Assembly: GCF_026157105.1 (NCBI RefSeq)
Contig: NZ_JANPVQ010000001.1
Span: 1,171,501-1,235,500, forward strand
Reading direction: 5' to 3'
Length of the DNA: 64,000 nucleotides
Origin: Sphingomicrobium marinum
GTDB lineage: Bacteria; Pseudomonadota; Alphaproteobacteria; Sphingomonadales; Sphingomonadaceae
Numbering within the stretch: position 1 is the first letter of the stretch; each line of letters begins with the position of its first letter. The position numbers were made by a program, and so were the translations under genes. Positions 1 through 64,000 of the stretch are shown piece by piece. The notes beneath the pieces were generated by a model, which saw only the letters and a program-made list of their open reading frames with translations, searched no databases and had not been told where the DNA came from.

Positions 1-3000
1 GGCCAGCGTTACCCACACCGACAGCTATCGAGTAGGTGAACGCATCGTCTTTCGCTTTGACGCTGCATTTGCTAATACAAGTGCCGATACGGTTAATCAT
101 GTTATTGTGATTATTACCACGCCGGCTGGCGATCTCGAAATACTCACCGCGTTCGAAACCGGCGCGAATACGGGCATATTTGCCGGTGAGATCGCGACCA
201 CGTCGCGCCCGCCGCAACCGGTCGAACTCGATTGCCGCCTGTCGGTCGCCGCGGGCGACCATGTGCAAGTGGCCCTCCATGCCGATGCCACAGCCGGGCC
301 GATCATCTCGACCCAGGTAAATATCTTGGCCGATCCCTTTGGCATTATCTTCGACAGCGAAACGGGCGACCCGGTCAACGGCGCGCGAATAACCATTGTT
401 GATGCCAATACGGGCCAGCCGGCTACCGTTTTTGCTGATGACGGCGTTACGCCCTGGCCCTCGACCGTTATTTCGGGCGAGGATGTCATCTATGGTGCTG
501 GAAACGTTTTCGAGATTGGCGACGGAGAATACCGCTTCCCGCTGACCAATCTCGGCGAATATAGCTTTATCATCCAGCCGCCGACCCCTTATTCGGCGCC
601 GTCGCAGGTCCCGCCCGAGAAGATCGCGTTGCTGACGCGCCCAGACGGACTGCCTTTTGTCATCAACGACGCCTCATATGGTGGCAGCTTCCTGCTGGAT
701 TCCCCGCTGCCGGTGCGTGTCGATATCCCGCTCGACCGGCCCTCCATCGCGGTGTCGATCACCAAGGACGTGTCGCAGGCCCGCGCTTACCCGGGCGATG
801 CGGTCTTCTACACCATCACCGTGCGCAACCAGGATGCTGACCGTATCAAGCGCGATATTCGCGTCACCGACACGCCTTCGCGCTGGCTGCGCCTGCGCCG
901 CGAAAGCATTCGCATCGATGGGGCCGTGGCGCCTGAGGCTGTCACAATCTCCCCCGATGGCGGGACACTCGAAATCGCGCTTGGCGACATCGCCGCCGGT
1001 GCATCGCGCACCGTGTCCTACGCAATGATTGTGCGCGCTGACGCACCGCCGGGACGTGCCATCAACAAAGCCGTCGCGACCGACATTTTCGGAAACGAAG
1101 TGACAACGCAGGCCTCGCTGCTGGTCGACCGCGAGACGATCGGCAATCGGATGACGATCATCGGCCGTGTCACCGACGGGCCGTGCGTCGCCGACGAGCC
1201 GCGCACCGGCATTCCCGGTGTGCGCGTTATGATGGAAGACGGCAGCTTTGCCATCACCGATGCCGAAGGTCGCTATCATTTCGAGGGCGTGGTGCCGGGC
1301 AATCACGTGGTGCAAGCGCAGCGCGCAACCTTGCCCGAAGGCGGCGCTTTCATCGATTGCACTCGCTCGACCCGCAGCGCCGGAAACGCCGACAACCGCT
1401 TCGTGAGCGGCCAGGGTGGCAGCCTGGTCGTAGTCGATTTCCACGCCGAACTGCCCGAAGGTGTGCTGGCACTGGCGCCGGTCGTCAATGACCCCGTCAG
1501 CAACCGTGATGCCGCGGGCGCGGATACCGACTGGCTGGCGCTCGGCAACGGTCCGATCGAGTTTCTCTTTCCTGGCACACAGCAGAACCCGCGCGCCGCT
1601 GCGACCCGCGTCGTCGTGCGTCACGGCACCGATCACAAGGTCGAACTGACGGTCAACAACAAGCCCGTCGACCCGCTGACCTATGACGGCATCCGCACAT
1701 CGAGCGACGGTGCATATGCCGTTAGTATCTGGCGCGGCGTGGCTATTGAGGACGGTGCGAACCGCCTGCGGGCCAAGGTCGTCGGCGCTGGCGACACTGT
1801 GGCAGCGGATCTTGAACGGGTGATCCATTATTCGGGTGCGCCGCTCAACGCTAAGCTGGTGGCCGACCAGTCCAACCTCGTCGCCGACGGCTCTACCCGC
1901 CCGGTGCTGGCCGTGCGTTTCACCGATCGCAAGGGGCACCCGGTGCGCTCGGGCGTGAGCGGCCCCTTCACCGTCAGCGCGCCCTATGAGAGCGCGCAGG
2001 CCATCGAAGCGCTACAGGCACGCCAACTGTCCGGCATCGGCTCGATTGCGCCGACCTGGACCATCGAGGGCGATGACGGCATCGCCTTCATCGAACTCGC
2101 GCCGACAATGGTCAGCGGTTCGCTGAAGCTCGACTTTGATTTCTCCGACCGTGACACCACGCGCCGTGACACGATCGAAGCTTGGATGCTGCCGGGCGAC
2201 CAGCCCTGGACCATCGTCGGCCTTGCCGAAGGATCGATCGGTGCCAAGACGGTCGCCGACAATATGGAGCGCGATGGCGCGTTCGACAGCGACCTTGGCG
2301 AGCATGCCCGCGTCGCTCTCTACGCCAAGGGCCGAGTGCTCGGCCGCTATCTGCTGACCTTGTCCTATGACAGCGCCAAGCAGGAAGACGACCAGCGCCT
2401 GCTCGGCACCATAGATCCCAATGCCTATTACACGGTGTTCGCCGATGGTTCGGATCGTCGCTTTGACGCCGCCAGCCGCGACAAGCTCTACGTGCGCGTC
2501 GAGACATCGACTTTCTACGCACTCTACGGCGACTTCGTCACCGGCTTCGACGATACTGCGCTCGCCAGCTACGTGCGCACCGCGACCGGCTTCAAGGGCG
2601 AAGCGCGGCTGGGTCCCGCGCAGATCGAGGCGTTCGCCGCCGAAATCTCTACGCGTCATCGCCGCGACGAAATCCAGGGGGGTGGCATCAGCGGGCCTTA
2701 TGCCCTGTCGAGCCGCGCAATTGTGCCCAACAGTGAGACGGTGACTATTGAAACCCGCGACCGTTTCCGTTCAGAGCTGATCCTTGAAAGCGACACGCTT
2801 ACCCGTTTTATCGACTACGATATCGACCTCCTGTCGGGCACGATCCACTTCACCCGGCCGATTCTGAGCCGCGACGCCGACTTCAATCCGCGATTCATCG
2901 TCATCGATTACGAAGTTGATAACGACGGCGAGGCCAAGCTCAACGCTGGCCTGCGCGCCACGGTCGACGTAGTTGAGGACAAGGTGCGCGTCGGCGCGAC

Positions 3001-4717
3001 CGTGATCTCTGACGAAGGCGAGGGCGATCGCACCGACCTGGTCGCGGCCGACTTGCGCGCACGCATCGGCAATGCCACCGAAGTCCGCGCCGAAGTCGGC
3101 CTGTCGCGTCGTGATGGGAACGAACATACCGCCTGGATGATCGAAGCCGAACATCACGACCGCAGTCTCGACCTGCTGGCCTACGCCCGCAGCGTAGAGG
3201 CCGGTTATGGCGTCGGCCAGCTCAACCGCGCCGAGCAGGGCCGCCGGAAAATAGGCATCGATGCCCGCTACGCCTTCGATGACTCGCTCTCATTCAGCGC
3301 CAGTGCTTGGATAGACCAAAGCCTAGTCGACGATAGTGAGCGCCGCGCCGTCCAGCTGCGAGGCGACCTGCGCCGCGGCGATACCGACCTTCGCGTCGGC
3401 ATCACTCATTTCGATGACACGCTGGCAAACGGCGACAGCGCGCGTTCGACCGTGCTAGAAGTTGGCGGGGTGCAGCGCCTCTTCGACAATCGTCTCGAAC
3501 TTTCGGCCAGCAGCAGCATCGCACTCGACGCTGCCGAATCCATCGACCTGCCGGCACGCTATCGCCTCGGTGCGCGCTATGCGCTTAGCCAGGACGTGCG
3601 CCTGAAAGCCGATTATGAAATCGCTGAAGGCGAAGCAATCGATTCCCGTACCGCTCGCGTTGGCCTTGAACTGACGCCGTGGGATGGCGGCCGCGTGACG
3701 ACTTTACTTGGCAATCAGATTATCGATGAGCGCGGCCAGCGCAGCTTTGCCGCCTTTGGGGTCGACCAAAGCCTTCAGGTCACCAAGAACTTTATCGTCG
3801 ACGCGACGTTCGATCATAATCGCACTCTGTCCGGAAGCGATTTTCGCGATCTCATCAATCCTGACCAGCCCGCGGCAAGCGGCGGCCATCTTGGCCAGTC
3901 GGGCAGTCTATTCGAGGACTTTACCGCGGTGACGCTTGGCGGTGCCTATCGTTCTGGCCCGTGGAGCGCGACCGCACGCGGGGAGTATCGCGATGGCGAG
4001 TTCGCCGACCGCGTCGGCATCACTGGCGGTGTCATTCGCCAGCTGGGCGAAGGCAGCGTGGTCGGTAGCGGCTTCACCTGGACCCGCGCTGAGGCTGATA
4101 GCGGCCCGGAGACCGAGATTTTCGATAGTGCCATTTCTGCCGCCTACCGTCCCGACGGGTCCGAGTTCGCCTTCCTGACCAAGCTTGAGTATCGCAGTGA
4201 TACTGTATCCGGCGCTGTCGCGGGCGAAGCAGGTCCCGCCGGGCGAACCGCCCTCACCGTGAACGGTTATTCGCGTTCACGCCGCCTGATCGGCAGCATT
4301 TCGACCAACTGGTCCCCGCGCGATCGCGATGACGAGACCAACGAGCTACTTCGTGGTAGCGAGTTCGGCCTCTTTCTCGGCAGCCGCTATAACTTTGACA
4401 GCTTTGAAGGATTCGACCTGTCAGGCTGGTCGCTGCTGGGCGGTATCGATGCGCGCGTCGGCATCAACGATCATGTGAGCCTCGGCGCGATGGGCAGCAT
4501 GCGCGCCAATGTCACCCACGGCCTCACCAGCTACAGCTTCGGCCCGATGGTGGAGATCGCGCCGGTCGCCGACCTTGCCATCGTGGTAGGCTACAACATC
4601 GAGGGTTTCGAGGATGACGATTTTTCGACGGCGCGCTTCACCGACAAGGGACTGTTCATTTCAGCGCGCTTTAAGTTCGACACTGACAGCTTTAGCTTTC
4701 TAGGGCTCAAACGATGA
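1..4717 (+). CDS. Large DUF11-type surface protein with C-terminal beta-barrel, 5' end outside the window
   Basis: The reading frame is open from base 2, so the gene begins upstream; the GTG at 107 is only the first possible start inside the window. The visible ~1570 residues show a DUF11/conserved-repeat region (around TKDVSQARAYPGDAVFYTI, 220-330 residues in), then a carboxypeptidase-regulatory or SdrB-like fold (IPGVRVMMEDGSF..TDAEGRYHFEG). The last ~800 residues are alternating short beta strands with many aromatic and charged residues, ending in ISARFKFD, which reads as an outer-membrane beta-barrel. Inference: a cell-surface or outer-membrane protein carrying extracellular Ig-like domains. 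It overlaps the next gene by 4 bases (ATGA), so the two are probably co-translated. Exact function unknown. Confidence 0.8.
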   Translation, partial: ASVTHTDSYRVGERIVFRFDAAFANTSADTVNHVIVIITTPAGDLEILTAFETGANTGIFAGEIATTSRPPQPVELDCRLSVAAGDHVQVALHADATAGPIISTQVNILADPFGIIFDSETGDPVNGARITIVDANTGQPATVFADDGVTPWPSTVISGEDVIYGAGNVFEIGDGEYRFPLTNLGEYSFIIQPPTPYSAPSQVPPEKIALLTRPDGLPFVINDASYGGSFLLDSPLPVRVDIPLDRPSIAVSITKDVSQARAYPGDAVFYTITVRNQDADRIKRDIRVTDTPSRWLRLRRESIRIDGAVAPEAVTISPDGGTLEIALGDIAAGASRTVSYAMIVRADAPPGRAINKAVATDIFGNEVTTQASLLVDRETIGNRMTIIGRVTDGPCVADEPRTGIPGVRVMMEDGSFAITDAEGRYHFEGVVPGNHVVQAQRATLPEGGAFIDCTRSTRSAGNADNRFVSGQGGSLVVVDFHAELPEGVLALAPVVNDPVSNRDAAGADTDWLALGNGPIEFLFPGTQQNPRAAATRVVVRHGTDHKVELTVNNKPVDPLTYDGIRTSSDGAYAVSIWRGVAIEDGANRLRAKVVGAGDTVAADLERVIHYSGAPLNAKLVADQSNLVADGSTRPVLAVRFTDRKGHPVRSGVSGPFTVSAPYESAQAIEALQARQLSGIGSIAPTWTIEGDDGIAFIELAPTMVSGSLKLDFDFSDRDTTRRDTIEAWMLPGDQPWTIVGLAEGSIGAKTVADNMERDGAFDSDLGEHARVALYAKGRVLGRYLLTLSYDSAKQEDDQRLLGTIDPNAYYTVFADGSDRRFDAASRDKLYVRVETSTFYALYGDFVTGFDDTALASYVRTATGFKGEARLGPAQIEAFAAEISTRHRRDEIQGGGISGPYALSSRAIVPNSETVTIETRDRFRSELILESDTLTRFIDYDIDLLSGTIHFTRPILSRDADFNPRFIVIDYEVDNDGEAKLNAGLRATVDVVEDKVRVGATVISDEGEGDRTDLVAADLRARIGNATEVRAEVGLSRRDGNEHTAWMIEAEHHDRSLDLLAYARSVEAGYGVGQLNRAEQGRRKIGIDARYAFDDSLSFSASAWIDQSLVDDSERRAVQLRGDLRRGDTDLRVGITHFDDTLANGDSARSTVLEVGGVQRLFDNRLELSASSSIALDAAESIDLPARYRLGARYALSQDVRLKADYEIAEGEAIDSRTARVGLELTPWDGGRVTTLLGNQIIDERGQRSFAAFGVDQSLQVTKNFIVDATFDHNRTLSGSDFRDLINPDQPAASGGHLGQSGSLFEDFTAVTLGGAYRSGPWSATARGEYRDGEFADRVGITGGVIRQLGEGSVVGSGFTWTRAEADSGPETEIFDSAISAAYRPDGSEFAFLTKLEYRSDTVSGAVAGEAGPAGRTALTVNGYSRSRRLIGSISTNWSPRDRDDETNELLRGSEFGLFLGSRYNFDSFEGFDLSGWSLLGGIDARVGINDHVSLGAMGSMRANVTHGLTSYSFGPMVEIAPVADLAIVVGYNIEGFEDDDFSTARFTDKGLFISARFKFDTDSFSFLGLKR

Positions 4718-6462
4718 CGAAAGTGCGCAATTTGATAAGAAGCCGATTCCAATACGGTTTTGCGACGCTCTTATTCGCCATGATGCTGTTCGCTTCGCCG
4801 GCCAACGCGCAGCTAAGCTTTCAACTGCGGACCGGCAACAGCGCGACCAATACCCAGTCGATGATTATCGACAGCAACAAATGCCCCAATGACGGTCCGA
4901 CAGCAATGTTTGTCGGTGGGGTGATTACCAACACCGGCGCGCGCGCAAATGATGTCGTGGCCACTATCAGCGGCCTCAATGCCAATATCTATCTCGCCGG
5001 CGGTCAGCCGGCCGCCCAAGACATAGGGACCTTGGATCCAGGCGCAAGCATCGCTGTTTACTGGTTTACGGGCTATTCGTGCAATGAGTTGGCAACAGCG
5101 ACGCCCCAAATCACGTTATCATCGAGTGCCGGAACGCAGGTTTCCACGCTTGTTCTCACAATCCGCAAAGCGATAAGCGCGAACGCAGGCGGAAATGTGA
5201 TCTCCTCCGTACTTGGACCGGGCGCAGTCGTTGGGCAAACAATCGCCTTTGACACGCAGTACGACTTTGGTGGAACCGCGGCGGGCGACGAGTATTTTTT
5301 GCAGCCTTCCGGCGGGCAAAACTTCGATGCTGCCTGTTTTCGTCTGATGAAGACTGAAGTCACGGGCAGTAATCTGAACGCTGTAACCGTTGGCGCAGTC
5401 GATAGGTTGTATTTCGTTCAACCGAACAGACAGCCGGGGAATAATTACTTCATCAATGTGCGGTATAGCTTTCAGTATATGTGTGGCGGCGCGTCGACGA
5501 CGGCGCGACCCTATGCTGCGCAAACCTCGGGTAACACCAACATAAAATACACTGGCAATTTCGACGGCGCGGGGAGCATCGCCATTAATTTTCCGGGCGC
5601 GACGAATCCCTTCACGATTTCTAAGACCGTCAGTGAGACAAACGCCTTCGTTGGAAAAAGCGGCGACCTCATCTACACTATTACGATAAGCAATCCATCC
5701 GCGTTCGCATCTGAAATTGGTCGGTTCGTCGATCAATTGCCTAGCGACATGACATTTCAAGGGTTGACTGCACTAAGCGACGTTACCGCCGGAAATTCGA
5801 GCAGTATTCCGGTGACAGGTGCAACCGGCATATTGACCTTTAGAGGAAAGCGAGGCCAAAGCTATGCAATTGCGGCTGGTGGCAGCGTTACACTGCAATA
5901 TCGCGCATCTCGCCCTACTAATGCCGGGACTTACGTAAATAGCGCGCAAGCATATTTCGGCAACGCTACGACACCCGTCGCACAAGCAACATATCAGCAA
6001 AGTGAGGTAGTGCCACTCAGCGTCACGAAGGTGAGCTCGGTAGTCAGTGATCCGGTGCGAGGAACCGCGGACCCTCACACCATTCCAGGCGCTTTGATTG
6101 AATACGCAATCGTCGTGACGAACCCGAACGACGCTGCTGTAGACAGCGACAGTGTTATCGTCTCCGATTTGACTCCTGAAAATACGAAAATGTGCGTTAC
6201 CGATATTGCAGCGAATGGTTCGGGGCCGGTTGGCTTCTCTGATGGACCCACCTCGTCGCAGCTGTCATTCAGCTTTATCGAACTTGCAGCAGCGAATGAT
6301 GATCTTGAATTTTCGAACGACGATGGCGCAAGCTGGACTTACGTTCCTTCACCAGACGTTGAGGGTTGTGACGCAAGCATTGACGCATTTCGGATCAACC
6401 CGAAAGGCATGTTTGCTGCTCGGGGTAACTTCACGATAAATGTGCGATATCGCATCAATTGA
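4714..6462 (+). CDS. Secreted DUF11 domain protein
   Basis: 582 residues with a clear Sec signal peptide (basic N-terminus, then FATLLFAMMLFASPANAQ, cleavage after ANA). Two DUF11-type repeats are visible: one around TISKTVSETNAFVGKSGDLI (residues ~300-420) and one around VTKVSSVVSD..IEYAIVVTNPND (residues ~435-560). Such repeats form Ig-like folds in surface proteins. The start overlaps the stop of the preceding large surface protein by 4 bases, so the pair is likely an operon and may be assembled together at the surface. Base composition is noticeably more AT-rich than in the upstream gene, marking the start of the AT-richer stretch. No catalytic motif seen. Confidence 0.8.
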   Translation: MTKVRNLIRSRFQYGFATLLFAMMLFASPANAQLSFQLRTGNSATNTQSMIIDSNKCPNDGPTAMFVGGVITNTGARANDVVATISGLNANIYLAGGQPAAQDIGTLDPGASIAVYWFTGYSCNELATATPQITLSSSAGTQVSTLVLTIRKAISANAGGNVISSVLGPGAVVGQTIAFDTQYDFGGTAAGDEYFLQPSGGQNFDAACFRLMKTEVTGSNLNAVTVGAVDRLYFVQPNRQPGNNYFINVRYSFQYMCGGASTTARPYAAQTSGNTNIKYTGNFDGAGSIAINFPGATNPFTISKTVSETNAFVGKSGDLIYTITISNPSAFASEIGRFVDQLPSDMTFQGLTALSDVTAGNSSSIPVTGATGILTFRGKRGQSYAIAAGGSVTLQYRASRPTNAGTYVNSAQAYFGNATTPVAQATYQQSEVVPLSVTKVSSVVSDPVRGTADPHTIPGALIEYAIVVTNPNDAAVDSDSVIVSDLTPENTKMCVTDIAANGSGPVGFSDGPTSSQLSFSFIELAAANDDLEFSNDDGASWTYVPSPDVEGCDASIDAFRINPKGMFAARGNFTINVRYRIN

Positions 6463-6811
6463 TCTAGTCAATTTTTGACCATATTCCTCGGATTGTCGGA
6501 ACATTCGAGCCCGAAATCTTCCATTATGGACCGTAGTCCAATACGTAGTTGAAGGATTGAGCCGATCATGACGTAATGATCTGGCTCCTCCTCTTGTGTG
6601 TCTGCGAAAAGCCATCACCGGACACGGTTGATGGCGTCTACGCAAGAACAAGAGTCGCTGCTCGGATTGTGAACGCAGGAAGAGCGTCCAGAGCCATGTG
6701 GTTTGGTGCTGCTCGCGAAGACCAAACGATAAGCTTTACGAAGACAATTCTAATGACCAAAGAGACCGGCCAGTTAATTGAGCTGCGCCTGACCGAATTT
6801 GAGTGACCGAA
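6463..6811. other. Non-coding stretch
   Basis: About 350 bases between the DUF11 gene and a small minus-strand ORF. A weak stem (GCCATCA paired with TGATGGC) lies near 6611-6635, but no T-run follows and it is not a convincing terminator. A short plus-strand ORF here (6576-6806) has no recognisable domain or ribosome binding site. Nothing else could be supported. Confidence 0.4.
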
Positions 6812-6994
6812 TCATACTCCGGCGATAGCTGCCCAAACAAATATGGCTGCCCCGAGGCACCATTCCACAACGGCAGCCAATGGTGGAACCGGACAGCGCC
6901 GGCGATTATAGAAAGCCAAGATGATTTGGTAGGTCGCAAAAACTATCAATACGAACCCCGCAAACCCAGTCATCATGATGAAGTTTGAACGCAT
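6812..6994 (-). CDS. Possible small membrane protein
   Basis: 60 residues with two hydrophobic stretches (MMTGFAGFVLIVFATYQIIL and a second one near VVEWCLGAAIFVWAAIAGV) separated by a basic loop (YNRRRC), the pattern of a two-helix inner-membrane peptide. No family recognised. The ribosome binding site is poor: a GGGAGG lies about 17 bases before the ATG at 6994. An alternative start is the double ATG at residues 7-8. Length and hydropathy make it plausible but unproven. Confidence 0.4.
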   Translation of the reverse strand: MRSNFIMMTGFAGFVLIVFATYQIILAFYNRRRCPVPPLAAVVEWCLGAAIFVWAAIAGV

Positions 6995-7165
6995 GTTCGC
7001 TCGTTCGAGCCTCCCGCCTCCAGTAAACGATCATCCAAATAGCATACGGCATTGCATTATGTTGAGCATGAGAACCTGGGTGATCGCGCCCTGATTTTAA
7101 TCCATCGCATCCAGATCGGTTAAATAGTGAAGACAAATTTCGCGGAAAATCTTCACCTTTGACTG

Positions 7166-7681
7166 ATGAGACCGCGAGCCCCACGAATTGACGTCCAGAT
7201 GCCCGGCCGAATGAGGGTGGGAGCCCAGTGGACGGACGTAGTCATTCTCAACGTATCCGAACGAGGGTTTAAATTCCGTAGTCCGATGGTCTTCCAGCGC
7301 GGCCACTTCGTCGAAATCCGGCGGGGGCCTCACGTATTGGTGGGGCAAATTAGATGGGCCGACGGCGAGTGCTGCGGCGCTCACGCTGATACGGTTCTAA
7401 ACGTCAATACACTGAAAAGTTTCACACCCTCAAAGGGGGCATACCCTAGCAAAGAACGCCGAGCGCGCCGCCGCCGCGTACAAAAGACTGAGGACAGTGC
7501 CAGATGGTTAAGCCGCCTGATTGAGTTTTCATCGCTCGGAGTTGTTGGATTGATTGCAGCCGTTATGGCGGCGCAGATCGTCGATTCTGCGCTTGCCGCT
7601 CCGATGGAACAGGTCCGAGCGCATCTTCTTGGCGGCGCGAATGACAATCAAGCCGCACTGAAGGGCAGCCCGGAGAAATAG
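7166..7681 (+). CDS. PilZ domain protein with C-terminal membrane segment
   Basis: 171 residues. An N-terminal PilZ-like domain (residues ~5-90) carries the second c-di-GMP motif NxSxxG (NVSERG), but only an RxxR version of the usual N-terminal RxxxR, so ligand binding is uncertain. A basic linker (KERRARRRRVQK) is followed by one hydrophobic helix (SLGVVGLIAAVMAAQIV, ~residues 128-145). Inference: a membrane-tethered c-di-GMP effector or a degenerate relative. It is the first of three PilZ genes in this AT-richer block and lies 42 bases before a receiver-domain gene. Confidence 0.75.
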   Translation: MRPRAPRIDVQMPGRMRVGAQWTDVVILNVSERGFKFRSPMVFQRGHFVEIRRGPHVLVGQIRWADGECCGAHADTVLNVNTLKSFTPSKGAYPSKERRARRRRVQKTEDSARWLSRLIEFSSLGVVGLIAAVMAAQIVDSALAAPMEQVRAHLLGGANDNQAALKGSPEK

Positions 7682-7723
7682 ACGGCAGTCTTTAGGAGAT
7701 CATTCTAGGAAGGTATCGTACGT

Positions 7724-8104
7724 ATGGCTAAGATTCTCATCGTTGATAATGATGAACTGCAAATAAGACTTGTCAGGTTGTCGCTCGAGCCGGCTGGTCA
7801 TATCGTAGATGCACTGCAGGATAGTGAACATGTGGTCGAAGTCATTGCCCACCAGAATCTCGACTTGTTGATCTTGAACTGCGATTTGCCGAAAGAATCT
7901 GGCGTAGATCTCCTACGCGAGCTTCGCGCGCGCATCACAAAGTTCCCAGTCCTGGTTCTGACGGGTTGGGCAAGCCAGAGGGACGCAGACTTGGTTGACC
8001 TAGCTCGAGATGGAGCTGACGACTATTTGACTAAGCCACATGATCCGATCGACCTTCAAATTAAAGTCGAAAGCCTTTTGAAGAAAACCTCAGCACGGCC
8101 CTAA
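7724..8104 (+). CDS. Single-domain receiver lacking the phospho-acceptor aspartate
   Basis: 126 residues, the whole length being one response-regulator receiver fold. The conserved Thr (T80, in LVLT) and Lys (K104, in YLTKP) are present, and the acidic pocket reads DND at residues 8-10. The phospho-acceptor position in ILxxxLP is Asn52: the sequence is LILNCDLP, with codon AAC at the site four residues before the Pro where Asp is normal. Known for such receivers: they cannot be phosphorylated in the usual way and act as constitutive or protein-binding modules. No output domain. It sits between a PilZ gene and a winged-helix gene in the signalling block. Confidence 0.85.
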   Translation: MAKILIVDNDELQIRLVRLSLEPAGHIVDALQDSEHVVEVIAHQNLDLLILNCDLPKESGVDLLRELRARITKFPVLVLTGWASQRDADLVDLARDGADDYLTKPHDPIDLQIKVESLLKKTSARP

Positions 8105-8131
8105 ACAGTCGGATAGATCCAAACTGGGCCT

Positions 8132-8154
8132 TTAGTAAACTAACTTATAGTAAG
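8132..8154. promoter_or_regulatory. Paired short palindromes upstream of the first winged-helix gene
   Basis: Two adjacent inverted repeats: TTAGT-aa-ACTAA (8132-8143) and CTTA-tag-TAAG (8144-8154), about 40 bases before the ATG at 8192. The octamer CTAACTTA (8140-8147) recurs at 8776-8783 in front of the paralogous gene at 8830. Inference: an operator for one of the local winged-helix proteins, possibly autoregulatory. Confidence 0.4.
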
Positions 8155-8191
8155 CGGTGTATTAACGCAGTCTCCGTGAGGGAGACAAATT

Positions 8192-8662
8192 ATGCCGACA
8201 AATGCATTCTGGAGCAAAGAAAACATCGTCTCGATTGAAAGCCAGCGCGAGCAGGCAGATTTGAATCGTCCGATGAGACCAAACGAAATTGCAGCCGCGC
8301 CGATTCCTGTTGATGGATTGCGTCTCGAGATTCAGTTTGTCACCGGCCTGATTAAGTCGAGGTCATGCCGGTCGTCATTCCTCGACGAAAGCTTTTTCGG
8401 GGAGCCTGGGTGGGACATCTTGCTCGACCTCTATTTGGCCCATCTCAATCAGACTAAATTGACCATAGGTAGTATTGGCATCGATGCAAAAACGCCCCAG
8501 ACTACGGTGCTGCGCTGGCTTGATCGCCTTGAGAAAAACAACCAGATCGAGCGAATGAGCGATCCATATGACAAACGCCGAATTTACATAGTGCTAAAAG
8601 AGGATCTGGCTGATCAAATGCATGCTTGGTGTGCCCACGAGATGATGAAGGCGCTTCGTTGA
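8192..8662 (+). CDS. Winged-helix (MarR-like) protein, paralog 1
   Basis: 156 residues. The N-terminal ~40 residues are unstructured. The core matches a MarR-like winged helix: FFGEPGWDILLDLY, a recognition-helix region (KTPQTTVLRWLDRLEKNNQIER) and a wing (SDPYDKRRIYIVL). It shares the F[GS]EPGW, TxxRWxxxL and DPxDxRR motifs with the proteins at 8830-9309 and 15115-15537, so the three are paralogs. The ATG start has a good GAGGGAG site. Ligand and targets are unknown; the presence of short palindromes upstream suggests autoregulation. The stop codon falls in a 17-base tandem duplication. Confidence 0.75.
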   Translation: MPTNAFWSKENIVSIESQREQADLNRPMRPNEIAAAPIPVDGLRLEIQFVTGLIKSRSCRSSFLDESFFGEPGWDILLDLYLAHLNQTKLTIGSIGIDAKTPQTTVLRWLDRLEKNNQIERMSDPYDKRRIYIVLKEDLADQMHAWCAHEMMKALR

Positions 8663-8677
8663 TGAAGGCGCTTCGTT
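8644..8677 (+). repeat. 17-base perfect tandem duplication spanning a stop codon
   Basis: The unit GATGAAGGCGCTTCGTT occurs at 8644-8660 and again at 8661-8677, followed by a third partial copy (GATGAAG). The first copy encodes the last residues of the winged-helix protein, and the TGA stop begins at its last base. The second copy is therefore untranslated. It looks like a recent slippage duplication. Confidence 0.85.
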
Positions 8678-8769
8678 GATGAAGTCGCATATTAGCGAGG
8701 TAAAAATCCCCCGGTGCCTACCTTGCGCTTCGCCGGTCGTCCGATGGTGTTGTAAAGCTAGTCTATTCT

Positions 8770-8785
8770 GCTAAGCTAACTTAGC
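8770..8785. promoter_or_regulatory. Perfect palindrome upstream of winged-helix paralog 2
   Basis: GCTAAG-ctaa-CTTAGC, two 6-base arms with a 4-base spacer, 44 bases before the GTG start at 8830. It contains the octamer CTAACTTA found in front of paralog 1. Inference: an operator for a dimeric winged-helix regulator encoded here. Confidence 0.45.
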
Positions 8786-8829
8786 TCGGGTAACCTGAAA
8801 GTCTCTTTTGTGGGGCAGAAGGATCGATC

Positions 8830-9309
8830 GTGGCGTCGAGTAACTCAAATGGGCTAAGTGGGGATCGTAAAGCCGCTAACGACGGCGAAAGAGTGCAGGA
8901 TACGCGTGAGGTCGCGTTATCTCCAGAAGATAACCCAGCACCATTGATTAACCTGTCGGCCAATCAAGCTGACAATCTTCGCCAAGCAGAAATTTTGCTT
9001 GAGCTGCGAGCCGCGCGCAGAACTGTGTTCCCTGAATGGCTATTTGGTGAACCTGGATGGAATATCCTGCTCGTACTGTACTCCAAAGAGCTACGCCAAG
9101 AACGCGTCGTCGTGTCTGACATCCAAAAAATCGTGCGAGCGCCGGCAACAACCTCGTTGCGTTGGATCGGTTCGCTTGTCAAACGGGGCTATATCGAAGA
9201 ACATCCTGATCCGCTAGACGGCCGACGAAAGTTTCTCGAATTAACTGGTCTGGCGATGGCCCAACTGAACCAATTTATGAAGATTGTGAGAGAAAGTACG
9301 GGTTTCTGA
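8830..9309 (+). CDS. Winged-helix (MarR-like) protein, paralog 2
   Basis: 159 residues. A polar N-terminus of about 50 residues precedes a MarR-like winged helix with WLFGEPGWNILLVLY, a helix-turn-helix (APATTSLRWIGSLVKRGYIE) and a wing (DPLDGRRKFLELT). GTG start at 8830 with AGAAGGA seven bases upstream. Of the three paralogs this is closest to the one at 15115-15537 in the DPLDxRRKFxELT segment. It lies between paralog 1 and the MASE1 hybrid kinase. It may use the palindrome at 8770-8785. Effector unknown. Confidence 0.75.
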   Translation: MASSNSNGLSGDRKAANDGERVQDTREVALSPEDNPAPLINLSANQADNLRQAEILLELRAARRTVFPEWLFGEPGWNILLVLYSKELRQERVVVSDIQKIVRAPATTSLRWIGSLVKRGYIEEHPDPLDGRRKFLELTGLAMAQLNQFMKIVRESTGF

Positions 9310-9358
9310 GTCTTAACATCTTAACCCTTTTCGCCTAACGCTTCCGTTGCCAATATCA

Positions 9359-9541
9359 ATGGGACGTAAAACGTTGTCTAAGAATTTCAGCTCAACGCAA
9401 CCAGACACCAGGATCGATAGAGCTATTGAATTAATGCAAATAGCACTCGAAATACTCGATCGTAATGGCGCTGATCTTGCAGCGATACATTTGGATAGAG
9501 CCTTGCATGAGGCCCGAGACGCGCAAGCCACACAAAACTAA
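9359..9541 (+). CDS. Small alpha-helical protein of unknown function
   Basis: 60 residues from the ATG at 9359 (a TTG at 9347 is also in frame). The core RAIELMQIALEILDRNG..AIHLDRALHEA is amphipathic helix throughout, the style of short hypothetical proteins common in sphingomonads. No recognised domain. It stands alone between the winged-helix gene and the MASE1 hybrid kinase, 80 bases before the latter. Coding status rests on composition and helix pattern only. Confidence 0.5.
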   Translation: MGRKTLSKNFSSTQPDTRIDRAIELMQIALEILDRNGADLAAIHLDRALHEARDAQATQN

Positions 9542-9621
9542 CTCCGATCTGGAGTTTGATCCAACGCCAAAATAACCATTTTGAGAGACGGTTAACCTCA
9601 ATCGGTAGATAAGGGTTAGTC

Positions 9622-12600
9622 GTGCTAAAACTGAAGGTTCGTGAGGTCAGGCTCACAATTCTCGTGGCGATCATATTTGGTCTATTGGCGTGGGTCAGCA
9701 TAGAGCTCACCCGCCTTGATGGGCGCATCGCTGCGGTATGGGTTGCAAATTCTTTTTTGTTAGCTTTCCTTTTTCGTTGCAATCGTAGGGCGAAAATTGC
9801 GCTGATAATGGCGTGCTACTGCGCCAACGTCATCGCCAATCTCGGGGTCGGCGATGCCCCGCTGACCTCGATCGTATTGTCTGCGGCCAATACGGTAGAA
9901 GTGCTTACTATTCTGTTCCTTTGGCGGTCGTGGGTAGGTAAGCGCTGGAAGCCGCGCAAAATGGATCATTTCCTAAAAATGTCGGTCGTCTTCCTTCCGG
10001 CCGCGGCGATTTCTGGCGCGATAGCCACTTCGTTTCTTGTGATCTCAGCCAATGCTAGCTTTGGTGAGCTATGGTTCTTGTGGTTTAGCGCCGACGCGCT
10101 CGGCCTGCTCATTTTGACGCCATGCCTGGTGATGTTTATCGACGGACAAAGATTGCGGAAATTTAGTCGCAAAAACCTCAAAGAGATAGTTCATAGTGGA
10201 TCCATAGTCGCAATCGCCACTGTCACCGTTTTCCTTCTTTCGGACTATCCCTTCCTTTTCTTGGTTTGTCCGGCAATTATCTATGCGGCCTTCCGAGGAG
10301 GGACACTTGCGACAGCTGTGGCAATTGCAATTGCAACGCTCATTGCATCTACTGCGACTGCTTTGAATCTAGGACCGATCACCTTGGTTAGAGGTGGCGT
10401 TCATGATCAAATATTCGCTCTACAAGTGTTTTTGGCCTCAAACCTTTTGGCGGGCCTACCAGTTGCGATCAAGCTCGAAGAGCGGATGAGAATTAAAAGA
10501 AAGCTGCGAGAAAGCCGCGACTTCAATCAAGCCATTCTAGATAATATCCACGAAGTGATATTTCGAACCGATCAAGAGGGGCGTTGGACTTTTTTGAATC
10601 CAGCTTGGGAAAAGCTTACGGGTTTCCGTATTGAGGAGAGTCTTGGTTGGCCAACGACAAAGCTCTTGCATCCTGACGATTTGGAAAGAGATTTGCCAGT
10701 CTATATCAAACTGGCCAATGGCGAGATCAATGCGGCATCGTTCGACCAGCGCTTTTCTAACGCGAACGGCGAACTCACGTTCATTGCGGTTTCAGTAAGC
10801 CGTCTTACGGATGACGATGGTTCGTTCCTTGGGACCGCAGGCTACATTCGGAATGTCACCGATACGAGGTTGGCAGAGCAAGCGTTGCGAGAAAGCAACC
10901 GGCAATTCCAGACTTTGGCCGATTTGGCCCCTGTCGGTATTTTCAGAACTAGCCCAGCCGGCGACTGCACGTACGTCAACGCAGCATGGCAGGCGATTAC
11001 CGGACTTCACTTTGACGAAGCACAGGGCGAGGGTTGGAGCCAGGCACTGCACCCGGACGACAGCGATCGCGTTTTCCATGAGTGGCGCCACGCGGTGGAC
11101 AATTGCTGTAAGCTGACCACCGAATTCAGGTGGCTCCGGCCACAAGGCGACGTGCGTTGGGTGTCTGTGTTAAGCCAAACCGAGCACAATGAGGCAGGGG
11201 AGATGATTGGCTTTATCGGCGTTCTCATAGACATCACCCACCATAAGAAATTTGAAGCCGCGTTAAAGGAGGCACATGAACGTGCCGAAGCAGCAGCAAG
11301 CGCAAAATCGAATTTTCTCGCGAATATGAGCCATGAAATCAGGACTCCAATGAACGGTGTATTAGGCTTCACTGAACTGTTGGCTCAAAGCGAGCTTGAT
11401 GATGAACAGCGGCGCTATACATCGATGATCCGTCAATCCGGCGAAGCCATGATGACGCTTCTCAATGACATTCTAGATATTTCAAAGATCGAAGCAGGTC
11501 ATATGACTCTCGTAGAGCGTACGGTAGATCTCCAGAAAGCTTCATCGGAAGCCGTCGCGATAATGGAACCGACTGCAGCGCAAAAGGGCATCACACTTGC
11601 CCTTGAATGGCCCTCAGATCTGGCTACCACACACCGAATTGATCCTCTGCGGTTTCGACAGATCCTGCTAAATCTAGTGGGCAACGCCATTAAATTCACC
11701 GATGCCGGGAGCGTGCGTGTGATCGCGAGTCTGGAAAAAGAAAACGACAGAGATAATCTCGTTGTGGCTGTGAAAGACACCGGGATCGGTATTGAGGAAA
11801 ATCGCCTTGAGGAGATCTTCAACCAATTCGTTCAGGCAAGCGAGGGCACTGCGCAGGTATATGGTGGAACCGGACTGGGCCTGGCAATTAGCTCCCGACT
11901 TGCTCGTCTCATGAATGGGTCAATACGCCTTTCTAGTACACCGGGCATTGGGTCGGAATTTAAACTTGTGTTACCGCTCAAACTGGCTGAGGCTGGGGAC
12001 AAACCGATTGAGATAACCTCCGGTGAAACTGCCGGGATTCGCGATGTTTGTCGCGTTCTCGTAGCTGAAGATCATGAAGTAAACCAACAACTCATGAAAG
12101 CCATGGCAGACCAAGCTGGCTTCGAGGTTCAAATAGTACAAAACGGCTTAGATGCCGTTAGGGCAATCGAGCAATCTGTGCTTGAAGATGCACCCTTCGA
12201 TTTCGTCCTTATGGATATGCAGATGCCCGTAATGGACGGTGTCGCTGCCACCCGTGAAATTCGTGCAAATGGGCACGACGCAGAGAGTCTGCCGATTATC
12301 GCACTAACGGCAAACGCGTTTGCTGATGACGCGCAGCGCTGCATTGACGCTGGCATGCAGGCCCATATTGCCAAGCCGGTAACTTTAGAATGCTTGCGCC
12401 AGCTGTGTGAGAAATGGAGTCGCAAGACTAATCCAGACCGTATTAGACAAACGGCTTTGCCTGACCATCTCCTTGAGCTTTTCGAGAAACAAAAATGCGA
12501 GTTACTCAGGCTGATTGAGGAGACGATGAGTGAGCGATCCAGTTTTTTGCGCAGTCGTCAGAACCTCATTGAGCGACTCCATAACATCGCAGGCAATGCT

Positions 12601-12729
12601 GCCTATTTTGGTGAGGAAGGTTTGGGAAGATTAGCCCGTGAACTTGAGACGCTCTTAGAAACGGACATCCGGAACGAAGGATATAAACACTACCAGAAGA
12701 AAGCCGGCGCCTTCTTGAATGCTGCCTAA
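9622..12729 (+). CDS. MASE1-PAS-PAS hybrid histidine kinase with receiver and HPt domains
   Basis: 1035 residues. An N-terminal MASE1-type membrane sensor with about eight hydrophobic segments (residues 1-285) is followed by two PAS domains (~300-415 and ~425-545). The HisKA H-box is FLANMSHEIRTP (His571), and the HATPase has an N-box (NLVGNAIKF), DTGIGI and GGTGLGLAI. The receiver has Asp865 in LMDMQMP and Lys918, and a C-terminal HPt-like domain has candidate His987 in LHNIAGNAAYFG. This is a complete phosphorelay in one chain, as in ArcB/BarA-type kinases. GTG start at 9622 with AAGGG upstream. Signal unknown. No dedicated output regulator is adjacent, though the Asn-receiver and the FixJ-like regulator are nearby. 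Confidence 0.9.
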   Translation: MLKLKVREVRLTILVAIIFGLLAWVSIELTRLDGRIAAVWVANSFLLAFLFRCNRRAKIALIMACYCANVIANLGVGDAPLTSIVLSAANTVEVLTILFLWRSWVGKRWKPRKMDHFLKMSVVFLPAAAISGAIATSFLVISANASFGELWFLWFSADALGLLILTPCLVMFIDGQRLRKFSRKNLKEIVHSGSIVAIATVTVFLLSDYPFLFLVCPAIIYAAFRGGTLATAVAIAIATLIASTATALNLGPITLVRGGVHDQIFALQVFLASNLLAGLPVAIKLEERMRIKRKLRESRDFNQAILDNIHEVIFRTDQEGRWTFLNPAWEKLTGFRIEESLGWPTTKLLHPDDLERDLPVYIKLANGEINAASFDQRFSNANGELTFIAVSVSRLTDDDGSFLGTAGYIRNVTDTRLAEQALRESNRQFQTLADLAPVGIFRTSPAGDCTYVNAAWQAITGLHFDEAQGEGWSQALHPDDSDRVFHEWRHAVDNCCKLTTEFRWLRPQGDVRWVSVLSQTEHNEAGEMIGFIGVLIDITHHKKFEAALKEAHERAEAAASAKSNFLANMSHEIRTPMNGVLGFTELLAQSELDDEQRRYTSMIRQSGEAMMTLLNDILDISKIEAGHMTLVERTVDLQKASSEAVAIMEPTAAQKGITLALEWPSDLATTHRIDPLRFRQILLNLVGNAIKFTDAGSVRVIASLEKENDRDNLVVAVKDTGIGIEENRLEEIFNQFVQASEGTAQVYGGTGLGLAISSRLARLMNGSIRLSSTPGIGSEFKLVLPLKLAEAGDKPIEITSGETAGIRDVCRVLVAEDHEVNQQLMKAMADQAGFEVQIVQNGLDAVRAIEQSVLEDAPFDFVLMDMQMPVMDGVAATREIRANGHDAESLPIIALTANAFADDAQRCIDAGMQAHIAKPVTLECLRQLCEKWSRKTNPDRIRQTALPDHLLELFEKQKCELLRLIEETMSERSSFLRSRQNLIERLHNIAGNAAYFGEEGLGRLARELETLLETDIRNEGYKHYQKKAGAFLNAA

Positions 12730-12816
12730 GATGTGAGTTATTGCAAAACCAGATCTTCGTAAACTCGACACCAAGCCAGACAATTGAGATCCGAGCGAAC
12801 TCTTTTTGGAGCGAAC

Positions 12817-12969
12817 ATGACCAAAATAATTTGCAAAAACCCGACTTGCGGACCGCGAGGCACGCACTCAGTAGAAGTCTGCGTTTTTGGAGAAGATGTT
12901 TGCCCGTTAATACTGGATTATTTGGACGATCTCGAGCATTCTCAAGGGCTTAAAGCAAACAGAAGCTAG
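12817..12969 (+). CDS. Possible 50-residue cysteine-containing peptide
   Basis: ATG at 12817 with GGAG five bases upstream. The peptide MTKIICKNPTCGPRG.. has four cysteines (residues 6, 11, 22 and 29) and an acidic C-terminal helix (LDYLDDLEH). The cysteine spacing could bind a metal, but no family is recognised. It lies 87 bases after the hybrid kinase gene. Low certainty because of its size. Confidence 0.4.
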   Translation: MTKIICKNPTCGPRGTHSVEVCVFGEDVCPLILDYLDDLEHSQGLKANRS

Positions 12970-13294
12970 AATGACCGGAACGGAAAGTGATCAGTATGGC
13001 TTCGTCGAAGCGCAGACCGGGGCCTTAAACACGGAGCAGCCTAACTGTGGCACGCGAAGTTCCACTAATTCAATAATTGCATTTTTCGATAGGGATCGTG
13101 GAGATAGGAACCGCTGGGTTTCGCGCTGATCGTTAATCAATTTGGCGTCGTCTCGCTAGTCTCGATCATCACCCGGTCTTCTCATGATCTTATTATTGGG
13201 AAATAGTAGTCAGCATAAAATATCCATATTGGTGCGTGCGAAAACAACTTCGCTAGCATGCCTTGTTATGTCTTTTTTCTAGAAAGGAAGAGAT
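12970..13294. other. AT-rich non-coding stretch before the second PilZ gene
   Basis: About 325 bases, becoming strongly AT-rich from 13180 (for example TCAGCATAAAATATCC). It probably holds the promoter of the PilZ gene at 13295, whose ribosome binding site AGGAAGAG is clear. No ORF, tRNA or terminator could be supported. Confidence 0.4.
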
Positions 13295-13591
13295 ATGCAA
13301 AGTTGGCTTAAATCCGTCGCATCAGAACGGAAACGACGAGAGGTCCGCGAGCCTCGAGTTGCATTGGGCGCGTTAGGAAATCTTGTAGACAATAACGGGA
13401 ATCATATTCCGGTAGTTGTAGAAAATGTCTCAAAGAACGGTTTCCTGGTGCAGTCCGACTGCACGTTGAGCAAAGATTGCCAATACGAACTGGTCTTTAT
13501 CAATGACGATAGTGTGACAGTTCGTGTTCGCTGGGTGCAGGGAAAATTTGCTGGCGGAACGATTCAAACCGAACCTAGAAACTTGCAGTAG
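13295..13591 (+). CDS. PilZ domain protein
   Basis: 98 residues, essentially one PilZ domain. Both c-di-GMP signatures are present: a basic RxxxR-type stretch near the start (ERKRREVREPR) and NxSxxG in ENVSKNG. It ends after the last beta strand (GKFAGGTIQTEP). Good AGGAAGAG site before the ATG. Inference: a free-standing c-di-GMP adaptor. It is one of two single-domain PilZ genes here, 73 bases before the next. Confidence 0.8.
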   Translation: MQSWLKSVASERKRREVREPRVALGALGNLVDNNGNHIPVVVENVSKNGFLVQSDCTLSKDCQYELVFINDDSVTVRVRWVQGKFAGGTIQTEPRNLQ

Positions 13592-13664
13592 CCGCGCATC
13601 AACTGAGTAACAGAAGCATTCGGTGTAGACTTGCATCTCCCTATCAAGTTCGAAAGGTTTTGAC

Positions 13665-13952
13665 GTGCCAAACATCCAGCGCAAAGAACGACGCTTAACG
13701 CTTGTTTGCAACGTGAAGATCCGACAAGCAGGCTGCAGGGAAGTTACGGCAAAGATTAGTGATTTGTCGCGAGCGGGGTGTCGGCTGGATCTTCCATACA
13801 ATCTGAGAGTGCACGAGACGATTTATGTTCGTCTTCCTGGCCTGATGGATCTCGAGGCTGTGGTTTGTTGGGTTAAAGGGTTTTCAGCGGGGGTCGAGTT
13901 TCCTCGACCGATTCATGAAGCCGTTTTCAATCATCTTTGCAAAAACTTTTGA
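13665..13952 (+). CDS. PilZ domain protein
   Basis: 95 residues, GTG start. One PilZ domain with a basic N-terminal motif (QRKERRLTL, RxxxR) and DxSxxG in SDLSRAG, the two loops that bind c-di-GMP in the family. The C-terminus ends in AGVEFPRPIHEAVFNHL, typical of short PilZ proteins. It follows another PilZ gene on the same strand and may be transcribed with it. The two differ strongly in sequence, so they are not a recent duplication. Confidence 0.8.
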   Translation: MPNIQRKERRLTLVCNVKIRQAGCREVTAKISDLSRAGCRLDLPYNLRVHETIYVRLPGLMDLEAVVCWVKGFSAGVEFPRPIHEAVFNHLCKNF

Positions 13953-14440
13953 TCGTCCTTTCGACGAGGAAGTATATGGCTCGGAGGGGATTAGGGCTTT
14001 CCAGAGATGTGACGAGATTGATCGACTTGTCGGACACGGCAACTGGATTTGCCGGCGCGCTGGACGGACGCGGGCCAAGGGTAACAAGCGAGAAATATTG
14101 CGATCCACCAATTTGCTCGTAACTCTCGAATCTGGTCCGTGGGAAATTACCTAGGATGATCCATCTATGCCATTTGGTCTGCCATTCCAGGCAGACTTTC
14201 AGTACAATTCCTTGCAGACCGAATTCGAGCTTGCCCAGCTCTTCGGGTGGTTTTTACCGCAATGCAGAAATACTACATGCGAACGATACCCGCCGACAAT
14301 CGATCGCTGCTTGTTGCCTTTGTCGATCGCCCATCCTACACGATATATAAGTTCCAAAACGATACGAAATTTGCCATCATCTTTTAAATGGTGTAAAATC
14401 ATTACTGCTCGGTTCAACACGCTGAACGTCCAGCGCCAGA
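13953..14440. other. Non-coding stretch before the FixJ-like regulator
   Basis: About 490 bases. Several short ORFs overlap here (for example 13976-14122 and 14167-14481), but none has a recognisable domain or convincing composition. AT-rich runs near 14340-14400 may belong to the promoter of the regulator gene at 14441. Nothing further could be supported. Confidence 0.4.
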
Positions 14441-15112
14441 ATGAGAAACGATGGCATGCATCCCCAAGCCGGGCTCGATAACCAGCATCCGACTTCGTCA
14501 AAAGATTGCCCGAATGTTTTCTTGATCGATGATCACGCAGCTGTCCGAGATAGCTTAGACTGTCTCCTTCGACTAAATGGTTACAGCGTGCAGCAGTTTA
14601 GCAGCGCAGAGGCGTTTCTTGAGATTGAGCGCTATTTGAAGAGCGGGGTTGTGCTGGCGGATCTTCGCTTACCTAAGATGAATGGGCTCGAAATGATCGA
14701 GCAAATTGTTTCAAGACGTTCGGACCTGCATACCATTGTCTTGACTGCGCACGGAGATGTGGACGCGGCCGTATCTGCGCTCCGGCTAGGAGCAAAGGAT
14801 TTTATCCACAAACCTTACGAACAAGATGAGCTTATGGGGGCCATTTCTCGTCAGTTTGAGGAATTGGCGTGCATGCAGAATAGGGCGAAAAATCAGGCAG
14901 AGGCTCGAGCCAAAATCATATGTCTGACGTCGCGCGAACGCGAGGTGGCAGAACGATTAAGCGATGGGCTGTCGAATAAAGAAATCGCTCAGGATCTTAA
15001 CATAAGTGTCCGTACGGTTGAGATGCATCGTGCAAGAACAATGGAGCGGCTTGGCGTACGCAACCTTGCGCAACTTGTTGCGATAATGATCAGAGCGGGT
15101 GAGGCCGCATAA
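14441..15112 (+). CDS. FixJ/NarL-type response regulator
   Basis: 223 residues. The receiver domain (residues ~25-140) has Asp74 in LADLRLPKMNG, LTAHGD and Lys in HKPYE. A LuxR-type helix-turn-helix (LTSREREVAERLSDGLSNKE..VRTVEMHR, residues ~157-220) follows. The PxxxxF..TAHGDVxxA pattern is typical of the FixJ/TtrR subgroup. Start uncertain: ATG 14441, or ATG 14456. The sensor kinase gene at 15651, with a FixL-like catalytic core, lies just beyond one small minus-strand gene and is the likely partner. Confidence 0.85.
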   Translation: MRNDGMHPQAGLDNQHPTSSKDCPNVFLIDDHAAVRDSLDCLLRLNGYSVQQFSSAEAFLEIERYLKSGVVLADLRLPKMNGLEMIEQIVSRRSDLHTIVLTAHGDVDAAVSALRLGAKDFIHKPYEQDELMGAISRQFEELACMQNRAKNQAEARAKIICLTSREREVAERLSDGLSNKEIAQDLNISVRTVEMHRARTMERLGVRNLAQLVAIMIRAGEAA

Positions 15113-15114
15113 CA

Positions 15115-15537
15115 TCACGTGTGCGTTTGCAGTTGATCCGCAATCTGCCGCTGTAAGTTGACGGTCATGCTCACGCGACGAAGAGCGTCGGGCGTAAGTT
15201 CGACGAATTTCCGACGAGCGTCGAGTGGGTCATCTCTCTGTATAACCAGCCCTTCGTTCGTAAGCCGCTCCAGCCATCGCCAGGCGGTGGAATACGGGGC
15301 AGTTGTAGCACTACAAGTCTCGCGAATGGTGGCACGTTGTTGTTGAAGTTTGCGGAGTGCGAGAAAGATGAGCATTTCCCAGCCTGGTTCGGAAAATAGG
15401 ATGGATGGTAGATGACGACTTCTTATGTTCCGCCGATCAATGATTGATTGAATATCTTGAACCGTCACTTCATCGACCGCCTCTAAGTGGGAAGGGTGGT
15501 GTCCCTCAGAGGATACTTTGAGATTGGGTCGGTTCAT
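15115..15537 (-). CDS. Winged-helix (MarR-like) protein, paralog 3
   Basis: 140 residues with the same plan as the genes at 8192 and 8830: ILFSEPGWEMLIFLAL, an HTH region (TAPYSTAWRWLERLTNEGLV), a wing (RDDPLDARRKFVELT) and a C-terminal helix. ATG at 15537 with GAGGAGG upstream. It is divergent from the histidine kinase gene at 15651 across a 113-base region holding inverted repeats, and it sits between the kinase and its FixJ-like partner. Inference: a local repressor or modulator of the two-component pair. Confidence 0.75.
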   Translation of the reverse strand: MNRPNLKVSSEGHHPSHLEAVDEVTVQDIQSIIDRRNIRSRHLPSILFSEPGWEMLIFLALRKLQQQRATIRETCSATTAPYSTAWRWLERLTNEGLVIQRDDPLDARRKFVELTPDALRRVSMTVNLQRQIADQLQTHT

Positions 15538-15601
15538 CGGATCTGCCTCCTCAAATTGACCCAGAATGGATATTATATGACCGGTTCAAAGAATATATCG
15601 G

Positions 15602-15651
15602 AATACTACTACAGTAATTTGGCTATCTCCGATTGTAGTATTGCTACTGTA
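15602..15651. promoter_or_regulatory. Nested inverted repeats in a divergent promoter
   Basis: AATACTAC (15602-15609) pairs with GTAGTATT (15635-15642), and TACAGTA (15610-15616) pairs with TACTGTA (15645-15651, its last base being the A of the kinase start codon). The spacing suggests two operator half-sites controlling the winged-helix gene (minus) and the kinase gene (plus). Confidence 0.45.
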
Positions 15652-17717
15652 TGAACACTTCATACTTAACCACATTGCGGTATCCGCCTCATCGAAAATC
15701 GATTTTTTCAGATAGCCGTGTGTCGGCTCCTAAGCGTGTAACAATCGCGACGTCGTTTTTCCTTCTCGGTTTTTGTCTGCTTTTAACAATCATGGCCGGA
15801 GAATGGGTGTCTGCGCAGCGTGATCGGTTAGTGAGTGAAGCTAGTTTGCGAAACCAGATGCGTGTGGCGGCTCTCGAGCAATTTTCGCTTCGCATCTTGG
15901 AAATGGCGAAGCTTTCGATGAGCCAAATCAAACATGAGCTTGACCATAACACGGCTATGGGCTCTTCCCACTTAAATCAGGCTCTTCGAGAAACTAGCGA
16001 AATTTCATCTGTGATTGAGCATCTCTATGTAAACGTAGACGGTCGTCGAGGAGCGTCGGACGCGAAGGTTTTTTTGGGTTCGAAAGCCGAGCTGGACCTC
16101 CGTTCCGCATACGAAAAATCTGGCTACGATTATTGGGTATCGCCGCCACTTGAAGTGGGATCCGGCGAAGACCTTATCGCGCTAGTTACAAAAGATACTA
16201 GGAACGGTACTGATAGGTTTATTGTCGCTTACATGCGTCCGCATGTTTTTACGAGCTTCGGCCAAACAGAGAAGTTAGAGGATGGAGAGTTAATCTCGCT
16301 TATAGGGCTGGACGGCATTACCCGTGCCCGACGTACTGGTCACCAATATAGTAGCGGTGAGCAGCTTGCTGGAACGCTAGTGATGCGTAAGCAAAGTGAG
16401 GAACCCAATGGAACCTATGTTGGGCCGCACTCGATAACACAAGAGCCGTATATCTTTTCGCATAGGCGCCTGTCCGAGTTCGGTCTTTTTGCGACGAGTG
16501 GAATGCGTCGAGATCGCTACCTCCGTCCGTTGCAACATTACAAAATTTTTGTCGGAGCAATGGTTGTCGCTGCTCTAGTTTTGAGCATAGCCGCAGTATT
16601 TCTGCTGAACGCATACCTCCGGAAGCAAAGCATTCAGCTGCAGACCATGCGAGCCGCGAACAGGCAGCTTAATCACGCCCAGTTGCTCGGTAAAATGGGA
16701 GATTGGAAGTATGACGTCCATACTTCTAAATTGATAATATCAGAAAACCTTTCTCGAACATACGGAGTGAACCAACTTGTCATTGACCACCGGCATCTCA
16801 TCGAGGTTTTGGATACGGATAATTTTGCTCGTTTCAGCTCAGCGATCGAAGATGTCAAGCGAAACAAGCGCTTAAAAGTTTTCGAATTGAAGAGCAAAAT
16901 TGCAGACGGAACGCACTCATATAGAAGGGTCTTGGCAAGTCCTGAAATGAATGAAAACGGAGATGTGATAGTCATTTATGGTATCGATCAATCAATTGAC
17001 GACGAGAAGACGCTCCGTTCCCTTCGTTCGCGAGCTGCTGCGCAAGCAAGACTACAGTCAATGAGCGCGTTGACCGCGACGTTGGCCCACGAAGTCAATC
17101 AACCGCTCACTGTAATCTCAAATTTCCTGTCGGCTGCGAGGCGGCAGCTTCGGTCCGATGGCCGGAGCGACCGCCAGTTGAACACCTATTTGCAGAAAGC
17201 AAATGATCAAGTCCTAGTATTGGGAGAGATGATCGGTGCCGCTCGCGAGTTGGTTTCTAATTCTGACAAGGAAATGGAAATCTTCGAACTGCAAGATGTA
17301 ATCAACGAAGCAATCGATCTCCTTGATGTTGACCCCCAGTATGAAGTTTCTTCCGTTATGGTCGTTGGAAGCCACGAGACGCTTTCGATCTGCGGAAGTC
17401 GAGCTTTGGTGAAACAAGTCTTTTACAATCTCTTGAAAAACGCGCTCGAAGTCCTCGAAGATGGAAAGCCTGAGATCATTGTAAGTTGGGCCCAATCGAA
17501 GTCGTCTTTGATTGAAGTCTCAATCGAAGATAACGGACCCGGCTTTGCAGACGGCGTGCGGCCATTTGAAGCGTTCTCATCTGAGAAGCCGGGAGGGATT
17601 GGTCTAGGTTTGGCGCTCTGTCGGACAATTATCGAGGCTCAAGGTGGTCAAATCTGGGTGTCCAATTCTGACAGTCGTGGTGCTCGAATATGCTTTACCC
17701 TGACTCAAGCTAACTAA
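15651..17717 (+). CDS. Membrane sensor histidine kinase with extracytoplasmic sensor and PAS domains
   Basis: 688 residues. Two membrane helices (residues ~30-50 and ~297-320) flank a ~245-residue periplasmic region, probably Cache-like (VIEHLYVNVDGRRG, FLGSKAEL, YWVSPPLEVG). A cytoplasmic PAS-like region (~340-450) follows. The kinase core has an H-box LAHEVNQPLTVI with His480, and a HATPase with NLLKNALEVL, DNGPGF and GGIGLGLAL. The HEVNQPL form is that of the FixL/DctB class, which pairs with FixJ-type regulators such as the one at 14441. Start codon ATG 15651 lies in the palindrome described above. Confidence 0.85.
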   Translation: MNTSYLTTLRYPPHRKSIFSDSRVSAPKRVTIATSFFLLGFCLLLTIMAGEWVSAQRDRLVSEASLRNQMRVAALEQFSLRILEMAKLSMSQIKHELDHNTAMGSSHLNQALRETSEISSVIEHLYVNVDGRRGASDAKVFLGSKAELDLRSAYEKSGYDYWVSPPLEVGSGEDLIALVTKDTRNGTDRFIVAYMRPHVFTSFGQTEKLEDGELISLIGLDGITRARRTGHQYSSGEQLAGTLVMRKQSEEPNGTYVGPHSITQEPYIFSHRRLSEFGLFATSGMRRDRYLRPLQHYKIFVGAMVVAALVLSIAAVFLLNAYLRKQSIQLQTMRAANRQLNHAQLLGKMGDWKYDVHTSKLIISENLSRTYGVNQLVIDHRHLIEVLDTDNFARFSSAIEDVKRNKRLKVFELKSKIADGTHSYRRVLASPEMNENGDVIVIYGIDQSIDDEKTLRSLRSRAAAQARLQSMSALTATLAHEVNQPLTVISNFLSAARRQLRSDGRSDRQLNTYLQKANDQVLVLGEMIGAARELVSNSDKEMEIFELQDVINEAIDLLDVDPQYEVSSVMVVGSHETLSICGSRALVKQVFYNLLKNALEVLEDGKPEIIVSWAQSKSSLIEVSIEDNGPGFADGVRPFEAFSSEKPGGIGLGLALCRTIIEAQGGQIWVSNSDSRGARICFTLTQAN

Positions 17718-18020
17718 AAGGGGAGCACTATTTGGATTAGTCGTTACTCTGAGGAGGCGCCCGACAGCCCGCGTTGAGACTTGAGTTTAAGCGTACGTCG
17801 GCTACTATAGACGTGCAGCGTGTCGAAAATGCTAGGCTAGGGCGCCGTAGCCGGATCCGGCGCCCAAATTTCACGACAACCTAGCGCTGCACGCAACTGA
17901 AGCGGTCCCTGACGTTCGTCTCCGTGCCCTACTCAAGACAGCCAGCTATCCATAACTCTTGGTAGATGCAACACAGGTGGAACACGCGCCCCACGAACCG
18001 TGTAAATTCTAGGGAAAAAA
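17718..18020. other. Non-coding stretch before tRNA-Met fragment 1
   Basis: About 300 bases after the sensor kinase. No ORF, terminator or tRNA 5' half is present: in particular no acceptor or D-arm sequence precedes the anticodon arm at 18021. Base composition rises in GC towards the right. Confidence 0.4.
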
Positions 18021-18070
18021 GCGGAATCATAATCCGCGTGTCGGGGGTTCAAGTCCCTCCTCCGCTACCA
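18021..18070 (+). pseudogene. tRNA-Met(CAU) 3' fragment 1 (candidate attachment site)
   Basis: Anticodon stem GCGGA/TCCGC around loop ATCATAA (anticodon CAT), variable loop GTGTC, T-arm GGGGG-TTCAAGT-CCCTC, acceptor 3' strand CTCCGCT, then A and an encoded CCA. The D-arm and 5' acceptor strand are missing. This is what remains at the far end of an element inserted into a tRNA gene by a tyrosine recombinase. Identical over 48 bases (18025-18072) to the fragment at 23808-23855. Confidence 0.85.
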
Positions 18071-18222
18071 TTCTTTGATATTTTCGACGGAATAGTTGCC
18101 CGGTGTCTTCCTGTCGGCGCCATTTGGCCGCTGGCCTACTGACGCAGTGGCTATAGTCGCCCTTCCTCGGGCCAAGGCTGGGAAAAGAAATGGGCGGCCA
18201 ACGACCGCCCATATCCTGATTA

Positions 18223-18621
18223 CTACGCCATGGGGAAGTAATAGAGTCTTACTGTCCTTTCGTAGCCTTCGTCGAAGTTCGGATCTTCACTCGAGCTAAA
18301 ACGAGGCGGCTCATTCTTTTCGAGATCATCCTTTGACAGCGTCTTCAAGCGATAACCGCCCTTGCTTGTGTCGTAATCCAGAGCGTCCCACGGGAGAGGT
18401 GTATAATCTTCTCCCATTCCAAACAGACCTCCTGAACCCATTACGACGTAGCGGACGCGCCCGTCATGCTTTGTAAGCATGACCTTTTTGACACTTCCGA
18501 CCTTCTCGCCGTTGCGATCGAAAACGGTAGTTCCTTCCACCTTGTCAGCCGAGATGAGATTTTGGCTTTCGTCGCGTGTAAGAATGTCTTCTCTTTCTCT
18601 TTCAAATGTCGTCGTGGCCAT
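18223..18621 (-). CDS. PRC-barrel domain protein
   Basis: 132 residues. The PRC-barrel runs from about residue 20 to 90: LISADKVEGTTVFDRNGEKV, then SVKKVMLTKHDGRVRYVVMG and PLPWDALDYD. In this family the barrel follows the pattern 'separate/modify, link to ...'. Free-standing PRC-barrel proteins of this size are common in Rhizobiales and Sphingomonadales and are often linked to general stress, but no stress promoter could be identified here. Divergent from the membrane protein gene at 18795. Lies between tRNA-Met fragments 1 and 2. Confidence 0.85.
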   Translation of the reverse strand: MATTTFEREREDILTRDESQNLISADKVEGTTVFDRNGEKVGSVKKVMLTKHDGRVRYVVMGSGGLFGMGEDYTPLPWDALDYDTSKGGYRLKTLSKDDLEKNEPPRFSSSEDPNFDEGYERTVRLYYFPMA

Positions 18622-18794
18622 TTCCTTTCTCCCTCTAGTTCACTAGTGCCGGCGCGCCTTTGCGCCGATGCAGTATCAACGCGTCGAAAGATGGAGAGTT
18701 CTTCGTTATATCATTGATTTCATTCGAGTTATCGCGCGGACAAAGTGCGCTCGAATAAAATGGCACTTATAGGGGCGATCTGAGATAAGCAGGC

Positions 18795-19211
18795 GTGACC
18801 AAATCTCGCACGCTAGGGTGTCTCGGCGCCTTATTCGCGATCTACCTCGGGATGATCGTCACCATGCCTTTCATTTCCGCAGGCTACGGCGACAGCCTGG
18901 TTGAGCGAGTGTTGAGCGCCATTTTTATGCCATTCATGATGTTCATGCCCTTCGCGCCCCCGATCATCTTTGCGGTTTTCTTTGACCAGGTTGGGTCTGA
19001 CAAAAGCCCCCTGAAGCGAGGCGCCCGTGTAGGCTCTGGGCTGCTGCTGGCGCTAGGAATGATGTATGCTTCATTTGCTTTCGCGATGGCCGGACGGTTC
19101 GTCGTCTTGACGGGGGCCGACGGCATAATCGTCTCAGGGCTCTTGCTAGTCTCCGCCGGTTTGGCGGTAATCGGCTTTCGACGCGCGTCGCCCACGATCC
19201 GGGAACAGTGA
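18795..19211 (+). CDS. Four-helix membrane protein, unknown function
   Basis: 138 residues with hydrophobic segments near residues 8-28, 38-62, 77-100 and 106-128 (for example GALFAIYLGMIVTMPFI and GIIVSGLLLVSAGLAVIGF). No known family. The start codon is GTG at 18795. The stop codon ends two bases before the sequence where the tRNA-Met fragment 2 homology begins to be recognisable, so the 3' end of the gene abuts the putative attachment site. Confidence 0.65.
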   Translation: MTKSRTLGCLGALFAIYLGMIVTMPFISAGYGDSLVERVLSAIFMPFMMFMPFAPPIIFAVFFDQVGSDKSPLKRGARVGSGLLLALGMMYASFAFAMAGRFVVLTGADGIIVSGLLLVSAGLAVIGFRRASPTIREQ

Positions 19212-19212
19212 T

Positions 19213-19249
19213 TTGCGTGTCGGGGGTTCAAGTCCCTCCTCCGCTACCA
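19213..19249 (+). pseudogene. tRNA-Met 3' fragment 2 (candidate attachment site)
   Basis: Variable loop, T-arm and acceptor 3' strand with CCA, identical to fragment 1 over 36 bases (19215-19250 against 18036-18071). Just upstream the match decays (TTTGC where fragment 1 has TCCGC), and the anticodon loop is absent, so this copy is shorter than the other two. Confidence 0.8.
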
Positions 19250-19481
19250 TGTTTTGCAGGCAGAAGCCGCACCGCGCTGCGATCTTGTTGCCAAGGCGCG
19301 CATCCTAATTCGTTTCGCCGCGACCGTCATGCCGGTCGGTCGCAGCGGACCCCCTCGCAAAAAATTCAGAAAACGTCCAACCGATAGAGCGGCTGCTCCG
19401 TATCTAGCTTGTCGGACCACTAGGGTGCGGCTGCCCGCATTGCACCAATGCCAACGCACATGAATGCATAGGAGCCAGTTA

Positions 19482-20153
19482 ATGCGCACCTCCATCAAAC
19501 CACTATTGGCAGGGGGAGCGCTACTTGGCGCTGCGGCCCTTGTCTTCCAATTGGGCGGCGAACCCATCGTCGCAGCCGATCACCTCGATCCGCCGCAACG
19601 CACGAGCCCGGACGCAGATGACACGCCTGATACCGCTGCCGACATCGCCGATCTCTATGTCTTTTTCGATGGGACGACGACCAAGCTCATCCTGACATTT
19701 GCTGGCCCGGCCCCGACTGACCAGCCCGCCACATTCGACCCCGATGTGCGCTACTTCATCAACGTCTCCAACGATACCGATCGCGCAACGGTCGAAATTC
19801 CCATTCTCGTTCAGTTTGGCGAGGATGATAGCCAGCCGGGCGACCAGTTTGGCGTGCGCGTGAGCGGGCTTCCTGGCGTCACAGGCGACATTATCGGACC
19901 CGTCGAAACGGACCTCATGCAAGACGGCGTTACCGTTCGCGCGGGTCTCTTCGATGATCCGTTTTTCTTCGACCTGCAGGGTTTCCGGGAGACGCTCGAT
20001 ACCGGCACACTTAGCTTCGACTCAAGCCGTGACTTCTTTGCCGGTCAGAATCTGACTGCAGTGGTGATCGAAATTCCCAACAATAGCCTCGCACAAGGCA
20101 ACAACGTGATTGATGTCTGGGCGGAGACGCTCCGGCTCGGAGGGCAACTATAA
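19482..20153 (+). CDS. DUF4331 family secreted protein
   Basis: 223 residues from the ATG at 19482, chosen because AGGAG ends seven bases before it; an in-frame ATG at 19464 has no such site. The N-terminal signal segment (ALLGAAALVFQLGGEPIVAA) is followed by the DUF4331 signature ADHLDPP and DIADLYVFFDG. The family is found with ECF sigma/anti-sigma and TPR genes but has no established biochemical role. The stop overlaps the next start by one base (TAATG). First gene of the module between tRNA-Met fragments 2 and 3. Confidence 0.85.
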   Translation: MRTSIKPLLAGGALLGAAALVFQLGGEPIVAADHLDPPQRTSPDADDTPDTAADIADLYVFFDGTTTKLILTFAGPAPTDQPATFDPDVRYFINVSNDTDRATVEIPILVQFGEDDSQPGDQFGVRVSGLPGVTGDIIGPVETDLMQDGVTVRAGLFDDPFFFDLQGFRETLDTGTLSFDSSRDFFAGQNLTAVVIEIPNNSLAQGNNVIDVWAETLRLGGQL

Positions 20154-20848
20154 TGACCAACAGCAAATTCAAAACTATCTTGGCACCGCTGGCGCTGCTA
20201 GGCGCGTTGGCAGCTTGTGACGGCGAAAATAACAGTCGCGCCCCGGATTCGCTCGTCAATCCGCCGCCCCCACCTCCGCCGATGCCCACCAGCTTTGACC
20301 CGACGCCATGCCTGGAACAGGAAATCCCCGGGACAGGTGGCATCACCGTCGCTGACGCAGTCATTCCCGACACCTTGACGGTCAACTATACTGCGGCTTC
20401 GGGCTTCCCCAACGGCCGTGCTTTGCCCGATCCTGTCATCGATGTGACGCTGGCGGTCATTTTCCTCGACCTTTCGACGAATGGGCCGGCCACTCTGGCA
20501 AACCTGCCGCTCAATCCGTCGGCGAACGATCTCGCGTTCCGGTCAAACTTCCCCTACCTCGCCCCGGCGCAGGGTACACCGCCCGCAGCCGATACATCGG
20601 GACAGGCCTTCTCGTTCGACCTTCAACCAAATTCATCTTATGTCCGGGTGGACCGCATGGGTATGCCTGCGGTTTCGACCGCGCTGATCCCGACTGACGG
20701 GAAGATCGAGTATAACGATGCGGGACCGGCCGACGATCTTGCCGGTGAGTTCGTGCCCGAACTCTCGATGGTCCTGACCGACCTCACCAATGCCTTGGCA
20801 GATGATCTGACAGCTGCGGGGCTAACCCCTTGCGCGCAGCCTATCTAG
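20153..20848 (+). CDS. Lipoprotein related to DUF4331 proteins
   Basis: 231 residues. A lipoprotein signal with lipobox LAAC (Cys22) is followed by a proline-rich linker of seven prolines (residues ~38-44). The segment YVRVDRMGMPAVSTALIP resembles the 'RxGxPxVxT' part of DUF4331 proteins, so this may be a shortened second member. Translationally coupled to the preceding gene (TAATG). Likely exported and membrane-anchored. Role unknown. Confidence 0.75.
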   Translation: MTNSKFKTILAPLALLGALAACDGENNSRAPDSLVNPPPPPPPMPTSFDPTPCLEQEIPGTGGITVADAVIPDTLTVNYTAASGFPNGRALPDPVIDVTLAVIFLDLSTNGPATLANLPLNPSANDLAFRSNFPYLAPAQGTPPAADTSGQAFSFDLQPNSSYVRVDRMGMPAVSTALIPTDGKIEYNDAGPADDLAGEFVPELSMVLTDLTNALADDLTAAGLTPCAQPI

Positions 20849-20863
20849 GCACCTGTCAGGCTA

Positions 20864-20891
20864 GGGGCCCGCGTGGTGGGTTGCGGGCCCC
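20864..20891 (+). terminator. Strong GC hairpin between the lipoprotein and TPR genes
   Basis: GGGGCCCGC (20864-20872) pairs perfectly with GCGGGCCCC (20883-20891) around a 10-base loop. Only GTTAATC follows, not a real T-run, so it may be a weak terminator or an mRNA-stabilising stem that sets relative expression within the operon. The next gene's GGAGG starts 13 bases downstream. Confidence 0.5.
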
Positions 20892-20914
20892 GTTAATCTC
20901 CCCGGAGGCTTGCT

Positions 20915-22252
20915 ATGACCCATTCGAGTTCTCAGATCTGGACGCTGCGTCTCATCGCCGCCTTGCTTGTCATCGCGGCTTTGATTGCCCTGACGCGACC
21001 AGGGGAAGCTGACGAATTCGCTTCACTATCCGAGCTTACCGGAAAAGCATTTGGTCCGGCTGCCTTTGAAGATGCCTTGGCACGCGCTGACCGAGACGTC
21101 CGGCAATCGGCGGAACGGCAAGTTCTGCAGAGCGACGGTTGGCTCGCCAGCGAAAGCCATGCCATGGCCCTACACCGGCGGGCACAATTGACAGCTGATT
21201 TTTCGGATTTGTCAAAGTCATATGCGCTCTTGAAGGCGGCGCGGTCAAATGCGCCGGATGGAAGCGGGCCAGCACTTTCGTCGGCAGTGGTTTCGTTTGC
21301 CCTTCACCGACAAGCAGAAGCCGCAGCGCATCTCGACAGGCGGGATGGCCTTGCCGTTCGGGCGTCGAAGATCGAACAGGCCGAAGTCCTCTCGTTGCGC
21401 GGCGACCTGGCGCTTTATTCGGGCGACTATGATCGCGCAAAAAGCAATTTTCGAAGAGCGCTGGCGCTCGATTCAGGTGTTTCGTCGGTCATCAGGCTCG
21501 CGAACTACTATCAGCGCATGGGAGAACGTGAGGCTGCCCTTAGAGTGCTGGCCGCAGGCGCCAGTCAGGATGTCACGCCGCGCATCGCTTCTCTGTATCT
21601 ACTCTACGCAGGTGGCGTAGAACTTAAACGCGGTCGTTGGGACGAAGCGCGCGACTATTTCGAAAAGGCCGAAGAGATTTTCCCCGGATATTGGCTGGCC
21701 AGTGCGCATATCGCGCAACTTGACGGTGCACAGGGCAACCCCGCCGCCGGAGAAATACGCTATCGCCAGATCCTGAAGAAGCATGAAGAGCCGAGCGTCA
21801 TGTCGGCCTATGCGGCATTATTGTCTTCGCAGGGGCGCGACGTCGAGGCCAAGGCGCTCGAGGCGCGTGCGCTCGCTATCTTCAACGAACGCGCTCGCGA
21901 GTTTCCCGAAGCCTATGCTGATCACCTGCTCGACGCTGCGATAGGACGCGGGGACGGGACGGCTGCACTTAAATATGCCAGAGCCAATCATGCCAACCGG
22001 CCTTATGGTGATGCCAAGGTCGGCGTCGCCCGCGCACTTGTTGCGGCGGGCCGGCCGCAAGAAGCCATCGAGATGCTCGATCATGTGGAAGCTAGTGGCT
22101 GGCGTTCGACCGAGCAATACATGGCCCGTGCCGATGCATGCGAGGCGCTTGACCGTGGAAAATGCGCGCGCGCCGCAAGACGCGACGCGGAGCGCTTCAA
22201 TCCGAAAGCGCTTGATCCAGGGTCGGACCTGCTCGCCTTTGGCAACCATTGA
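20915..22252 (+). CDS. TPR-repeat protein of the DUF4331 module
   Basis: 445 residues. One N-terminal hydrophobic segment (LIAALLVIAALIALTRP, residues ~11-28) is followed by helical TPR-like repeats, clearest in LRGDLALYSGDYDRAKSNFRR, LLYAGGVELKRGRWDEARDY and KVGVARALVAAGRPQEAIEM. ATG at 20915 with GGAGG six bases upstream. Likely periplasm-facing or secreted protein scaffold working with the two proteins encoded just upstream. No catalytic motif. Confidence 0.75.
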   Translation: MTHSSSQIWTLRLIAALLVIAALIALTRPGEADEFASLSELTGKAFGPAAFEDALARADRDVRQSAERQVLQSDGWLASESHAMALHRRAQLTADFSDLSKSYALLKAARSNAPDGSGPALSSAVVSFALHRQAEAAAHLDRRDGLAVRASKIEQAEVLSLRGDLALYSGDYDRAKSNFRRALALDSGVSSVIRLANYYQRMGEREAALRVLAAGASQDVTPRIASLYLLYAGGVELKRGRWDEARDYFEKAEEIFPGYWLASAHIAQLDGAQGNPAAGEIRYRQILKKHEEPSVMSAYAALLSSQGRDVEAKALEARALAIFNERAREFPEAYADHLLDAAIGRGDGTAALKYARANHANRPYGDAKVGVARALVAAGRPQEAIEMLDHVEASGWRSTEQYMARADACEALDRGKCARAARRDAERFNPKALDPGSDLLAFGNH

Positions 22253-22408
22253 GCAGCATCCATTTCGAGTGGATCGAAGGCCTTGGGAACTTGCCGTTGC
22301 GGCAACGCGGCGCTCGGGTGGATCGCGAACATCCATGCTGAATAGTGTCGAGTTTGTAACGAGCCAATGACTAGGCGGCGGTAGTTTCTTACTCTACGCA
22401 CGATAGCG

Positions 22409-22984
22409 ATGGCCAAAAAGGACTCTCGATCTTCCAAACAAGCTCGCGATGAACTCGTCGCGGCAATTGGCTTCACAGCTAGTGGAGATCGGGCCGCTCT
22501 GAAAAAGGTCTATGATCGGACCAGTGCTAAACTATTCGGGATATGCCTGCGTATCTGCAAAGAGCGGGAAATTGCAGAAGATGTATTGCAGGAAACATAC
22601 CTCAAAGTCTGGCGCAGGGCGGGGCGCTATGATGCCGCCAAGGCGAGTCCGATCACATGGCTGAGCATGATTGCCCGCAACAGCGCGATCGACGCTGTGC
22701 GACGGCGCAGATCCACGATCGGGGACGAAGCCCTAGCGATAGAGCGTGTCGCCGACGACGCGCCGCTGCCCGACCGACTAGCCGAGGCGGGGGAGATCCG
22801 CGAGCGCATCGAGGATTGCCTGGAAGAGCTCGACAGCGAACATCAGAAATGCATTCGCCACGCCTACTTCGATGGGCTGAGCTATTCGCAGGTTGCCGAG
22901 CGTATCGGAACACCGCTGGGTACTATCAAGGGCTGGATGGCCCGGTCGATGAAACGGTTGCGGAAGTGTCTCGATGACCGATGA
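22409..22984 (+). CDS. ECF RNA polymerase sigma factor
   Basis: 191 residues. Sigma region 2 (KLFGICLRICKEREIAEDVLQETYLKVWRR, written here in outline, residues ~43-75) contains the DVLQETYLKVW core-binding helix. Region 4 (LSYSQVAERIGTPLGTIKGW, ~residues 145-175) is the -35 recognition HTH. The length and the linked RskA-type gene place it with SigK/ECF19-like factors. Its gene overlaps the anti-sigma gene by 11 bases. It probably controls the DUF4331/TPR genes upstream and its own gene. Confidence 0.9.
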   Translation: MAKKDSRSSKQARDELVAAIGFTASGDRAALKKVYDRTSAKLFGICLRICKEREIAEDVLQETYLKVWRRAGRYDAAKASPITWLSMIARNSAIDAVRRRRSTIGDEALAIERVADDAPLPDRLAEAGEIRERIEDCLEELDSEHQKCIRHAYFDGLSYSQVAERIGTPLGTIKGWMARSMKRLRKCLDDR

Positions 22985-23720
22985 CCCGCAGAAAGATCCG
23001 GTAGTCACTGCCGCCGAGCTGGCACTCGGGTTGCTGGAAGGAAGCGAGTTGGCCGATGCCAATCGTCGATTGCTGGCCGATGCCGATTTCGCCGAGCTGG
23101 TCGACTGGTGGCACCTCAAGTTTGCACATTTGTCACGGCAGTTCGATGCCGTCCCGCCGCCATCATCTATTTGGCCGGCCATCGACAGTCATTTGGCCGG
23201 GCAAGACGATATCCCGGCCATTGCCGTGCCGACCGGCAAGGGTTGGCGTAAGCGTGCTGCAGGATTTCTGGGCTTCATGCTCGGCGTTGCTGTCATGCTC
23301 TATGTCGACAAGGGCACGGACTTGCTCGGACCAAGAGTCGTCGAGGTGCCAGTCGAACAACCTGTGTCCGTCACGCCGCAGCTTTTCGCTGCCCTCGATG
23401 GCGGAGAGACGGGCCCTGATATTTCAACGCGCCTCGACCCGGCCAGCCGCAAACTCGCCGTCCAGATCGCCGGCGTCCCTGAAGCCGAGCTTGGCCCGTC
23501 GCGCGCGCCCGAACTATGGGTCGTGCCGGCTGGCGGCGCGCCACAATCACTGGGCTTGTTGCCGTATCAGGGTGGCTACTCGCGCGAACTCGGTGAAGCC
23601 GAGGCAGCTTTGTTCGCAGCCGGGGCCACAATCGCCGTGACATATGAAGAGCGAGATAGCGCCCCGCATTCGGCCCCAACGACCGACATTGTGGCTGCCG
23701 GCCAACTCATCGAAATCTGA
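22974..23720 (+). CDS. RskA-type anti-sigma factor
   Basis: 248 residues. The N-terminal cytoplasmic anti-sigma domain (ELALGLLEGSELADANRRLL..WWHLKF) precedes one membrane helix (GFLGFMLGVAVMLYVD, ~residues 95-112) and a C-terminal RskA domain (PELWVVPAGGAPQSLGLLP). In this family the membrane protein holds its ECF factor inactive until regulated proteolysis. Overlap with the sigma gene gives translational coupling. The gene ends 85 bases before tRNA-Met fragment 3. Confidence 0.88.
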   Translation: MTDDPQKDPVVTAAELALGLLEGSELADANRRLLADADFAELVDWWHLKFAHLSRQFDAVPPPSSIWPAIDSHLAGQDDIPAIAVPTGKGWRKRAAGFLGFMLGVAVMLYVDKGTDLLGPRVVEVPVEQPVSVTPQLFAALDGGETGPDISTRLDPASRKLAVQIAGVPEAELGPSRAPELWVVPAGGAPQSLGLLPYQGGYSRELGEAEAALFAAGATIAVTYEERDSAPHSAPTTDIVAAGQLIEI

Positions 23721-23805
23721 TCCGCGCGCGGGAATATTTGTCGATGTCAGACGGGCGGCGAATTCAATCTTCGCTACGTAGACACGTCTATGCGCATCTC
23801 CCGTT

Positions 23806-23853
23806 GAAATCATAATCCGCGTGTCGGGGGTTCAAGTCCCTCCTCCGCTACCA
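23806..23853 (+). pseudogene. tRNA-Met(CAU) 3' fragment 3 (candidate attachment site)
   Basis: Starts inside the anticodon stem (GAAATCATAATCCGC), then variable loop, T-arm, acceptor 3' strand and CCA. Identical to fragment 1 over 48 bases (23808-23855). The 5' half of the tRNA is absent. This copy probably marks the original chromosomal junction, with native chromosome to its right. Confidence 0.85.
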
Positions 23854-24095
23854 TTTTCCAACCTTATTGCTTCGGTCCGCCGTTGGAGGGCCGGACGTGC
23901 AATTCCCCACCAGATTGCGTTGTATGCCGCGCCTGAAAAGAGCGCGACTTCTTCTGTGAGATAGGGAATGTCCGGAAGCGGTAGAAATCTCGCATAGACA
24001 GCGCACCCAAGGGCGAACCAGATAGCGCCTAAAACAGAGAATATTCGCTTGTGTCGCTCGAAGAGCCGCACGATATCGTCCAACAACTGCTGCAC
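23832..24095 (-). CDS. Small membrane protein whose C-terminus runs into the tRNA fragment
   Basis: 87 residues, GTG start. Two hydrophobic segments (FSVLGAIWFALGCAVYARF and ALFSGAAYNAIWWGI) with a basic tail. The last six residues (GSGGGT) and the stop are encoded by the antisense strand of tRNA-Met fragment 3, so the natural C-terminus may have been replaced at the insertion junction. No family recognised; no strong ribosome binding site before the GTG. Confidence 0.5.
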   Translation of the reverse strand: MQQLLDDIVRLFERHKRIFSVLGAIWFALGCAVYARFLPLPDIPYLTEEVALFSGAAYNAIWWGIARPALQRRTEAIRLENGSGGGT

Positions 24096-24204
24096 TCCAT
24101 ATCTGTTTGCTCGGCCCTGCCTACCAGGTTGAACAATAGACGATCTAGCTTGCCGCTACCATTTCTCTAGTCGATGAAGTAATGTTCATCCACGGAGGTG
24201 CAGG

Positions 24205-24390
24205 ATGACTGATGAAATCAGTCCGGTCGCCAATGGCGATCGGTGCAGAGTGGTCGCTGGCACGCACAAGGGTCGTAGCGGCACGGTCGAGGACCTCAAT
24301 CGCAGCAAGGGCGGCAACATCACAGTCACGGTACGAGACGAACATCAGGAGCGCTTCAAGACACTCGCGTGCAATGTCGAAAAAGCCTAA
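24205..24390 (+). CDS. Small KOW-motif protein
   Basis: 61 residues. The centre is a KOW motif (GDRCRVVAGTHKGRSGTVED), an SH3-like barrel element that binds RNA or ribosomal/transcription proteins in NusG and L24. ATG at 24205 with GGAGG nine bases upstream. No other domain, so it would act as a free-standing KOW module. First gene to the right of the tRNA fragments. Confidence 0.7.
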   Translation: MTDEISPVANGDRCRVVAGTHKGRSGTVEDLNRSKGGNITVTVRDEHQERFKTLACNVEKA

Positions 24391-24445
24391 CCTGAATCTC
24401 GTTCACGAGCACGAGCAGGCGCCAAGCTGATTGATTGGAGGCAAA

Positions 24446-24916
24446 ATGAAGGTATCGATAGCGGTCGCGGCTACAATCTCTCTTGCAGGCTGCACTACTC
24501 TTCCTCCGGCCAGTCAACACATTGATGTCACGAAAACGATCGTTTCATCGGTTGAACGAGCCACTCCCGGAATGATGGCTGCGGCCTATGCAGCATTTGA
24601 TAACCCAGGGGCTCAAGATACGCTTATAGAAGTCTCTTGCGATTGTGCGGATCGCGTGGAAATCCATCATATGGTTGGAGAGGGCGAGGATCGGAAAATG
24701 GTCGTCGAACCCACGTTTCCGATCACCGCCAACAGCGAATCCCTGATAGAGCCTCCCGGTCTTGAATGGCATCTCATGCTCATGGATGTTAAATATCCGA
24801 TCCCGGTTGGGACCGAAATCGAAATGACCCTCGTGTTCCGGAATGCGGGGCCCAAGAAGTATCGCTTAAAGGCCGTGAATGGCACCCGCGCTGCTTGGGA
24901 CGCCTACGACGACTGA
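24446..24916 (+). CDS. PCu(A)C-type copper chaperone lipoprotein
   Basis: 156 residues from the ATG at 24446 (GGAGG upstream). A very short lipoprotein signal with LAGC (Cys16) precedes the PCu(A)C fold. The copper motif H-X10-M...HxM is present: His74, Met85 and H109-L-M111, with 23 instead of about 21 residues between Met85 and His109. The family delivers Cu(I) to cytochrome oxidase in the periplasm. No Sco or oxidase gene is adjacent. Two extra cysteines (SCDC, 65-67) sit next to the site. Confidence 0.8.
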   Translation: MKVSIAVAATISLAGCTTLPPASQHIDVTKTIVSSVERATPGMMAAAYAAFDNPGAQDTLIEVSCDCADRVEIHHMVGEGEDRKMVVEPTFPITANSESLIEPPGLEWHLMLMDVKYPIPVGTEIEMTLVFRNAGPKKYRLKAVNGTRAAWDAYDD

Positions 24917-24998
24917 CACCAAGCGAAGTTCTGCATGCACCCGAAGGATCTCGGCCGCTTCGAGGCGCACCTGAACAGCGGCTCCCAACTACCTGAAG

Positions 24999-25540
24999 CT
25001 ATTCCTCGTCGGTTATCCGCACCATTAGGTGCGCATAGGGCGTGCCCTTCCACATGACATAAACCGGGTCTTTGGGATCGGTCGAAATGCCCTCAAGCAT
25101 CGCGGCATGGGGAGGATCAGCATCATGTGCGGCCCTTCCTTGACCCAATCATTGTCTTCGGTCGGTTCGGTCGCCCGTGGATCGATATTGCTGACCCCCG
25201 GCGCATCGCCTTCGCCCGCAAGCATATAGGTTACGCCGAAGCCATCTGGCTTGAAGGGCTCGTCCGCCATGAATGCGGCCAGCATGGCGTTCCAGGTAGC
25301 ATCGTTGCACATCGGCCCCATTGCAGTGCTCTCGGGAATGCAGGTGAAGCCGTTGGTGCCCGCGCGCAACACATTGCCGTCATGATCAACGATCGTCGCG
25401 GCATCGGTCACCGAGGCTGGAGCGGCGCTGGCCGCGCTGGCGATCATCGCTTCTTTGTCGTGCTCGTGCGCATGATTGTCGGCCGCAGCGGCATGCGGAT
25501 TGGCGACCAGCATGGCAAGAATGGAAGTCAGAGTGAGCAT
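24999..25540 (-). pseudogene. Conserved secreted protein with a frameshift near its 3' end
   Basis: Start ATG 25540 (AAGGAG six bases upstream; the ATG at 25546 is too close to it). A signal sequence (LTLTSILAMLVANPHAAAA) and a conserved body (ATIVDHDGNVLRAGTNGFTC, MAGPMC-like, VTYMLAGEGDAPGVSNIDP, EGPHMMLILP) follow. At about 25098-25110 the frame breaks: PMP continues as RCLRAF, whereas the +1 frame continues as AMLEGIS..VYVMWKGTPYAHLMV and stops at 24999. One base, probably a G in CCG-CGATG, is missing. This resembles a family of periplasmic proteins ending in YVMWKGTPYAH, function unknown. Either a recent mutation or a sequencing error. Confidence 0.75.
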
Positions 25541-25744
25541 GTGCATCTCCTTCGCGTCGAAATGGTGACGAGGAGACAAACTCCAATGCTCCAATGATAG
25601 AAGGCGTTTGCGCACGCTACGGGCCTTGGAGGTCCCTCGAACCAACGGCGTTTTATAAACAAAATGTGGTCGAAATTCCTTCCGCGTCGGCGGACATGGG
25701 TAGCCGAGCCAACGGCAGTTTGCTTCGCAGTGGGCGAGGCTAGT

Positions 25745-26128
25745 TCACCGGCCAACCGCAGGAGGCGTCACGAATTGTCCTGGGCGCGCCTTTGCGTCAA
25801 ACGCCTCTTGAAGGTCAGGCCGCCCGGTTATGGCTTCGAGGTCAGGGGGGGCATCATTCGAAAAAGTGATGAGCGCTTCCGGATTCTCAGACGCCTCAAC
25901 GATGAGCATATTTTCAGAGGACATCGCCCGCCTAGGGTAACGAGGTTCGCCGACAATATCATACCGCATGCGGACGCCAGCGATCGGCTGTTCAATCCTA
26001 ACCTCGATACCAAAATTGGGTTGATCTCGGTGCTGGCTACGAGACTGCCCTCCCTCAAGCTCCTGCGCGGAACACGCCAACGACACCGCAGGAAGTGCTA
26101 GAAGCAATGACATTGGGTCTAGTGCCAT
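25745..26128 (-). CDS. Possible lipoprotein or secreted protein, unknown function
   Basis: 127 residues. The N-terminus LLLALPAVSLACSAQE reads as a signal with a lipobox-like SLAC. The mature part has IEVRIEQPIAGVRMRYDIVG and a C-terminal acidic region and shows no known domain. Start ATG 26128 with GGGG nearby; ATG 26113 is an alternative closer to the hydrophobic segment. Divergent from the beta-propeller gene at 26267 over 138 AT-rich bases. Confidence 0.55.
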   Translation of the reverse strand: MALDPMSLLLALPAVSLACSAQELEGGQSRSQHRDQPNFGIEVRIEQPIAGVRMRYDIVGEPRYPRRAMSSENMLIVEASENPEALITFSNDAPPDLEAITGRPDLQEAFDAKARPGQFVTPPAVGR

Positions 26129-26266
26129 CTCATCCCCCTCAGGTCTCAGATTCGCATAGCCGTGAGCATTATGGTATATAAAAACATGTCAAAAAGATAG
26201 TTAGCGTAGACTGTTCATAGCGTGCTCGCAAACACGATCTCTTGAAGCAATTTAGGGGGATGAGAG

Positions 26267-27313
26267 ATGTCTCTGAAATGTCTAACAGCTTTGATCATAT
26301 TAAGCTTGAGCTTGATCAGCGCGCCAGCGGCAGCCCAAAATGGCAAGGGGAACGGAAAGGGCAACGGCGGCGGCGGTAGCGAGCCTCCTGCGGCGTTCGA
26401 ACCCGCCATTGGATATAGATATGAAGGTCGTGGATTTACTGACATTCGGCTAGCCAACCGTGCAGGAGATCAAGCCTGCACAGTGTTGCGCTTCGAAGAT
26501 GGCGGTCCCCGCTTAAGGGGATTCGGACTGGACGCAGCCAATATGCGTCTCGCCTACGGGCTTGGGAATGATGCTATTTACTTGGCGACCCTGACCTACG
26601 TAGGAGAAAATCCATGTCCGGTTGCACTCGAGGAAGATACCGAACTAATCGGCCCGACCTCTAGTAACTCCTTCGATTTTATAGATTTCTCTCCGGACGG
26701 CGCTTTGGCGACTTGGACTGAGAGTGACGAAGACTATACCGGCTTGGGAAGCTCAGGCATCATAGCAATCTATGATCTCGAAACCGGCGAAACCACGCAT
26801 CTCACTTTGGAGCAGTGGCACAATGAACCACGACCAGAGTGGGGTACTAACGGCGAGTGGGCCGTTGGCAGCATACGGTTCAGCCCTGACTTCGCCGCGA
26901 CCAACGAGATAATCTTTTCGGGGGCGCCCCTTAACGGCTACCAGGGAGCTTACAATAGCATCTGGGCTTACAACATCAACGAGATGGCTGCTCCGAGAAA
27001 AATCTACGATGGCGCGGGCATTTGGATTGATGCAATTGTGACAGTCACCAACCCTCAAGGCATGGGAGAGCACAGAGTAGCGTTTACTGACAATGACACT
27101 GGAAATATGTTGCAGGTAAGAGTGAGCGATGGTGTCCCTGTAGAAACCTTCCCGGCATCTGAGCCCGCGTATAGCTGCGACAATTCAGAATTGATCCACA
27201 ACGGGGGGAGGCGAAAGATCTACATTACCTCTGCCGATGGCACGTCGTCCCAACGCTGGGGTGGGTCTGGTATGCGTTTCTTCGATTGGTTTTGCCCTGG
27301 CACTGCACCGTAG
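26267..27313 (+). CDS. Secreted beta-propeller-like protein
   Basis: 348 residues. Signal peptide LIILSLSLISAPAAAQ, then a Gly/Asn/Lys-rich linker (NGKGNGKGNGGGG). The rest has WD40/TolB-type repeats: FIDFSPDGALATWTESD, IIAIYDLETGETTHLTLEQW, GSIRFSPDF, SIWAYNINEM and FTDNDTGNMLQVRVSDG. This suggests a periplasmic or secreted propeller binding another protein or envelope component. Four cysteines could form disulfides. No enzymatic motif. Ribosome binding site is moderate (GGGGGATGAGAG before ATG). Confidence 0.7.
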   Translation: MSLKCLTALIILSLSLISAPAAAQNGKGNGKGNGGGGSEPPAAFEPAIGYRYEGRGFTDIRLANRAGDQACTVLRFEDGGPRLRGFGLDAANMRLAYGLGNDAIYLATLTYVGENPCPVALEEDTELIGPTSSNSFDFIDFSPDGALATWTESDEDYTGLGSSGIIAIYDLETGETTHLTLEQWHNEPRPEWGTNGEWAVGSIRFSPDFAATNEIIFSGAPLNGYQGAYNSIWAYNINEMAAPRKIYDGAGIWIDAIVTVTNPQGMGEHRVAFTDNDTGNMLQVRVSDGVPVETFPASEPAYSCDNSELIHNGGRRKIYITSADGTSSQRWGGSGMRFFDWFCPGTAP

Positions 27314-27494
27314 CGCTACACGTTTCGTAATTCTTCTCTCTTGGCGAGAGACGTGTTGATCTTCGAGAAGTCTATTTTTCATAGCTCTTGAGACAGGATC
27401 GTCTTGGCGAAAAACGACGCAAGGGGCTCGCCCGTTGCAGCGCAGCAGCCAACACGAAGATGTGGCCGAGCGCTTGTCCGTCACCCGGGGGTGA

Positions 27495-27929
27495 TCAGTA
27501 AAAATGCACCGATGACGGGAGGTCCGGGATTTCAGCACCGTCCATCGTCGCTTCGACCGCTTCCAGTGCGGCGCGCAAACTGCGCTCGACGACCGGCTTG
27601 TGCATACATCCGAGCGCAAAGGGTCGACCTTCATCTCCAGGGCAATTCCCCGTCGAGAATAGCACCGGGATCCCGCGGTCTTTCAGTTGCTCGGCAACCT
27701 GCAGGCCGCTTTCCCCAAAACCCAATTGGATATCCACCAACGCGATGTCCGGCCGATGGTCTTTAGCGGCCTCAAGCGCCGATTCCAGATTGTCGGCATG
27801 TGCGACGGGGACGTGACCGGCTTCCTCGATCATGTACTCGAGATCCATCGCGACAAGTGCTTCGTCCTCTACAATAAGTACATTCAGTGCAAGCTTGCGC
27901 TTTGGAGATTGTGATGTGCTGCCCGTCAT
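27495..27929 (-). CDS. Single-domain response regulator paired with the adjacent sensor kinase
   Basis: 144 residues, one receiver domain. It has [11 protein letters not shown] at the acidic pocket, a phospho-Asp in [13 protein letters not shown] and Lys in MHKPV. No output domain. The gene start overlaps the end of the PAS/GAF kinase gene by four bases (ATGA), so the pair is co-translated. HWE/HisKA_2 kinases of alphaproteobacteria often work with single-domain receivers of this type, feeding a phosphorelay. Confidence 0.85.
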
Positions 27930-30436
27930 TTATCGGTCTTTTCGACTGGTATCTTGATATCGAACTGGGCGCCCTCCGGTCGTTGCGGCAGTGACAATTC
28001 TCCTCGTACCTGACGCAAAAGCGAAGTGACTATCTTCATGCCCAGCCCATCGGATTTCGCAGGGTCAAATCCGTCGGGCAAGCCAACGCCATCGTCCTTG
28101 ATGCAAAGGGCGACATGATCGCCTTTGTTATCCAGCCCGATGAAAACTTCTCCGCCCTTTTCGGGCGGGTAGGCATATTTGATCGCATTCGTAATGAGTT
28201 CGCTGACGACAAGTGCCAGTGGTACGGCCTGCCGGAGATTCATGACGATCCCGCGATCAATGGCGGTGCGCAGCTCGATATGCTCGCTCGAACTCATCGA
28301 CTGCATGGCTTCCTCGGCAAGATCGGCGAGATAGTCTCCGAAATCGACATGGTCGTGGTCGCTGGTTGCGTAGAGACGCTGGTGCATCGCGGCGATGACC
28401 GCGACCCTGTTGCGCGCCTCCTGCAAGCTTTTTTCAAGGTTCGCATCATCGGCCTTGCGCGCCTGCAGTGTCAGCAACGATGTTACCACCTGAAGGCTGT
28501 TTTTCACCCGATGATTGACCTCGTGGAGCAGGATATCCTTGGTTCTCAAGGCCTCGGCCAGTTCGGCAGCCCGCTCTTTCTCGTCCGCGATATTCCGGAC
28601 TTCGATGATCGTCCCGATGGTGTTCGATGCTTCGTCGCGGATGGGCGACGCTGTAAAGTGAACGGGATAGAATGATCCGTCGCGATGGACGAAAATTTCT
28701 TCGCCTTCAGTCTGCGCGTTTTCGGGGAACGCGCGGTCGATCGGGCATTCCTCGAGCGGATAGTGCGACCCGTCGGGACGGGTATGATGAATGACATCGT
28801 GCAGGGCCTTGCCCTGCAGCTCGTCGAACGAATAGCCGGTCAGGTCTTCAGCCGCTGCGTTGGCGTACACGCAGAACTGACGCTCATCCATCAGGAAAAC
28901 GGCCATGCGCGTGTTGTTGAGCACTGCATCAAAACGCCGACTAATATCTATTAAAGCCGCTTCGGTCTGTTTGCGATCCTGGATTTCGGTTTGCGCCGCC
29001 CTGTAAAGCCGCGCATTGTCGATCGCGACGGCCGCTTGTGCAGCGATGCCGACCATGAGACGCTCGTGCCGCTCCTTGAACTGGCCCTTGGCGGGGTGGC
29101 CGAAAAACAGGCCGCCGATCACTTCGCCCGAGCGCGATTTCACCGGTACGGCCAGATAGCTGGTTACCGGAAGGTGGCCTTCCGGCATGCCTTTATGAGG
29201 TGCGTTGCGGCCATAGCGCGGGTCGGTGGTGATGTCGTCCGAACGCACGATGCCGTCGCCATCAAAAGTCGGCGCAAAAATGTCGGTCTTACGCGGCATA
29301 GGAAATTGCTCGAACGCTTTTCGATCGACCCCCGATAGGGTGTAGAGCATATACGATTCGCCGTTGGGCTCGTTGACGTTGTAGAAAAACGCTCCGAACT
29401 CGGCCCCGGTAAGTTTTACGCCAGCGTCGGTAACCTCCTGGACCACCTGGTCCAAATCCAGCTCTCCGGCAATCACTTCGCCCGTCTGGTTGAGCTTTTC
29501 GAGAGTCTGCCGCTCTTCTTCGAGGGCCGTTTCGGCCTGTTTTCTTTCGATAATGACCGCGGCAGTACGGATCACGAAATCGACAAGTTCGATGTCAGCG
29601 GCGAGCGGTTCTCTCGGCTGGCGATGATACATCGCAAAGGTGCCGAGCAAATCGCCTGCTGCGGACATGATGGGAATCGACCAGCAGGCAAGCAGACCGT
29701 TCTCTAGCGCCAAATCTTTGAAATCGGCCCATTTGGGGTCTGTACGCACATCGGAGACGAAAACCGGTTGGCGTTTGAAGGCTGCCGTTCCGCACGAGCC
29801 CGCCTCGGGACCGATCTCGATGCCGTGGATCGCGTCATTATAGGCTTGGGGAAGGCTGGGTGCGGCACCGTGGAGCAGGTGCTTACCGTCTTCGTCGAGA
29901 AGAAGGATGGATCCGATGACCTCGGACTGCGACTCCTCTTCTACGGCGTGGATCAGCATGCTGAGCAACTCTTCGAGCCCCTCATTCTGGAACGCCGATT
30001 CAAGGAGTCTGCTCTGAGTCGCTTGGTATCGCTCGGCTCGCGTGCGGGCCGTAACATCGGTTCCCTGGATAAAAATCCCGGTCACCTTGCCTGCCTCATC
30101 GATAATGGGCTGGTTCACGAAGTCGACGAACATAGATTCTTCGCGATCCGCCAGATGCACTTCCATGGCCTTGCCGGAATAGGCCTCGCCGGTCCGGAAC
30201 ACCTCATTAAGAATGTCGAGGAACCCTTGTTCAGCGGCTTCCGGCGCTACTTCAGCAACGGGTTTGCCGATGATATCCCGGTTGCCGATCAGTTTGCGAT
30301 ACGCGGGATTGGCCAACTCGAAGATATGATCGGGACCACGAAGCACGGCCATGAAACCCGGCGCTTGCTCGAAAAGGTTCGCGAGCAACTCCTTGTTGAT
30401 GGCAAGCCTAGGTTTTGCCTCGACCCGTTGATCCAT
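27926..30436 (-). CDS. PAS-GAF-GAF-PAS sensor histidine kinase (HisKA_2 type)
   Basis: 836 residues, no membrane segment. Domains in order: PAS (~15-130), GAF (~145-295), GAF (~310-480), PAS (~495-615), then a HisKA_2/HWE-related core with [17 protein letters not shown] (His642 or His638) and a HATPase with [21 protein letters not shown] and DGLGMKIV. It is therefore a soluble kinase sensing small molecules, light or redox through the PAS/GAF modules; no bilin-binding cysteine pattern was identified. Forms an operon with the overlapping receiver gene downstream. Confidence 0.88.
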
Positions 30437-30712
30437 GATTGGCTTGCCCCCTTACTCTTGCAACAAAAGCCGCCATGTTATGTGGTTCGCGAAAGAACGC
30501 GTCACGGGTGTGTTGGTTTCCCTAAAAATTCTCGCTTTGAGACGAGCGCTCGCTGCCATGGGGTATGGTGAAGATCGGATTGCTGAATTCCCTCGAGCGA
30601 GAGCGCGGTTCCTTCTCCAACCATACTCCAAATACAAGCGCCGGATTAGCGTAGTTATATAATTTATGGTAAGTGCCCCCGGCGTCATTCAGACGTTAAC
30701 GGGGAGAAGCAC

Positions 30713-31165
30713 ATGAAATCGCTCGGAATGATCATCGTGGCGGCGAGCGCCACTCTGGCAGCGCCAGCTACCGCTCAGCATTGGTCGGATAAACAGACGG
30801 AAGTCTGGCAAGCAGTTGCCGGAAGCTGGGAACGCAACGTCGACAACGGCGCATGGCATACTGACATGTTGGCGAATTCTTATGGTTGGGGTGGCAACGG
30901 CGTCGTTCCAAATTCAAGGCAGGATATTCAGCGTGCCAGCGGCATTTTCGGGGCCGAAGGCAAAGTGCTCAATTACCGTTTGAGCCCGATGAACATCTCG
31001 GTGCATGGCGACACCGCATTGGTCCACTATTTCGCGGAAATTGTCGAAACCGACCATAAGGGCGATCGCGAGAACAACACCGAACGGTGCAGCGATACGC
31101 TCGTCAAGGACGACGGGCGCTGGAAGTTCCTGGGGTGGGGTTGTGCAAGTATCGGCGACGACTAA
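30713..31165 (+). CDS. Secreted NTF2-like (DUF4440/SnoaL-type) protein
   Basis: 150 residues. Signal peptide MIIVAASATLAAPATAQ, then an NTF2-like fold suggested by the pattern helix (EVWQAVAGSWERNVDNGAW), a central strand region (LSPMNISVHGDTALVHYFAE) and the end CSDTLVKDDGRWKFLGWGC. The family includes bacterial proteins of unknown ligand. It has GGGGAGAAG before the ATG. It lies between two sensor kinases transcribed the other way. Confidence 0.75.
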   Translation: MKSLGMIIVAASATLAAPATAQHWSDKQTEVWQAVAGSWERNVDNGAWHTDMLANSYGWGGNGVVPNSRQDIQRASGIFGAEGKVLNYRLSPMNISVHGDTALVHYFAEIVETDHKGDRENNTERCSDTLVKDDGRWKFLGWGCASIGDD

Positions 31166-31212
31166 TCGAACATCTGGCCGGGCGTAACTGCCCGGCCTTA
31201 AACCGTAACGCG

Positions 31213-32730
31213 CTACTGCACGTCTTCGGCTGGGCCACCGTCTTCTGCCGAGCGATATTTGATTGATAGAGCCGATAGCGGGGCGGTGAGTTTGAAGGTG
31301 AGGCCGCTGGGCTCGTAATCGAGCGCCACGTGTCCGCGCGTCGTGGATCGCACGGCGCTGTCGATGACGGTGGAGCCAAAGCCCTTTCGGTCCGGCGTGC
31401 TCACGGGCGGGCCACCGCTCTCGACCCAAGTCAGTTCCAGCATTTGCGCATCGTCCTGCCCATCGACAAGGCGCCAATCGATCGAGACGCATCCTTCATC
31501 ATTCGACAGCGCACCATATTTGGCGCCATTGGTGGCCAGCTCATGCAGCGCCATACCGACGCTTTGCGCCGCCGCCGCGTTCAAGTGGACGGTCGGGCCA
31601 TCGATCGAGATCCTCTTGTCGAAGAGGTGATCGAAGTGCCCAAGTTGCGCGCGGATCAGGCTTCTGAGCCGGACGCCAGCCTTGGGATTTTCAACGAGCA
31701 GATCGTAACTGGCGGCGAGCGCGGCGATCCGGTCTTCGAACCGCGCAATGTAGCTTTCCGGCCTCGAGGCTACGGTTTGCCGGGCAATGACCTGGATGAT
31801 GCTTAACAGGTTTTTGGCGCGGTGATTGACCTCGCGCATAAGCAGGCGTTCGCGCTCCTCGGCCATCTTGCGTTCGGTGATGTCGTAAATCGACGCGAAA
31901 AACACATTATCCGTTCCACCGAAATACTGCAGGCGCACGGAAACATTATAGTGCGAGCCATCCTTGCGTTGGTGGATCGTCTCGAACTCCAGGTAGGGGA
32001 CTTTGCCGGCTTTCAGCGGCTTCACGAAGTCGCGGAACTGCGTTTCGCTATATTCGGGCTTGATGTTCCACGGCGTTAGTTCGCGCAGTTCCTTGAGACT
32101 GAATCCCAGGTTATCGCGCGCACCGCGATTGACGAGTTCGAAGGTATAATCGTCGCCATCGAATACGAAGGCCTCGCTGACCGAATCCTCGACGATCCGC
32201 CCCATGCGTTCATTAGCCGATGCGGTTTCGAGACGTTCGATCTCCGCGGCCGCGCGACCAGCGAACATTGCAAGGATCTCGCGCGCGACCTCGGAATCGT
32301 CGATCGTTTTATCGTCGAGTGCGGCGATCAACCCGATAACATCGCCGGTCGAGGCTCGAAGGGGGATGCCGACATAGCTTTCGGCGCCCATCTCGCTGAG
32401 CAAGACGTCATCCGGAAAAAGCCGTTGCACGTCGCTCGAATAGCAGCACGCGCCATCACCGATGATCTCTGCACAAGGTGATCCGGCCAGATCGTACGAC
32501 ATGTTGGCCGCGGGACCGTCGTTCCAGACGGCTAGCGTGTTCGCTTTGCTGGGCTCGCGTTCGGAGGGGCGACTGAGAAACACCCAACGCACATCGAGCG
32601 ATTGCGCAATGGCTTCGACCAGAGCCGGGAAAAACTTACTGCCCACCAGGTCCGCGCTCGCGGCGAGCTTCTCCGTCGCTTTATCGATTGAGATTGATCG
32701 CGAGTTCTCTCGAAGCAGTGATTTGGCCAA
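31213..32730 (-). CDS. GAF-PAS HWE-family histidine kinase
   Basis: 505 residues. GAF-like domain (~15-165, ending SYVGIPLRASTGDVIGLIAAL), PAS (~175-290, YFGGTDNVFFASIYDITERK), then the HWE core: REVNHRAKNLLSIIQVIARQ with His303, HELATNGAKYGALSN and the WVE motif (LTWVESGGPP) that gives the family its name. No membrane helix. TTG start at 32730, preceded by GAAGGG. HWE kinases often regulate the general stress response or light signalling, but no PhyR/NepR gene is linked here. Confidence 0.87.
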   Translation of the reverse strand: MAKSLLRENSRSISIDKATEKLAASADLVGSKFFPALVEAIAQSLDVRWVFLSRPSEREPSKANTLAVWNDGPAANMSYDLAGSPCAEIIGDGACCYSSDVQRLFPDDVLLSEMGAESYVGIPLRASTGDVIGLIAALDDKTIDDSEVAREILAMFAGRAAAEIERLETASANERMGRIVEDSVSEAFVFDGDDYTFELVNRGARDNLGFSLKELRELTPWNIKPEYSETQFRDFVKPLKAGKVPYLEFETIHQRKDGSHYNVSVRLQYFGGTDNVFFASIYDITERKMAEERERLLMREVNHRAKNLLSIIQVIARQTVASRPESYIARFEDRIAALAASYDLLVENPKAGVRLRSLIRAQLGHFDHLFDKRISIDGPTVHLNAAAAQSVGMALHELATNGAKYGALSNDEGCVSIDWRLVDGQDDAQMLELTWVESGGPPVSTPDRKGFGSTVIDSAVRSTTRGHVALDYEPSGLTFKLTAPLSALSIKYRSAEDGGPAEDVQ

Positions 32731-32807
32731 CTGCGTTTCCCTTCGGAAACGAACTTACGGCCAATAAAGTCCACAGGCAAAAGATTTCGCCAGCACGTGG
32801 GGCGAGG

Positions 32808-33728
32808 TCAGATCGTAAAGACAATCCCGGCTTCGGCGCGATGCTCGGCATAGTTTGCCGATACCAGGTTCGAATTTCGGTCGGTGTATCGATACGTAAG
32901 CTCCGCGCGCATATTGTCGCGCACGCCGAACTCGAATTCGCCCCCGACGCGAAATCGATTTTCGGTCCGCGGCTCGCCGATTGAGGGTGTGATGACAGAA
33001 TAGTCGCGTTCGCGATAATCGCTGGTGAGCTTGACCGTCGGCCCATTGGCCGCCTCGTTTAATGGATGCTTGAAGGTCAGCGAAGCGCTGACGCCTTCGA
33101 AATCGAGCACGGGGTCTACTGCATCTTCGCGCTCGACCTGCGCACCGGCGAGGAGATAGCCGCGGCCCTTCTTGTGAAAGCGAAACAGATTGATGCCGAC
33201 CTGCGATACGCTCGCGTCGCGATGATCTAGGTCGGTGAACGTTTTTTCTGCAATGCGAAGGTGCCCGCGCACGAAGATGTCGTCCGCAAGAAAAGCGCTT
33301 ACGGACGGCGATGCCGATACCAGATTGAGGAATGGGTCGCCTGCCAAACGGATATGCGTGGCATCGGCGCGCAGTCCGATCCTGACTTTCCCGATAGTGT
33401 GGGTGACGGACGCATCGACACGGTGGGTCTGCAGGTTGAATTCGTCGAAGTCTGCGTAGAGCGACTGACCGAAGTCGTAACTGACCTTTACGTCGAGCGC
33501 GTCTGTGTCGACCGGCCTGAATTCGAGGTTGGCGCCTAACTTTAGTCCGGCATCGCCCGCTTCGCGCGACACGTCAGCCTCTTCGATGACCAGCTGGCTA
33601 TCGTAGAAGGTCGATGCCTTGAAGGTTGCTTCCCAACGATCTTCGGCTTGCGCAGAAACAGGGATGGCAAGGCCCATGATCGTCAAGAGAAGCGCCTTGC
33701 AGCGCGAAAAGGCGTACGATTCGGTCAT
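32808..33728 (-). CDS. Outer-membrane beta-barrel protein of the CHASE2-FecR cluster
   Basis: 306 residues. Signal peptide LLLTIMGLAIPVSAQA, then amphipathic beta strands throughout (LDVKVSYDFGQSLYADF, GYLLAGAQVEREDAV, MRAELTYRYTDRNSN), ending in a strand terminating with Ile (AEAGIVFTI). The last gene of a three-gene minus-strand group after the CHASE2-EAL and FecR genes, with a gap of 56 bases from fecR. Inference: an outer-membrane partner of the FecR-type protein. Function unknown. Confidence 0.75.
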   Translation of the reverse strand: MTESYAFSRCKALLLTIMGLAIPVSAQAEDRWEATFKASTFYDSQLVIEEADVSREAGDAGLKLGANLEFRPVDTDALDVKVSYDFGQSLYADFDEFNLQTHRVDASVTHTIGKVRIGLRADATHIRLAGDPFLNLVSASPSVSAFLADDIFVRGHLRIAEKTFTDLDHRDASVSQVGINLFRFHKKGRGYLLAGAQVEREDAVDPVLDFEGVSASLTFKHPLNEAANGPTVKLTSDYRERDYSVITPSIGEPRTENRFRVGGEFEFGVRDNMRAELTYRYTDRNSNLVSANYAEHRAEAGIVFTI

Positions 33729-33784
33729 ACGAGCGCTTATCGTCGCAAATCATTGAAGGAAGGTTAGGGGCTCCTTAACCGCCC

Positions 33785-35416
33785 CTAGAGCGGCACGTCG
33801 CCCAGGACGTCGTCAACTGCTTCTTCGACGGTTTCTTCGACGGCTTCTTCAACCGCCTCTTCTACAGTCTCTTCGACGGCTTCTTCAACAGTCTCTTCCA
33901 CGACTTCCTCCACCGTTTCTTCAACGGTTTCGGCAACGGCTTCTTCGACGGTTTCAGCGACAGTCTCTTCGACGGTCTCGTCAACGACCGAAGCGACTTC
34001 GTCGACCGTCTCGCTTACCGATTCTTCGATCGTGTCGTCGATGACGGATGCGACTTCCTCGATCGTGTCACTGACCGATTCCTCGATCACATCATCGGCG
34101 ACCGCGGCAGCTTCCTCGACGGTCTCGGCTACCGTTTCCTCGACGGCTTCCTCAACGACCGATGCGACTTCCTCAACCGTTTCTCCCACTGCCTCTTCGA
34201 CCGTATCGTCCACGACTTCCGCTACTTCCTCGACAGTCTCGCCGAGGACGTCTTCGACCGTGTCGTCGACGATCGCGGCGACTTCCTCGACCACCTCGCC
34301 GACAGTCTCGTCGACGGTATCGTCAACGATCGCTGCGACCTCCTCAATGGTGTCGCCGACCGACTCCTCCAGGGTGTCATCGACGACTGCAGCAACTTCC
34401 TCGACCGTCTCGCCGACGACGGTATCGACCGTATCGTCGATCACGCTGACCACGTCGTCGACGCTGGTGTCGACGACTTCCGTCACGGCTTCAACGGAAC
34501 TTTCGGCAACGGCTACGACTTCGTCGACGCTTTCCTTCACGACTTGTTCGTCGATGACTTTCACGGCGTCGGTCGCTTCCTTGGAAGTGTCTTCGACCGC
34601 TTCCTTGACACTGCTTTCCGCGGTGTCGGCGGTCTCTTCGATCTGCTTGCTCGCATCGACATCGGTTGCCGTCGCTTCCACGGCGGTTCGGGCTCCCGCG
34701 AGATGGAAGACATCTTCATTGCCGTCCTCGACGCTTTCACGGGGCAGTGCGGCGCTGGTGGGCGCAGAAAGCACGCTGCCGCTGCGTTCGGCTTCGCCAG
34801 GTTCGAGATCCGATCGCTCGCGCTGTTCGCGCTCGATCGAGACGTCAGCGGGCGTAAGCACGATTTCGCCGCTGCGTTCGAGATAGATCGTCGCGATATT
34901 GCCGGCGGCGACGTCACGCTTTGCAAGGCGATCGGCGGTGCTGACCTCTACGACGCCTTCGGTCACATGCACCGATGCTCGGTCGGCCTCGACAGTAATC
35001 GTGAACTGGGTGCCTTTCACCACCGCGGCCAGCAATGGCGTTTCGACTTCGAAATGCGGCTTTCCTGTGGTCTCTACATCATAGAACACGGACCCGAACC
35101 ATTGTTTCAGGCGGGTAAAGCCGTCCGCTTTCTTTTCGGCTGGAATGGCGAGACGGCTGTTGGCGTTGACCAGCAGATAGTCGCTTCCGTGCGTCAGCAT
35201 GGCCCGACCATCGCGGCCCGTTGCCACCGTGTCACCGGCGTGCAGGCGCGCATCGACGTGCAACGACGCGGGCTGCATTCCTGATCGGATAACCTCGACG
35301 TGTCCGGATTTCTGCGTGACGGTCCAGGCGCCGTCACTGGCAAGCGCTGGTGCCGCGATAAAGAACAGCAGCAGTCCAAAAAGGACTCGGATCTGCGAGA
35401 CGAGTTTCTGTGTCAT
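33785..35416 (-). CDS. FecR-domain protein with long Val/Glu/Thr repeat tail
   Basis: 543 residues. Signal peptide (VLFGLLLFFIAAPALA, cleaved near residue 26), then a FecR-like domain (~residues 30-190: GDTVATGRDGRAMLTHGSDY, FYDVETTGKPHFEVETPLLA, VVKGTQFTI). After residue ~230 the chain is low complexity and acidic, with nine 19-residue repeats (residues 326-496) and a further Val-Glu-Thr-rich end. FecR-type domains in the periplasm pass signals to membrane proteins. Here no sigma factor is adjacent; a CHASE2 protein is. A 12-base palindrome lies upstream of the start. Confidence 0.82.
   Translation of the reverse strand: MTQKLVSQIRVLFGLLLFFIAAPALASDGAWTVTQKSGHVEVIRSGMQPASLHVDARLHAGDTVATGRDGRAMLTHGSDYLLVNANSRLAIPAEKKADGFTRLKQWFGSVFYDVETTGKPHFEVETPLLAAVVKGTQFTITVEADRASVHVTEGVVEVSTADRLAKRDVAAGNIATIYLERSGEIVLTPADVSIEREQRERSDLEPGEAERSGSVLSAPTSAALPRESVEDGNEDVFHLAGARTAVEATATDVDASKQIEETADTAESSVKEAVEDTSKEATDAVKVIDEQVVKESVDEVVAVAESSVEAVTEVVDTSVDDVVSVIDDTVDTVVGETVEEVAAVVDDTLEESVGDTIEEVAAIVDDTVDETVGEVVEEVAAIVDDTVEDVLGETVEEVAEVVDDTVEEAVGETVEEVASVVEEAVEETVAETVEEAAAVADDVIEESVSDTIEEVASVIDDTIEESVSETVDEVASVVDETVEETVAETVEEAVAETVEETVEEVVEETVEEAVEETVEEAVEEAVEETVEEAVDDVLGDVPL
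33929..34441 (-). repeat. Nine in-frame 57-base repeats in the FecR gene
   Basis: Each unit encodes 19 residues of the type VDDTVEEAVGETVEEVAAV, with variation at most positions; the V/I-D-D/E-T...V..T-V-E-E frame is retained. The codons vary between units, so the repeat is old and kept at protein level rather than a fresh DNA duplication. The pattern suggests an extended helical or coiled rod with hydrophobic Val positions every 3-4 residues. Confidence 0.85.
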
Positions 35417-35441
35417 ACTCGCAGGATTAAGTCATCAAGGG

Positions 35442-35453
35442 TAACGATCGTTA
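35442..35453. promoter_or_regulatory. Perfect 12-base palindrome before the FecR gene
   Basis: TAACGATCGTTA, 25 bases upstream of the fecR-type start at 35416 and in the 81-base gap after the CHASE2-EAL gene. Its place suggests an operator for a separate promoter, but no -35/-10 pair could be assigned. Confidence 0.35.
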
Positions 35454-35497
35454 ACCGAGCGGAGTTATCGAAAATTTAACCGTCTACGTGGCTGAGA

Positions 35498-37870
35498 TCA
35501 TGCGACAAATTGCCGTTCGGAGTTGCGGCAAAGATCGATGATTTCGTCCGCGGTGAGGGGCTTTCCGATGAGATAGCCTTGAATCTGGTCGCAGCCGATG
35601 CCGCGCAGTTCTTCGAGCGTTGCCGCATCTTCCACGCCTTCGGCAACGACGGTCAGTTCGAGCTCGTGCGCCATGTCGATGGTCGAGCGTACCAGAACAC
35701 GGTCGCTTTCCCTTGTCAGCAGTTCGGTAATGAAGCTTCGATCAATCTTGAGCTCCTGCACCGGCATCTTTTGGAGGTAGGAGAGGGTGGATAGCCCCGT
35801 TCCATAATCGTCGATCGACAAGCGTAGTCCCAGCGCGCGCAGGCGGTCGAGGCTGGCGAGGGCCTGCTCGGGTGATCGAATGAAGGCACTTTCGGTTATT
35901 TCCAGAGTCAGCACGGCTGGATCGATTTTTGCCGCCTCGATGATCGCAGCAACGTCATCGACGAAATCCGGCTTGGCGAGATCGACCGGCGAGATATTCA
36001 TCGAGACATGAAGCGGCGTACCGTTCCGCTGCCAGGCTGCTAGCTGCGAGACGATTGATCGAAGGGCAAAGAGCGTGACTTCGGTAATCATTCCGGTGCT
36101 TTCGGCCAACGGAATGAAGCTGTCGGGCGGTACATTGCGACCGTCGGTGTCGGTCCAACGGATCAACGCCTCGGCCGAAACGATGCGATTTTCATGGAGC
36201 GAATATTTGGGTTGGTAGGCTAACCATACCTGGCCGTTGTCCATCGCGGCGCGCAGTTCGCCCATCAGCCCCAATTCGCGGCGTAGTTCTGGTTGAGCCC
36301 CGCCTTCGACAGCAACAAGGTGACCTTCGCGGCGTGCAGTTTCCGCTGCTGCAAGCGCGCGCTCGATGCGTAGGACACCATGAGCGGCGATCCCTGCATC
36401 GACGCCGTACGAAAGCTGCACATCGACGGGGCCTTGTGACGTCGAGACCGCTTGGCGAAAGACCTCGTTCATTGAGGAGATGCGGCCCTCTACCGAGTGA
36501 CCGTCGGCGTCGTGGTCGATCCACCCGATAAGTTCGGGGGCGATCCGGTAGATCGGTGTACCCAGCTGCGCGGATAAGCGGCCTGCGATTTCGAGCACGA
36601 CTTCGTTGCTGGCGGCGGTTCCCATGCCTTCGCGTATGTCGCTGAAGCGCCGGATCGATGCCACAACCAGGATCGCGTCGCGCGCATTACCTTCAAGCGC
36701 TTCTTCGATGGCAAGCCTGTTGGGCAGCGCTGTGTCGGCATCGGTGCGCGCGCGGTCGTGAATGTGACGTCGCACGGTCAAAACCAGTTGGACAGCCGCG
36801 CAGAGGACAAGGGCTGCGAGCCACGGCGCGCTCTCGATAGAAAGCGGCACCATTGCCTGCACCGCGACAGGTGCTGCCAAAAGTGCCAGCAGTCCGAAAC
36901 CTGCCATCGCGGCATATCGCACTGGTTTGACGCCCGTGCGCGGGCGCCAGAGAAATGCAATGAGCAATATTCCTGCTATCGTGACCGGCCAGCCTGTGCT
37001 GGCCAGCGCCCGACCTTGGACAAGCGATTCCGCCGCCAACGCCTGGACAACGACTCCCGACATGATGCCGTGTACGGGAACAGCATATCGGTCGCCCAGC
37101 TCGATCGCAGTGCTCCCGACGATTATCCGCTTGTTTTCAAAGGCGTGTCCCGGAACGCGGCCTTCGACGACATCGACGAAGGCGTGGCGCGGGATCGATC
37201 GAGGGTCGATCGACCAGTCGGGTCGGAACGTACGATCGCCCCAATCGCTGTTTTGCGCCACGACCGTGGCCAGCGATGGCGTCACCTGACCGTCGATATG
37301 CGTGGCCGCCGGATAGTCACGCACCGTGCCGCCAGCGTCGGGATAGATGTTCACGGCACCAACCCAGGCGGCACTGAATGACTCCATCGGCCGATTGATG
37401 ATCGCGCTTTCCTGCCCGTCGCCGCGGCGCGCCCGCGAATAAAAAATCGGTAGCACGACCTTGCCCGACCGCTCGATCGCCGCGGCAAAGTCCGCGTCGC
37501 CTTGATGCGATGGCGAGCTGAAGTCGACATCGTAGGCGATCGTCGATGCGCCCGCGGCCGTCAGGCGGTCCACCAGATCGGCGTGGAGCGATCGCGGCCA
37601 CGGCCATTGCTGCAGCTCGGAAATGCTACGCGAATCGATCTCGACAATCACGACGTCGCCAGTCGCTGCGCGATCGAGCAGGCGTGCGCGTCGGTCCTCG
37701 AGCCAGTGCTCCAAGGGCGACAGCATCGCCAGCGCCCATAACGCGGCAATGACGGCGGCGATCAGCAGCGCGTTCAACTTGTCGCTGTGGCGATGAAAGA
37801 TGTCGTTGGCTCGCAAACTAGTAGGCCCCGCTATCGCCGAGTCCAACGGGTGCGGCGAACGCCTGCGCAA
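35498..37870 (-). CDS. CHASE2-GGDEF(degenerate)-EAL c-di-GMP phosphodiesterase
   Basis: 790 residues. Membrane helix (~35-50), extracytoplasmic CHASE2 domain (~55-285), three more helices (~293-365), then a GGDEF fold whose active-site loop reads APEL (444-447) instead of GGDEF, so it cannot make c-di-GMP. The EAL domain is intact: E567-A-L, N625, E657, D687-D688, K708, E744, E747 and Q764. Known chemistry: hydrolysis of c-di-GMP to pGpG, with the degenerate GGDEF often acting as a GTP sensor. First gene of the CHASE2-FecR-OMP group; its product is the only c-di-GMP enzyme in this window. Confidence 0.9.
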   Translation of the reverse strand: MRRRSPHPLDSAIAGPTSLRANDIFHRHSDKLNALLIAAVIAALWALAMLSPLEHWLEDRRARLLDRAATGDVVIVEIDSRSISELQQWPWPRSLHADLVDRLTAAGASTIAYDVDFSSPSHQGDADFAAAIERSGKVVLPIFYSRARRGDGQESAIINRPMESFSAAWVGAVNIYPDAGGTVRDYPAATHIDGQVTPSLATVVAQNSDWGDRTFRPDWSIDPRSIPRHAFVDVVEGRVPGHAFENKRIIVGSTAIELGDRYAVPVHGIMSGVVVQALAAESLVQGRALASTGWPVTIAGILLIAFLWRPRTGVKPVRYAAMAGFGLLALLAAPVAVQAMVPLSIESAPWLAALVLCAAVQLVLTVRRHIHDRARTDADTALPNRLAIEEALEGNARDAILVVASIRRFSDIREGMGTAASNEVVLEIAGRLSAQLGTPIYRIAPELIGWIDHDADGHSVEGRISSMNEVFRQAVSTSQGPVDVQLSYGVDAGIAAHGVLRIERALAAAETARREGHLVAVEGGAQPELRRELGLMGELRAAMDNGQVWLAYQPKYSLHENRIVSAEALIRWTDTDGRNVPPDSFIPLAESTGMITEVTLFALRSIVSQLAAWQRNGTPLHVSMNISPVDLAKPDFVDDVAAIIEAAKIDPAVLTLEITESAFIRSPEQALASLDRLRALGLRLSIDDYGTGLSTLSYLQKMPVQELKIDRSFITELLTRESDRVLVRSTIDMAHELELTVVAEGVEDAATLEELRGIGCDQIQGYLIGKPLTADEIIDLCRNSERQFVA

Positions 37871-38062
37871 CCGGCATATGTAAAATTCTCCGCCATGCGA
37901 AAAGCGGTAAGCAAAAATGCCTAATTTAGTCTTATTTTATGCACGTACGCCGGGGCGCTCGGCCAACTCGGTACGGTCAGAATGGACTTCGCCTCAAGCG
38001 GGCTAGTGTGCCGGATATCGCTCAAGTGGTCGCAAGCCTGAGCAGCGCGCCGTCGGGCACGC

Positions 38063-38260
38063 TCAGGCGCTGGGCATCTCGGCGCCGACTTTTTCGAGCA
38101 ATTCCTCGAAGTCTTCCTTCACGTTGACCTGTGTCGAGCCGCCAAAATTGAGTACGCAGCCGTGCGGCGCCTTGGTGAAGAACAAGACCGTCGACAATTG
38201 GACGGCGACTTTGGAGCCATCGCTTCGATTGAGGATGACGAAGTCGGATTGGTCGGCCAT
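38063..38260 (-). CDS. Small conserved protein, possibly FlbD-like
   Basis: 65 residues from the ATG at 38260, chosen because GAAGGAA lies seven bases upstream (a GTG at 38275 overlaps that site). The pattern FVILNRSDGSKVAVQLSTVLFFTKAPHGCVLNF (given here in outline) resembles short FlbD/LytTR-type beta-rich proteins in which a strand-turn-strand is followed by a helix (EDFEELLEKVG). Resemblance is by eye only. Upstream of it on the same strand is a PAS protein gene. Confidence 0.5.
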   Translation of the reverse strand: MADQSDFVILNRSDGSKVAVQLSTVLFFTKAPHGCVLNFGGSTQVNVKEDFEELLEKVGAEMPSA

Positions 38261-38353
38261 GGCTCTTTCCTTCACGAAACTGCTGCCGACGACATGCGCC
38301 AGGGCGCGGCTGTTCGCAATCCAAAAGAAGTAGAGATTAGAGCTGCGAGACCG

Positions 38354-38875
38354 TTAGAGCTTGGTCAGCACCGGCTTGGGTGCATCATCGCCGATCAGGG
38401 CGATAACGCCCATCAGGAAGGGCGCACCATTACGGTCGATACATCGCCCATAACTACGCACTCGCTTGCGCCGGCCGGTTTCGCCGATGAGCGTGGCTTC
38501 GAACACGAAATCCTGCTCGCGTTGGCGCGCCGCATCGACGACATCGCGGATGTGCTGCTCATCTTCCCTGGCGAAATAGGAAAAGGCGCTTTCCAACCCA
38601 ATTGGCGTATTGGGCGCCACGTCATGGATCTTGTACGTCCCTTCGGACCAGTACACATCGCCGGTGAGGACAGAAACCATCCATGTTCCCATACCGAGAT
38701 CTTCTTCGAAGTCGCTGATAATGCCTTCGAAGGACGGCGGCATGAGCTGGATGACCTGCGCGCTATCGCCGGCCTCGTATGAGGACGGCCCAAGGTCAGC
38801 AGCATCATCTTCAGGCCAGAAATGTCGCTTTTCTGCGGGCAACCTGCTCTCTTCCTCCAGAACACACGATAGCAC
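38354..38875 (-). CDS. PAS-domain protein
   Basis: Up to 173 residues; GTG 38875 opens the frame, but a TTG at 38842 preceded by GGAGGAAG may be the real start. The C-terminal ~110 residues form a PAS_3-like fold (WMVSVLTGDVYWSEGTYKIHDV, IRDVVDAARQREQDFVFEATLI, KRVRSYGRCIDRNGAPFLMGVI). There is no kinase or cyclase domain, so it would act as a free PAS sensor or partner. It lies 93 bases before the small gene at 38260. Confidence 0.7.
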   Translation of the reverse strand: MLSCVLEEESRLPAEKRHFWPEDDAADLGPSSYEAGDSAQVIQLMPPSFEGIISDFEEDLGMGTWMVSVLTGDVYWSEGTYKIHDVAPNTPIGLESAFSYFAREDEQHIRDVVDAARQREQDFVFEATLIGETGRRKRVRSYGRCIDRNGAPFLMGVIALIGDDAPKPVLTKL

Positions 38876-38943
38876 AGTGTTCTGTCTAGGGGAGCTACAG
38901 GGCCCGGCGCCAACAAATTACGGTCCGCTTTGGACGAGAGCGC

Positions 38944-40032
38944 TCACGCGTCCTCTTCGACTTTCAGCACACCGCGATTGATCTGGTCGCGCTCGATGCT
39001 TTCGAACAACGCCTTGAAGTTGCCTTCGCCAAAGCCTTCATCACCCTTGCGCTGGATGAACTCGAAGAACACCGGGCCAAGTCGCGTTTCCGAGAAAATC
39101 TGCAGGAGCAGGCGCGGGGAGCCGCCTTCGGTCGTTCCGTCGAGCAGAATGCCGCGCATCTTGAGATCCTCGACATTCTCGCCATGGCCAGGAAGGCGCT
39201 CGTCGAGCATTTCATAGTACGTTTCTGGCGGCGCTGTCATGAAGGGAACGCCGGTTTCCTTAAGCTTGTCCCAAGCCGCGATGAGATCGTCACAGATCAG
39301 TGCGATATGCTGGATGCCTTCGCCGTTGAAATCGCGCAGGAATTCCTCGATCTGGCCCTTGCCGCCTTCGCCTTCCTCGTTGAGCGGAATGCGGATCTTG
39401 CCGTCGGGCGCCGTCAGCGCCTTGGAAGTCAGCCCCGTATATTCGCCCTTGATGTCGAAAAAGCGGATTTCCTGGAAGTTGAACAGGCGCTCGTAGAAGC
39501 GGGCCCAGTGCGCCATGCGGCCGGTGTAGACATTGTGGGTAAGGTGATCGACGACCTTGAACCCGCAGCCTTCGGGGTGCTTCTCCACCCCGTCGAGATA
39601 TTCGAAGTCAACGTCGTAGATGTCGATGCCGTCTTCGCCATAGCGATCGATGAAATAGATGACCGATCCGCCGATTCCGCGAATGCCCGGGATGTAGAGC
39701 TCCATCGGGCCGACGGCGCTGTCGACGGGCTCTGCACCCCGCGCCAGGACGTGCTCATAGGCCGCTGCGGCATCGCGGACGCGAAATCCCATGGCGCAAG
39801 CGCTCGCACCATGTTCGGCGGCGAAAAAGGCTGCGGGAGTGTCAGGCTCGTAATTGGCGAGAAAGTTGATGCCGCCCTGACGCCACAGATCGACGTCCTT
39901 TGACCGATGCCGTGCGACCTTGGTGAAGCCCATGCTCTCGAACACTGGCTCGAGAATGCCTTTTTCGGGTGCGGTAAATTCAACGAATTCAAAGCCATCA
40001 AGGCCGGCGGGGTTGTCGAACAGGTCTGCCAT
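38944..40032 (-). CDS. hpd: 4-hydroxyphenylpyruvate dioxygenase
   Basis: 362 residues from the ATG at 40032 (GAGG five bases upstream; an upstream start at 40062 lacks one). Two vicinal-oxygen-chelate domains. The Fe(II) ligands are visible: His163 in VDHLTH, His242 in IQHIAL and Glu324 in [10 protein letters not shown], followed by the C-terminal [18 protein letters not shown]. It converts 4-hydroxyphenylpyruvate to homogentisate in tyrosine breakdown. No other tyrosine-pathway gene is in the window, so it stands alone here. Length is normal for the family. Confidence 0.95.
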
Positions 40033-40106
40033 CTTGTCCTCTTGTCTGTCTTCGCGCCGCATCTACTCCGGCACTGGCAGCCGTGCAAGCTTAGCGGATC
40101 GCGCAC

Positions 40107-40141
40107 GAAAAACGGGCGGTCCCCCCAAAAGACCGCCCGTT
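40107..40141 (-). terminator. Rho-independent terminator for the GNAT gene
   Basis: On the minus strand: AACGGGCGGTC, a 9-base loop, GACCGCCCGTT, then TTTC. Stem of 11 bp at 40111-40121 and 40131-40141 with the T-run from complementing 40107-40112. It lies 40 bases after the stop of the GNAT gene and 75 bases before the hpd start, so the two are separate transcription units. Confidence 0.85.
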
Positions 40142-40180
40142 CCCCCTAGAAGCTTGGGAAAAGCGATGAAGCGTTATCGC

Positions 40181-40870
40181 TTAATGTTCGCGCTTGAACA
40201 GCATCGCGCGAAATCCGCGATAGATCATTTCATCAAACGCCTTGAAACCAAGCTTGCGTGCGATGCAGATCGAGGCCTTGTTTTCATGATGGATCATGCA
40301 AACCGTGCGTGTCGCGATCAGCCGGTCCTCGGTAAATTCGAGCGCGGCATAGGCAGCTTCCGAGGCATAGCCCTGGCCCTGGAAGGGCTTGGCAATGGTC
40401 CAGGAAGCTTCCGGGTGACGATCGAAATCCTCGCCCAGCTCGCGGTGGAAGTCACCATAGCCGACCTCGCCAACCAATCGTCCCGTTTCCTTCTCGAACA
40501 CCGCAAACAGACCGTAATCAAGGAGCGCCCAATGGCCCGCCTGGCGCAGCAAGCGCGTATAGGCTTCATCGCTCGTCATCGGCCCGCGGGTCGAATAGGT
40601 CCAGCAATCGGGATCGGCCAGCATCACTGCATAGGCATCGAAATCCTCCAGCTGGAGCGGGCGCAACGTCAGTCGCTCGGTTTCGATAAAGGCTTCGGCA
40701 AAGAGTAGCTCCTTGGCGACATCCTTTGAAATCTCCCGCATCCTGGCATGGGCCAACATGCCACTCACGCGCGGGCTGACTTCGATTGGTTCGGTCCCGT
40801 CGAGAACAGGAAACGCGGGTTCACCGCCAATATACGCAGCGGAGCGCCCGCCCTGTTCGTTGTTACGCAA
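40181..40870 (-). CDS. GNAT family N-acetyltransferase
   Basis: About 229 residues from TTG 40870, which has AGGAG seven bases upstream; ATG 40759 (MLAHARMRE) is an alternative giving a protein more typical in length. Typical RimJ/RimL-type acetyltransferase from FIETERLTLRPLQLEDFDAY, with the acetyl-CoA binding region in FQGQGYASEAAYAALEF and the end ENKASICIARKLGF. It probably acetylates small molecules or protein N-termini; the substrate is unknown. It ends at a clear terminator. The start codon overlaps the end of a 39-residue ORF. Confidence 0.85.
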   Translation of the reverse strand: MRNNEQGGRSAAYIGGEPAFPVLDGTEPIEVSPRVSGMLAHARMREISKDVAKELLFAEAFIETERLTLRPLQLEDFDAYAVMLADPDCWTYSTRGPMTSDEAYTRLLRQAGHWALLDYGLFAVFEKETGRLVGEVGYGDFHRELGEDFDRHPEASWTIAKPFQGQGYASEAAYAALEFTEDRLIATRTVCMIHHENKASICIARKLGFKAFDEMIYRGFRAMLFKREH

Positions 40871-40982
40871 CGATCTGCTCCTGGCTCGGGGTGGATCCGG
40901 CTTCGAAGACCGCGATGGTTCCTCCGAATGCGCTTGCGGTCATCAAAAGCGCCAGTACTGCAACGAAGATATTGTTGGTCAT
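40863..40982 (-). CDS. Small hydrophobic peptide
   Basis: 39 residues: MTNNIFVAVLALLMTASAF.. then GGTIAVFEAGSTPSQEQIVA. ATG 40982 with GGGAGAAG six bases upstream, the best-looking site nearby. One N-terminal hydrophobic stretch, so either a membrane peptide or an exported one. Its stop (40863-40865) overlaps the GNAT start region; GNAT's AGGAG lies inside its last codons, so the two may be coupled. No family known. Confidence 0.55.
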   Translation of the reverse strand: MTNNIFVAVLALLMTASAFGGTIAVFEAGSTPSQEQIVA

Positions 40983-41154
40983 TTCGCTTCTCCCTGTCTT
41001 CCTGTCTCGGCATTCTTGCTTCGACATGATTGGGATAGGCGCATCGGACCCGGACATCCTGACGCCTTCGTGGAAACAATCTGACTCAGAATCTTTTCAG
41101 AATTGGCGCAAATCTGCTACTCACGGCTGCGTAACAGGGAGTAGCTCGGCGATC

Positions 41155-42720
41155 ATGGCTCAAGTTGTTGGTAGGGGCTTGGCAATTGGCGAGTTCCGAA
41201 TTGATCTAGGTGATGAACGCCTGTTAGGTCCGCACGGACCTGTGAAACTTGGAAACAAGGCTTTTCAAGTACTTGTCGCCTTGGCCGAGCGCGACGGTCG
41301 CCTGCTTACCAAGGACAAGCTTTTCGAAAGCGTATGGGACGGCATGGCCGTTTCAGAATCGGCGCTGACGACCACGGTCCGCGAATTGCGCAACGCTTTG
41401 GGTGATCCGTCGCGCCATCCGCGCTATATCGAAAGCGTTTACGGGCGCGGATATCGGCTGATCGCGTCGGTGCGTCCATGGGACGGCAAGGACCTGCCGT
41501 CGGTCCAGCCGAGCCGTGCCGCTCAGCCGGCACCAAAGCCGGAGAAGGCCAAGGGAGCCCCGCCGCGTGTCGTCATGGGCGACTTCAAGGATGAGGCCGT
41601 TACCGATACGCATCCGCACGCCGGCGATGCCATGCGCGAAGAGGTGCTGCTTGGCTTGTCGCGTTTCCGTGAAATCCAGGTTATCGCCAACGCGGCCGGC
41701 ATAAAGGGCGGGGGCGATCGCGATTATCAGCTCGACGCCACGCTGCTGCCCGACGGCAACGACGTGAAGATCGTGGCGCGTGTGCACCGGCTGGGTGACG
41801 GCGGCGTGGTCTGGGCGGAAACGATGAAGCTCGACGGTAGCGGGCTCGGGGCGGGGATCGAAAAAATCGTTCGCCAGATCGTGGGGGCAGCGTTGCCCGC
41901 GCTCGACCAGGATGTGTCGATCGGGATCGGTGACGCGGCCGGTAGCATTTTCGACCGCTATCTCGTCGCCAAGCGACATAGCGTGGAAGCACAGACCCGC
42001 GCGGAAGCCGAAGATGCGGCGCGCGAGCTTGAGGCGATCGTTGCCGAGCAGCCGGGCTTCGCGCTGGCCTATCCGCCGCTCGTGCGGCTCTATAATATCG
42101 ATTATGGCTATACGGCGTTGGGCTCCACCAGCCCGGTCGAACGCGCGCGCGCGCTTGAGCTCGCCAAGGCGGGGCTCGCGGCCGATCGCAGCCATGTCCA
42201 CGCCTATACCGTGCTGGGCTTTTGCCATCTCTATCACGGAGAGTTTGATCAGGCGCATTCGTCGTTCGAACACGCCCTGGAACGCAACCCTTTCAACCCG
42301 GTACGCCTCAACGAGGTCGCCACCGGCATGCGCTATCTTGGTGATTTCACCCGCTCGCGCGAGCTGATCGAGCAGTCACGCGATATCCAGCCCTTTGCGG
42401 ACGACAACAGCCAGGAGGATCTTGGCCACCTCTACATGTTGGAAGGCGACTGTGACGCAGCGGGCAAATGTTTCGCCAAGGTGACGGTCGCATCGATCTG
42501 GACGGAGCTGTATGCCGCCATCTGCGCGCATCACAAAAGCCCGTCAAAGGGCATCAAGGCAGTCGATAAATGGCGCAAGCGTGTCGTCGATCAGTGGCAC
42601 CGCCCGATCCCGCCGAGCAGCGAGGAAATCTTCGAATGGTTCCGCTTTCATCATCCCTACAAGGATGATGCCGGCGCCAAGCTGATCGAAGCCGTCAAGG
42701 ACGCATTGGGCGTCGAGTGA
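41155..42720 (+). CDS. ToxR/OmpR-type winged-helix regulator with TPR-like C-terminus
   Basis: 522 residues from ATG 41155. N-terminal winged helix of the Trans_reg_C type: FRIDLGDERLLGPHGPVKL, LTKDKLFESVWDGM, ALTTTVRELRNALGD and YIESVYGRGYRLIA (residues ~10-105). The middle (~140-260) is beta-rich, and the C-terminal half has TPR-like helices (GFCHLYHGEFDQAHSSFEHAL, LGHLYMLEGDCDAAGKCF). No membrane helix and no receiver, so it is not a response regulator. Its last 26 bases overlap, tail to tail, the end of the TfuA gene, making it the nearest candidate regulator of the YcaO operon. Confidence 0.8.
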   Translation: MAQVVGRGLAIGEFRIDLGDERLLGPHGPVKLGNKAFQVLVALAERDGRLLTKDKLFESVWDGMAVSESALTTTVRELRNALGDPSRHPRYIESVYGRGYRLIASVRPWDGKDLPSVQPSRAAQPAPKPEKAKGAPPRVVMGDFKDEAVTDTHPHAGDAMREEVLLGLSRFREIQVIANAAGIKGGGDRDYQLDATLLPDGNDVKIVARVHRLGDGGVVWAETMKLDGSGLGAGIEKIVRQIVGAALPALDQDVSIGIGDAAGSIFDRYLVAKRHSVEAQTRAEAEDAARELEAIVAEQPGFALAYPPLVRLYNIDYGYTALGSTSPVERARALELAKAGLAADRSHVHAYTVLGFCHLYHGEFDQAHSSFEHALERNPFNPVRLNEVATGMRYLGDFTRSRELIEQSRDIQPFADDNSQEDLGHLYMLEGDCDAAGKCFAKVTVASIWTELYAAICAHHKSPSKGIKAVDKWRKRVVDQWHRPIPPSSEEIFEWFRFHHPYKDDAGAKLIEAVKDALGVE

Positions 42721-43390
42721 TCTCCTCATCCAGTTGCCGGACCCAGCGCGTGCGCGGTGGGTGGGCAGCGGGAGAGGCTAGCGGGCAAGTCAACGCAAAT
42801 GGAATAGCACCAAGTGCGTCGAGCTGCTTGCGCTGTATGTGGCTGTCTGCAATGGCCTGAAGCGTTGCGCGGTCCGCCAGATCGGCGGCTGCGGCGATCA
42901 TCGCGGGCCAGTCCCGGTCGGCAAAATGGATGTCGTGCCAGCGAGCTAGAAGCTGCTGCGCCAACGCTTGATCGGGATGGCGTTCGAGCGTGGCGCGCAC
43001 GTCGACCATTGCCACAGTGATGGCCTTCCATCCGATACGCGCATCGCCGTGGACGAGCGCGACTTCATCGTCGCCTATCAGCTTGCCACTGGCATAGTCG
43101 CCGGCGATCTGCCCGAACCCAAGCATGCCGAAGGATGACAGCTCGGCATACCGCAGCGCCCCCATGCTGGCCGCGCCGATAAGCGTTGTCCCCTCTGCCA
43201 TAAGGGCCAGACATTCCTTATGGGTGACCGCCGCCCGCGTATCGAACAGGCCATCGATCAGCAGCACGCGCTGGGGTGTTTTGGCAACAAGTTTGAGAAA
43301 ATCACCGGCCTGTGCGGGTGGTCGCCACTCGACCTCGCTAAAAGCGTCGCGCAAATCGCGCGGTATGGACGGTCCTGCAAATACGATCAT
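42695..43390 (-). CDS. TfuA-like protein
   Basis: 231 residues. The TfuA core is plain: RVLLIDGLFDTRAAVTHKE, LIGAASMGALRYAELSSFGM and IGDDEVALVHGD (residues ~40-120). TfuA proteins act with YcaO enzymes, and such pairs make backbone thioamides in thioviridamide-type peptides and in methanogen McrA; TfuA is thought to deliver or release sulfur. Starts on the stop of the YcaO gene (ATGA overlap at 43387-43390), so the two are co-translated. It overlaps the convergent regulator gene by 26 bases. No signal or membrane segment. Confidence 0.88.
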   Translation of the reverse strand: MIVFAGPSIPRDLRDAFSEVEWRPPAQAGDFLKLVAKTPQRVLLIDGLFDTRAAVTHKECLALMAEGTTLIGAASMGALRYAELSSFGMLGFGQIAGDYASGKLIGDDEVALVHGDARIGWKAITVAMVDVRATLERHPDQALAQQLLARWHDIHFADRDWPAMIAAAADLADRATLQAIADSHIQRKQLDALGAIPFALTCPLASPAAHPPRTRWVRQLDEEITRRPMRP

Positions 43391-44505
43391 GCCCGTCGCT
43401 CTCTTGCCAGCGACCCCATGCCGGGCACGAAAGCGCGTTCGATCCAGAAGCCGTCACGTTCGAGAATGGAGACAAAGCAGCAGCAATCGAATCCCGTACC
43501 CGACAACGCTTCAGCGATAGCTTCGACAGTCGTCGGCCCGGTTCCCCCAGCGTCATAGTGCGACGGAGAAACGCCTGGGTTCGGGGGTGGGGCCAGCGCA
43601 AACGACACCACTCGTTCCGGCTGGTCGTAAAGTGACGGAAGGCAGTCGTCGCGCGATGCGGAAATGAAGGTAAGCCTGCTCTGCACGGCTTCGGCCACCG
43701 CCTTGAACAAGGCGATCTCGGCATCGGGATGGGCGGCGTGCCCGACGATCGCGCGATACGGACGTGAATCCTTCGAATGGTCGTCGATCGATGCGGCAAA
43801 GGCCGGGCCGATCGCCGGCAGGCGGAAGACCCTCAGGCTGCCGCCTGCGGCGGCGATGCGATCATGAAGATCGGCAAACCAGTCATACGGAACGGTGCCG
43901 GGCATGATTTCATGCTGGAGCCTCGCAATTATGTCGGTGCCAAGAAATGCACGCAGCGCGTCGCGCTCGATCAATTCGTAGAGCGCCGTACGCCGTGCAT
44001 CCTCCTGGCTTGTCCCCATAGCCAGTCCGGCGCTCGAACGTTCGAAGAGCGACGGTTCAGGCAGGGTGAAATCAAGGCTCACACACTTGAACGGGACCCA
44101 GCAATAACTGGCGTCAATGCGCTCGGCCCGCGTCCATTGTACTTCCTGGTCGGGAGCAGGGGGCGCATTGCGGTGGCGGGCAAAGTCGGCCAGGTCATGT
44201 GGCCGCTCGTTCGCATCAAGATCGCGCCACGTGCAGGTCGGGCCATTTGCCTCGAACCGTTCGGCCGCATCGCTTTCGGCAGCTTCCAGCAGGGCCCCAA
44301 GCTGCGCGTCCGATGCACGCGCGCCCTTACCCTGGTGTACCGAGAGGGCGCGGCTCATCGGACGAACCGCCTGCCAGACAGGCAAACCGATCCGGTCAAG
44401 CCGGGTAATGTCTGCCAGTCGGGTGACGCCGGATGATTTCGCTAGCTGCTGCGCCCGAGCGAGCAGCGAAGCTGCTGCGGTGCGCCGCCCGTCGACCGGG
44501 CCCAT
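43387..44505 (-). CDS. YcaO-domain ATP-dependent peptide-modifying enzyme
   Basis: 372 residues. The YcaO ATP/Mg site motifs are present: SSAGLAMG (157-164), ALYELIERDAL (174-184, Glu177 and Glu180) and AVAEAVQSR (269-277, Glu272). An upstream helix ALLEAAESDAAERF (72-84) fits the family. The protein ends at VPGMGSLARERR, not in the PxPxP tail of azoline-forming YcaOs. Known chemistry: ATP activation of an amide oxygen, giving azolines, amidines or, with TfuA, thioamides. It starts six bases after the 90-residue peptide gene and overlaps the TfuA gene, so all three form one operon. Confidence 0.92.
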   Translation of the reverse strand: MGPVDGRRTAAASLLARAQQLAKSSGVTRLADITRLDRIGLPVWQAVRPMSRALSVHQGKGARASDAQLGALLEAAESDAAERFEANGPTCTWRDLDANERPHDLADFARHRNAPPAPDQEVQWTRAERIDASYCWVPFKCVSLDFTLPEPSLFERSSAGLAMGTSQEDARRTALYELIERDALRAFLGTDIIARLQHEIMPGTVPYDWFADLHDRIAAAGGSLRVFRLPAIGPAFAASIDDHSKDSRPYRAIVGHAAHPDAEIALFKAVAEAVQSRLTFISASRDDCLPSLYDQPERVVSFALAPPPNPGVSPSHYDAGGTGPTTVEAIAEALSGTGFDCCCFVSILERDGFWIERAFVPGMGSLARERRA

Positions 44506-44511
44506 CGACCT

Positions 44512-44784
44512 TTAGTCGTCGTCGCCAGTATTGACGCCGCTGAATGCAACGGTGCTGAAATCCACCGCGGGATACCACGTATTAGGGGAATCGTGCACTT
44601 CCTGGAATTTATCCGCCATGTCCTGCACGCCCTTTTCCATGGCCGCTTTCCAAGCCTGGTCGGGCTGCTTTTGCGCTGCCTTCGGATCGTAGACCAGCAG
44701 CTTACCATTGGTCATGTAATAGGTATCGCCAACCTTGATGACGAAACGGGTATGAGCGTTCGGGCCATTCGGTTTACCGGGCAT
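44512..44784 (-). CDS. 90-residue peptide, candidate RiPP precursor
   Basis: ATG 44784 has GGAGA six bases upstream; a GTG at 44799 overlaps it. The peptide starts MPGKPNGPNAHTRF.., has a charged helical middle (QPDQAWKAAMEKGVQDMADK, residues ~43-62) and a distinct C-terminus, YPAVDFSTVAFSGVNTGDDD (71-90). No cysteine at all; Ser and Thr are the only possible azoline residues, while thioamides need none. No Nif11, NHLP or other known leader. Position six bases before the YcaO gene is what a substrate would show. Could instead be an accessory protein; role is inference. Confidence 0.65.
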   Translation of the reverse strand: MPGKPNGPNAHTRFVIKVGDTYYMTNGKLLVYDPKAAQKQPDQAWKAAMEKGVQDMADKFQEVHDSPNTWYPAVDFSTVAFSGVNTGDDD

Positions 44785-44924
44785 TTTGGTTCTCCCCACA
44801 GTTCCACGTGCTCAGGATAAACACTACGGTCAGCAATAACCAGTGTGAGTTTTGCGCTGAACAAATTTTCATCCCGAAGATCGTCTGGCAGGCGCCACTT
44901 AGAGCTCGCCATTGTCGCGGACGC

Positions 44925-44958
44925 AAAAAAGCCCGGGCAGTGGAGGTGCCCGGGCTTT
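44925..44958. terminator. Symmetrical terminator hairpin upstream of the YcaO operon
   Basis: AAAGCCCGGGCA (44928-44939), 7-base loop, TGCCCGGGCTTT (44947-44958). On the minus strand the stem runs straight into TTTTTT; on the plus strand TTTCTCTT follows. No gene on either strand ends here, and it stands ~140 bases before the peptide gene, so it would stop a minus-strand transcript heading into the operon. The rest of 44785-45181 (about 400 bases) holds only presumed promoters. Confidence 0.75.
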
Positions 44959-45181
44959 CTCTTGCGTGACGATTGCTCGTCAGCCCCCAGTTGCTGCCAA
45001 GGAAAGAGCAAAGCAGCGAGGCGCACGCTAGTCTCGCTTGATCGCGCTTGTGAAGAGGATTCGGGCGGCTGTGTCACATTAAGGCGCTGCCTGTTGCACC
45101 TATGCCACGATTGGCGCTTGTATGGGGACCGCCACTGGGGCAAAGCCCTCGCAATCGCAGCATAAACCGGAGCAATGCCAG

Positions 45182-46501
45182 GTGCGCCTGTCCCAAGCCT
45201 TTCTTCCCGTCCTTAAGGAAACGCCCTCGGGCGCGGAAATTGCCAGCCACAAGCTGATGTTGCAGGCGGGCCTCATCCGCCAGACCGCGGCGGGCATCTA
45301 TGCATGGCTGCCGCTGGGCATACGGGTGCTGAAAAAGATCGAGCAGATCGTGCGCGAAGAACAGGATCGCATCGGACAGGAAATGCTGATGCCGACTATC
45401 CAGCCCGCCGACCTGTGGCGCGAGAGCGGCCGTTATGACGCCTACGGTCCCGAGATGCTGCGGATCACCGACCGGCACGATCGCGAGATGCTGTACGGTC
45501 CGACGAACGAGGACATGATCACCGCTCTCTTCAGGGACGATGTGAAGAGTTACCGCGAACTCCCTCGAATGCTTTATCATATCCAGTGGAAGTTCCGCGA
45601 CGAGGTGCGCCCGCGCTTTGGCGTGATGCGCGGCCGCGAATTCCTCATGAAGGATGCCTACAGCTTCGATCTCGACGAAGAAGGCGCCAAGCTTTCCTAT
45701 TACCGCCAGCTGCTCGCGTATCTGCGCACCTTCCGCCGGATGGGGATCAAGGCGGTGCCGATGCAGGCCGATAGCGGGCCCATCGGCGGCAAGCTGAGCC
45801 ACGAGTTCCTCGTCCTCGCGCCCAATGGCGAAAGCGAGGTCTTTTATGACGCCGCGGTCGAAGACGTCGACCTCGACCGTGACGGGCTGTCATATGACGA
45901 CGACGCTGGCCTCAAGGCGCTGTTCGATGAAGTCACGGGTGCCTATGCGCGAACCGACGAGACGCACGAGGAAGAATATTGGGCACAAGTGCCCGAAGAC
46001 GCCAAGCGCACCGGGCGCGGCATCGAGGTCGGACATATCTTCTATTTCGGTCCCAAATATTCGGAAGCCATGGGGCTGAAGGTTTCCGGATCGGACGGCA
46101 GCATGATCACGCCGATGATGGGCAGCTACGGCGTCGGCGTGTCACGCCTCGTCGGCGCCATCATCGAAGCCAGCCATGACGAAAACGGCATCATCTGGCC
46201 CGAGGCCGTCGCGCCCTGGAACGTCGGCATCGTCACCATGCGCGCCGATGATGACGCGACCGTGGCCGCTGCCGAAAGCCTCTATGGCGACCTGCAAGCC
46301 GCGGGCCTCGACGTCCTTTACGACGATCGCGACGAACGCGGCGGCGTGAAGCTTGGCGGCATGGATCTGATGGGCTTGCCCTGGCAGGTGATCATTGGTC
46401 CGCGCGGGCTCAAGGACGGCGTGGTCGAAGTCAAAAACCGGGCCACCGGCGAACGCGAGCAATTGACGGTTCAGGATACGCTGGCCAAGCTTAGCTCATG
46501 A
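45182..46501 (+). CDS. proS: Prolyl-tRNA synthetase
   Basis: 439 residues from GTG 45182 (GGAG nine bases upstream), matching the family start MRLSxxFLPVLKE. Class II motifs are visible: motif 2 around [23 protein letters not shown] and motif 3 [18 protein letters not shown]. The length and the lack of an editing insertion place it with the short alphaproteobacterial ProS. It charges tRNA-Pro. Its stop overlaps the lolC start (ATGA), so proS-lolC-lolD form one operon. Confidence 0.95.
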
Positions 46502-47748
46502 TCCTCAATCGCCACGAGCGGATGATCGCTCGGCGCTACCTCCTGCCGCACAAGGGCGAAGGCTTCATCTTCGTCGTCGCGGGCTTCTCCGTCGGCGCGG
46601 TCGCGCTGGGTGTCGCCGCGCTTATAATAGTCATGAGCGTCATGAACGGCTTTCGCGCCGAACTCTTCGATCGCATCGTCAGCCTCAATGGCCATGCCAT
46701 CGTGCAGGGCTATGACGGTCGCCTCGAAGGTTGGCAGCAGGTACGCGCGGCAGCGCAGGGAACGCCCGGCGTCGTTTCGGCGCAACCACTGATCGAACAA
46801 CCGCTGATGGCGTCGGCTAACGGCCGCGTCGAAGGCATACTGCTGCGCGGCAACGTGATGGAGGATATCAGGGGCAACCCGCTGATCGCCGATAACATCA
46901 AGGCCGGTTCGCTCGACACACTCCAGCCCGAAAGCGGCCGTGTCGCCATCGGTGCCAAGCTGGCGGAATCGCTGGGCGCCTATCCCGGCAGCGAAATCTC
47001 GCTGATCAGCCCGGAAGGCCGGTCGACCCCAGTGGGTACCGTGCCGCGCATCGTCACTTACGAAGTGGCGGCGATCTTCGAAGTCGGCGTCTACGATTAT
47101 GACAAGGCATTCGTGATCATGCCGATGCGCGATGCGCAGACCCTGCTGATGATGGGCGACAATGTCGCGATGGTGGAAATCGAGGTCGAAGATCCGGACC
47201 GCGTCCAGCAGGTCGTTTCGGCGTTGCAGCCTGCCGTGCAGGGCAAGGGCATCATTGTCGACTGGCGTCAGATGAACACGGCGCTGTTCGAAGCGCTGGA
47301 GATCGAACGCGTCGTCATGTTCGTGGTGCTGTGTATCATCATTCTCGTCGCCGCCTTCAATATTGCGAGTTCGCTGATCATGCTGGTGCGCGCCAAACGG
47401 CGCGACATCGCGATCCTGCGAACCATGGGAGCAAGCCGCGCGGGGATGAGCCGCATCTTCATGACCGTCGGGGTGTCGATCGGCCTAGTCGGTATCGTCA
47501 TCGGCGCGATCCTGGCTGCGATCTTCCTGTTTTTCCGCCAGTCGGTCGTCGATGCAATCCAGGCCGTCAGCGGCGCGGAACTGTGGGACCCTTCGGTCCG
47601 CTTCCTGTCCGAACTGCCTTCGCGTACCGATCCCTTTGAGGTGGCCGCGATCATCATCGTAACGCTCGTGATGGTATTCCTCTTCACGCTGTTCCCGTCG
47701 CGCAAGGCGGCGGCGACCGATCCGGTCGAGGTGCTGCGCTATGAGTGA
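46498..47748 (+). CDS. lolC: Lipoprotein-releasing ABC transporter permease LolC/E
   Basis: 416 residues. One N-terminal membrane helix ([21 protein letters not shown]), a ~230-residue periplasmic domain, then three C-terminal helices ([44 protein letters not shown] and [18 protein letters not shown]), the MacB/FtsX fold. It extracts mature lipoproteins from the inner membrane for LolA. In alphaproteobacteria one permease usually forms a homodimer. Its end overlaps the lolD start by eight bases. Confidence 0.93.
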
Positions 47749-48415
47749 CGTCGTCCTCCAGACCGCCGACCTGAAGCGCAGCTTCACGCAGGGGCACGTC
47801 ACCATCGATGTGCTGCGCGGCGTCAACCTCGACATTCGCAAGGGCGAAATCGTGGGCCTGCTCGGTCCGTCGGGGTCGGGTAAGTCGACGCTGCTTCAGG
47901 CGGTGGGACTGCTCGAAGGCGGGTTCGAAGGCTCGATCCGCATCGCCGGCACCGAAGCATCGCGCCTCGACAGCGATGCACGGACCGAACTGCGCCGCGA
48001 CACGCTGGGCTTTGTTTACCAGTTTCACCATCTGCTCCCGGATTTCGATGCGCGCGAAAATGTCATCCTGCCGCAGCTTATTGCCGGTGCCAGCCGCGCC
48101 GATGCCGAGGACCGCGCCGACAGCCTGCTGACGCGCCTCGGACTTGGCGAACGCCTCGATCATCGCCCGGCCAAGCTTTCGGGAGGTGAGCAGCAACGTG
48201 TCGCCGTGGCGCGCGCGCTCGCCAACAAGCCGCCGCTGGTGCTGGCCGACGAACCTACCGGCAATCTTGACGAGGCGACCTCCGAGCGCGTCTTCTCGGC
48301 CTTCCTCGAGCTGGTGCGTGAAGAAGGCTCGGCGGCCTTGGTTGCCACGCATAACGAAGGCCTTGCCGCGCGCATGGACCGTGTCGTCCGCCTTCACGAA
48401 GGCGTCCTGGCCTAG
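47741..48415 (+). CDS. lolD: Lipoprotein-releasing ABC transporter ATPase LolD
   Basis: 224 residues. Walker [11 protein letters not shown]-loop in [17 protein letters not shown], signature LSGGEQQR, Walker [16 protein letters not shown] and H-loop VATHNEG. It drives lipoprotein release with LolC, whose gene overlaps it by eight bases. The [11 protein letters not shown] stretch is typical of LolD. Normal length. Confidence 0.95.
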
Positions 48416-48511
48416 AGGCGGTCGCCGAAACGAGCGGGTCGGTCAGCGAGCCGCGCTTTGCGGGTGCACGGCGACTGCTACACGGTCGCCAACAGAAATA
48501 GGGGGACGAAA

Positions 48512-49039
48512 ATGATCACGACGCTCGTCATGTTGCTTCAGGCTGCTCAGCCAACGCCGGCGCCTACGCCGCCGCCGCCGCCACCTTGCGCTAGCGAGCG
48601 CCATGCCGAATTCGATCTCTGGGTTGGGGAATGGGAAGTCTATGCGACCAGCAATCCCGAAACCAAGGTCGCGGACAGCAAGATCGAGCGGCTCTACAAT
48701 GGCTGCGCGGTGCGCGAGAACTGGATGCCCTTGCGCGGGGCAGGGGGCGGCAGCCTCAACAGCCTGCGAGACGACGGACGCTGGCACCAGCGCTGGACAG
48801 GTTCGTCTGGCGAGACGGTCGATTTCGTGGGCGGGCTCGACGCTGCGGGGCAGATGGTAATGACAGGTTGGTGGGCCAATTTCGGCGGACCGGGGCAACA
48901 CCGCTTCGTGCGGATGACCTACACGCTGAACGAGGACGGCTCGGTACGCCAACTCGGCGAAGTGTCGGCCGATCATGGGGCGACCTTCACCACCGGTTAC
49001 GACCTGATCTACCGACCCAAGGCCGACGCCGCCGATTAG
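48512..49039 (+). CDS. DUF1579-like secreted protein
   Basis: 175 residues from ATG 48512 (AGGGGGA upstream). A short hydrophobic start (MITTLVMLLQAAQP) and a Pro-rich linker lead to the fold FDLWVGEWEVYATSNP..IERLYNGCAVRENWMPL..FVRMTYTLNEDGSVRQLGEVSADHG, a lipocalin-like pattern seen in DUF1579-type proteins. Ligand and role unknown. Located after lolD with a 96-base gap and followed by dnaE. Confidence 0.65.
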   Translation: MITTLVMLLQAAQPTPAPTPPPPPPCASERHAEFDLWVGEWEVYATSNPETKVADSKIERLYNGCAVRENWMPLRGAGGGSLNSLRDDGRWHQRWTGSSGETVDFVGGLDAAGQMVMTGWWANFGGPGQHRFVRMTYTLNEDGSVRQLGEVSADHGATFTTGYDLIYRPKADAAD

Positions 49040-49099
49040 TTGTGGATAAGTCGGGGCCAGCCGCTTTTCAGCAGGCCTCGCGATGCGCATAGTGCAACA

Positions 49100-52000
49100 A
49101 TGGTCTATGTCCCGCTGCGCATCTTTTCGTCCTTCACCATGCTGGAGGGCGCGATCGAACCCAAGGCCATCGCGAAGCTTGCTCGCAAGCACGGCTTTCC
49201 CGCCGCGGGGCTCGCCGATCGCAACGGGCTCTATGCCGCGATGGGGTTTTCGGATGCCGCTTTCGCGGAATGCGTGCAGCCGATCATAGGGACGATGCTC
49301 GCCGTGCGCCGCCCGCCGGGCATGGGCGGCGACGATATAGACTGGGTCGCGCTCTATGCGCAGGACGAGACGGGTTACGACAATCTGTGCAAGCTCGTTT
49401 CAGCTGCCCATCTCGACCGTCCGGTCACCGAAGATCCGCACGTCACTTTCAAACTGCTCGAAGCCCATTCGGATGGTCTGATCGCGCTGACCGCCGGTGC
49501 GGAAGGCGCTGTCGCGCGTCTCTATGCCAAAGGACAGGCAGACAAGGCGGGCGACTATGCGCGCCGTCTCGCCCGATCGTTCGAGGGTCGCCTTTATGTC
49601 GAGCTGTCGCGCCGCGGAAACGAGATCGAGAAGGCCGCCGAAGACGCGCTGATCGACCTCGCCTATGCCGAAGGCTGGCCGCTGGTCGCGACCAATCCGG
49701 CGCACTATGACACGCCCGATTTCCATGCCGCGCACGACACGATGTTGTGCATTGCAGGATCGACCTATGTCGAAAATTCGGACCGCAAGACATCATCGCC
49801 CGAAGCCTGGTTGAAGCCCGCCAGCGTGATCGAGCAGCTGTTCGAAGACTTGCCCGAGGCGATCCACACTTCGGGGGTGATCGCGCAGCGCTGTGCAGTG
49901 CGCAGCCCCAAGCGCCGTCCGATCCTGCCGACCATGTCCGACGACGAAGACGATGCGCTGCGCAAGGCTGCGCACGAAGGCTTGGAGAAGCGCATTGCGG
50001 CCAAGGAGGAGAGCGAAAAAGCGCCCTATCGCGAACGGCTCGACTATGAGCTCGATATCATCGCCAACATGGGCTTTTCGGGCTACTTCCTGATCGTTGC
50101 CGACTTCATCCAGTGGGCCAAGGACAACGATATCCCGGTGGGCCCTGGGCGTGGTTCGGGTGCGGGCAGCGCAGTGGCGTGGAGCCTGCTCATCACCGAT
50201 CTTGATCCGCTCGAGCTCGACCTGCTGTTCGAACGCTTCCTCAACCCTGAACGCGTGTCGATGCCCGACTTCGACATCGACTTCTGCGAAACGCACCGCG
50301 ACAAGGTCATCGCCTATGTCCAGGAAAAATATGGCCGTGACAAAGTTGCGCAGATCATCACCTTCGGACGCCTCAAGGCTCGCGCCGTGCTCAAGGATAC
50401 GGGCCGCGTACTCCAGATGAGCTACGGACAGGTCGATCGCTTGGCCAAGCTGGTGCCCAATTTACCCGCCGATCCGTGGGACCTCAAACGCGCACTCAAT
50501 GGAGTCAGCGAGCTCGCCGCCGAGGTGAAGAACGATCCCGAGGTCAAGAAACTCTACGATCTCGCAATGAAGCTCGAAGGCCTGCCTCGTCACTCGTCGA
50601 CCCACGCGGCGGGCGTGGTGATCGGCGACCGCCCGCTCGACCAGCTCGTTCCGCTCTACCGCGATCCGCGCTCGGACATGCCGGTTACCCAGTTCGATAT
50701 GAAGCATGTCGAGCAGGCCGGGCTGGTCAAGTTCGATTTCCTTGGCCTCAAGACCCTGTCGGTCTTGAAGGAGGGGCAGCGCCTCCTGAAAAAGCGCGGT
50801 ATCGAGCTCGATTACGCATCGCTGCCGTGGGACGACGAGGACGTCTACAAGCTGATGCAGCGGGGCGACACGGTCGGCGTGTTCCAGCTCGAATCCGAAG
50901 GGATGCGGCGCACGCTCGCCGCCGTCCGGCCCACCAATTTCGGCGACATCATCGCGCTCGTCTCGCTCTACCGCCCGGGCCCGATGGACAATATCCCGCT
51001 GTTCGGCGACCGCAAGAATGGCCGCGCCGAACTCGCCTATCCGCACCCGATGCTCGAGGATGTGCTCAAGGAGACTTACGGCATCTTTGTCTACCAGGAA
51101 CAGGTGATGCAGGCCGCGCAGGTGCTTGCGGGCTACAGTCTCGGTGACGCCGATTTGCTCCGCCGCGCGATGGGCAAGAAGATTCAGTCCGAAATGGACG
51201 CGCAGCGCCAGCGCTTCGTCGAGGGTGCCGCCAAGAACGACATTTCGCCCGAGAAGGCCAACGAATTGTTCGACTTGATCGACAAGTTCGCGGGTTATGG
51301 TTTCAACAAGTCGCACGCGGCTGCCTACGCTCTCGTCGCCTATCATACCGCGTACCTGAAGGCGCATTACCCGGCCGAATTTTATGCCGCGTCGATGACC
51401 TACGACATGAACCTGACCGACAAGCTTGGCCTGTTCGTCGAGGACGCGCGCAAAGCGGGGGTCGAGGTACTGGCGCCCGCGATCAACGAGGCGCGCGCGA
51501 CGTTCGATGTTCAGGATGGTAAGGTGCGATACGCGCTCGGCGCGCTCAAAGGCGTCGGTGAAAAGGCGATGGAGCAACTCGTCGCCGAACGCGAGGCCAA
51601 GGGCCCCTTCAAGAGTCTCGAGGATTTCGCCGCGCGCATCGATCCGCGCTTGCTCAACCGCCGCCAGCTCGAGGGGCTTGCTTCAGCCGGCAGCTTCGAC
51701 GGGCTCAACGATGATCGCGCCAGCATCCATGCCGGGGCCGAGACCATATTGCGCCATGCCCAGTCCGCCGCGTCCGAGCGCGAAAGCGGGCAGGCGGCGC
51801 TGTTCGGCGGGGCAGGCGATGCGGATAACGAGTTGGCCGAAATCCGGCTGCCAAAGGCCGAATGGACGCTTGCCGAGCGCATGGGCGCGGAACGCGATGC
51901 CTTCGGCTTCTATTTCTCCTCGCATCCGGTCGAAGCGCAGCGCCACCTGCTCACCGCGCACCGGGTCAAGACCTTCGCCGAGCTGGGTTCATTGCCAATG

Positions 52001-52549
52001 CCTGCGGAAGGCGGACGGACGCAGACGATGATGGCGGGCCTGGTTGAAGAAGCGCGGTGGCGCACGAGCCAGAAAGGCCGTCGCTACATGATGTGCACCC
52101 TGTCCGATCCGTCGGGCCAATTCGGCGCGATGGCGTTCGATGACGCCGTTACTGCCGCGCTGGAGGAAGCGGCGAAGTCGGGTGAACCCGGCCTCATCAC
52201 CGCCGAGCTCGATCGCCGTCCGGGCGAAGAAGAACCGCGTGTCGCGGTGACACTGTTCAGGCCGCTATCGCAACTGTCGGAAAGCCAGCGCCTCAAGCTC
52301 GATCTTCATATCCCTGACGCTTCGGGCATCGCGCTCGTTCAGTCGGCGCTGGAACGCGGCGGCCGCGGCACCGTGCGCCTGCATGTGCCGATTGCCGACG
52401 GCCGCACCGCCGTGATGCTTGTCGGCCGCGATTTTCAGCTCGACGCGGATGTTGCCGATCGCCTCTCCCGCTTGCTGGGCGAACCCAACGTCGAACTCGC
52501 GGCGGACATTCCGGAACGTCCGCGCCTGGTGCATTCCGCCGCGGGCTAG
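49100..52549 (+). CDS. dnaE: DNA polymerase III alpha subunit
   Basis: 1149 residues from ATG 49100, matching the family start YVPLRIFSSFTMLEGA; an upstream frame from 49040 adds 20 unrelated residues. An N-terminal PHP domain, then the polymerase: catalytic loop PDFDIDF (Asp392 and Asp394), GRGSGAGSAVAW, and fingers and thumb around AGYGFNKSHAAAYALVAYHTAYLK. A C-terminal OB/tau-binding region follows. It is the replicative chain-elongating subunit. The end overlaps the mtgA end by four bases, tail to tail. Confidence 0.97.
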   Translation: MVYVPLRIFSSFTMLEGAIEPKAIAKLARKHGFPAAGLADRNGLYAAMGFSDAAFAECVQPIIGTMLAVRRPPGMGGDDIDWVALYAQDETGYDNLCKLVSAAHLDRPVTEDPHVTFKLLEAHSDGLIALTAGAEGAVARLYAKGQADKAGDYARRLARSFEGRLYVELSRRGNEIEKAAEDALIDLAYAEGWPLVATNPAHYDTPDFHAAHDTMLCIAGSTYVENSDRKTSSPEAWLKPASVIEQLFEDLPEAIHTSGVIAQRCAVRSPKRRPILPTMSDDEDDALRKAAHEGLEKRIAAKEESEKAPYRERLDYELDIIANMGFSGYFLIVADFIQWAKDNDIPVGPGRGSGAGSAVAWSLLITDLDPLELDLLFERFLNPERVSMPDFDIDFCETHRDKVIAYVQEKYGRDKVAQIITFGRLKARAVLKDTGRVLQMSYGQVDRLAKLVPNLPADPWDLKRALNGVSELAAEVKNDPEVKKLYDLAMKLEGLPRHSSTHAAGVVIGDRPLDQLVPLYRDPRSDMPVTQFDMKHVEQAGLVKFDFLGLKTLSVLKEGQRLLKKRGIELDYASLPWDDEDVYKLMQRGDTVGVFQLESEGMRRTLAAVRPTNFGDIIALVSLYRPGPMDNIPLFGDRKNGRAELAYPHPMLEDVLKETYGIFVYQEQVMQAAQVLAGYSLGDADLLRRAMGKKIQSEMDAQRQRFVEGAAKNDISPEKANELFDLIDKFAGYGFNKSHAAAYALVAYHTAYLKAHYPAEFYAASMTYDMNLTDKLGLFVEDARKAGVEVLAPAINEARATFDVQDGKVRYALGALKGVGEKAMEQLVAEREAKGPFKSLEDFAARIDPRLLNRRQLEGLASAGSFDGLNDDRASIHAGAETILRHAQSAASERESGQAALFGGAGDADNELAEIRLPKAEWTLAERMGAERDAFGFYFSSHPVEAQRHLLTAHRVKTFAELGSLPMPAEGGRTQTMMAGLVEEARWRTSQKGRRYMMCTLSDPSGQFGAMAFDDAVTAALEEAAKSGEPGLITAELDRRPGEEEPRVAVTLFRPLSQLSESQRLKLDLHIPDASGIALVQSALERGGRGTVRLHVPIADGRTAVMLVGRDFQLDADVADRLSRLLGEPNVELAADIPERPRLVHSAAG

Positions 52550-53442
52550 GGTTGGTCCGGCACGTCCGGCTGGGGCGGTGGAACGTCATCCGGGTTCGGA
52601 TCGGCAGGCGTGATCGGGGGATCGGGATCGATCGGCTGCGGCGCAGGGTCGTCCTGCGGCGTCGGAGGGCTGTCTGGCGCAGGCGCCGGCTCGACCTCGG
52701 GCGGCTGCTGCGGCGGCGTGGGGGTCGGCTTCGGGTCGGATGGATCGGGGTTGTTCACGGGTGCATCTCCTTCGGCATATACACACGCATCGAGCCCATC
52801 GCGTTCCACGATACTCATGCGCGTTGCGATGGTTGACCCGTATCGTGCGGTAAAACCGCTGGGGTTGCGCGCCGGGCGCTCCTTGGGCAGCGGCAGCACT
52901 GCCGCGATCGCCGCAGCCTCGCGCCGCGACAGGCTGGACGCATCCTTGTCGAAATAGCGCCGCGCGCCTTCGGTCACGCCGTACGTCCCGATGCCCGTCT
53001 CGGCGACGTTGAGGTAAACTTCCATGATGCGCCGTTTCCCCCAAATATTCTCGATCAGGAAGGTGAAATAGGCCTCCATTCCTTTGCGGAAATATCCGCC
53101 ACCCTGCCACAGGAAGACATTCTTCGCCGTCTGCTGGCTGATGGTCGATCCACCGCGAATACGGCCTCCCTGCGCGTTGCGGCGACGCGCTTCCTCGATC
53201 GCTTCCCAGTCGAACCCGTCATGGCTGCAGAACTTGCTGTCTTCGGCGGCGATGACGGCGCGCACCATGTCGCGATCGATCCGCTCGAGCGGGTCCCAAT
53301 CCTTGGTGAGGCTGCTTTCGTCCATGATCATGGTTGCGGTGATCGGCACGGGCACCCAGCGGTAGAAGACCACCAGCGCAAGACTGCTCAGGAAGAGCAG
53401 GAACAGCGTCCAGAACAACCATTTGACGATCTTGCGAACCAA
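52546..53442 (-). CDS. mtgA: Monofunctional peptidoglycan transglycosylase with proline-rich tail
   Basis: 298 residues from TTG 53442, chosen because AAGGAGG lies five bases before it; the ATG at 53469 would put that site inside the gene. One membrane helix (WLFWTLFLLFLSSLALVVFY), then the GT51 domain: AAEDSKFCSHDGFDW (catalytic Glu), GGSTISQQTAKNVFLW and IMEVYLNVAETGIGTYG. It polymerises lipid II into glycan strands. Unusual: after residue ~215 a ~75-residue Pro/Asp-rich tail (PTPTPPQQPP.., PDPPITPADPNPDD) with no known domain, likely periplasmic. Confidence 0.93.
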   Translation of the reverse strand: MVRKIVKWLFWTLFLLFLSSLALVVFYRWVPVPITATMIMDESSLTKDWDPLERIDRDMVRAVIAAEDSKFCSHDGFDWEAIEEARRRNAQGGRIRGGSTISQQTAKNVFLWQGGGYFRKGMEAYFTFLIENIWGKRRIMEVYLNVAETGIGTYGVTEGARRYFDKDASSLSRREAAAIAAVLPLPKERPARNPSGFTARYGSTIATRMSIVERDGLDACVYAEGDAPVNNPDPSDPKPTPTPPQQPPEVEPAPAPDSPPTPQDDPAPQPIDPDPPITPADPNPDDVPPPQPDVPDQP

Positions 53443-53495
53443 TATGACCTCCTTAGCCGCTTGCCGCATTGCACCATGGGCCTTACATCGCCCCC

Positions 53496-56150
53496 ATGAC
53501 TTCGACCAACGATATTCGCCGCAGCTTTCTCGACTATTTCGAGAGTCAGGGCCACGAACGGGTGCCCAGCGCGCCGTTGGTGCCGCACAACGACCCGACG
53601 CTGATGTTTGTCAACGCCGGCATGGTGCCGTTCAAGAACGTGTTCACGGGGCTCGAGCAGGTGTCGTACACGACCGCAACGTCGAGCCAGAAGTGCGTGA
53701 GGGCGGGCGGCAAGCATAACGACCTAGACAATGTCGGTTATACCGCGCGCCACCACACCTTTTTCGAAATGCTCGGCAATTTTTCGTTCGGCGACTATTT
53801 CAAGGATGAGGCGATCAGCCATGCTTGGACGCTGCTGACCAAGGAATGGGGCTTGTCGACAGACAAGCTGACCGCGACCGTCTATCACACCGATGACGAG
53901 GCGTATGATCTGTGGCGCAAGATTTCGGGGCTGCCCGAGGAGCGTATCATCCGCATCGCCACGAAGGATAATTTCTGGGCCATGGGCTCGGACGGGCCGT
54001 GCGGACCGTGCAGCGAGATTTTCTACGATCATGGCGACCATATCGAAGGCGGCCCGCCGGGAAGCCCGAACGAGGATGGCGACCGCTTTGTCGAGATCTG
54101 GAACCTCGTCTTCATGCAGCATACGCAGGCTGCCGACGAAATTGTCGGCGACCTGCCCAAGCCCAGCATCGACACGGGTATGGGCCTGGAGCGCATTGCT
54201 GCGGTCATGCAGGGCGTCCACGACAATTACGATACCGACCAGTTCAAGGCGCTGATCGCCGCGTCGGAAGATCTGACCAAGACGAAGGCCGAAGGCGAGC
54301 GGCAGGCGAGCCACCGCGTGATCGCCGATCATCTGCGTTCGTCGGGCTTCCTGATCGCCGATGGCGTGCTGCCGTCCAATGAGGGGCGCGGCTATGTGCT
54401 GCGCCGGATCATGCGCCGCGCGATGCGCCATGCGCATATCCTTGGCGCGGCCGAACCGCTGATACACCGCCTGGTGCCCGAGCTGCTGTCCGAGATGGGG
54501 AGCGCCTATCCTGAATTGGTGCGCGCGCAGACGCTGATCGAGACCACGCTGCACGACGAGGAAGTGCGCTTCCGCCGCACGCTGGCCAACGGGCTCAAGC
54601 TGCTCGACGAAGCGACCAGGGACATGGGCGAGGGCGATGCGCTGCCCGGCGAAACCGCGTTCAAGCTCTACGACACGTACGGTTTTCCTTTCGATCTGAC
54701 CAAAGACGCGCTGCGCCGCGAGGGGCTGAGCGTTGATCGCGAAGGCTTCGATGCTGCCATGGCGGAGCAGAAGGCCAAGGCACGCGCAGCGTGGAAGGGT
54801 TCGGGCGAGCAGGCAAGCGATGAATTGTGGTTCGACCTTGCCGATGAAGTCGGCGCCACCGAATTTACCGGATACCTGTCGGGCGAGGGCGAGGGCGTGG
54901 TGCAGGCTATCGTCAAGGACGGTACGCGCGTCGACAGCGCGGGCGAGGGCGACGAGGTGATGCTCGTGCTTAACCAAACGCCCTTTTATGGCGAAAGCGG
55001 CGGACAGGTCGGCGATGCCGGCAGCCTGTCCTCAAAGGCCGGCTTTGCAGCGATTGTCAGCGACACGTCCAAGCCGCTCGGCAAGCTGCATGTCCTGCAC
55101 AGCAAGGTGACCAAGGGTAGCGTGAAGGTTGGCGACAGCCTGCACCAGGAAATCGACGTCGAACGCCGCGACCAGACACGCGCCAACCACTCGGCGACGC
55201 ACTTGGTGCACGCGGCGCTGCGTAACCGATTGGGCGACCATGTCACGCAGAAGGGCAGCCTTGTCGCGCCCGACCGCTTGCGCTTCGACTTTTCGCATCC
55301 CAGCGCTCTCACCGCGGACGAAATCGCCGACATCGAGCGCGAGGTGAACGAAGAAATTCGCGCCAACGAGATCGTCGATACGCGGCTGATGACGCCCGAC
55401 GATGCCATTGAAGCTGGTGCACTGGCGCTGTTTGGCGAGAAATATGGCGATGAGGTCCGCGTTTTGTCGATGGGTCGCAAGACCGACAAGAGCTATTCGG
55501 TGGAACTGTGCGGCGGGACGCATGTCCGCGCCACCGGCGACATCCAGCTGTTCAAGATTATTAGCGAAAGCGCGGTGTCCTCGGGCGTCCGTCGCATCGA
55601 GGCGCTGACCGGTGAGGCGGCGCGCATGTGGCTGATCCAGCGCGACGCCAAGTTGCGCGATGCCGCCAACAGCCTGAAGGCCGCGCCCGACGAGGTGCCC
55701 GAGCGAATCGCCGCGCTGGTGCGCGAGCGCAAGCAGCTCGAACGCGAACTTGCCGATGCGAAGAAAGCGCTCGCGATGGGCGGCGGCGGCGCGAAGGACG
55801 CGCCTGGCCCGGAAGAGGTCGCCGGCATCGCCTTCATGGGCCGCGTGGTGGAAGGCCTTGAGCCCAAGGCGCTGCGTCCCACGGTAGACGACATGAAGAG
55901 GGAGCTCGGTTCGGGCATCGCCGCCTTGGTCGCGGTCAATGACGGCAAGGCCAGCGTCGCGGTGGGTGTCACCGATGACAAGACGAACGAAGCGAGCGCC
56001 GTCGACCTCGTCAAGGTCGCGGTCGAAGCGCTGGGCGGCAAGGGCGGCGGCGGCCGTCCGGATATGGCGCAAGGCGGCGGGCCCGATGGCGACAAGGCGG
56101 AGGAAGCGCTGGCAGCGGTGAAAGACGCGCTGGCCAGCTCGGCAGCGTGA
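53496..56150 (+). CDS. alaS: Alanyl-tRNA synthetase
   Basis: 884 residues from ATG 53496, matching [30 protein letters not shown] of the family. Aminoacylation core ([30 protein letters not shown]-like region), the editing site in [14 protein letters not shown] (HxxxH) with the [11 protein letters not shown] motif, and the C-Ala region at the end. It charges tRNA-Ala. Divergent from mtgA over about 53 bases. Its stop overlaps the methyltransferase start (GTGA). Confidence 0.96.
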
Positions 56151-57322
56151 CCCCGGGCGCCCGCGTCCAGGCGGCCATCGAAATCCTCGACACGGTGATC
56201 GCGTCGGCGCGCGACAACGGTCCGCCCGCCGATGCCATCGTGCGCCAATATTTTCGCGAGCGACGGTATGCCGGGTCGAAGGATCGCCGCGCGGTGCGCG
56301 AGCATGTCTTCGCGGCCATCCGCCATTGCGGTGAGATGCCCGAAAACGGCCGTGCCGCGATGCTCGGGCTGGCGAAGGAAGATGCGCCGCTCGCGGGGTT
56401 GTTCGATGGGCAGGGGCATGCGCCCGCACCGATCGAAGCTGGCGAAACCGCCTGCGAGGGTCGGCTTCTACCGACCTGGCTGGAAAATGAACTCCATCCG
56501 CTCGTATCGAGTGACGAATGGCCTGCCTTGCTGGCGCGCGCGCCGCTCGACCTTCGCGTCAACATAGCGCGCACGACGCGGGATGCCGTTTTGCCGTCGT
56601 TCCCGGACAGCAAGCCGACCATGCTTGCGCCTCACGGCATCCGCCTCGACACCGATACGCGCATCGACCAGCATCCGGCGTACCGCGACGGACTTGTCGA
56701 GGTGCAGGACGAAGCCAGCCAACTCGTCGCGCATGCCTGCGATCCGCGAGACGGTGCCCTTATCGTCGATTTATGTGCAGGGGCGGGGGGCAAGTCGCTT
56801 GCGCTTGCCGCACTAACACCCGACGCTCGAATAGTCGCCGCCGACATCAGCCGTGCGCGCCTGTCGCAACTGCCGCCGCGCGCCGAACGCGCCGGAGCGA
56901 CAAATATTGAGACACGCCTTCTCGATACGCCGCGAGAAGCGGAGATGCTCGCCGACCTCAATGGCCAAGCGGACATCGTCCTGATCGATGCCCCCTGTTC
57001 GGGATCGGGCACGTGGCGGCGCAATCCGGAAGGGCGGTGGCGCCTGACGCCGGAGCGTCTCGACCGGCTCGTCGAAACGCAAAGCCGCCTGATCGACCTT
57101 GCCTTGCCGCTGCTCAAACCGGGCGGAAAGCTGGTGTACGTGGTCTGCTCGCTCCTTTCCGCCGAGGGAGAGGCGCAGGCGAGCGCCGCGGCAAGCCGTC
57201 ATTCAGGCTTGGCGTGGCAAGACAGTCTCGACTTCGGTCGAAAGGCAGGAGCCGGACGATTGCTGACACCCGCCCATGACGGCACCGATGGCTTTTTTAT
57301 CGCCACTGGCGTGAAGTCGTGA
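56147..57322 (+). CDS. RsmB/NOP-family RNA cytosine-5 methyltransferase
   Basis: 391 residues, GTG start overlapping the alaS stop. An N-terminal NusB-like helical domain (residues ~1-110), then a methyltransferase domain: SAM motif [15 protein letters not shown], motif [17 protein letters not shown] with its helper cysteine and motif [15 protein letters not shown] with the catalytic cysteine. Family members methylate 16S rRNA C967 or related sites; which site this enzyme uses cannot be told from the sequence. Divergent helper genes none; transcribed with alaS. Confidence 0.87.
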
Positions 57323-57351
57323 TAACGCGCGGTAATATTTGGGAGATTTTG

Positions 57352-57840
57352 ATGCGTATCAGTCCGCTAGTTCTCGTCCTCGGTGTGACCGCATCGACCA
57401 TGTCGGTTGCCGGCATGGCGCAGCGCCAGCCCGTCGATCCGGCGTCTGCCGCGTTGGTCAAGCAAGCCGAAGAACTGATGGCTCAGGGCAAGCTTGTCGA
57501 AGCCGACGATACGCTCGAAGCCGCGCTCGTCATCGATCCCAAAAACGAAGATGCGTTCACCGCGATGGCCAAGGTGGCGATCGAACAGCGTCTCTACGGG
57601 CAGGCGATTAGCTATGGCCGCAAGGCGCTGATCATCGACCCCACCGATCGCGAAGCACTCGCGGTGCAGGGCGAAGCGCTGGTGCAGATCGGCGCGACCG
57701 ACCGCGCACGCCAGAACCTCGCCAAGCTTGCAGAACTGTGCGGTGATGATTGCGCCGAGCGGACCAAGCTCGCGGCGGCGATCCGCCGCGGCCCGGTGCT
57801 CGTGGCTGCCGAAACGCCCGACGCGCCCCAACCCAACTAG
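57352..57840 (+). CDS. Secreted TPR protein
   Basis: 162 residues from ATG 57352 (GGGAG upstream). Signal sequence LVLVLGVTASTMSVAGMA, then three TPR-type helix pairs (LVKQAEELMAQGKLVEADDTL, DAFTAMAKVAIEQRLYGQAIS and YGRKALIIDPTDREALAVQGE). Probably a periplasmic or membrane-associated scaffold. Function not known. The gene's end overlaps the end of the convergent rsmA gene by four bases. Confidence 0.75.
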   Translation: MRISPLVLVLGVTASTMSVAGMAQRQPVDPASAALVKQAEELMAQGKLVEADDTLEAALVIDPKNEDAFTAMAKVAIEQRLYGQAISYGRKALIIDPTDREALAVQGEALVQIGATDRARQNLAKLAELCGDDCAERTKLAAAIRRGPVLVAAETPDAPQPN

Positions 57841-58649
57841 AGTTTTCTAGCCAATTCGATCCATTCGTCGACGCTGACCGTCTCGGCGCGCCGCGTCTCA
57901 TCGATTCCGATTGCCGCCAGCGCATCGAGTGCGCCCGGTACGCTCTTGAGACTTTGCCGCAGCATCTTTCGGCGCTGTCCGAACGCGGCTGCGGTCAGTC
58001 TGGTCAGAACCGCCGGATCGACGCCCTCGGGGGCTGCTTTTGGAACGATATGCACCACAGCGCTCTCCACCTTGGGCGGCGGGACGAACGCCGAACGGCT
58101 GACTTTCATTGCGATGGAGGGCGCCGAACGCCACTGCGCGAGCACGGCCAGTCTGCCGTAGGCGCTGGTGCCGGGTTCGGCGACGATGCGCTGCGCGACC
58201 TCGCGCTGGAACATGAGGGTGAGCGAGGCCCAGAATGGTGGCCATTCCCCGCCATCAAGCCACCCCGTCAGCAACGCCGTCCCGACATTATAGGGCAGGT
58301 TCGCGACAATGTGCGCGCCGCGCCCGACGGTCGCTTCGGCGTCGATGGCCATGGCATCGCCTTCGATCAGCGTCAGCATGTCGCCATACTCACTCTTGAG
58401 CTCTTGCAGCGCCGGAATGCAGCGCGGATCACGTTCGACCGCGATGACGCGTGCACCCGCGTCGAGCAGCGCGCGGGTCAGGCCGCCGGGACCGGGGCCC
58501 ACTTCGAAAACGGTCTGGTCCGAAAGATCGCCCGGGATCGCCGCAATGCGCGCCAGCAGCTGTCGGTCGAGAATGAAGTTCTGGCCCAGCGCCTTGCTGG
58601 CGGACAAGTTGTGCCGCGCGATGACCTCGCGAAGCGGCTCGACACTCAC
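57837..58649 (-). CDS. rsmA: 16S rRNA adenine dimethyltransferase
   Basis: 270 residues. KsgA motifs: ALGQNFILDRQLL, FEVGPGPGGLTRALL (SAM motif I), AVERDPRCIPAL and the NLPYNVG motif IV that acts on the target base, then FQREVAQRI. It dimethylates A1518 and A1519 of 16S rRNA late in 30S assembly. Start ATG 58649 overlaps the pdxA stop (ATGA), last gene of the lptD-surA-pdxA-rsmA operon. Confidence 0.96.
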   Translation of the reverse strand: MSVEPLREVIARHNLSASKALGQNFILDRQLLARIAAIPGDLSDQTVFEVGPGPGGLTRALLDAGARVIAVERDPRCIPALQELKSEYGDMLTLIEGDAMAIDAEATVGRGAHIVANLPYNVGTALLTGWLDGGEWPPFWASLTLMFQREVAQRIVAEPGTSAYGRLAVLAQWRSAPSIAMKVSRSAFVPPPKVESAVVHIVPKAAPEGVDPAVLTRLTAAAFGQRRKMLRQSLKSVPGALDALAAIGIDETRRAETVSVDEWIELARKL

Positions 58650-59668
58650 TTGCCGATGGCCATGCCAGTGCGGCCATGTTCGGCAAGACGGCGGCGATGT
58701 GCCGCCGCTTCGGTGGCGCAGTGCATGGCAGCGGCCATTGCGGTCGGCGTCGCCAGATCCTGCCCGGCAATATCGAACGCCGTTCCATGATCGGGCGACG
58801 TACGCACTATAGGCAGCCCCAGCGTGATGTTCACGCCTTCATCGAAATGCAGCGCTTTTAGCGGGATCAATGCCTGGTCATGATACATGCACAAGGCGGC
58901 GTCGTAATTGGCGCGCGCGCGCTCATGAAACATGGTGTCGGCAGGGTGGGGGCCGGTGACGACCCAGCCTTCACTGCGCAGCTGCTCGATGGCGGGTTCG
59001 ATGATCTCGACATCCTCGTGCCCCAACGCACCGCCTTCGCCAGCGTGCGGGTTGAGACCCGAAATCGCCAGACGCGGCATGTCGATGCCGAAATTGCGGA
59101 TCAAGCCGCGAAGTGCCGCCCGGCCGCGTGACGCCACGATCTCGACGCTGAGTGCATCTGCGGCCATCGACAAGGGGATGTGCGTTGTCACCGGCACGGT
59201 GCGCAGCGTCGGCCCTGCCAGCATCATCGCGACATTGTCGCGCGAGACACCGCAGCGCTCGGCGACGAATTCGGTCTGGCCGGGATGGGTGAAGCCAACT
59301 TCGTAAAGCTGCTGCTTCGACACCGGGCCCGTCACGACCCCCGCTACCGAGCCTGAACGCGCCAACCCGACCGCCAGTTCGAGCGAATCGTAGGAACAGC
59401 GCGCGCCATCGCTGTTCGGTTTGCCCGGATTGATCTCGCTGTCGCATTCGATTGCGATCACCGGCAGCCCGTTGGCAAACGCCTCGGCGCCTTCCTCGGG
59501 GTCTTCCACGACCGCGATCGGGATGTCCGAAACCGCGCTGATGGATTGCGGATCGCCGATCGCCACGAAAGGCGGGAGCCCTTCGACGTGGCGGTTTTCC
59601 CAGCACTTGGCGACCACTTCCGGACCGATCCCGGCCGGGTCACCCAGGCTGACGGAAAGCGGCAGCAC
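58646..59668 (-). CDS. pdxA: 4-hydroxythreonine-4-phosphate dehydrogenase
   Basis: 340 residues. PdxA signatures: SLGDPAGIGPEVVAK at the N-terminus, metal ligands in VTTHIPLS, NPHAGEGGALGHED and MYHDQALIPLK (three histidines), and the end TSPDHGTAFDIAG. It oxidises 4-phosphohydroxy-L-threonine in pyridoxal phosphate synthesis. Starts 11 bases after the surA stop; overlaps rsmA by four bases. Confidence 0.96.
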   Translation of the reverse strand: MLPLSVSLGDPAGIGPEVVAKCWENRHVEGLPPFVAIGDPQSISAVSDIPIAVVEDPEEGAEAFANGLPVIAIECDSEINPGKPNSDGARCSYDSLELAVGLARSGSVAGVVTGPVSKQQLYEVGFTHPGQTEFVAERCGVSRDNVAMMLAGPTLRTVPVTTHIPLSMAADALSVEIVASRGRAALRGLIRNFGIDMPRLAISGLNPHAGEGGALGHEDVEIIEPAIEQLRSEGWVVTGPHPADTMFHERARANYDAALCMYHDQALIPLKALHFDEGVNITLGLPIVRTSPDHGTAFDIAGQDLATPTAMAAAMHCATEAAAHRRRLAEHGRTGMAIGK

Positions 59669-59679
59669 CGCGCCAGCGC

Positions 59680-61020
59680 CTAGCGGAATTCGATAATGGC
59701 GTCGCGGCGAAGGTCGCGCAGATAACGCTGGGCGCGGCTGTTTACGCGCTGCTGGTTCATCTGGTTGTAGACCTGATCGAAGCTGGGCATGCCGGGCTGC
59801 TGCTCGTCGCGTCCGCAGATGACGAGGATGCGGACACCTTCATCGAGCGAACCGAACGGCTGCGTTGCCTGGCCGACCTGCATCGGGATCATCATCTGCT
59901 GGAGGGCAGGAGGAAGATCGCGCATGCTGACACCGTCCGACTGGACGACCTGGCCGCCGAAGTTGGCGGCGATCGCGTCTGCACCGCCGCAGCCGCCGAC
60001 ATTTTGCGCCGCCGTGCTGAAGCGCTCGACGCGGGCCAATGCGGCCTGCTCGCTCATGCCCGGATCGAAACCTATCGTGACCTGCTTGAGGCTCAATACT
60101 GCATCGCGCGGGTCAGCCGTCAGGATCGTGCGCGAATCCTGGATCGCGATGATCGAATAACCGCCCGCGACGGGGATCGGCACGCTGACCGCACCCGGAC
60201 GAAGGCTGGTGACAGCTTCGGCGAGTTCGGGGGGCAGCTGACCGGGCTGCACCCAGCCAAGGTCGCCGCCGACCGCTGCCGTCGACGCCTGGCTATATTG
60301 GCGTGCATAAGCGGCAAAGCTACCGCCCTGTCCAAGCTGTTCGAGGATATTCTGGGCCGTCTGGCGCACTTCGGCATCGGTCGCGGGGGTTGCCGGGAGA
60401 TAAATCTCGGCAACACGATATTCGGTCGTGCCCTTGGACGCTTCGAGCCGATCAAGGACGGCCTGCACTTCTTCGTCGCCCACCGAAACGGTGCTTTCGA
60501 TCTTGGCTTGCTGAAGGCGCTGCCACGCCATTTCGCCCTGCACCTGACGGCGGATCGAGCGGAGCGATGAGCCGTTGGCGGCGAGATATTCGGCCAGTTC
60601 GTCGGGGGTGCGGCCATTCTGTTCGGCGACCCGCACTACAGTGGCGTTGATTTCCTCCGGTGTCAGTTCGATTTCTTCCGCTGCGGCGGCTTGCACCTGG
60701 AGCGTCTCGTCGATCAGGTTGCGCAGCACCTGCTGGCGCAGGCGGTCGAGCTGTGCGGTATCGATCTGGCCGTCATTCGACAGCGCGACGAGCGCGAGGC
60801 GCTGTTCGACGTCGGTCGCGGTGATGACTTCCCCGTTGACGATGGCAGTCGCCTTGACGACCGGCGGCAAGGCCGCGCCAAAAAGTGTCGGATTGTCGGG
60901 CAAGGCCAGCGACTGCGCCGTATTGGTCTGCTGTTCAGGCTGAGCCTGCATGGCCATCGCCGCTCCACCGGCGAGCGCCACTGCGGCCATCGAAACCGCG
61001 ATCCTGCGTGCAATTGTCAT
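59680..61020 (-). CDS. surA: SurA-type periplasmic chaperone / peptidyl-prolyl isomerase
   Basis: 446 residues. Signal segment (RIAVSMAAVALAGGAAMAMQA), a SurA_N chaperone domain (VNGEVITATDVEQRLALVALS..LLIDETLQVQAA-like), and a parvulin domain around QYSQASTAAVGGDLGWVQPGQLP, then a degenerate second parvulin (MRDLPPALQQMMIPMQVGQ). It folds outer-membrane proteins such as LptD. Located between lptD and pdxA in the conserved operon. Length normal. Confidence 0.9.
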   Translation of the reverse strand: MTIARRIAVSMAAVALAGGAAMAMQAQPEQQTNTAQSLALPDNPTLFGAALPPVVKATAIVNGEVITATDVEQRLALVALSNDGQIDTAQLDRLRQQVLRNLIDETLQVQAAAAEEIELTPEEINATVVRVAEQNGRTPDELAEYLAANGSSLRSIRRQVQGEMAWQRLQQAKIESTVSVGDEEVQAVLDRLEASKGTTEYRVAEIYLPATPATDAEVRQTAQNILEQLGQGGSFAAYARQYSQASTAAVGGDLGWVQPGQLPPELAEAVTSLRPGAVSVPIPVAGGYSIIAIQDSRTILTADPRDAVLSLKQVTIGFDPGMSEQAALARVERFSTAAQNVGGCGGADAIAANFGGQVVQSDGVSMRDLPPALQQMMIPMQVGQATQPFGSLDEGVRILVICGRDEQQPGMPSFDQVYNQMNQQRVNSRAQRYLRDLRRDAIIEFR

Positions 61021-61080
61021 GATAGTCGTAACCCTTTGATCTTTTGCTCTTTCCTTGGCGGCATTTAGCTGAATGGCAGC

Positions 61081-63306
61081 TTAGCGGCCAAGCCCTTTCA
61101 AGATCACGCGGATCTGGAATGTGGACCCGCGATCGAATAATCCTGCGCGTTCATAGTCGCGTCTCCACGTCAAGCCAACCTCCAACGCGTCATCTTCGTA
61201 GGATACGCCCACGCGGTGCCGTGTCGGCTCGAATCCGTCGGCAAGACTGAGCGGATCTTCATCGCTGTTGGTGAGGTCGAGAACGACCGACCCGAATGCC
61301 GACCAGTTGTCGTCGATCTTGACGCGCCCGCCACCGCGCAATTCTTCCTTGTCGCGCAAATCCTCGATCGAAATGTCGATATCGCGGTCGAGCAGCAGGT
61401 AGCCGATCTGCGCATAGGTCTCGATGGTGCCGAGCGTGAGATCGAGCTCTGTCCGGCGAATCTTGAGGTCGTCCTTGTCGATCCGGAAGCGGTGGGTGAA
61501 ATCGAGGAAGCGCCCGTAGCGCACGCGCGTGCGCCCGACGATGTCCGAAAAGCGATCGGTCAGTCCCGTCCCGTCCGGGAAAATGTCCGGCGACTGGTTG
61601 AGGCGATAGCTCTGCCCGATGTTGCTGCGGATCGAGACATTGGGAATATCGAGCATATATTCCACGCCGTAGGTGACGCGGCTGCCATCGTCCCAGCGAT
61701 CGTATCCGGGGAATCGGTTGAGCGCGAAGAGGTTCGAATCCTCAAGGTCGATGGCGCGGGCGTCCTCGTTCGGGATATCGAGATTCTCGGTGCGCGGCGT
61801 CACCACGAGCTGGATGCGCGGCACGATGCGCTGCGTGCCACCGAATGCCGGCCCGATCAGCGGATAGCGCATGTCTGCCGCCAGCGCCCCGATCCCGCGG
61901 AAATTCCAACCTTCTTCGCCGCGATAGGCCTCGACATTGGTGCTCAGCACGTTGTTGGTGTGATAGACATCGCCGCGGGCATAGGCGGTCAGGGTCAATT
62001 CTTGCCCCCAGTTCGTCAGCAAGCGGCGATCCCACCTGGCACCCGCGAATGCGCGCTGCGTATCCTGGCCATCAACGCGCAGGATGGCGAGGCTGTTGGC
62101 CTGCAATTCCACCCGCCCGCCAACGGGCAGGTCGCTCAATCGCCAGCGCGCGTCGATCGCCGGCAACGCGACCGGTGTCGTCGCAAGCTCGTCATCGACC
62201 CGCAGGCCCTGGAACGCCCAGCCGGCGATCGAGATATAGGCGTCTTCGCTGAAACGCTCGAGATTGAGGAAACTGCGCAGCCGATCATCGCGCGTGATGT
62301 CGTAGCGACGGGTAACCGTCTTGTCCGAAGCGACCCGGCCTGATCCGGTCAGGCGCCAGTTCTCATCGAACTGGAGGCGTCCATTAGCTTCGAGATAACC
62401 GCGAACGTCGCGCTCCAGAACGGCATTGGGGTTCGAGAGCAGCTCGTCCTCGACCTCGCCATAGGTGAGGAAGCCGCCCACCTGCACCGCGCCTGTTGTC
62501 GTCAGCTGGCGATAAAAAGCCTCGATGGAGGGGAAGGCACCCGAATAGACCGTCGGTGTCAGCGTGAAATCGCGGTTGCGTGCCAGGCGCCAGTAATAAG
62601 GCTGGCTGATCTCGAGCCCGTTGATGCCCGAAATCGCAACCTCGGGGACGAGAAAGCCGGTAATGCCGCCAATCGGCCCCGGCTGTCCGATCGAGAATGA
62701 CGGGATCGCGGGAAGCGCCACGCCGAAAAAGGTGAACTGTCCGCCCTTGAAGGTGAGCGTGCCGGTTTCCGCATCGCGGATGACTTGCGCGGCGCGGATC
62801 GACCAGCTCGGATTTTCAGGGCAGCCTGCGGCGGGGCTGATCGTGCATGGCGAATATATCGCGTTCTCCAGCGTGAGGTCGCCGTCGACGCTGGTAGCGC
62901 GCTCGGCCGCGATACGCCCGCCGGTATCGAGCGCGAGGAGCAAATTCTCGCTCATCCCGTTGGAAAATGCTTCGTCGAGCTCGACGTGATCGCCGATCAC
63001 GCGGTCGCCCGTGGGCGAGAGCAGGACGACATTTCCTTCGGCCACGATCAGCCCGGTGCTGCGGTCCCAGGTGACGCGGTCGGCCGCGACATAATAGCCA
63101 TCGCGGTTGGCCCGCACCTGGCCGGTTGCGGTGACGACCTGGTTGGCGCCGTCATAGGCGATCTCGTCGGCGCTGAAGACGATCAGGTCTTCTTGCGCCG
63201 CAGCCGCGATCGACGGATCGTCCTGCACGGCGGCAAGGGCAGGGGAGGCCATCCCCAGGATCAGCAGACTCGCGCCGCTCAACAACCGATTTGCACTACC
63301 GCTCAT
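61081..63306 (-). CDS. lptD: LPS-assembly outer-membrane protein LptD
   Basis: 741 residues from ATG 63306 (the frame opens at 63342 but the signal SGASLLILGMASPALAA fits the shorter form). OstA-like N-terminal domain (VFSADEIAYDGANQVVTATG, VEGNVVLLSPTGDRV), the cysteine pair of the LptD linker (YSPCTISPAAGCPE) and a large C-terminal barrel. It inserts LPS in the outer leaflet together with LptE. Divergent from pepA; 60 bases precede surA. Confidence 0.93.
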   Translation of the reverse strand: MSGSANRLLSGASLLILGMASPALAAVQDDPSIAAAAQEDLIVFSADEIAYDGANQVVTATGQVRANRDGYYVAADRVTWDRSTGLIVAEGNVVLLSPTGDRVIGDHVELDEAFSNGMSENLLLALDTGGRIAAERATSVDGDLTLENAIYSPCTISPAAGCPENPSWSIRAAQVIRDAETGTLTFKGGQFTFFGVALPAIPSFSIGQPGPIGGITGFLVPEVAISGINGLEISQPYYWRLARNRDFTLTPTVYSGAFPSIEAFYRQLTTTGAVQVGGFLTYGEVEDELLSNPNAVLERDVRGYLEANGRLQFDENWRLTGSGRVASDKTVTRRYDITRDDRLRSFLNLERFSEDAYISIAGWAFQGLRVDDELATTPVALPAIDARWRLSDLPVGGRVELQANSLAILRVDGQDTQRAFAGARWDRRLLTNWGQELTLTAYARGDVYHTNNVLSTNVEAYRGEEGWNFRGIGALAADMRYPLIGPAFGGTQRIVPRIQLVVTPRTENLDIPNEDARAIDLEDSNLFALNRFPGYDRWDDGSRVTYGVEYMLDIPNVSIRSNIGQSYRLNQSPDIFPDGTGLTDRFSDIVGRTRVRYGRFLDFTHRFRIDKDDLKIRRTELDLTLGTIETYAQIGYLLLDRDIDISIEDLRDKEELRGGGRVKIDDNWSAFGSVVLDLTNSDEDPLSLADGFEPTRHRVGVSYEDDALEVGLTWRRDYERAGLFDRGSTFQIRVILKGLGR

Positions 63307-63414
63307 CGCCCCCGCTATTGCAGCTTGGCGCAGGGGCGGCAATCCGCCTTTGCCTTTTGACCCGCGCTTGTCTTATGTCGCGCACAAATTATCGAACATT
63401 TCGAGGTGTATTTC

Positions 63415-64000
63415 ATGCAGATCCGTTTCGCCGACAACCGCCCCGCCGGGGATTTTGCCCTTGTCCTGCCCGCTTCCGGCCAGGGCGATGACAAGCTGGA
63501 AACGCTGGGAAGCGATCTCGACGTCGTCAAGGCCGCGATGCGCCGCCAGCGTTTCGAGGGCAAGAAGGGCCAGGTCGCCAGCGCATGGCTCGCCGCCGAC
63601 AACGGCCGCCGCCTGCTGGTTGTGGGCGAGGGCAAGGGCGATGGCGAGGCGGCCGAGGCGCTGGGCGCGAAGATCAGCGCGACCTTGCTGACATCGGGCG
63701 AAACGCATGGCGTTCTCGATCTCACCGGCAGCGATTTCGATGCCGACGAAGCCGCGCGCATCGCCTTTGGCGCCGCGTTGCGGGCATGGCGTTACGATCG
63801 CTATCGCACCACGCAGAAGGATCACCAGAAGGTGACGTTCGTCACGTTGACCATCGTCGGTGCTGCGGACGGTGCCGAAGACGCCTGGACGGGCACCTTC
63901 GAAGGCATCGCCAAGGGCGTGGCGCTGACCAAGGAACTGGTCACCGAGCCCGCCAACATCATCTACCCCGAAAGCTTCGTCGAGCGCGTGCGCGAGCATG
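63415..64000 (+). CDS. pepA: Leucyl aminopeptidase, N-terminal part, 3' end outside the window
   Basis: 195 complete codons from ATG 63415 (GAGGTG upstream), running off the window. It starts MQIRFADNRPAGDFALVLP, has the N-terminal macro-like domain of M17 peptidases (RLLVVGEGKGDGEAAEALGA, ARIAFGAALRAWRYDRYRTT) and reaches GVALTKELVTEPANIIYPESFVERV, which opens the catalytic domain. The zinc ligands lie beyond the window. The family hydrolyses N-terminal leucine and other residues. Divergent from lptD. Confidence 0.92.
   Translation, partial: MQIRFADNRPAGDFALVLPASGQGDDKLETLGSDLDVVKAAMRRQRFEGKKGQVASAWLAADNGRRLLVVGEGKGDGEAAEALGAKISATLLTSGETHGVLDLTGSDFDADEAARIAFGAALRAWRYDRYRTTQKDHQKVTFVTLTIVGAADGAEDAWTGTFEGIAKGVALTKELVTEPANIIYPESFVERVREH

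Follow-up and report, generated by a model that had tools for sequence, protein, structure and literature searches.

YcaO enzymes activate a backbone amide using ATP. Sulfide is provided by their partner TfuA, which hydrolyses a ThiS-type carrier in its thiocarboxylated form (PMC13063428). For thiovarsolin B, the precursor, YcaO and TfuA suffice; the thiovarsolin peptides are N-acetylated, as is thought by an endogenous host enzyme, and there is no dedicated protease in the cluster (PMC6511847). According to the main text of PMC8120280, the thioamidated RiPP clusters then known do without a dedicated transporter, the YcaO–TfuA thioamidated RiPPs characterised at that time were all from Actinobacteria and most clusters lie in Proteobacteria. 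The same text distinguishes 613 families of TfuA-related RiPP clusters and 797 precursor families over all phyla, and proposes horizontal transfer of tfuA (PMC8120280). Sphingomonads are not mentioned in its main text, and the precursor family described below may sit unnamed in its supplements. A literature search for TfuA or thioamidated RiPPs together with Sphingomonads returned nothing specific.

The window analysed here, a stretch of 64,000 nucleotides from Sphingomicrobium marinum, carries a locus that we consider likely to be a compact thioamidated-RiPP-type cluster, with a 90-residue protein as the substrate and with the peptide and YcaO genes exchanged as a module. Judged from sequence comparison, the cluster probably makes a short protein in whose backbone oxygen is swapped for sulfur. 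As far as seen, it represents an unnamed precursor family within the large known kind of YcaO–TfuA thioamidated RiPPs, with an unusual exchange pattern; what stands out most is that peptide and enzyme appear to be exchanged together.

Operon and associated genes

The genes of the locus are listed below.

44512–44784, minus strand: candidate precursor (substrate) protein, 90 residues; ATG start preceded by a ribosome-binding-like GGGGAG
43387–44505, minus strand: YcaO, ATP-dependent amide-activating enzyme, 372 residues; PF02624 match
42695–43390, minus strand: TfuA, sulfur-delivery partner of YcaO, 231 residues; PF07812 match
41155–42720, plus strand: winged-helix (Trans_reg_C) and TPR regulator (Pfam); start codon chosen at the ATG of MAQVVGRG
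40181–40870, minus strand: GNAT acetyltransferase (Acetyltransf_3), start uncertain; divergent from the regulator

The peptide and YcaO genes are separated by 6 bases, and YcaO and tfuA overlap by a 4-base ATGA, so that the three-gene minus-strand operon outlined in the first-pass annotation is exact in its coordinates. Its statement that the YcaO and TfuA motifs are intact also holds, both being full-length family members by Pfam: PF02624 spans residues 58–363 of YcaO, approximately its whole length (3.1e-40), and PF07812 matches TfuA at 2.2e-32. By sequence, the closest solved structure for YcaO is MJ1094 YcaO (6pe3, 1.1e-11), and for TfuA it is the sole solved TfuA (6xp8, 2.1e-19, residues 2–145 matched). 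A second YcaO was not found in the genome of the window (2.24 Mb, two contigs searched). The neighbouring genes, besides the regulator and GNAT, are HPPD, proS-like, lolCD-like and dnaE-like genes. A sigma-70 promoter scan gave no match. Protease and exporter genes are absent from the locus; this had been called unusual, which it is not, given that thiovarsolin B needs only precursor, YcaO and TfuA (PMC6511847) and that, in the main text of PMC8120280, a dedicated transporter is unneeded.

The distribution of the cluster was analysed in 71 genomes of the genus, in which TfuA, a peptide profile, the regulator and the GNAT were each searched separately. TfuA, the peptide and the regulator were found in an identical set of nine of the 71 genomes. 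Close GNAT orthologues (50–93% identity, excluding the window's own; 176–520 bits) were confined to the same nine, and the other genomes hold only a distant GNAT paralogue (identity up to 40%, score up to 120 bits). An accidental match of one such nine-genome set has a probability of about 1e-11 on the assumption of independent species, an assumption that does not hold, although presence is still scattered. All nine loci share one gene order, peptide–YcaO–TfuA, then the convergent regulator, which overlaps tfuA by 26 bp in the window, and then the GNAT. The order is kept even in G075, G067 and G072 (numbers prefixed G denote genomes and L loci), in which proS is not the immediate neighbour of the cluster. 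Beyond the genus, almost every family-level locus with enough neighbourhood visible has the regulator convergent to tfuA. By this shared occurrence the regulator and GNAT belong to the locus, and the earlier remark that no other tailoring enzymes are adjacent overlooks the GNAT. At family level the GNAT was seen at one of the examined loci, L197, and was missing from L029, L031, L106, L188–L196 and L198; it may therefore play a peripheral part.

We also searched 391 Sphingomonadaceae genomes with a profile built from 11 peptides. It matched in 17, each time directly upstream of YcaO and with no stray match, and TfuA follows YcaO wherever the family-level stretch is long enough to show it. In the genomes compared, the cluster is scattered among species of Sphingomicrobium and relatives. 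When the profile was built from the nine genus peptides only, an open reading frame of G436 upstream of YcaO ranked first among the non-training locus open reading frames, but with an E value of 0.026. A single-peptide scan of the contig collection gave no match; a peptide alignment gave three loci. The expectation that homologues would always adjoin YcaO–TfuA was borne out by nine of nine genus matches and by all 17 family genomes, where they lie directly upstream of YcaO. Widespread occurrence of the peptide without YcaO or TfuA, which had been set beforehand as grounds for abandoning the proposal, was looked for and not found in the genus and family genomes. Of the features of YcaO–TfuA thioamidated RiPPs, the locus has a full-domain YcaO, an adjacent TfuA and an adjacent, locus-specific precursor gene, which in the genomes searched occurs beside YcaO only.

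Candidate precursor and its variable tail

The 90-residue open reading frame is a real gene: nine peptides in the genus, of 73–90 residues, all occupy this position, and dN/dS is 0.17–0.62 (five pairs). The protein is small, soluble and charged, and carries no signal. Its tail is core-like and ends in FSGVNTGDDD at the C-terminus; a VNTG-like tail end is found in eight of the nine genus peptides. None of the genus peptides contains cysteine, as had been noted for that of the window.

No Pfam or NCBIfam model, including those of known RiPP precursor families (e.g. Nif11 and the nitrile-hydratase leader), matches the peptide of the window. For three of its relatives, NCBIfam gave no match to two and a 15-bit match, far below the cut-off, to the third. 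In that sense the description 'no known leader' stands, but it undersells the peptide, the N-terminal ~45 residues of which appear to form a conserved leader-like region common to about ten genera and, as far as we found, undescribed. The region extends over approximately residues 14–60, with conserved positions F14, I16, Y23, T25 and Y32, each retained in at least 91% of the sequences (n = 23). Outside the genus, similarity lies mainly in the N-terminal 45–60 residues (F-x-[VIL]-x(6)-Y-x-T...YDP) and the tails differ; identity to the peptide of the window is 25–55% over residues 14–34 versus 6–23% in the tail. This conserved N-terminal part and variable tail would correspond, on the alignments, to the anatomy of leader plus core. 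A wider, cross-genus C-terminal [QN]T core motif was convincing by eye, but its post hoc-corrected permutation p is about 0.18; a C-terminal motif is therefore claimed within the genus only. AlphaFold predictions of the peptide (from one or four sequences) were unusable (mean pLDDT 45–47), and a beta-hairpin followed by a helix, at about residues 14–60, is a low-confidence prediction for the leader fold.

On the evidence of its linkage to YcaO (9/9 genus, 17/17 family), which supports the original proposal of a RiPP-like or protein-modifying system with a 90-residue candidate precursor, YcaO–TfuA very probably has this protein as its dedicated substrate. That it is instead an accessory or recognition factor for the pair, with the true substrate elsewhere in the genome, would agree with the N-terminal domain being the best conserved part, but we hold this to be highly unlikely: its position, the tail variation and the two tandem peptide copies in G991 fit substrates, and other alphaproteobacterial YcaO–TfuA loci carry entirely different small genes in the same position, some with repeated cores (e.g. 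DDSQRHAANFIGTTP).

Mosaic segment and its border

Comparison with the nearest species, G001, places two further features at the locus.

43250–44920, minus strand: mosaic segment, comprising the promoter region, the peptide gene, YcaO and the 5' third of tfuA; nucleotide identity to G001 about 50–65%, versus ~75–96% on the two sides
44920–45040, minus strand: sRNA-like element ending in the terminator GCCCGGGC-ACCTCCACT-GCCCGGGC-TTTTTT; conserved, marks the mosaic border

DNA identity between the window and G001 is about 83–96% through proS and the sRNA-like element and collapses at the terminator (about position 44920), where the non-coding DNA becomes entirely different over a few bases. It is 48–71% over the peptide gene, YcaO and the beginning of tfuA, then recovers to 70–90% within tfuA and past it. 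The corresponding protein identities are 61% for YcaO and 56% for the peptide, and 93, 95 and 98% for the regulator, GNAT and lolC, respectively. Synonymous differences (pS) are near saturation in the mosaic part (YcaO 0.75, peptide 0.70, TfuA residues 1–66 0.72) and lower outside it (TfuA 67–end 0.48, regulator 0.52, GNAT 0.46, proS 0.41, lolC 0.35). We read this pattern as exchange of the peptide and YcaO between species as a module, combined with relaxed or diversifying selection. Divergence of the two together as a block is expected of a matched enzyme–substrate pair.

A second pair of genomes repeats this contrast. Between G002 and G061, the GNAT and lolC share 95% protein identity, YcaO 55% and the peptide 37%; the divergence profile, however, rises gradually to a peak instead of stepping up sharply, and the regulator and tfuA are also raised. 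The peptide of G061 is closest to that of G006 and not to that of G002, and the flanking genes disagree with this. Between G006 and G061, dN/dS is 0.36–0.54 for the peptide and YcaO versus 0.10–0.14 for the flanks at similar pS, and this pair looks vertical, with faster protein change. The gradual profile of the former pair and the raised dN/dS of the latter would suit accelerated evolution in place as the source of the identity drop. We nevertheless consider in-place evolution improbable as an alternative to exchange, as it agrees poorly with the contrast in pS between the mosaic part and both the flanks (0.35–0.52) and the remainder of TfuA in the window and G001, and with the switch in non-coding DNA at the terminator.

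The sRNA-like element was excluded from the cluster, being matched in 70 of the 71 genus genomes (some matches are short); Rfam gave only sub-threshold hits for it (ar14, 20.7 of 58.8 bits). A conserved serine hydrolase that lies between the sRNA and the operon in several genomes was likewise rejected, as it also occurs in genomes that lack the cluster.

Exchange of the peptide–YcaO module may be taken a step further, tentatively and with considerable doubt on our part. Exchange and diversifying selection might act on the pair as an allelic module that sets specificity, with the regulator, GNAT and chromosomal site kept. Each lineage would then make a thioamidated peptide with a tail of its own, in the manner of loci for arms races or kin recognition (bacteriocin-like); the TPR regulator would possibly sense the product. 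If confirmed, the exchange of enzyme and substrate as a block would be a natural experiment in enzyme–substrate matching.

Proposed chemistry and relation to known systems

In the mechanism that we propose, the N-terminal region of the peptide would be the leader and dock on the YcaO–TfuA pair. YcaO would use ATP to phosphorylate the oxygen of a backbone amide within the C-terminal tail, and TfuA would supply sulfide from a thiocarboxylated carrier protein. The resulting thioamide (+16 Da) would most likely lie close to the conserved F-x(2)-V-N-T-G end. The sulfur route from a ThiS-type carrier fits the neighbourhood of a related YcaO–TfuA locus in G291 (L030), which adjoins ThiS–rhodanese–ThiF and JAB protease genes. 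The modified tail may then be freed by host peptidases, and the GNAT possibly acetylates it, either as N-acetylation tailoring of the released peptide or for self-protection. The operon would be controlled by the winged-helix/TPR protein, and the matched peptide and YcaO module would be swapped among species at a fixed site.

The YcaO family is chemically versatile, and an azoline or amidine could be installed here instead of a thioamide. We judge this to be very unlikely, since every locus with enough sequence shows an adjacent TfuA, no E1/Ocin-ThiF-type partner is present at the locus of the window and, for an azoline, the cysteine-free genus peptides could not give a thiazoline. In addition, the main text of PMC8120280 associates tfuA-linked YcaO enzymes with thioamidation.

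With neither protease nor exporter at the locus, a released product is uncertain and the 90-residue protein may act whole. It would then be modified without being a RiPP precursor and would work intracellularly as a thioamide-bearing small protein, as do McrA (PMC5589413) and ribosomal protein uL16 (PMC13063428); its small, soluble, charged and signal-less character and a dedicated intracellular regulator accord with such a role. On balance this is unlikely in our view: a conserved N-terminus with a fast-changing tail and sporadic presence (9/71 species) point to leader plus core and are unlike a housekeeping protein, and both YcaO and TfuA fall well short of the McrA-type equivalog cut-offs of NCBIfam (TIGR03266, 114.9 of 365 bits; NF033432, 135.1 of 235.2 bits). 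A McrA-type function was rejected on the same scores.

A thioamidated RiPP-type cluster remains the preferred reading. It would offer a small, complete and testable proteobacterial system of three chemistry genes, a regulator and an acetyltransferase. Nature supplies approximately two dozen variants of the precursor in which a leader can be recognised, and these would make leader recognition and core tolerance directly testable.

Among known systems, the methanogen YcaO–TfuA pair for McrA glycine thioamidation resembles that of the window in that the solved YcaO closest to the one here comes from an archaeon (MJ1094, 6pe3) and that 6xp8 matches TfuA, but the McrA substrate is absent here. Thioviridamide-type thioamitides share YcaO–TfuA thioamidation of the precursor tail, as proposed for the peptide of the window; their tailoring genes are absent beside its operon. 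The proteobacterial TfuA-related RiPP families, as the main text of PMC8120280 describes them, likewise combine adjacent YcaO–TfuA with small peptides, and transporters are not always present. The thiovarsolin cluster of Streptomyces varsoviensis (varA–varY–varT) also places precursor, YcaO and TfuA next to one another and has no leader protease. It differs in that VarA is described as a repeating precursor (a comparison by description only), and in that acetylation there is attributed to an endogenous enzyme, whereas the locus of the window carries its own GNAT and a linked winged-helix/TPR regulator.

Base composition and the sRNA-like element

The G+C content is 0.49–0.54 at approximately 4001–20000 of the window, compared with 0.60–0.65 in the rest, and this low-G+C stretch is possibly acquired DNA. 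A conserved element lies upstream of the peptide gene:

44920–45040, minus strand, sRNA-like element, hairpin followed by terminator

The hairpin (TGACGA-GCAA-TCGTCA) precedes a terminator with an anti-Shine–Dalgarno-like CCTCC in its loop. Matches, some of them short, were obtained in 70 of the 71 Sphingomicrobium genomes; comparison with Rfam gave a sub-threshold match to ar14. The 3′ side of the element, beside the proS-like gene, is a variable site (loci L137, L138, L139, L140 and L141) that holds the peptide cluster, serine hydrolases, polysaccharide-type genes (genome G067) or, in G013, a phage integrase accompanied by phage-like genes.

Other YcaO–TfuA loci

Sulfur-carrier genes adjoin YcaO–TfuA in one genome:

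L030 (G291), 7084–10238, YcaO–TfuA with ThiS-rhodanese-ThiF protein and JAB-domain protein

These neighbours are a sulfur-carrier module built into the locus. In G991 (L197/L184) a single YcaO gene is preceded by two tandem precursor genes, the first of which may be shortened. A conserved 136-residue protein (MSKLYIIGDRESGVLF...), for which the Pfam comparison gave no match, is encoded directly upstream of YcaO–TfuA in L083, L084 and L089, all from one genus. Small genes also lie upstream in other alphaproteobacterial loci (L087, L090, L091, L092 and L094); some contain repeated core-like units (DDSQRHAANFIGTTP, GGKQRFAAG), and several start with LTRxxDGxLYRI and are a different precursor family from that of the window peptide.
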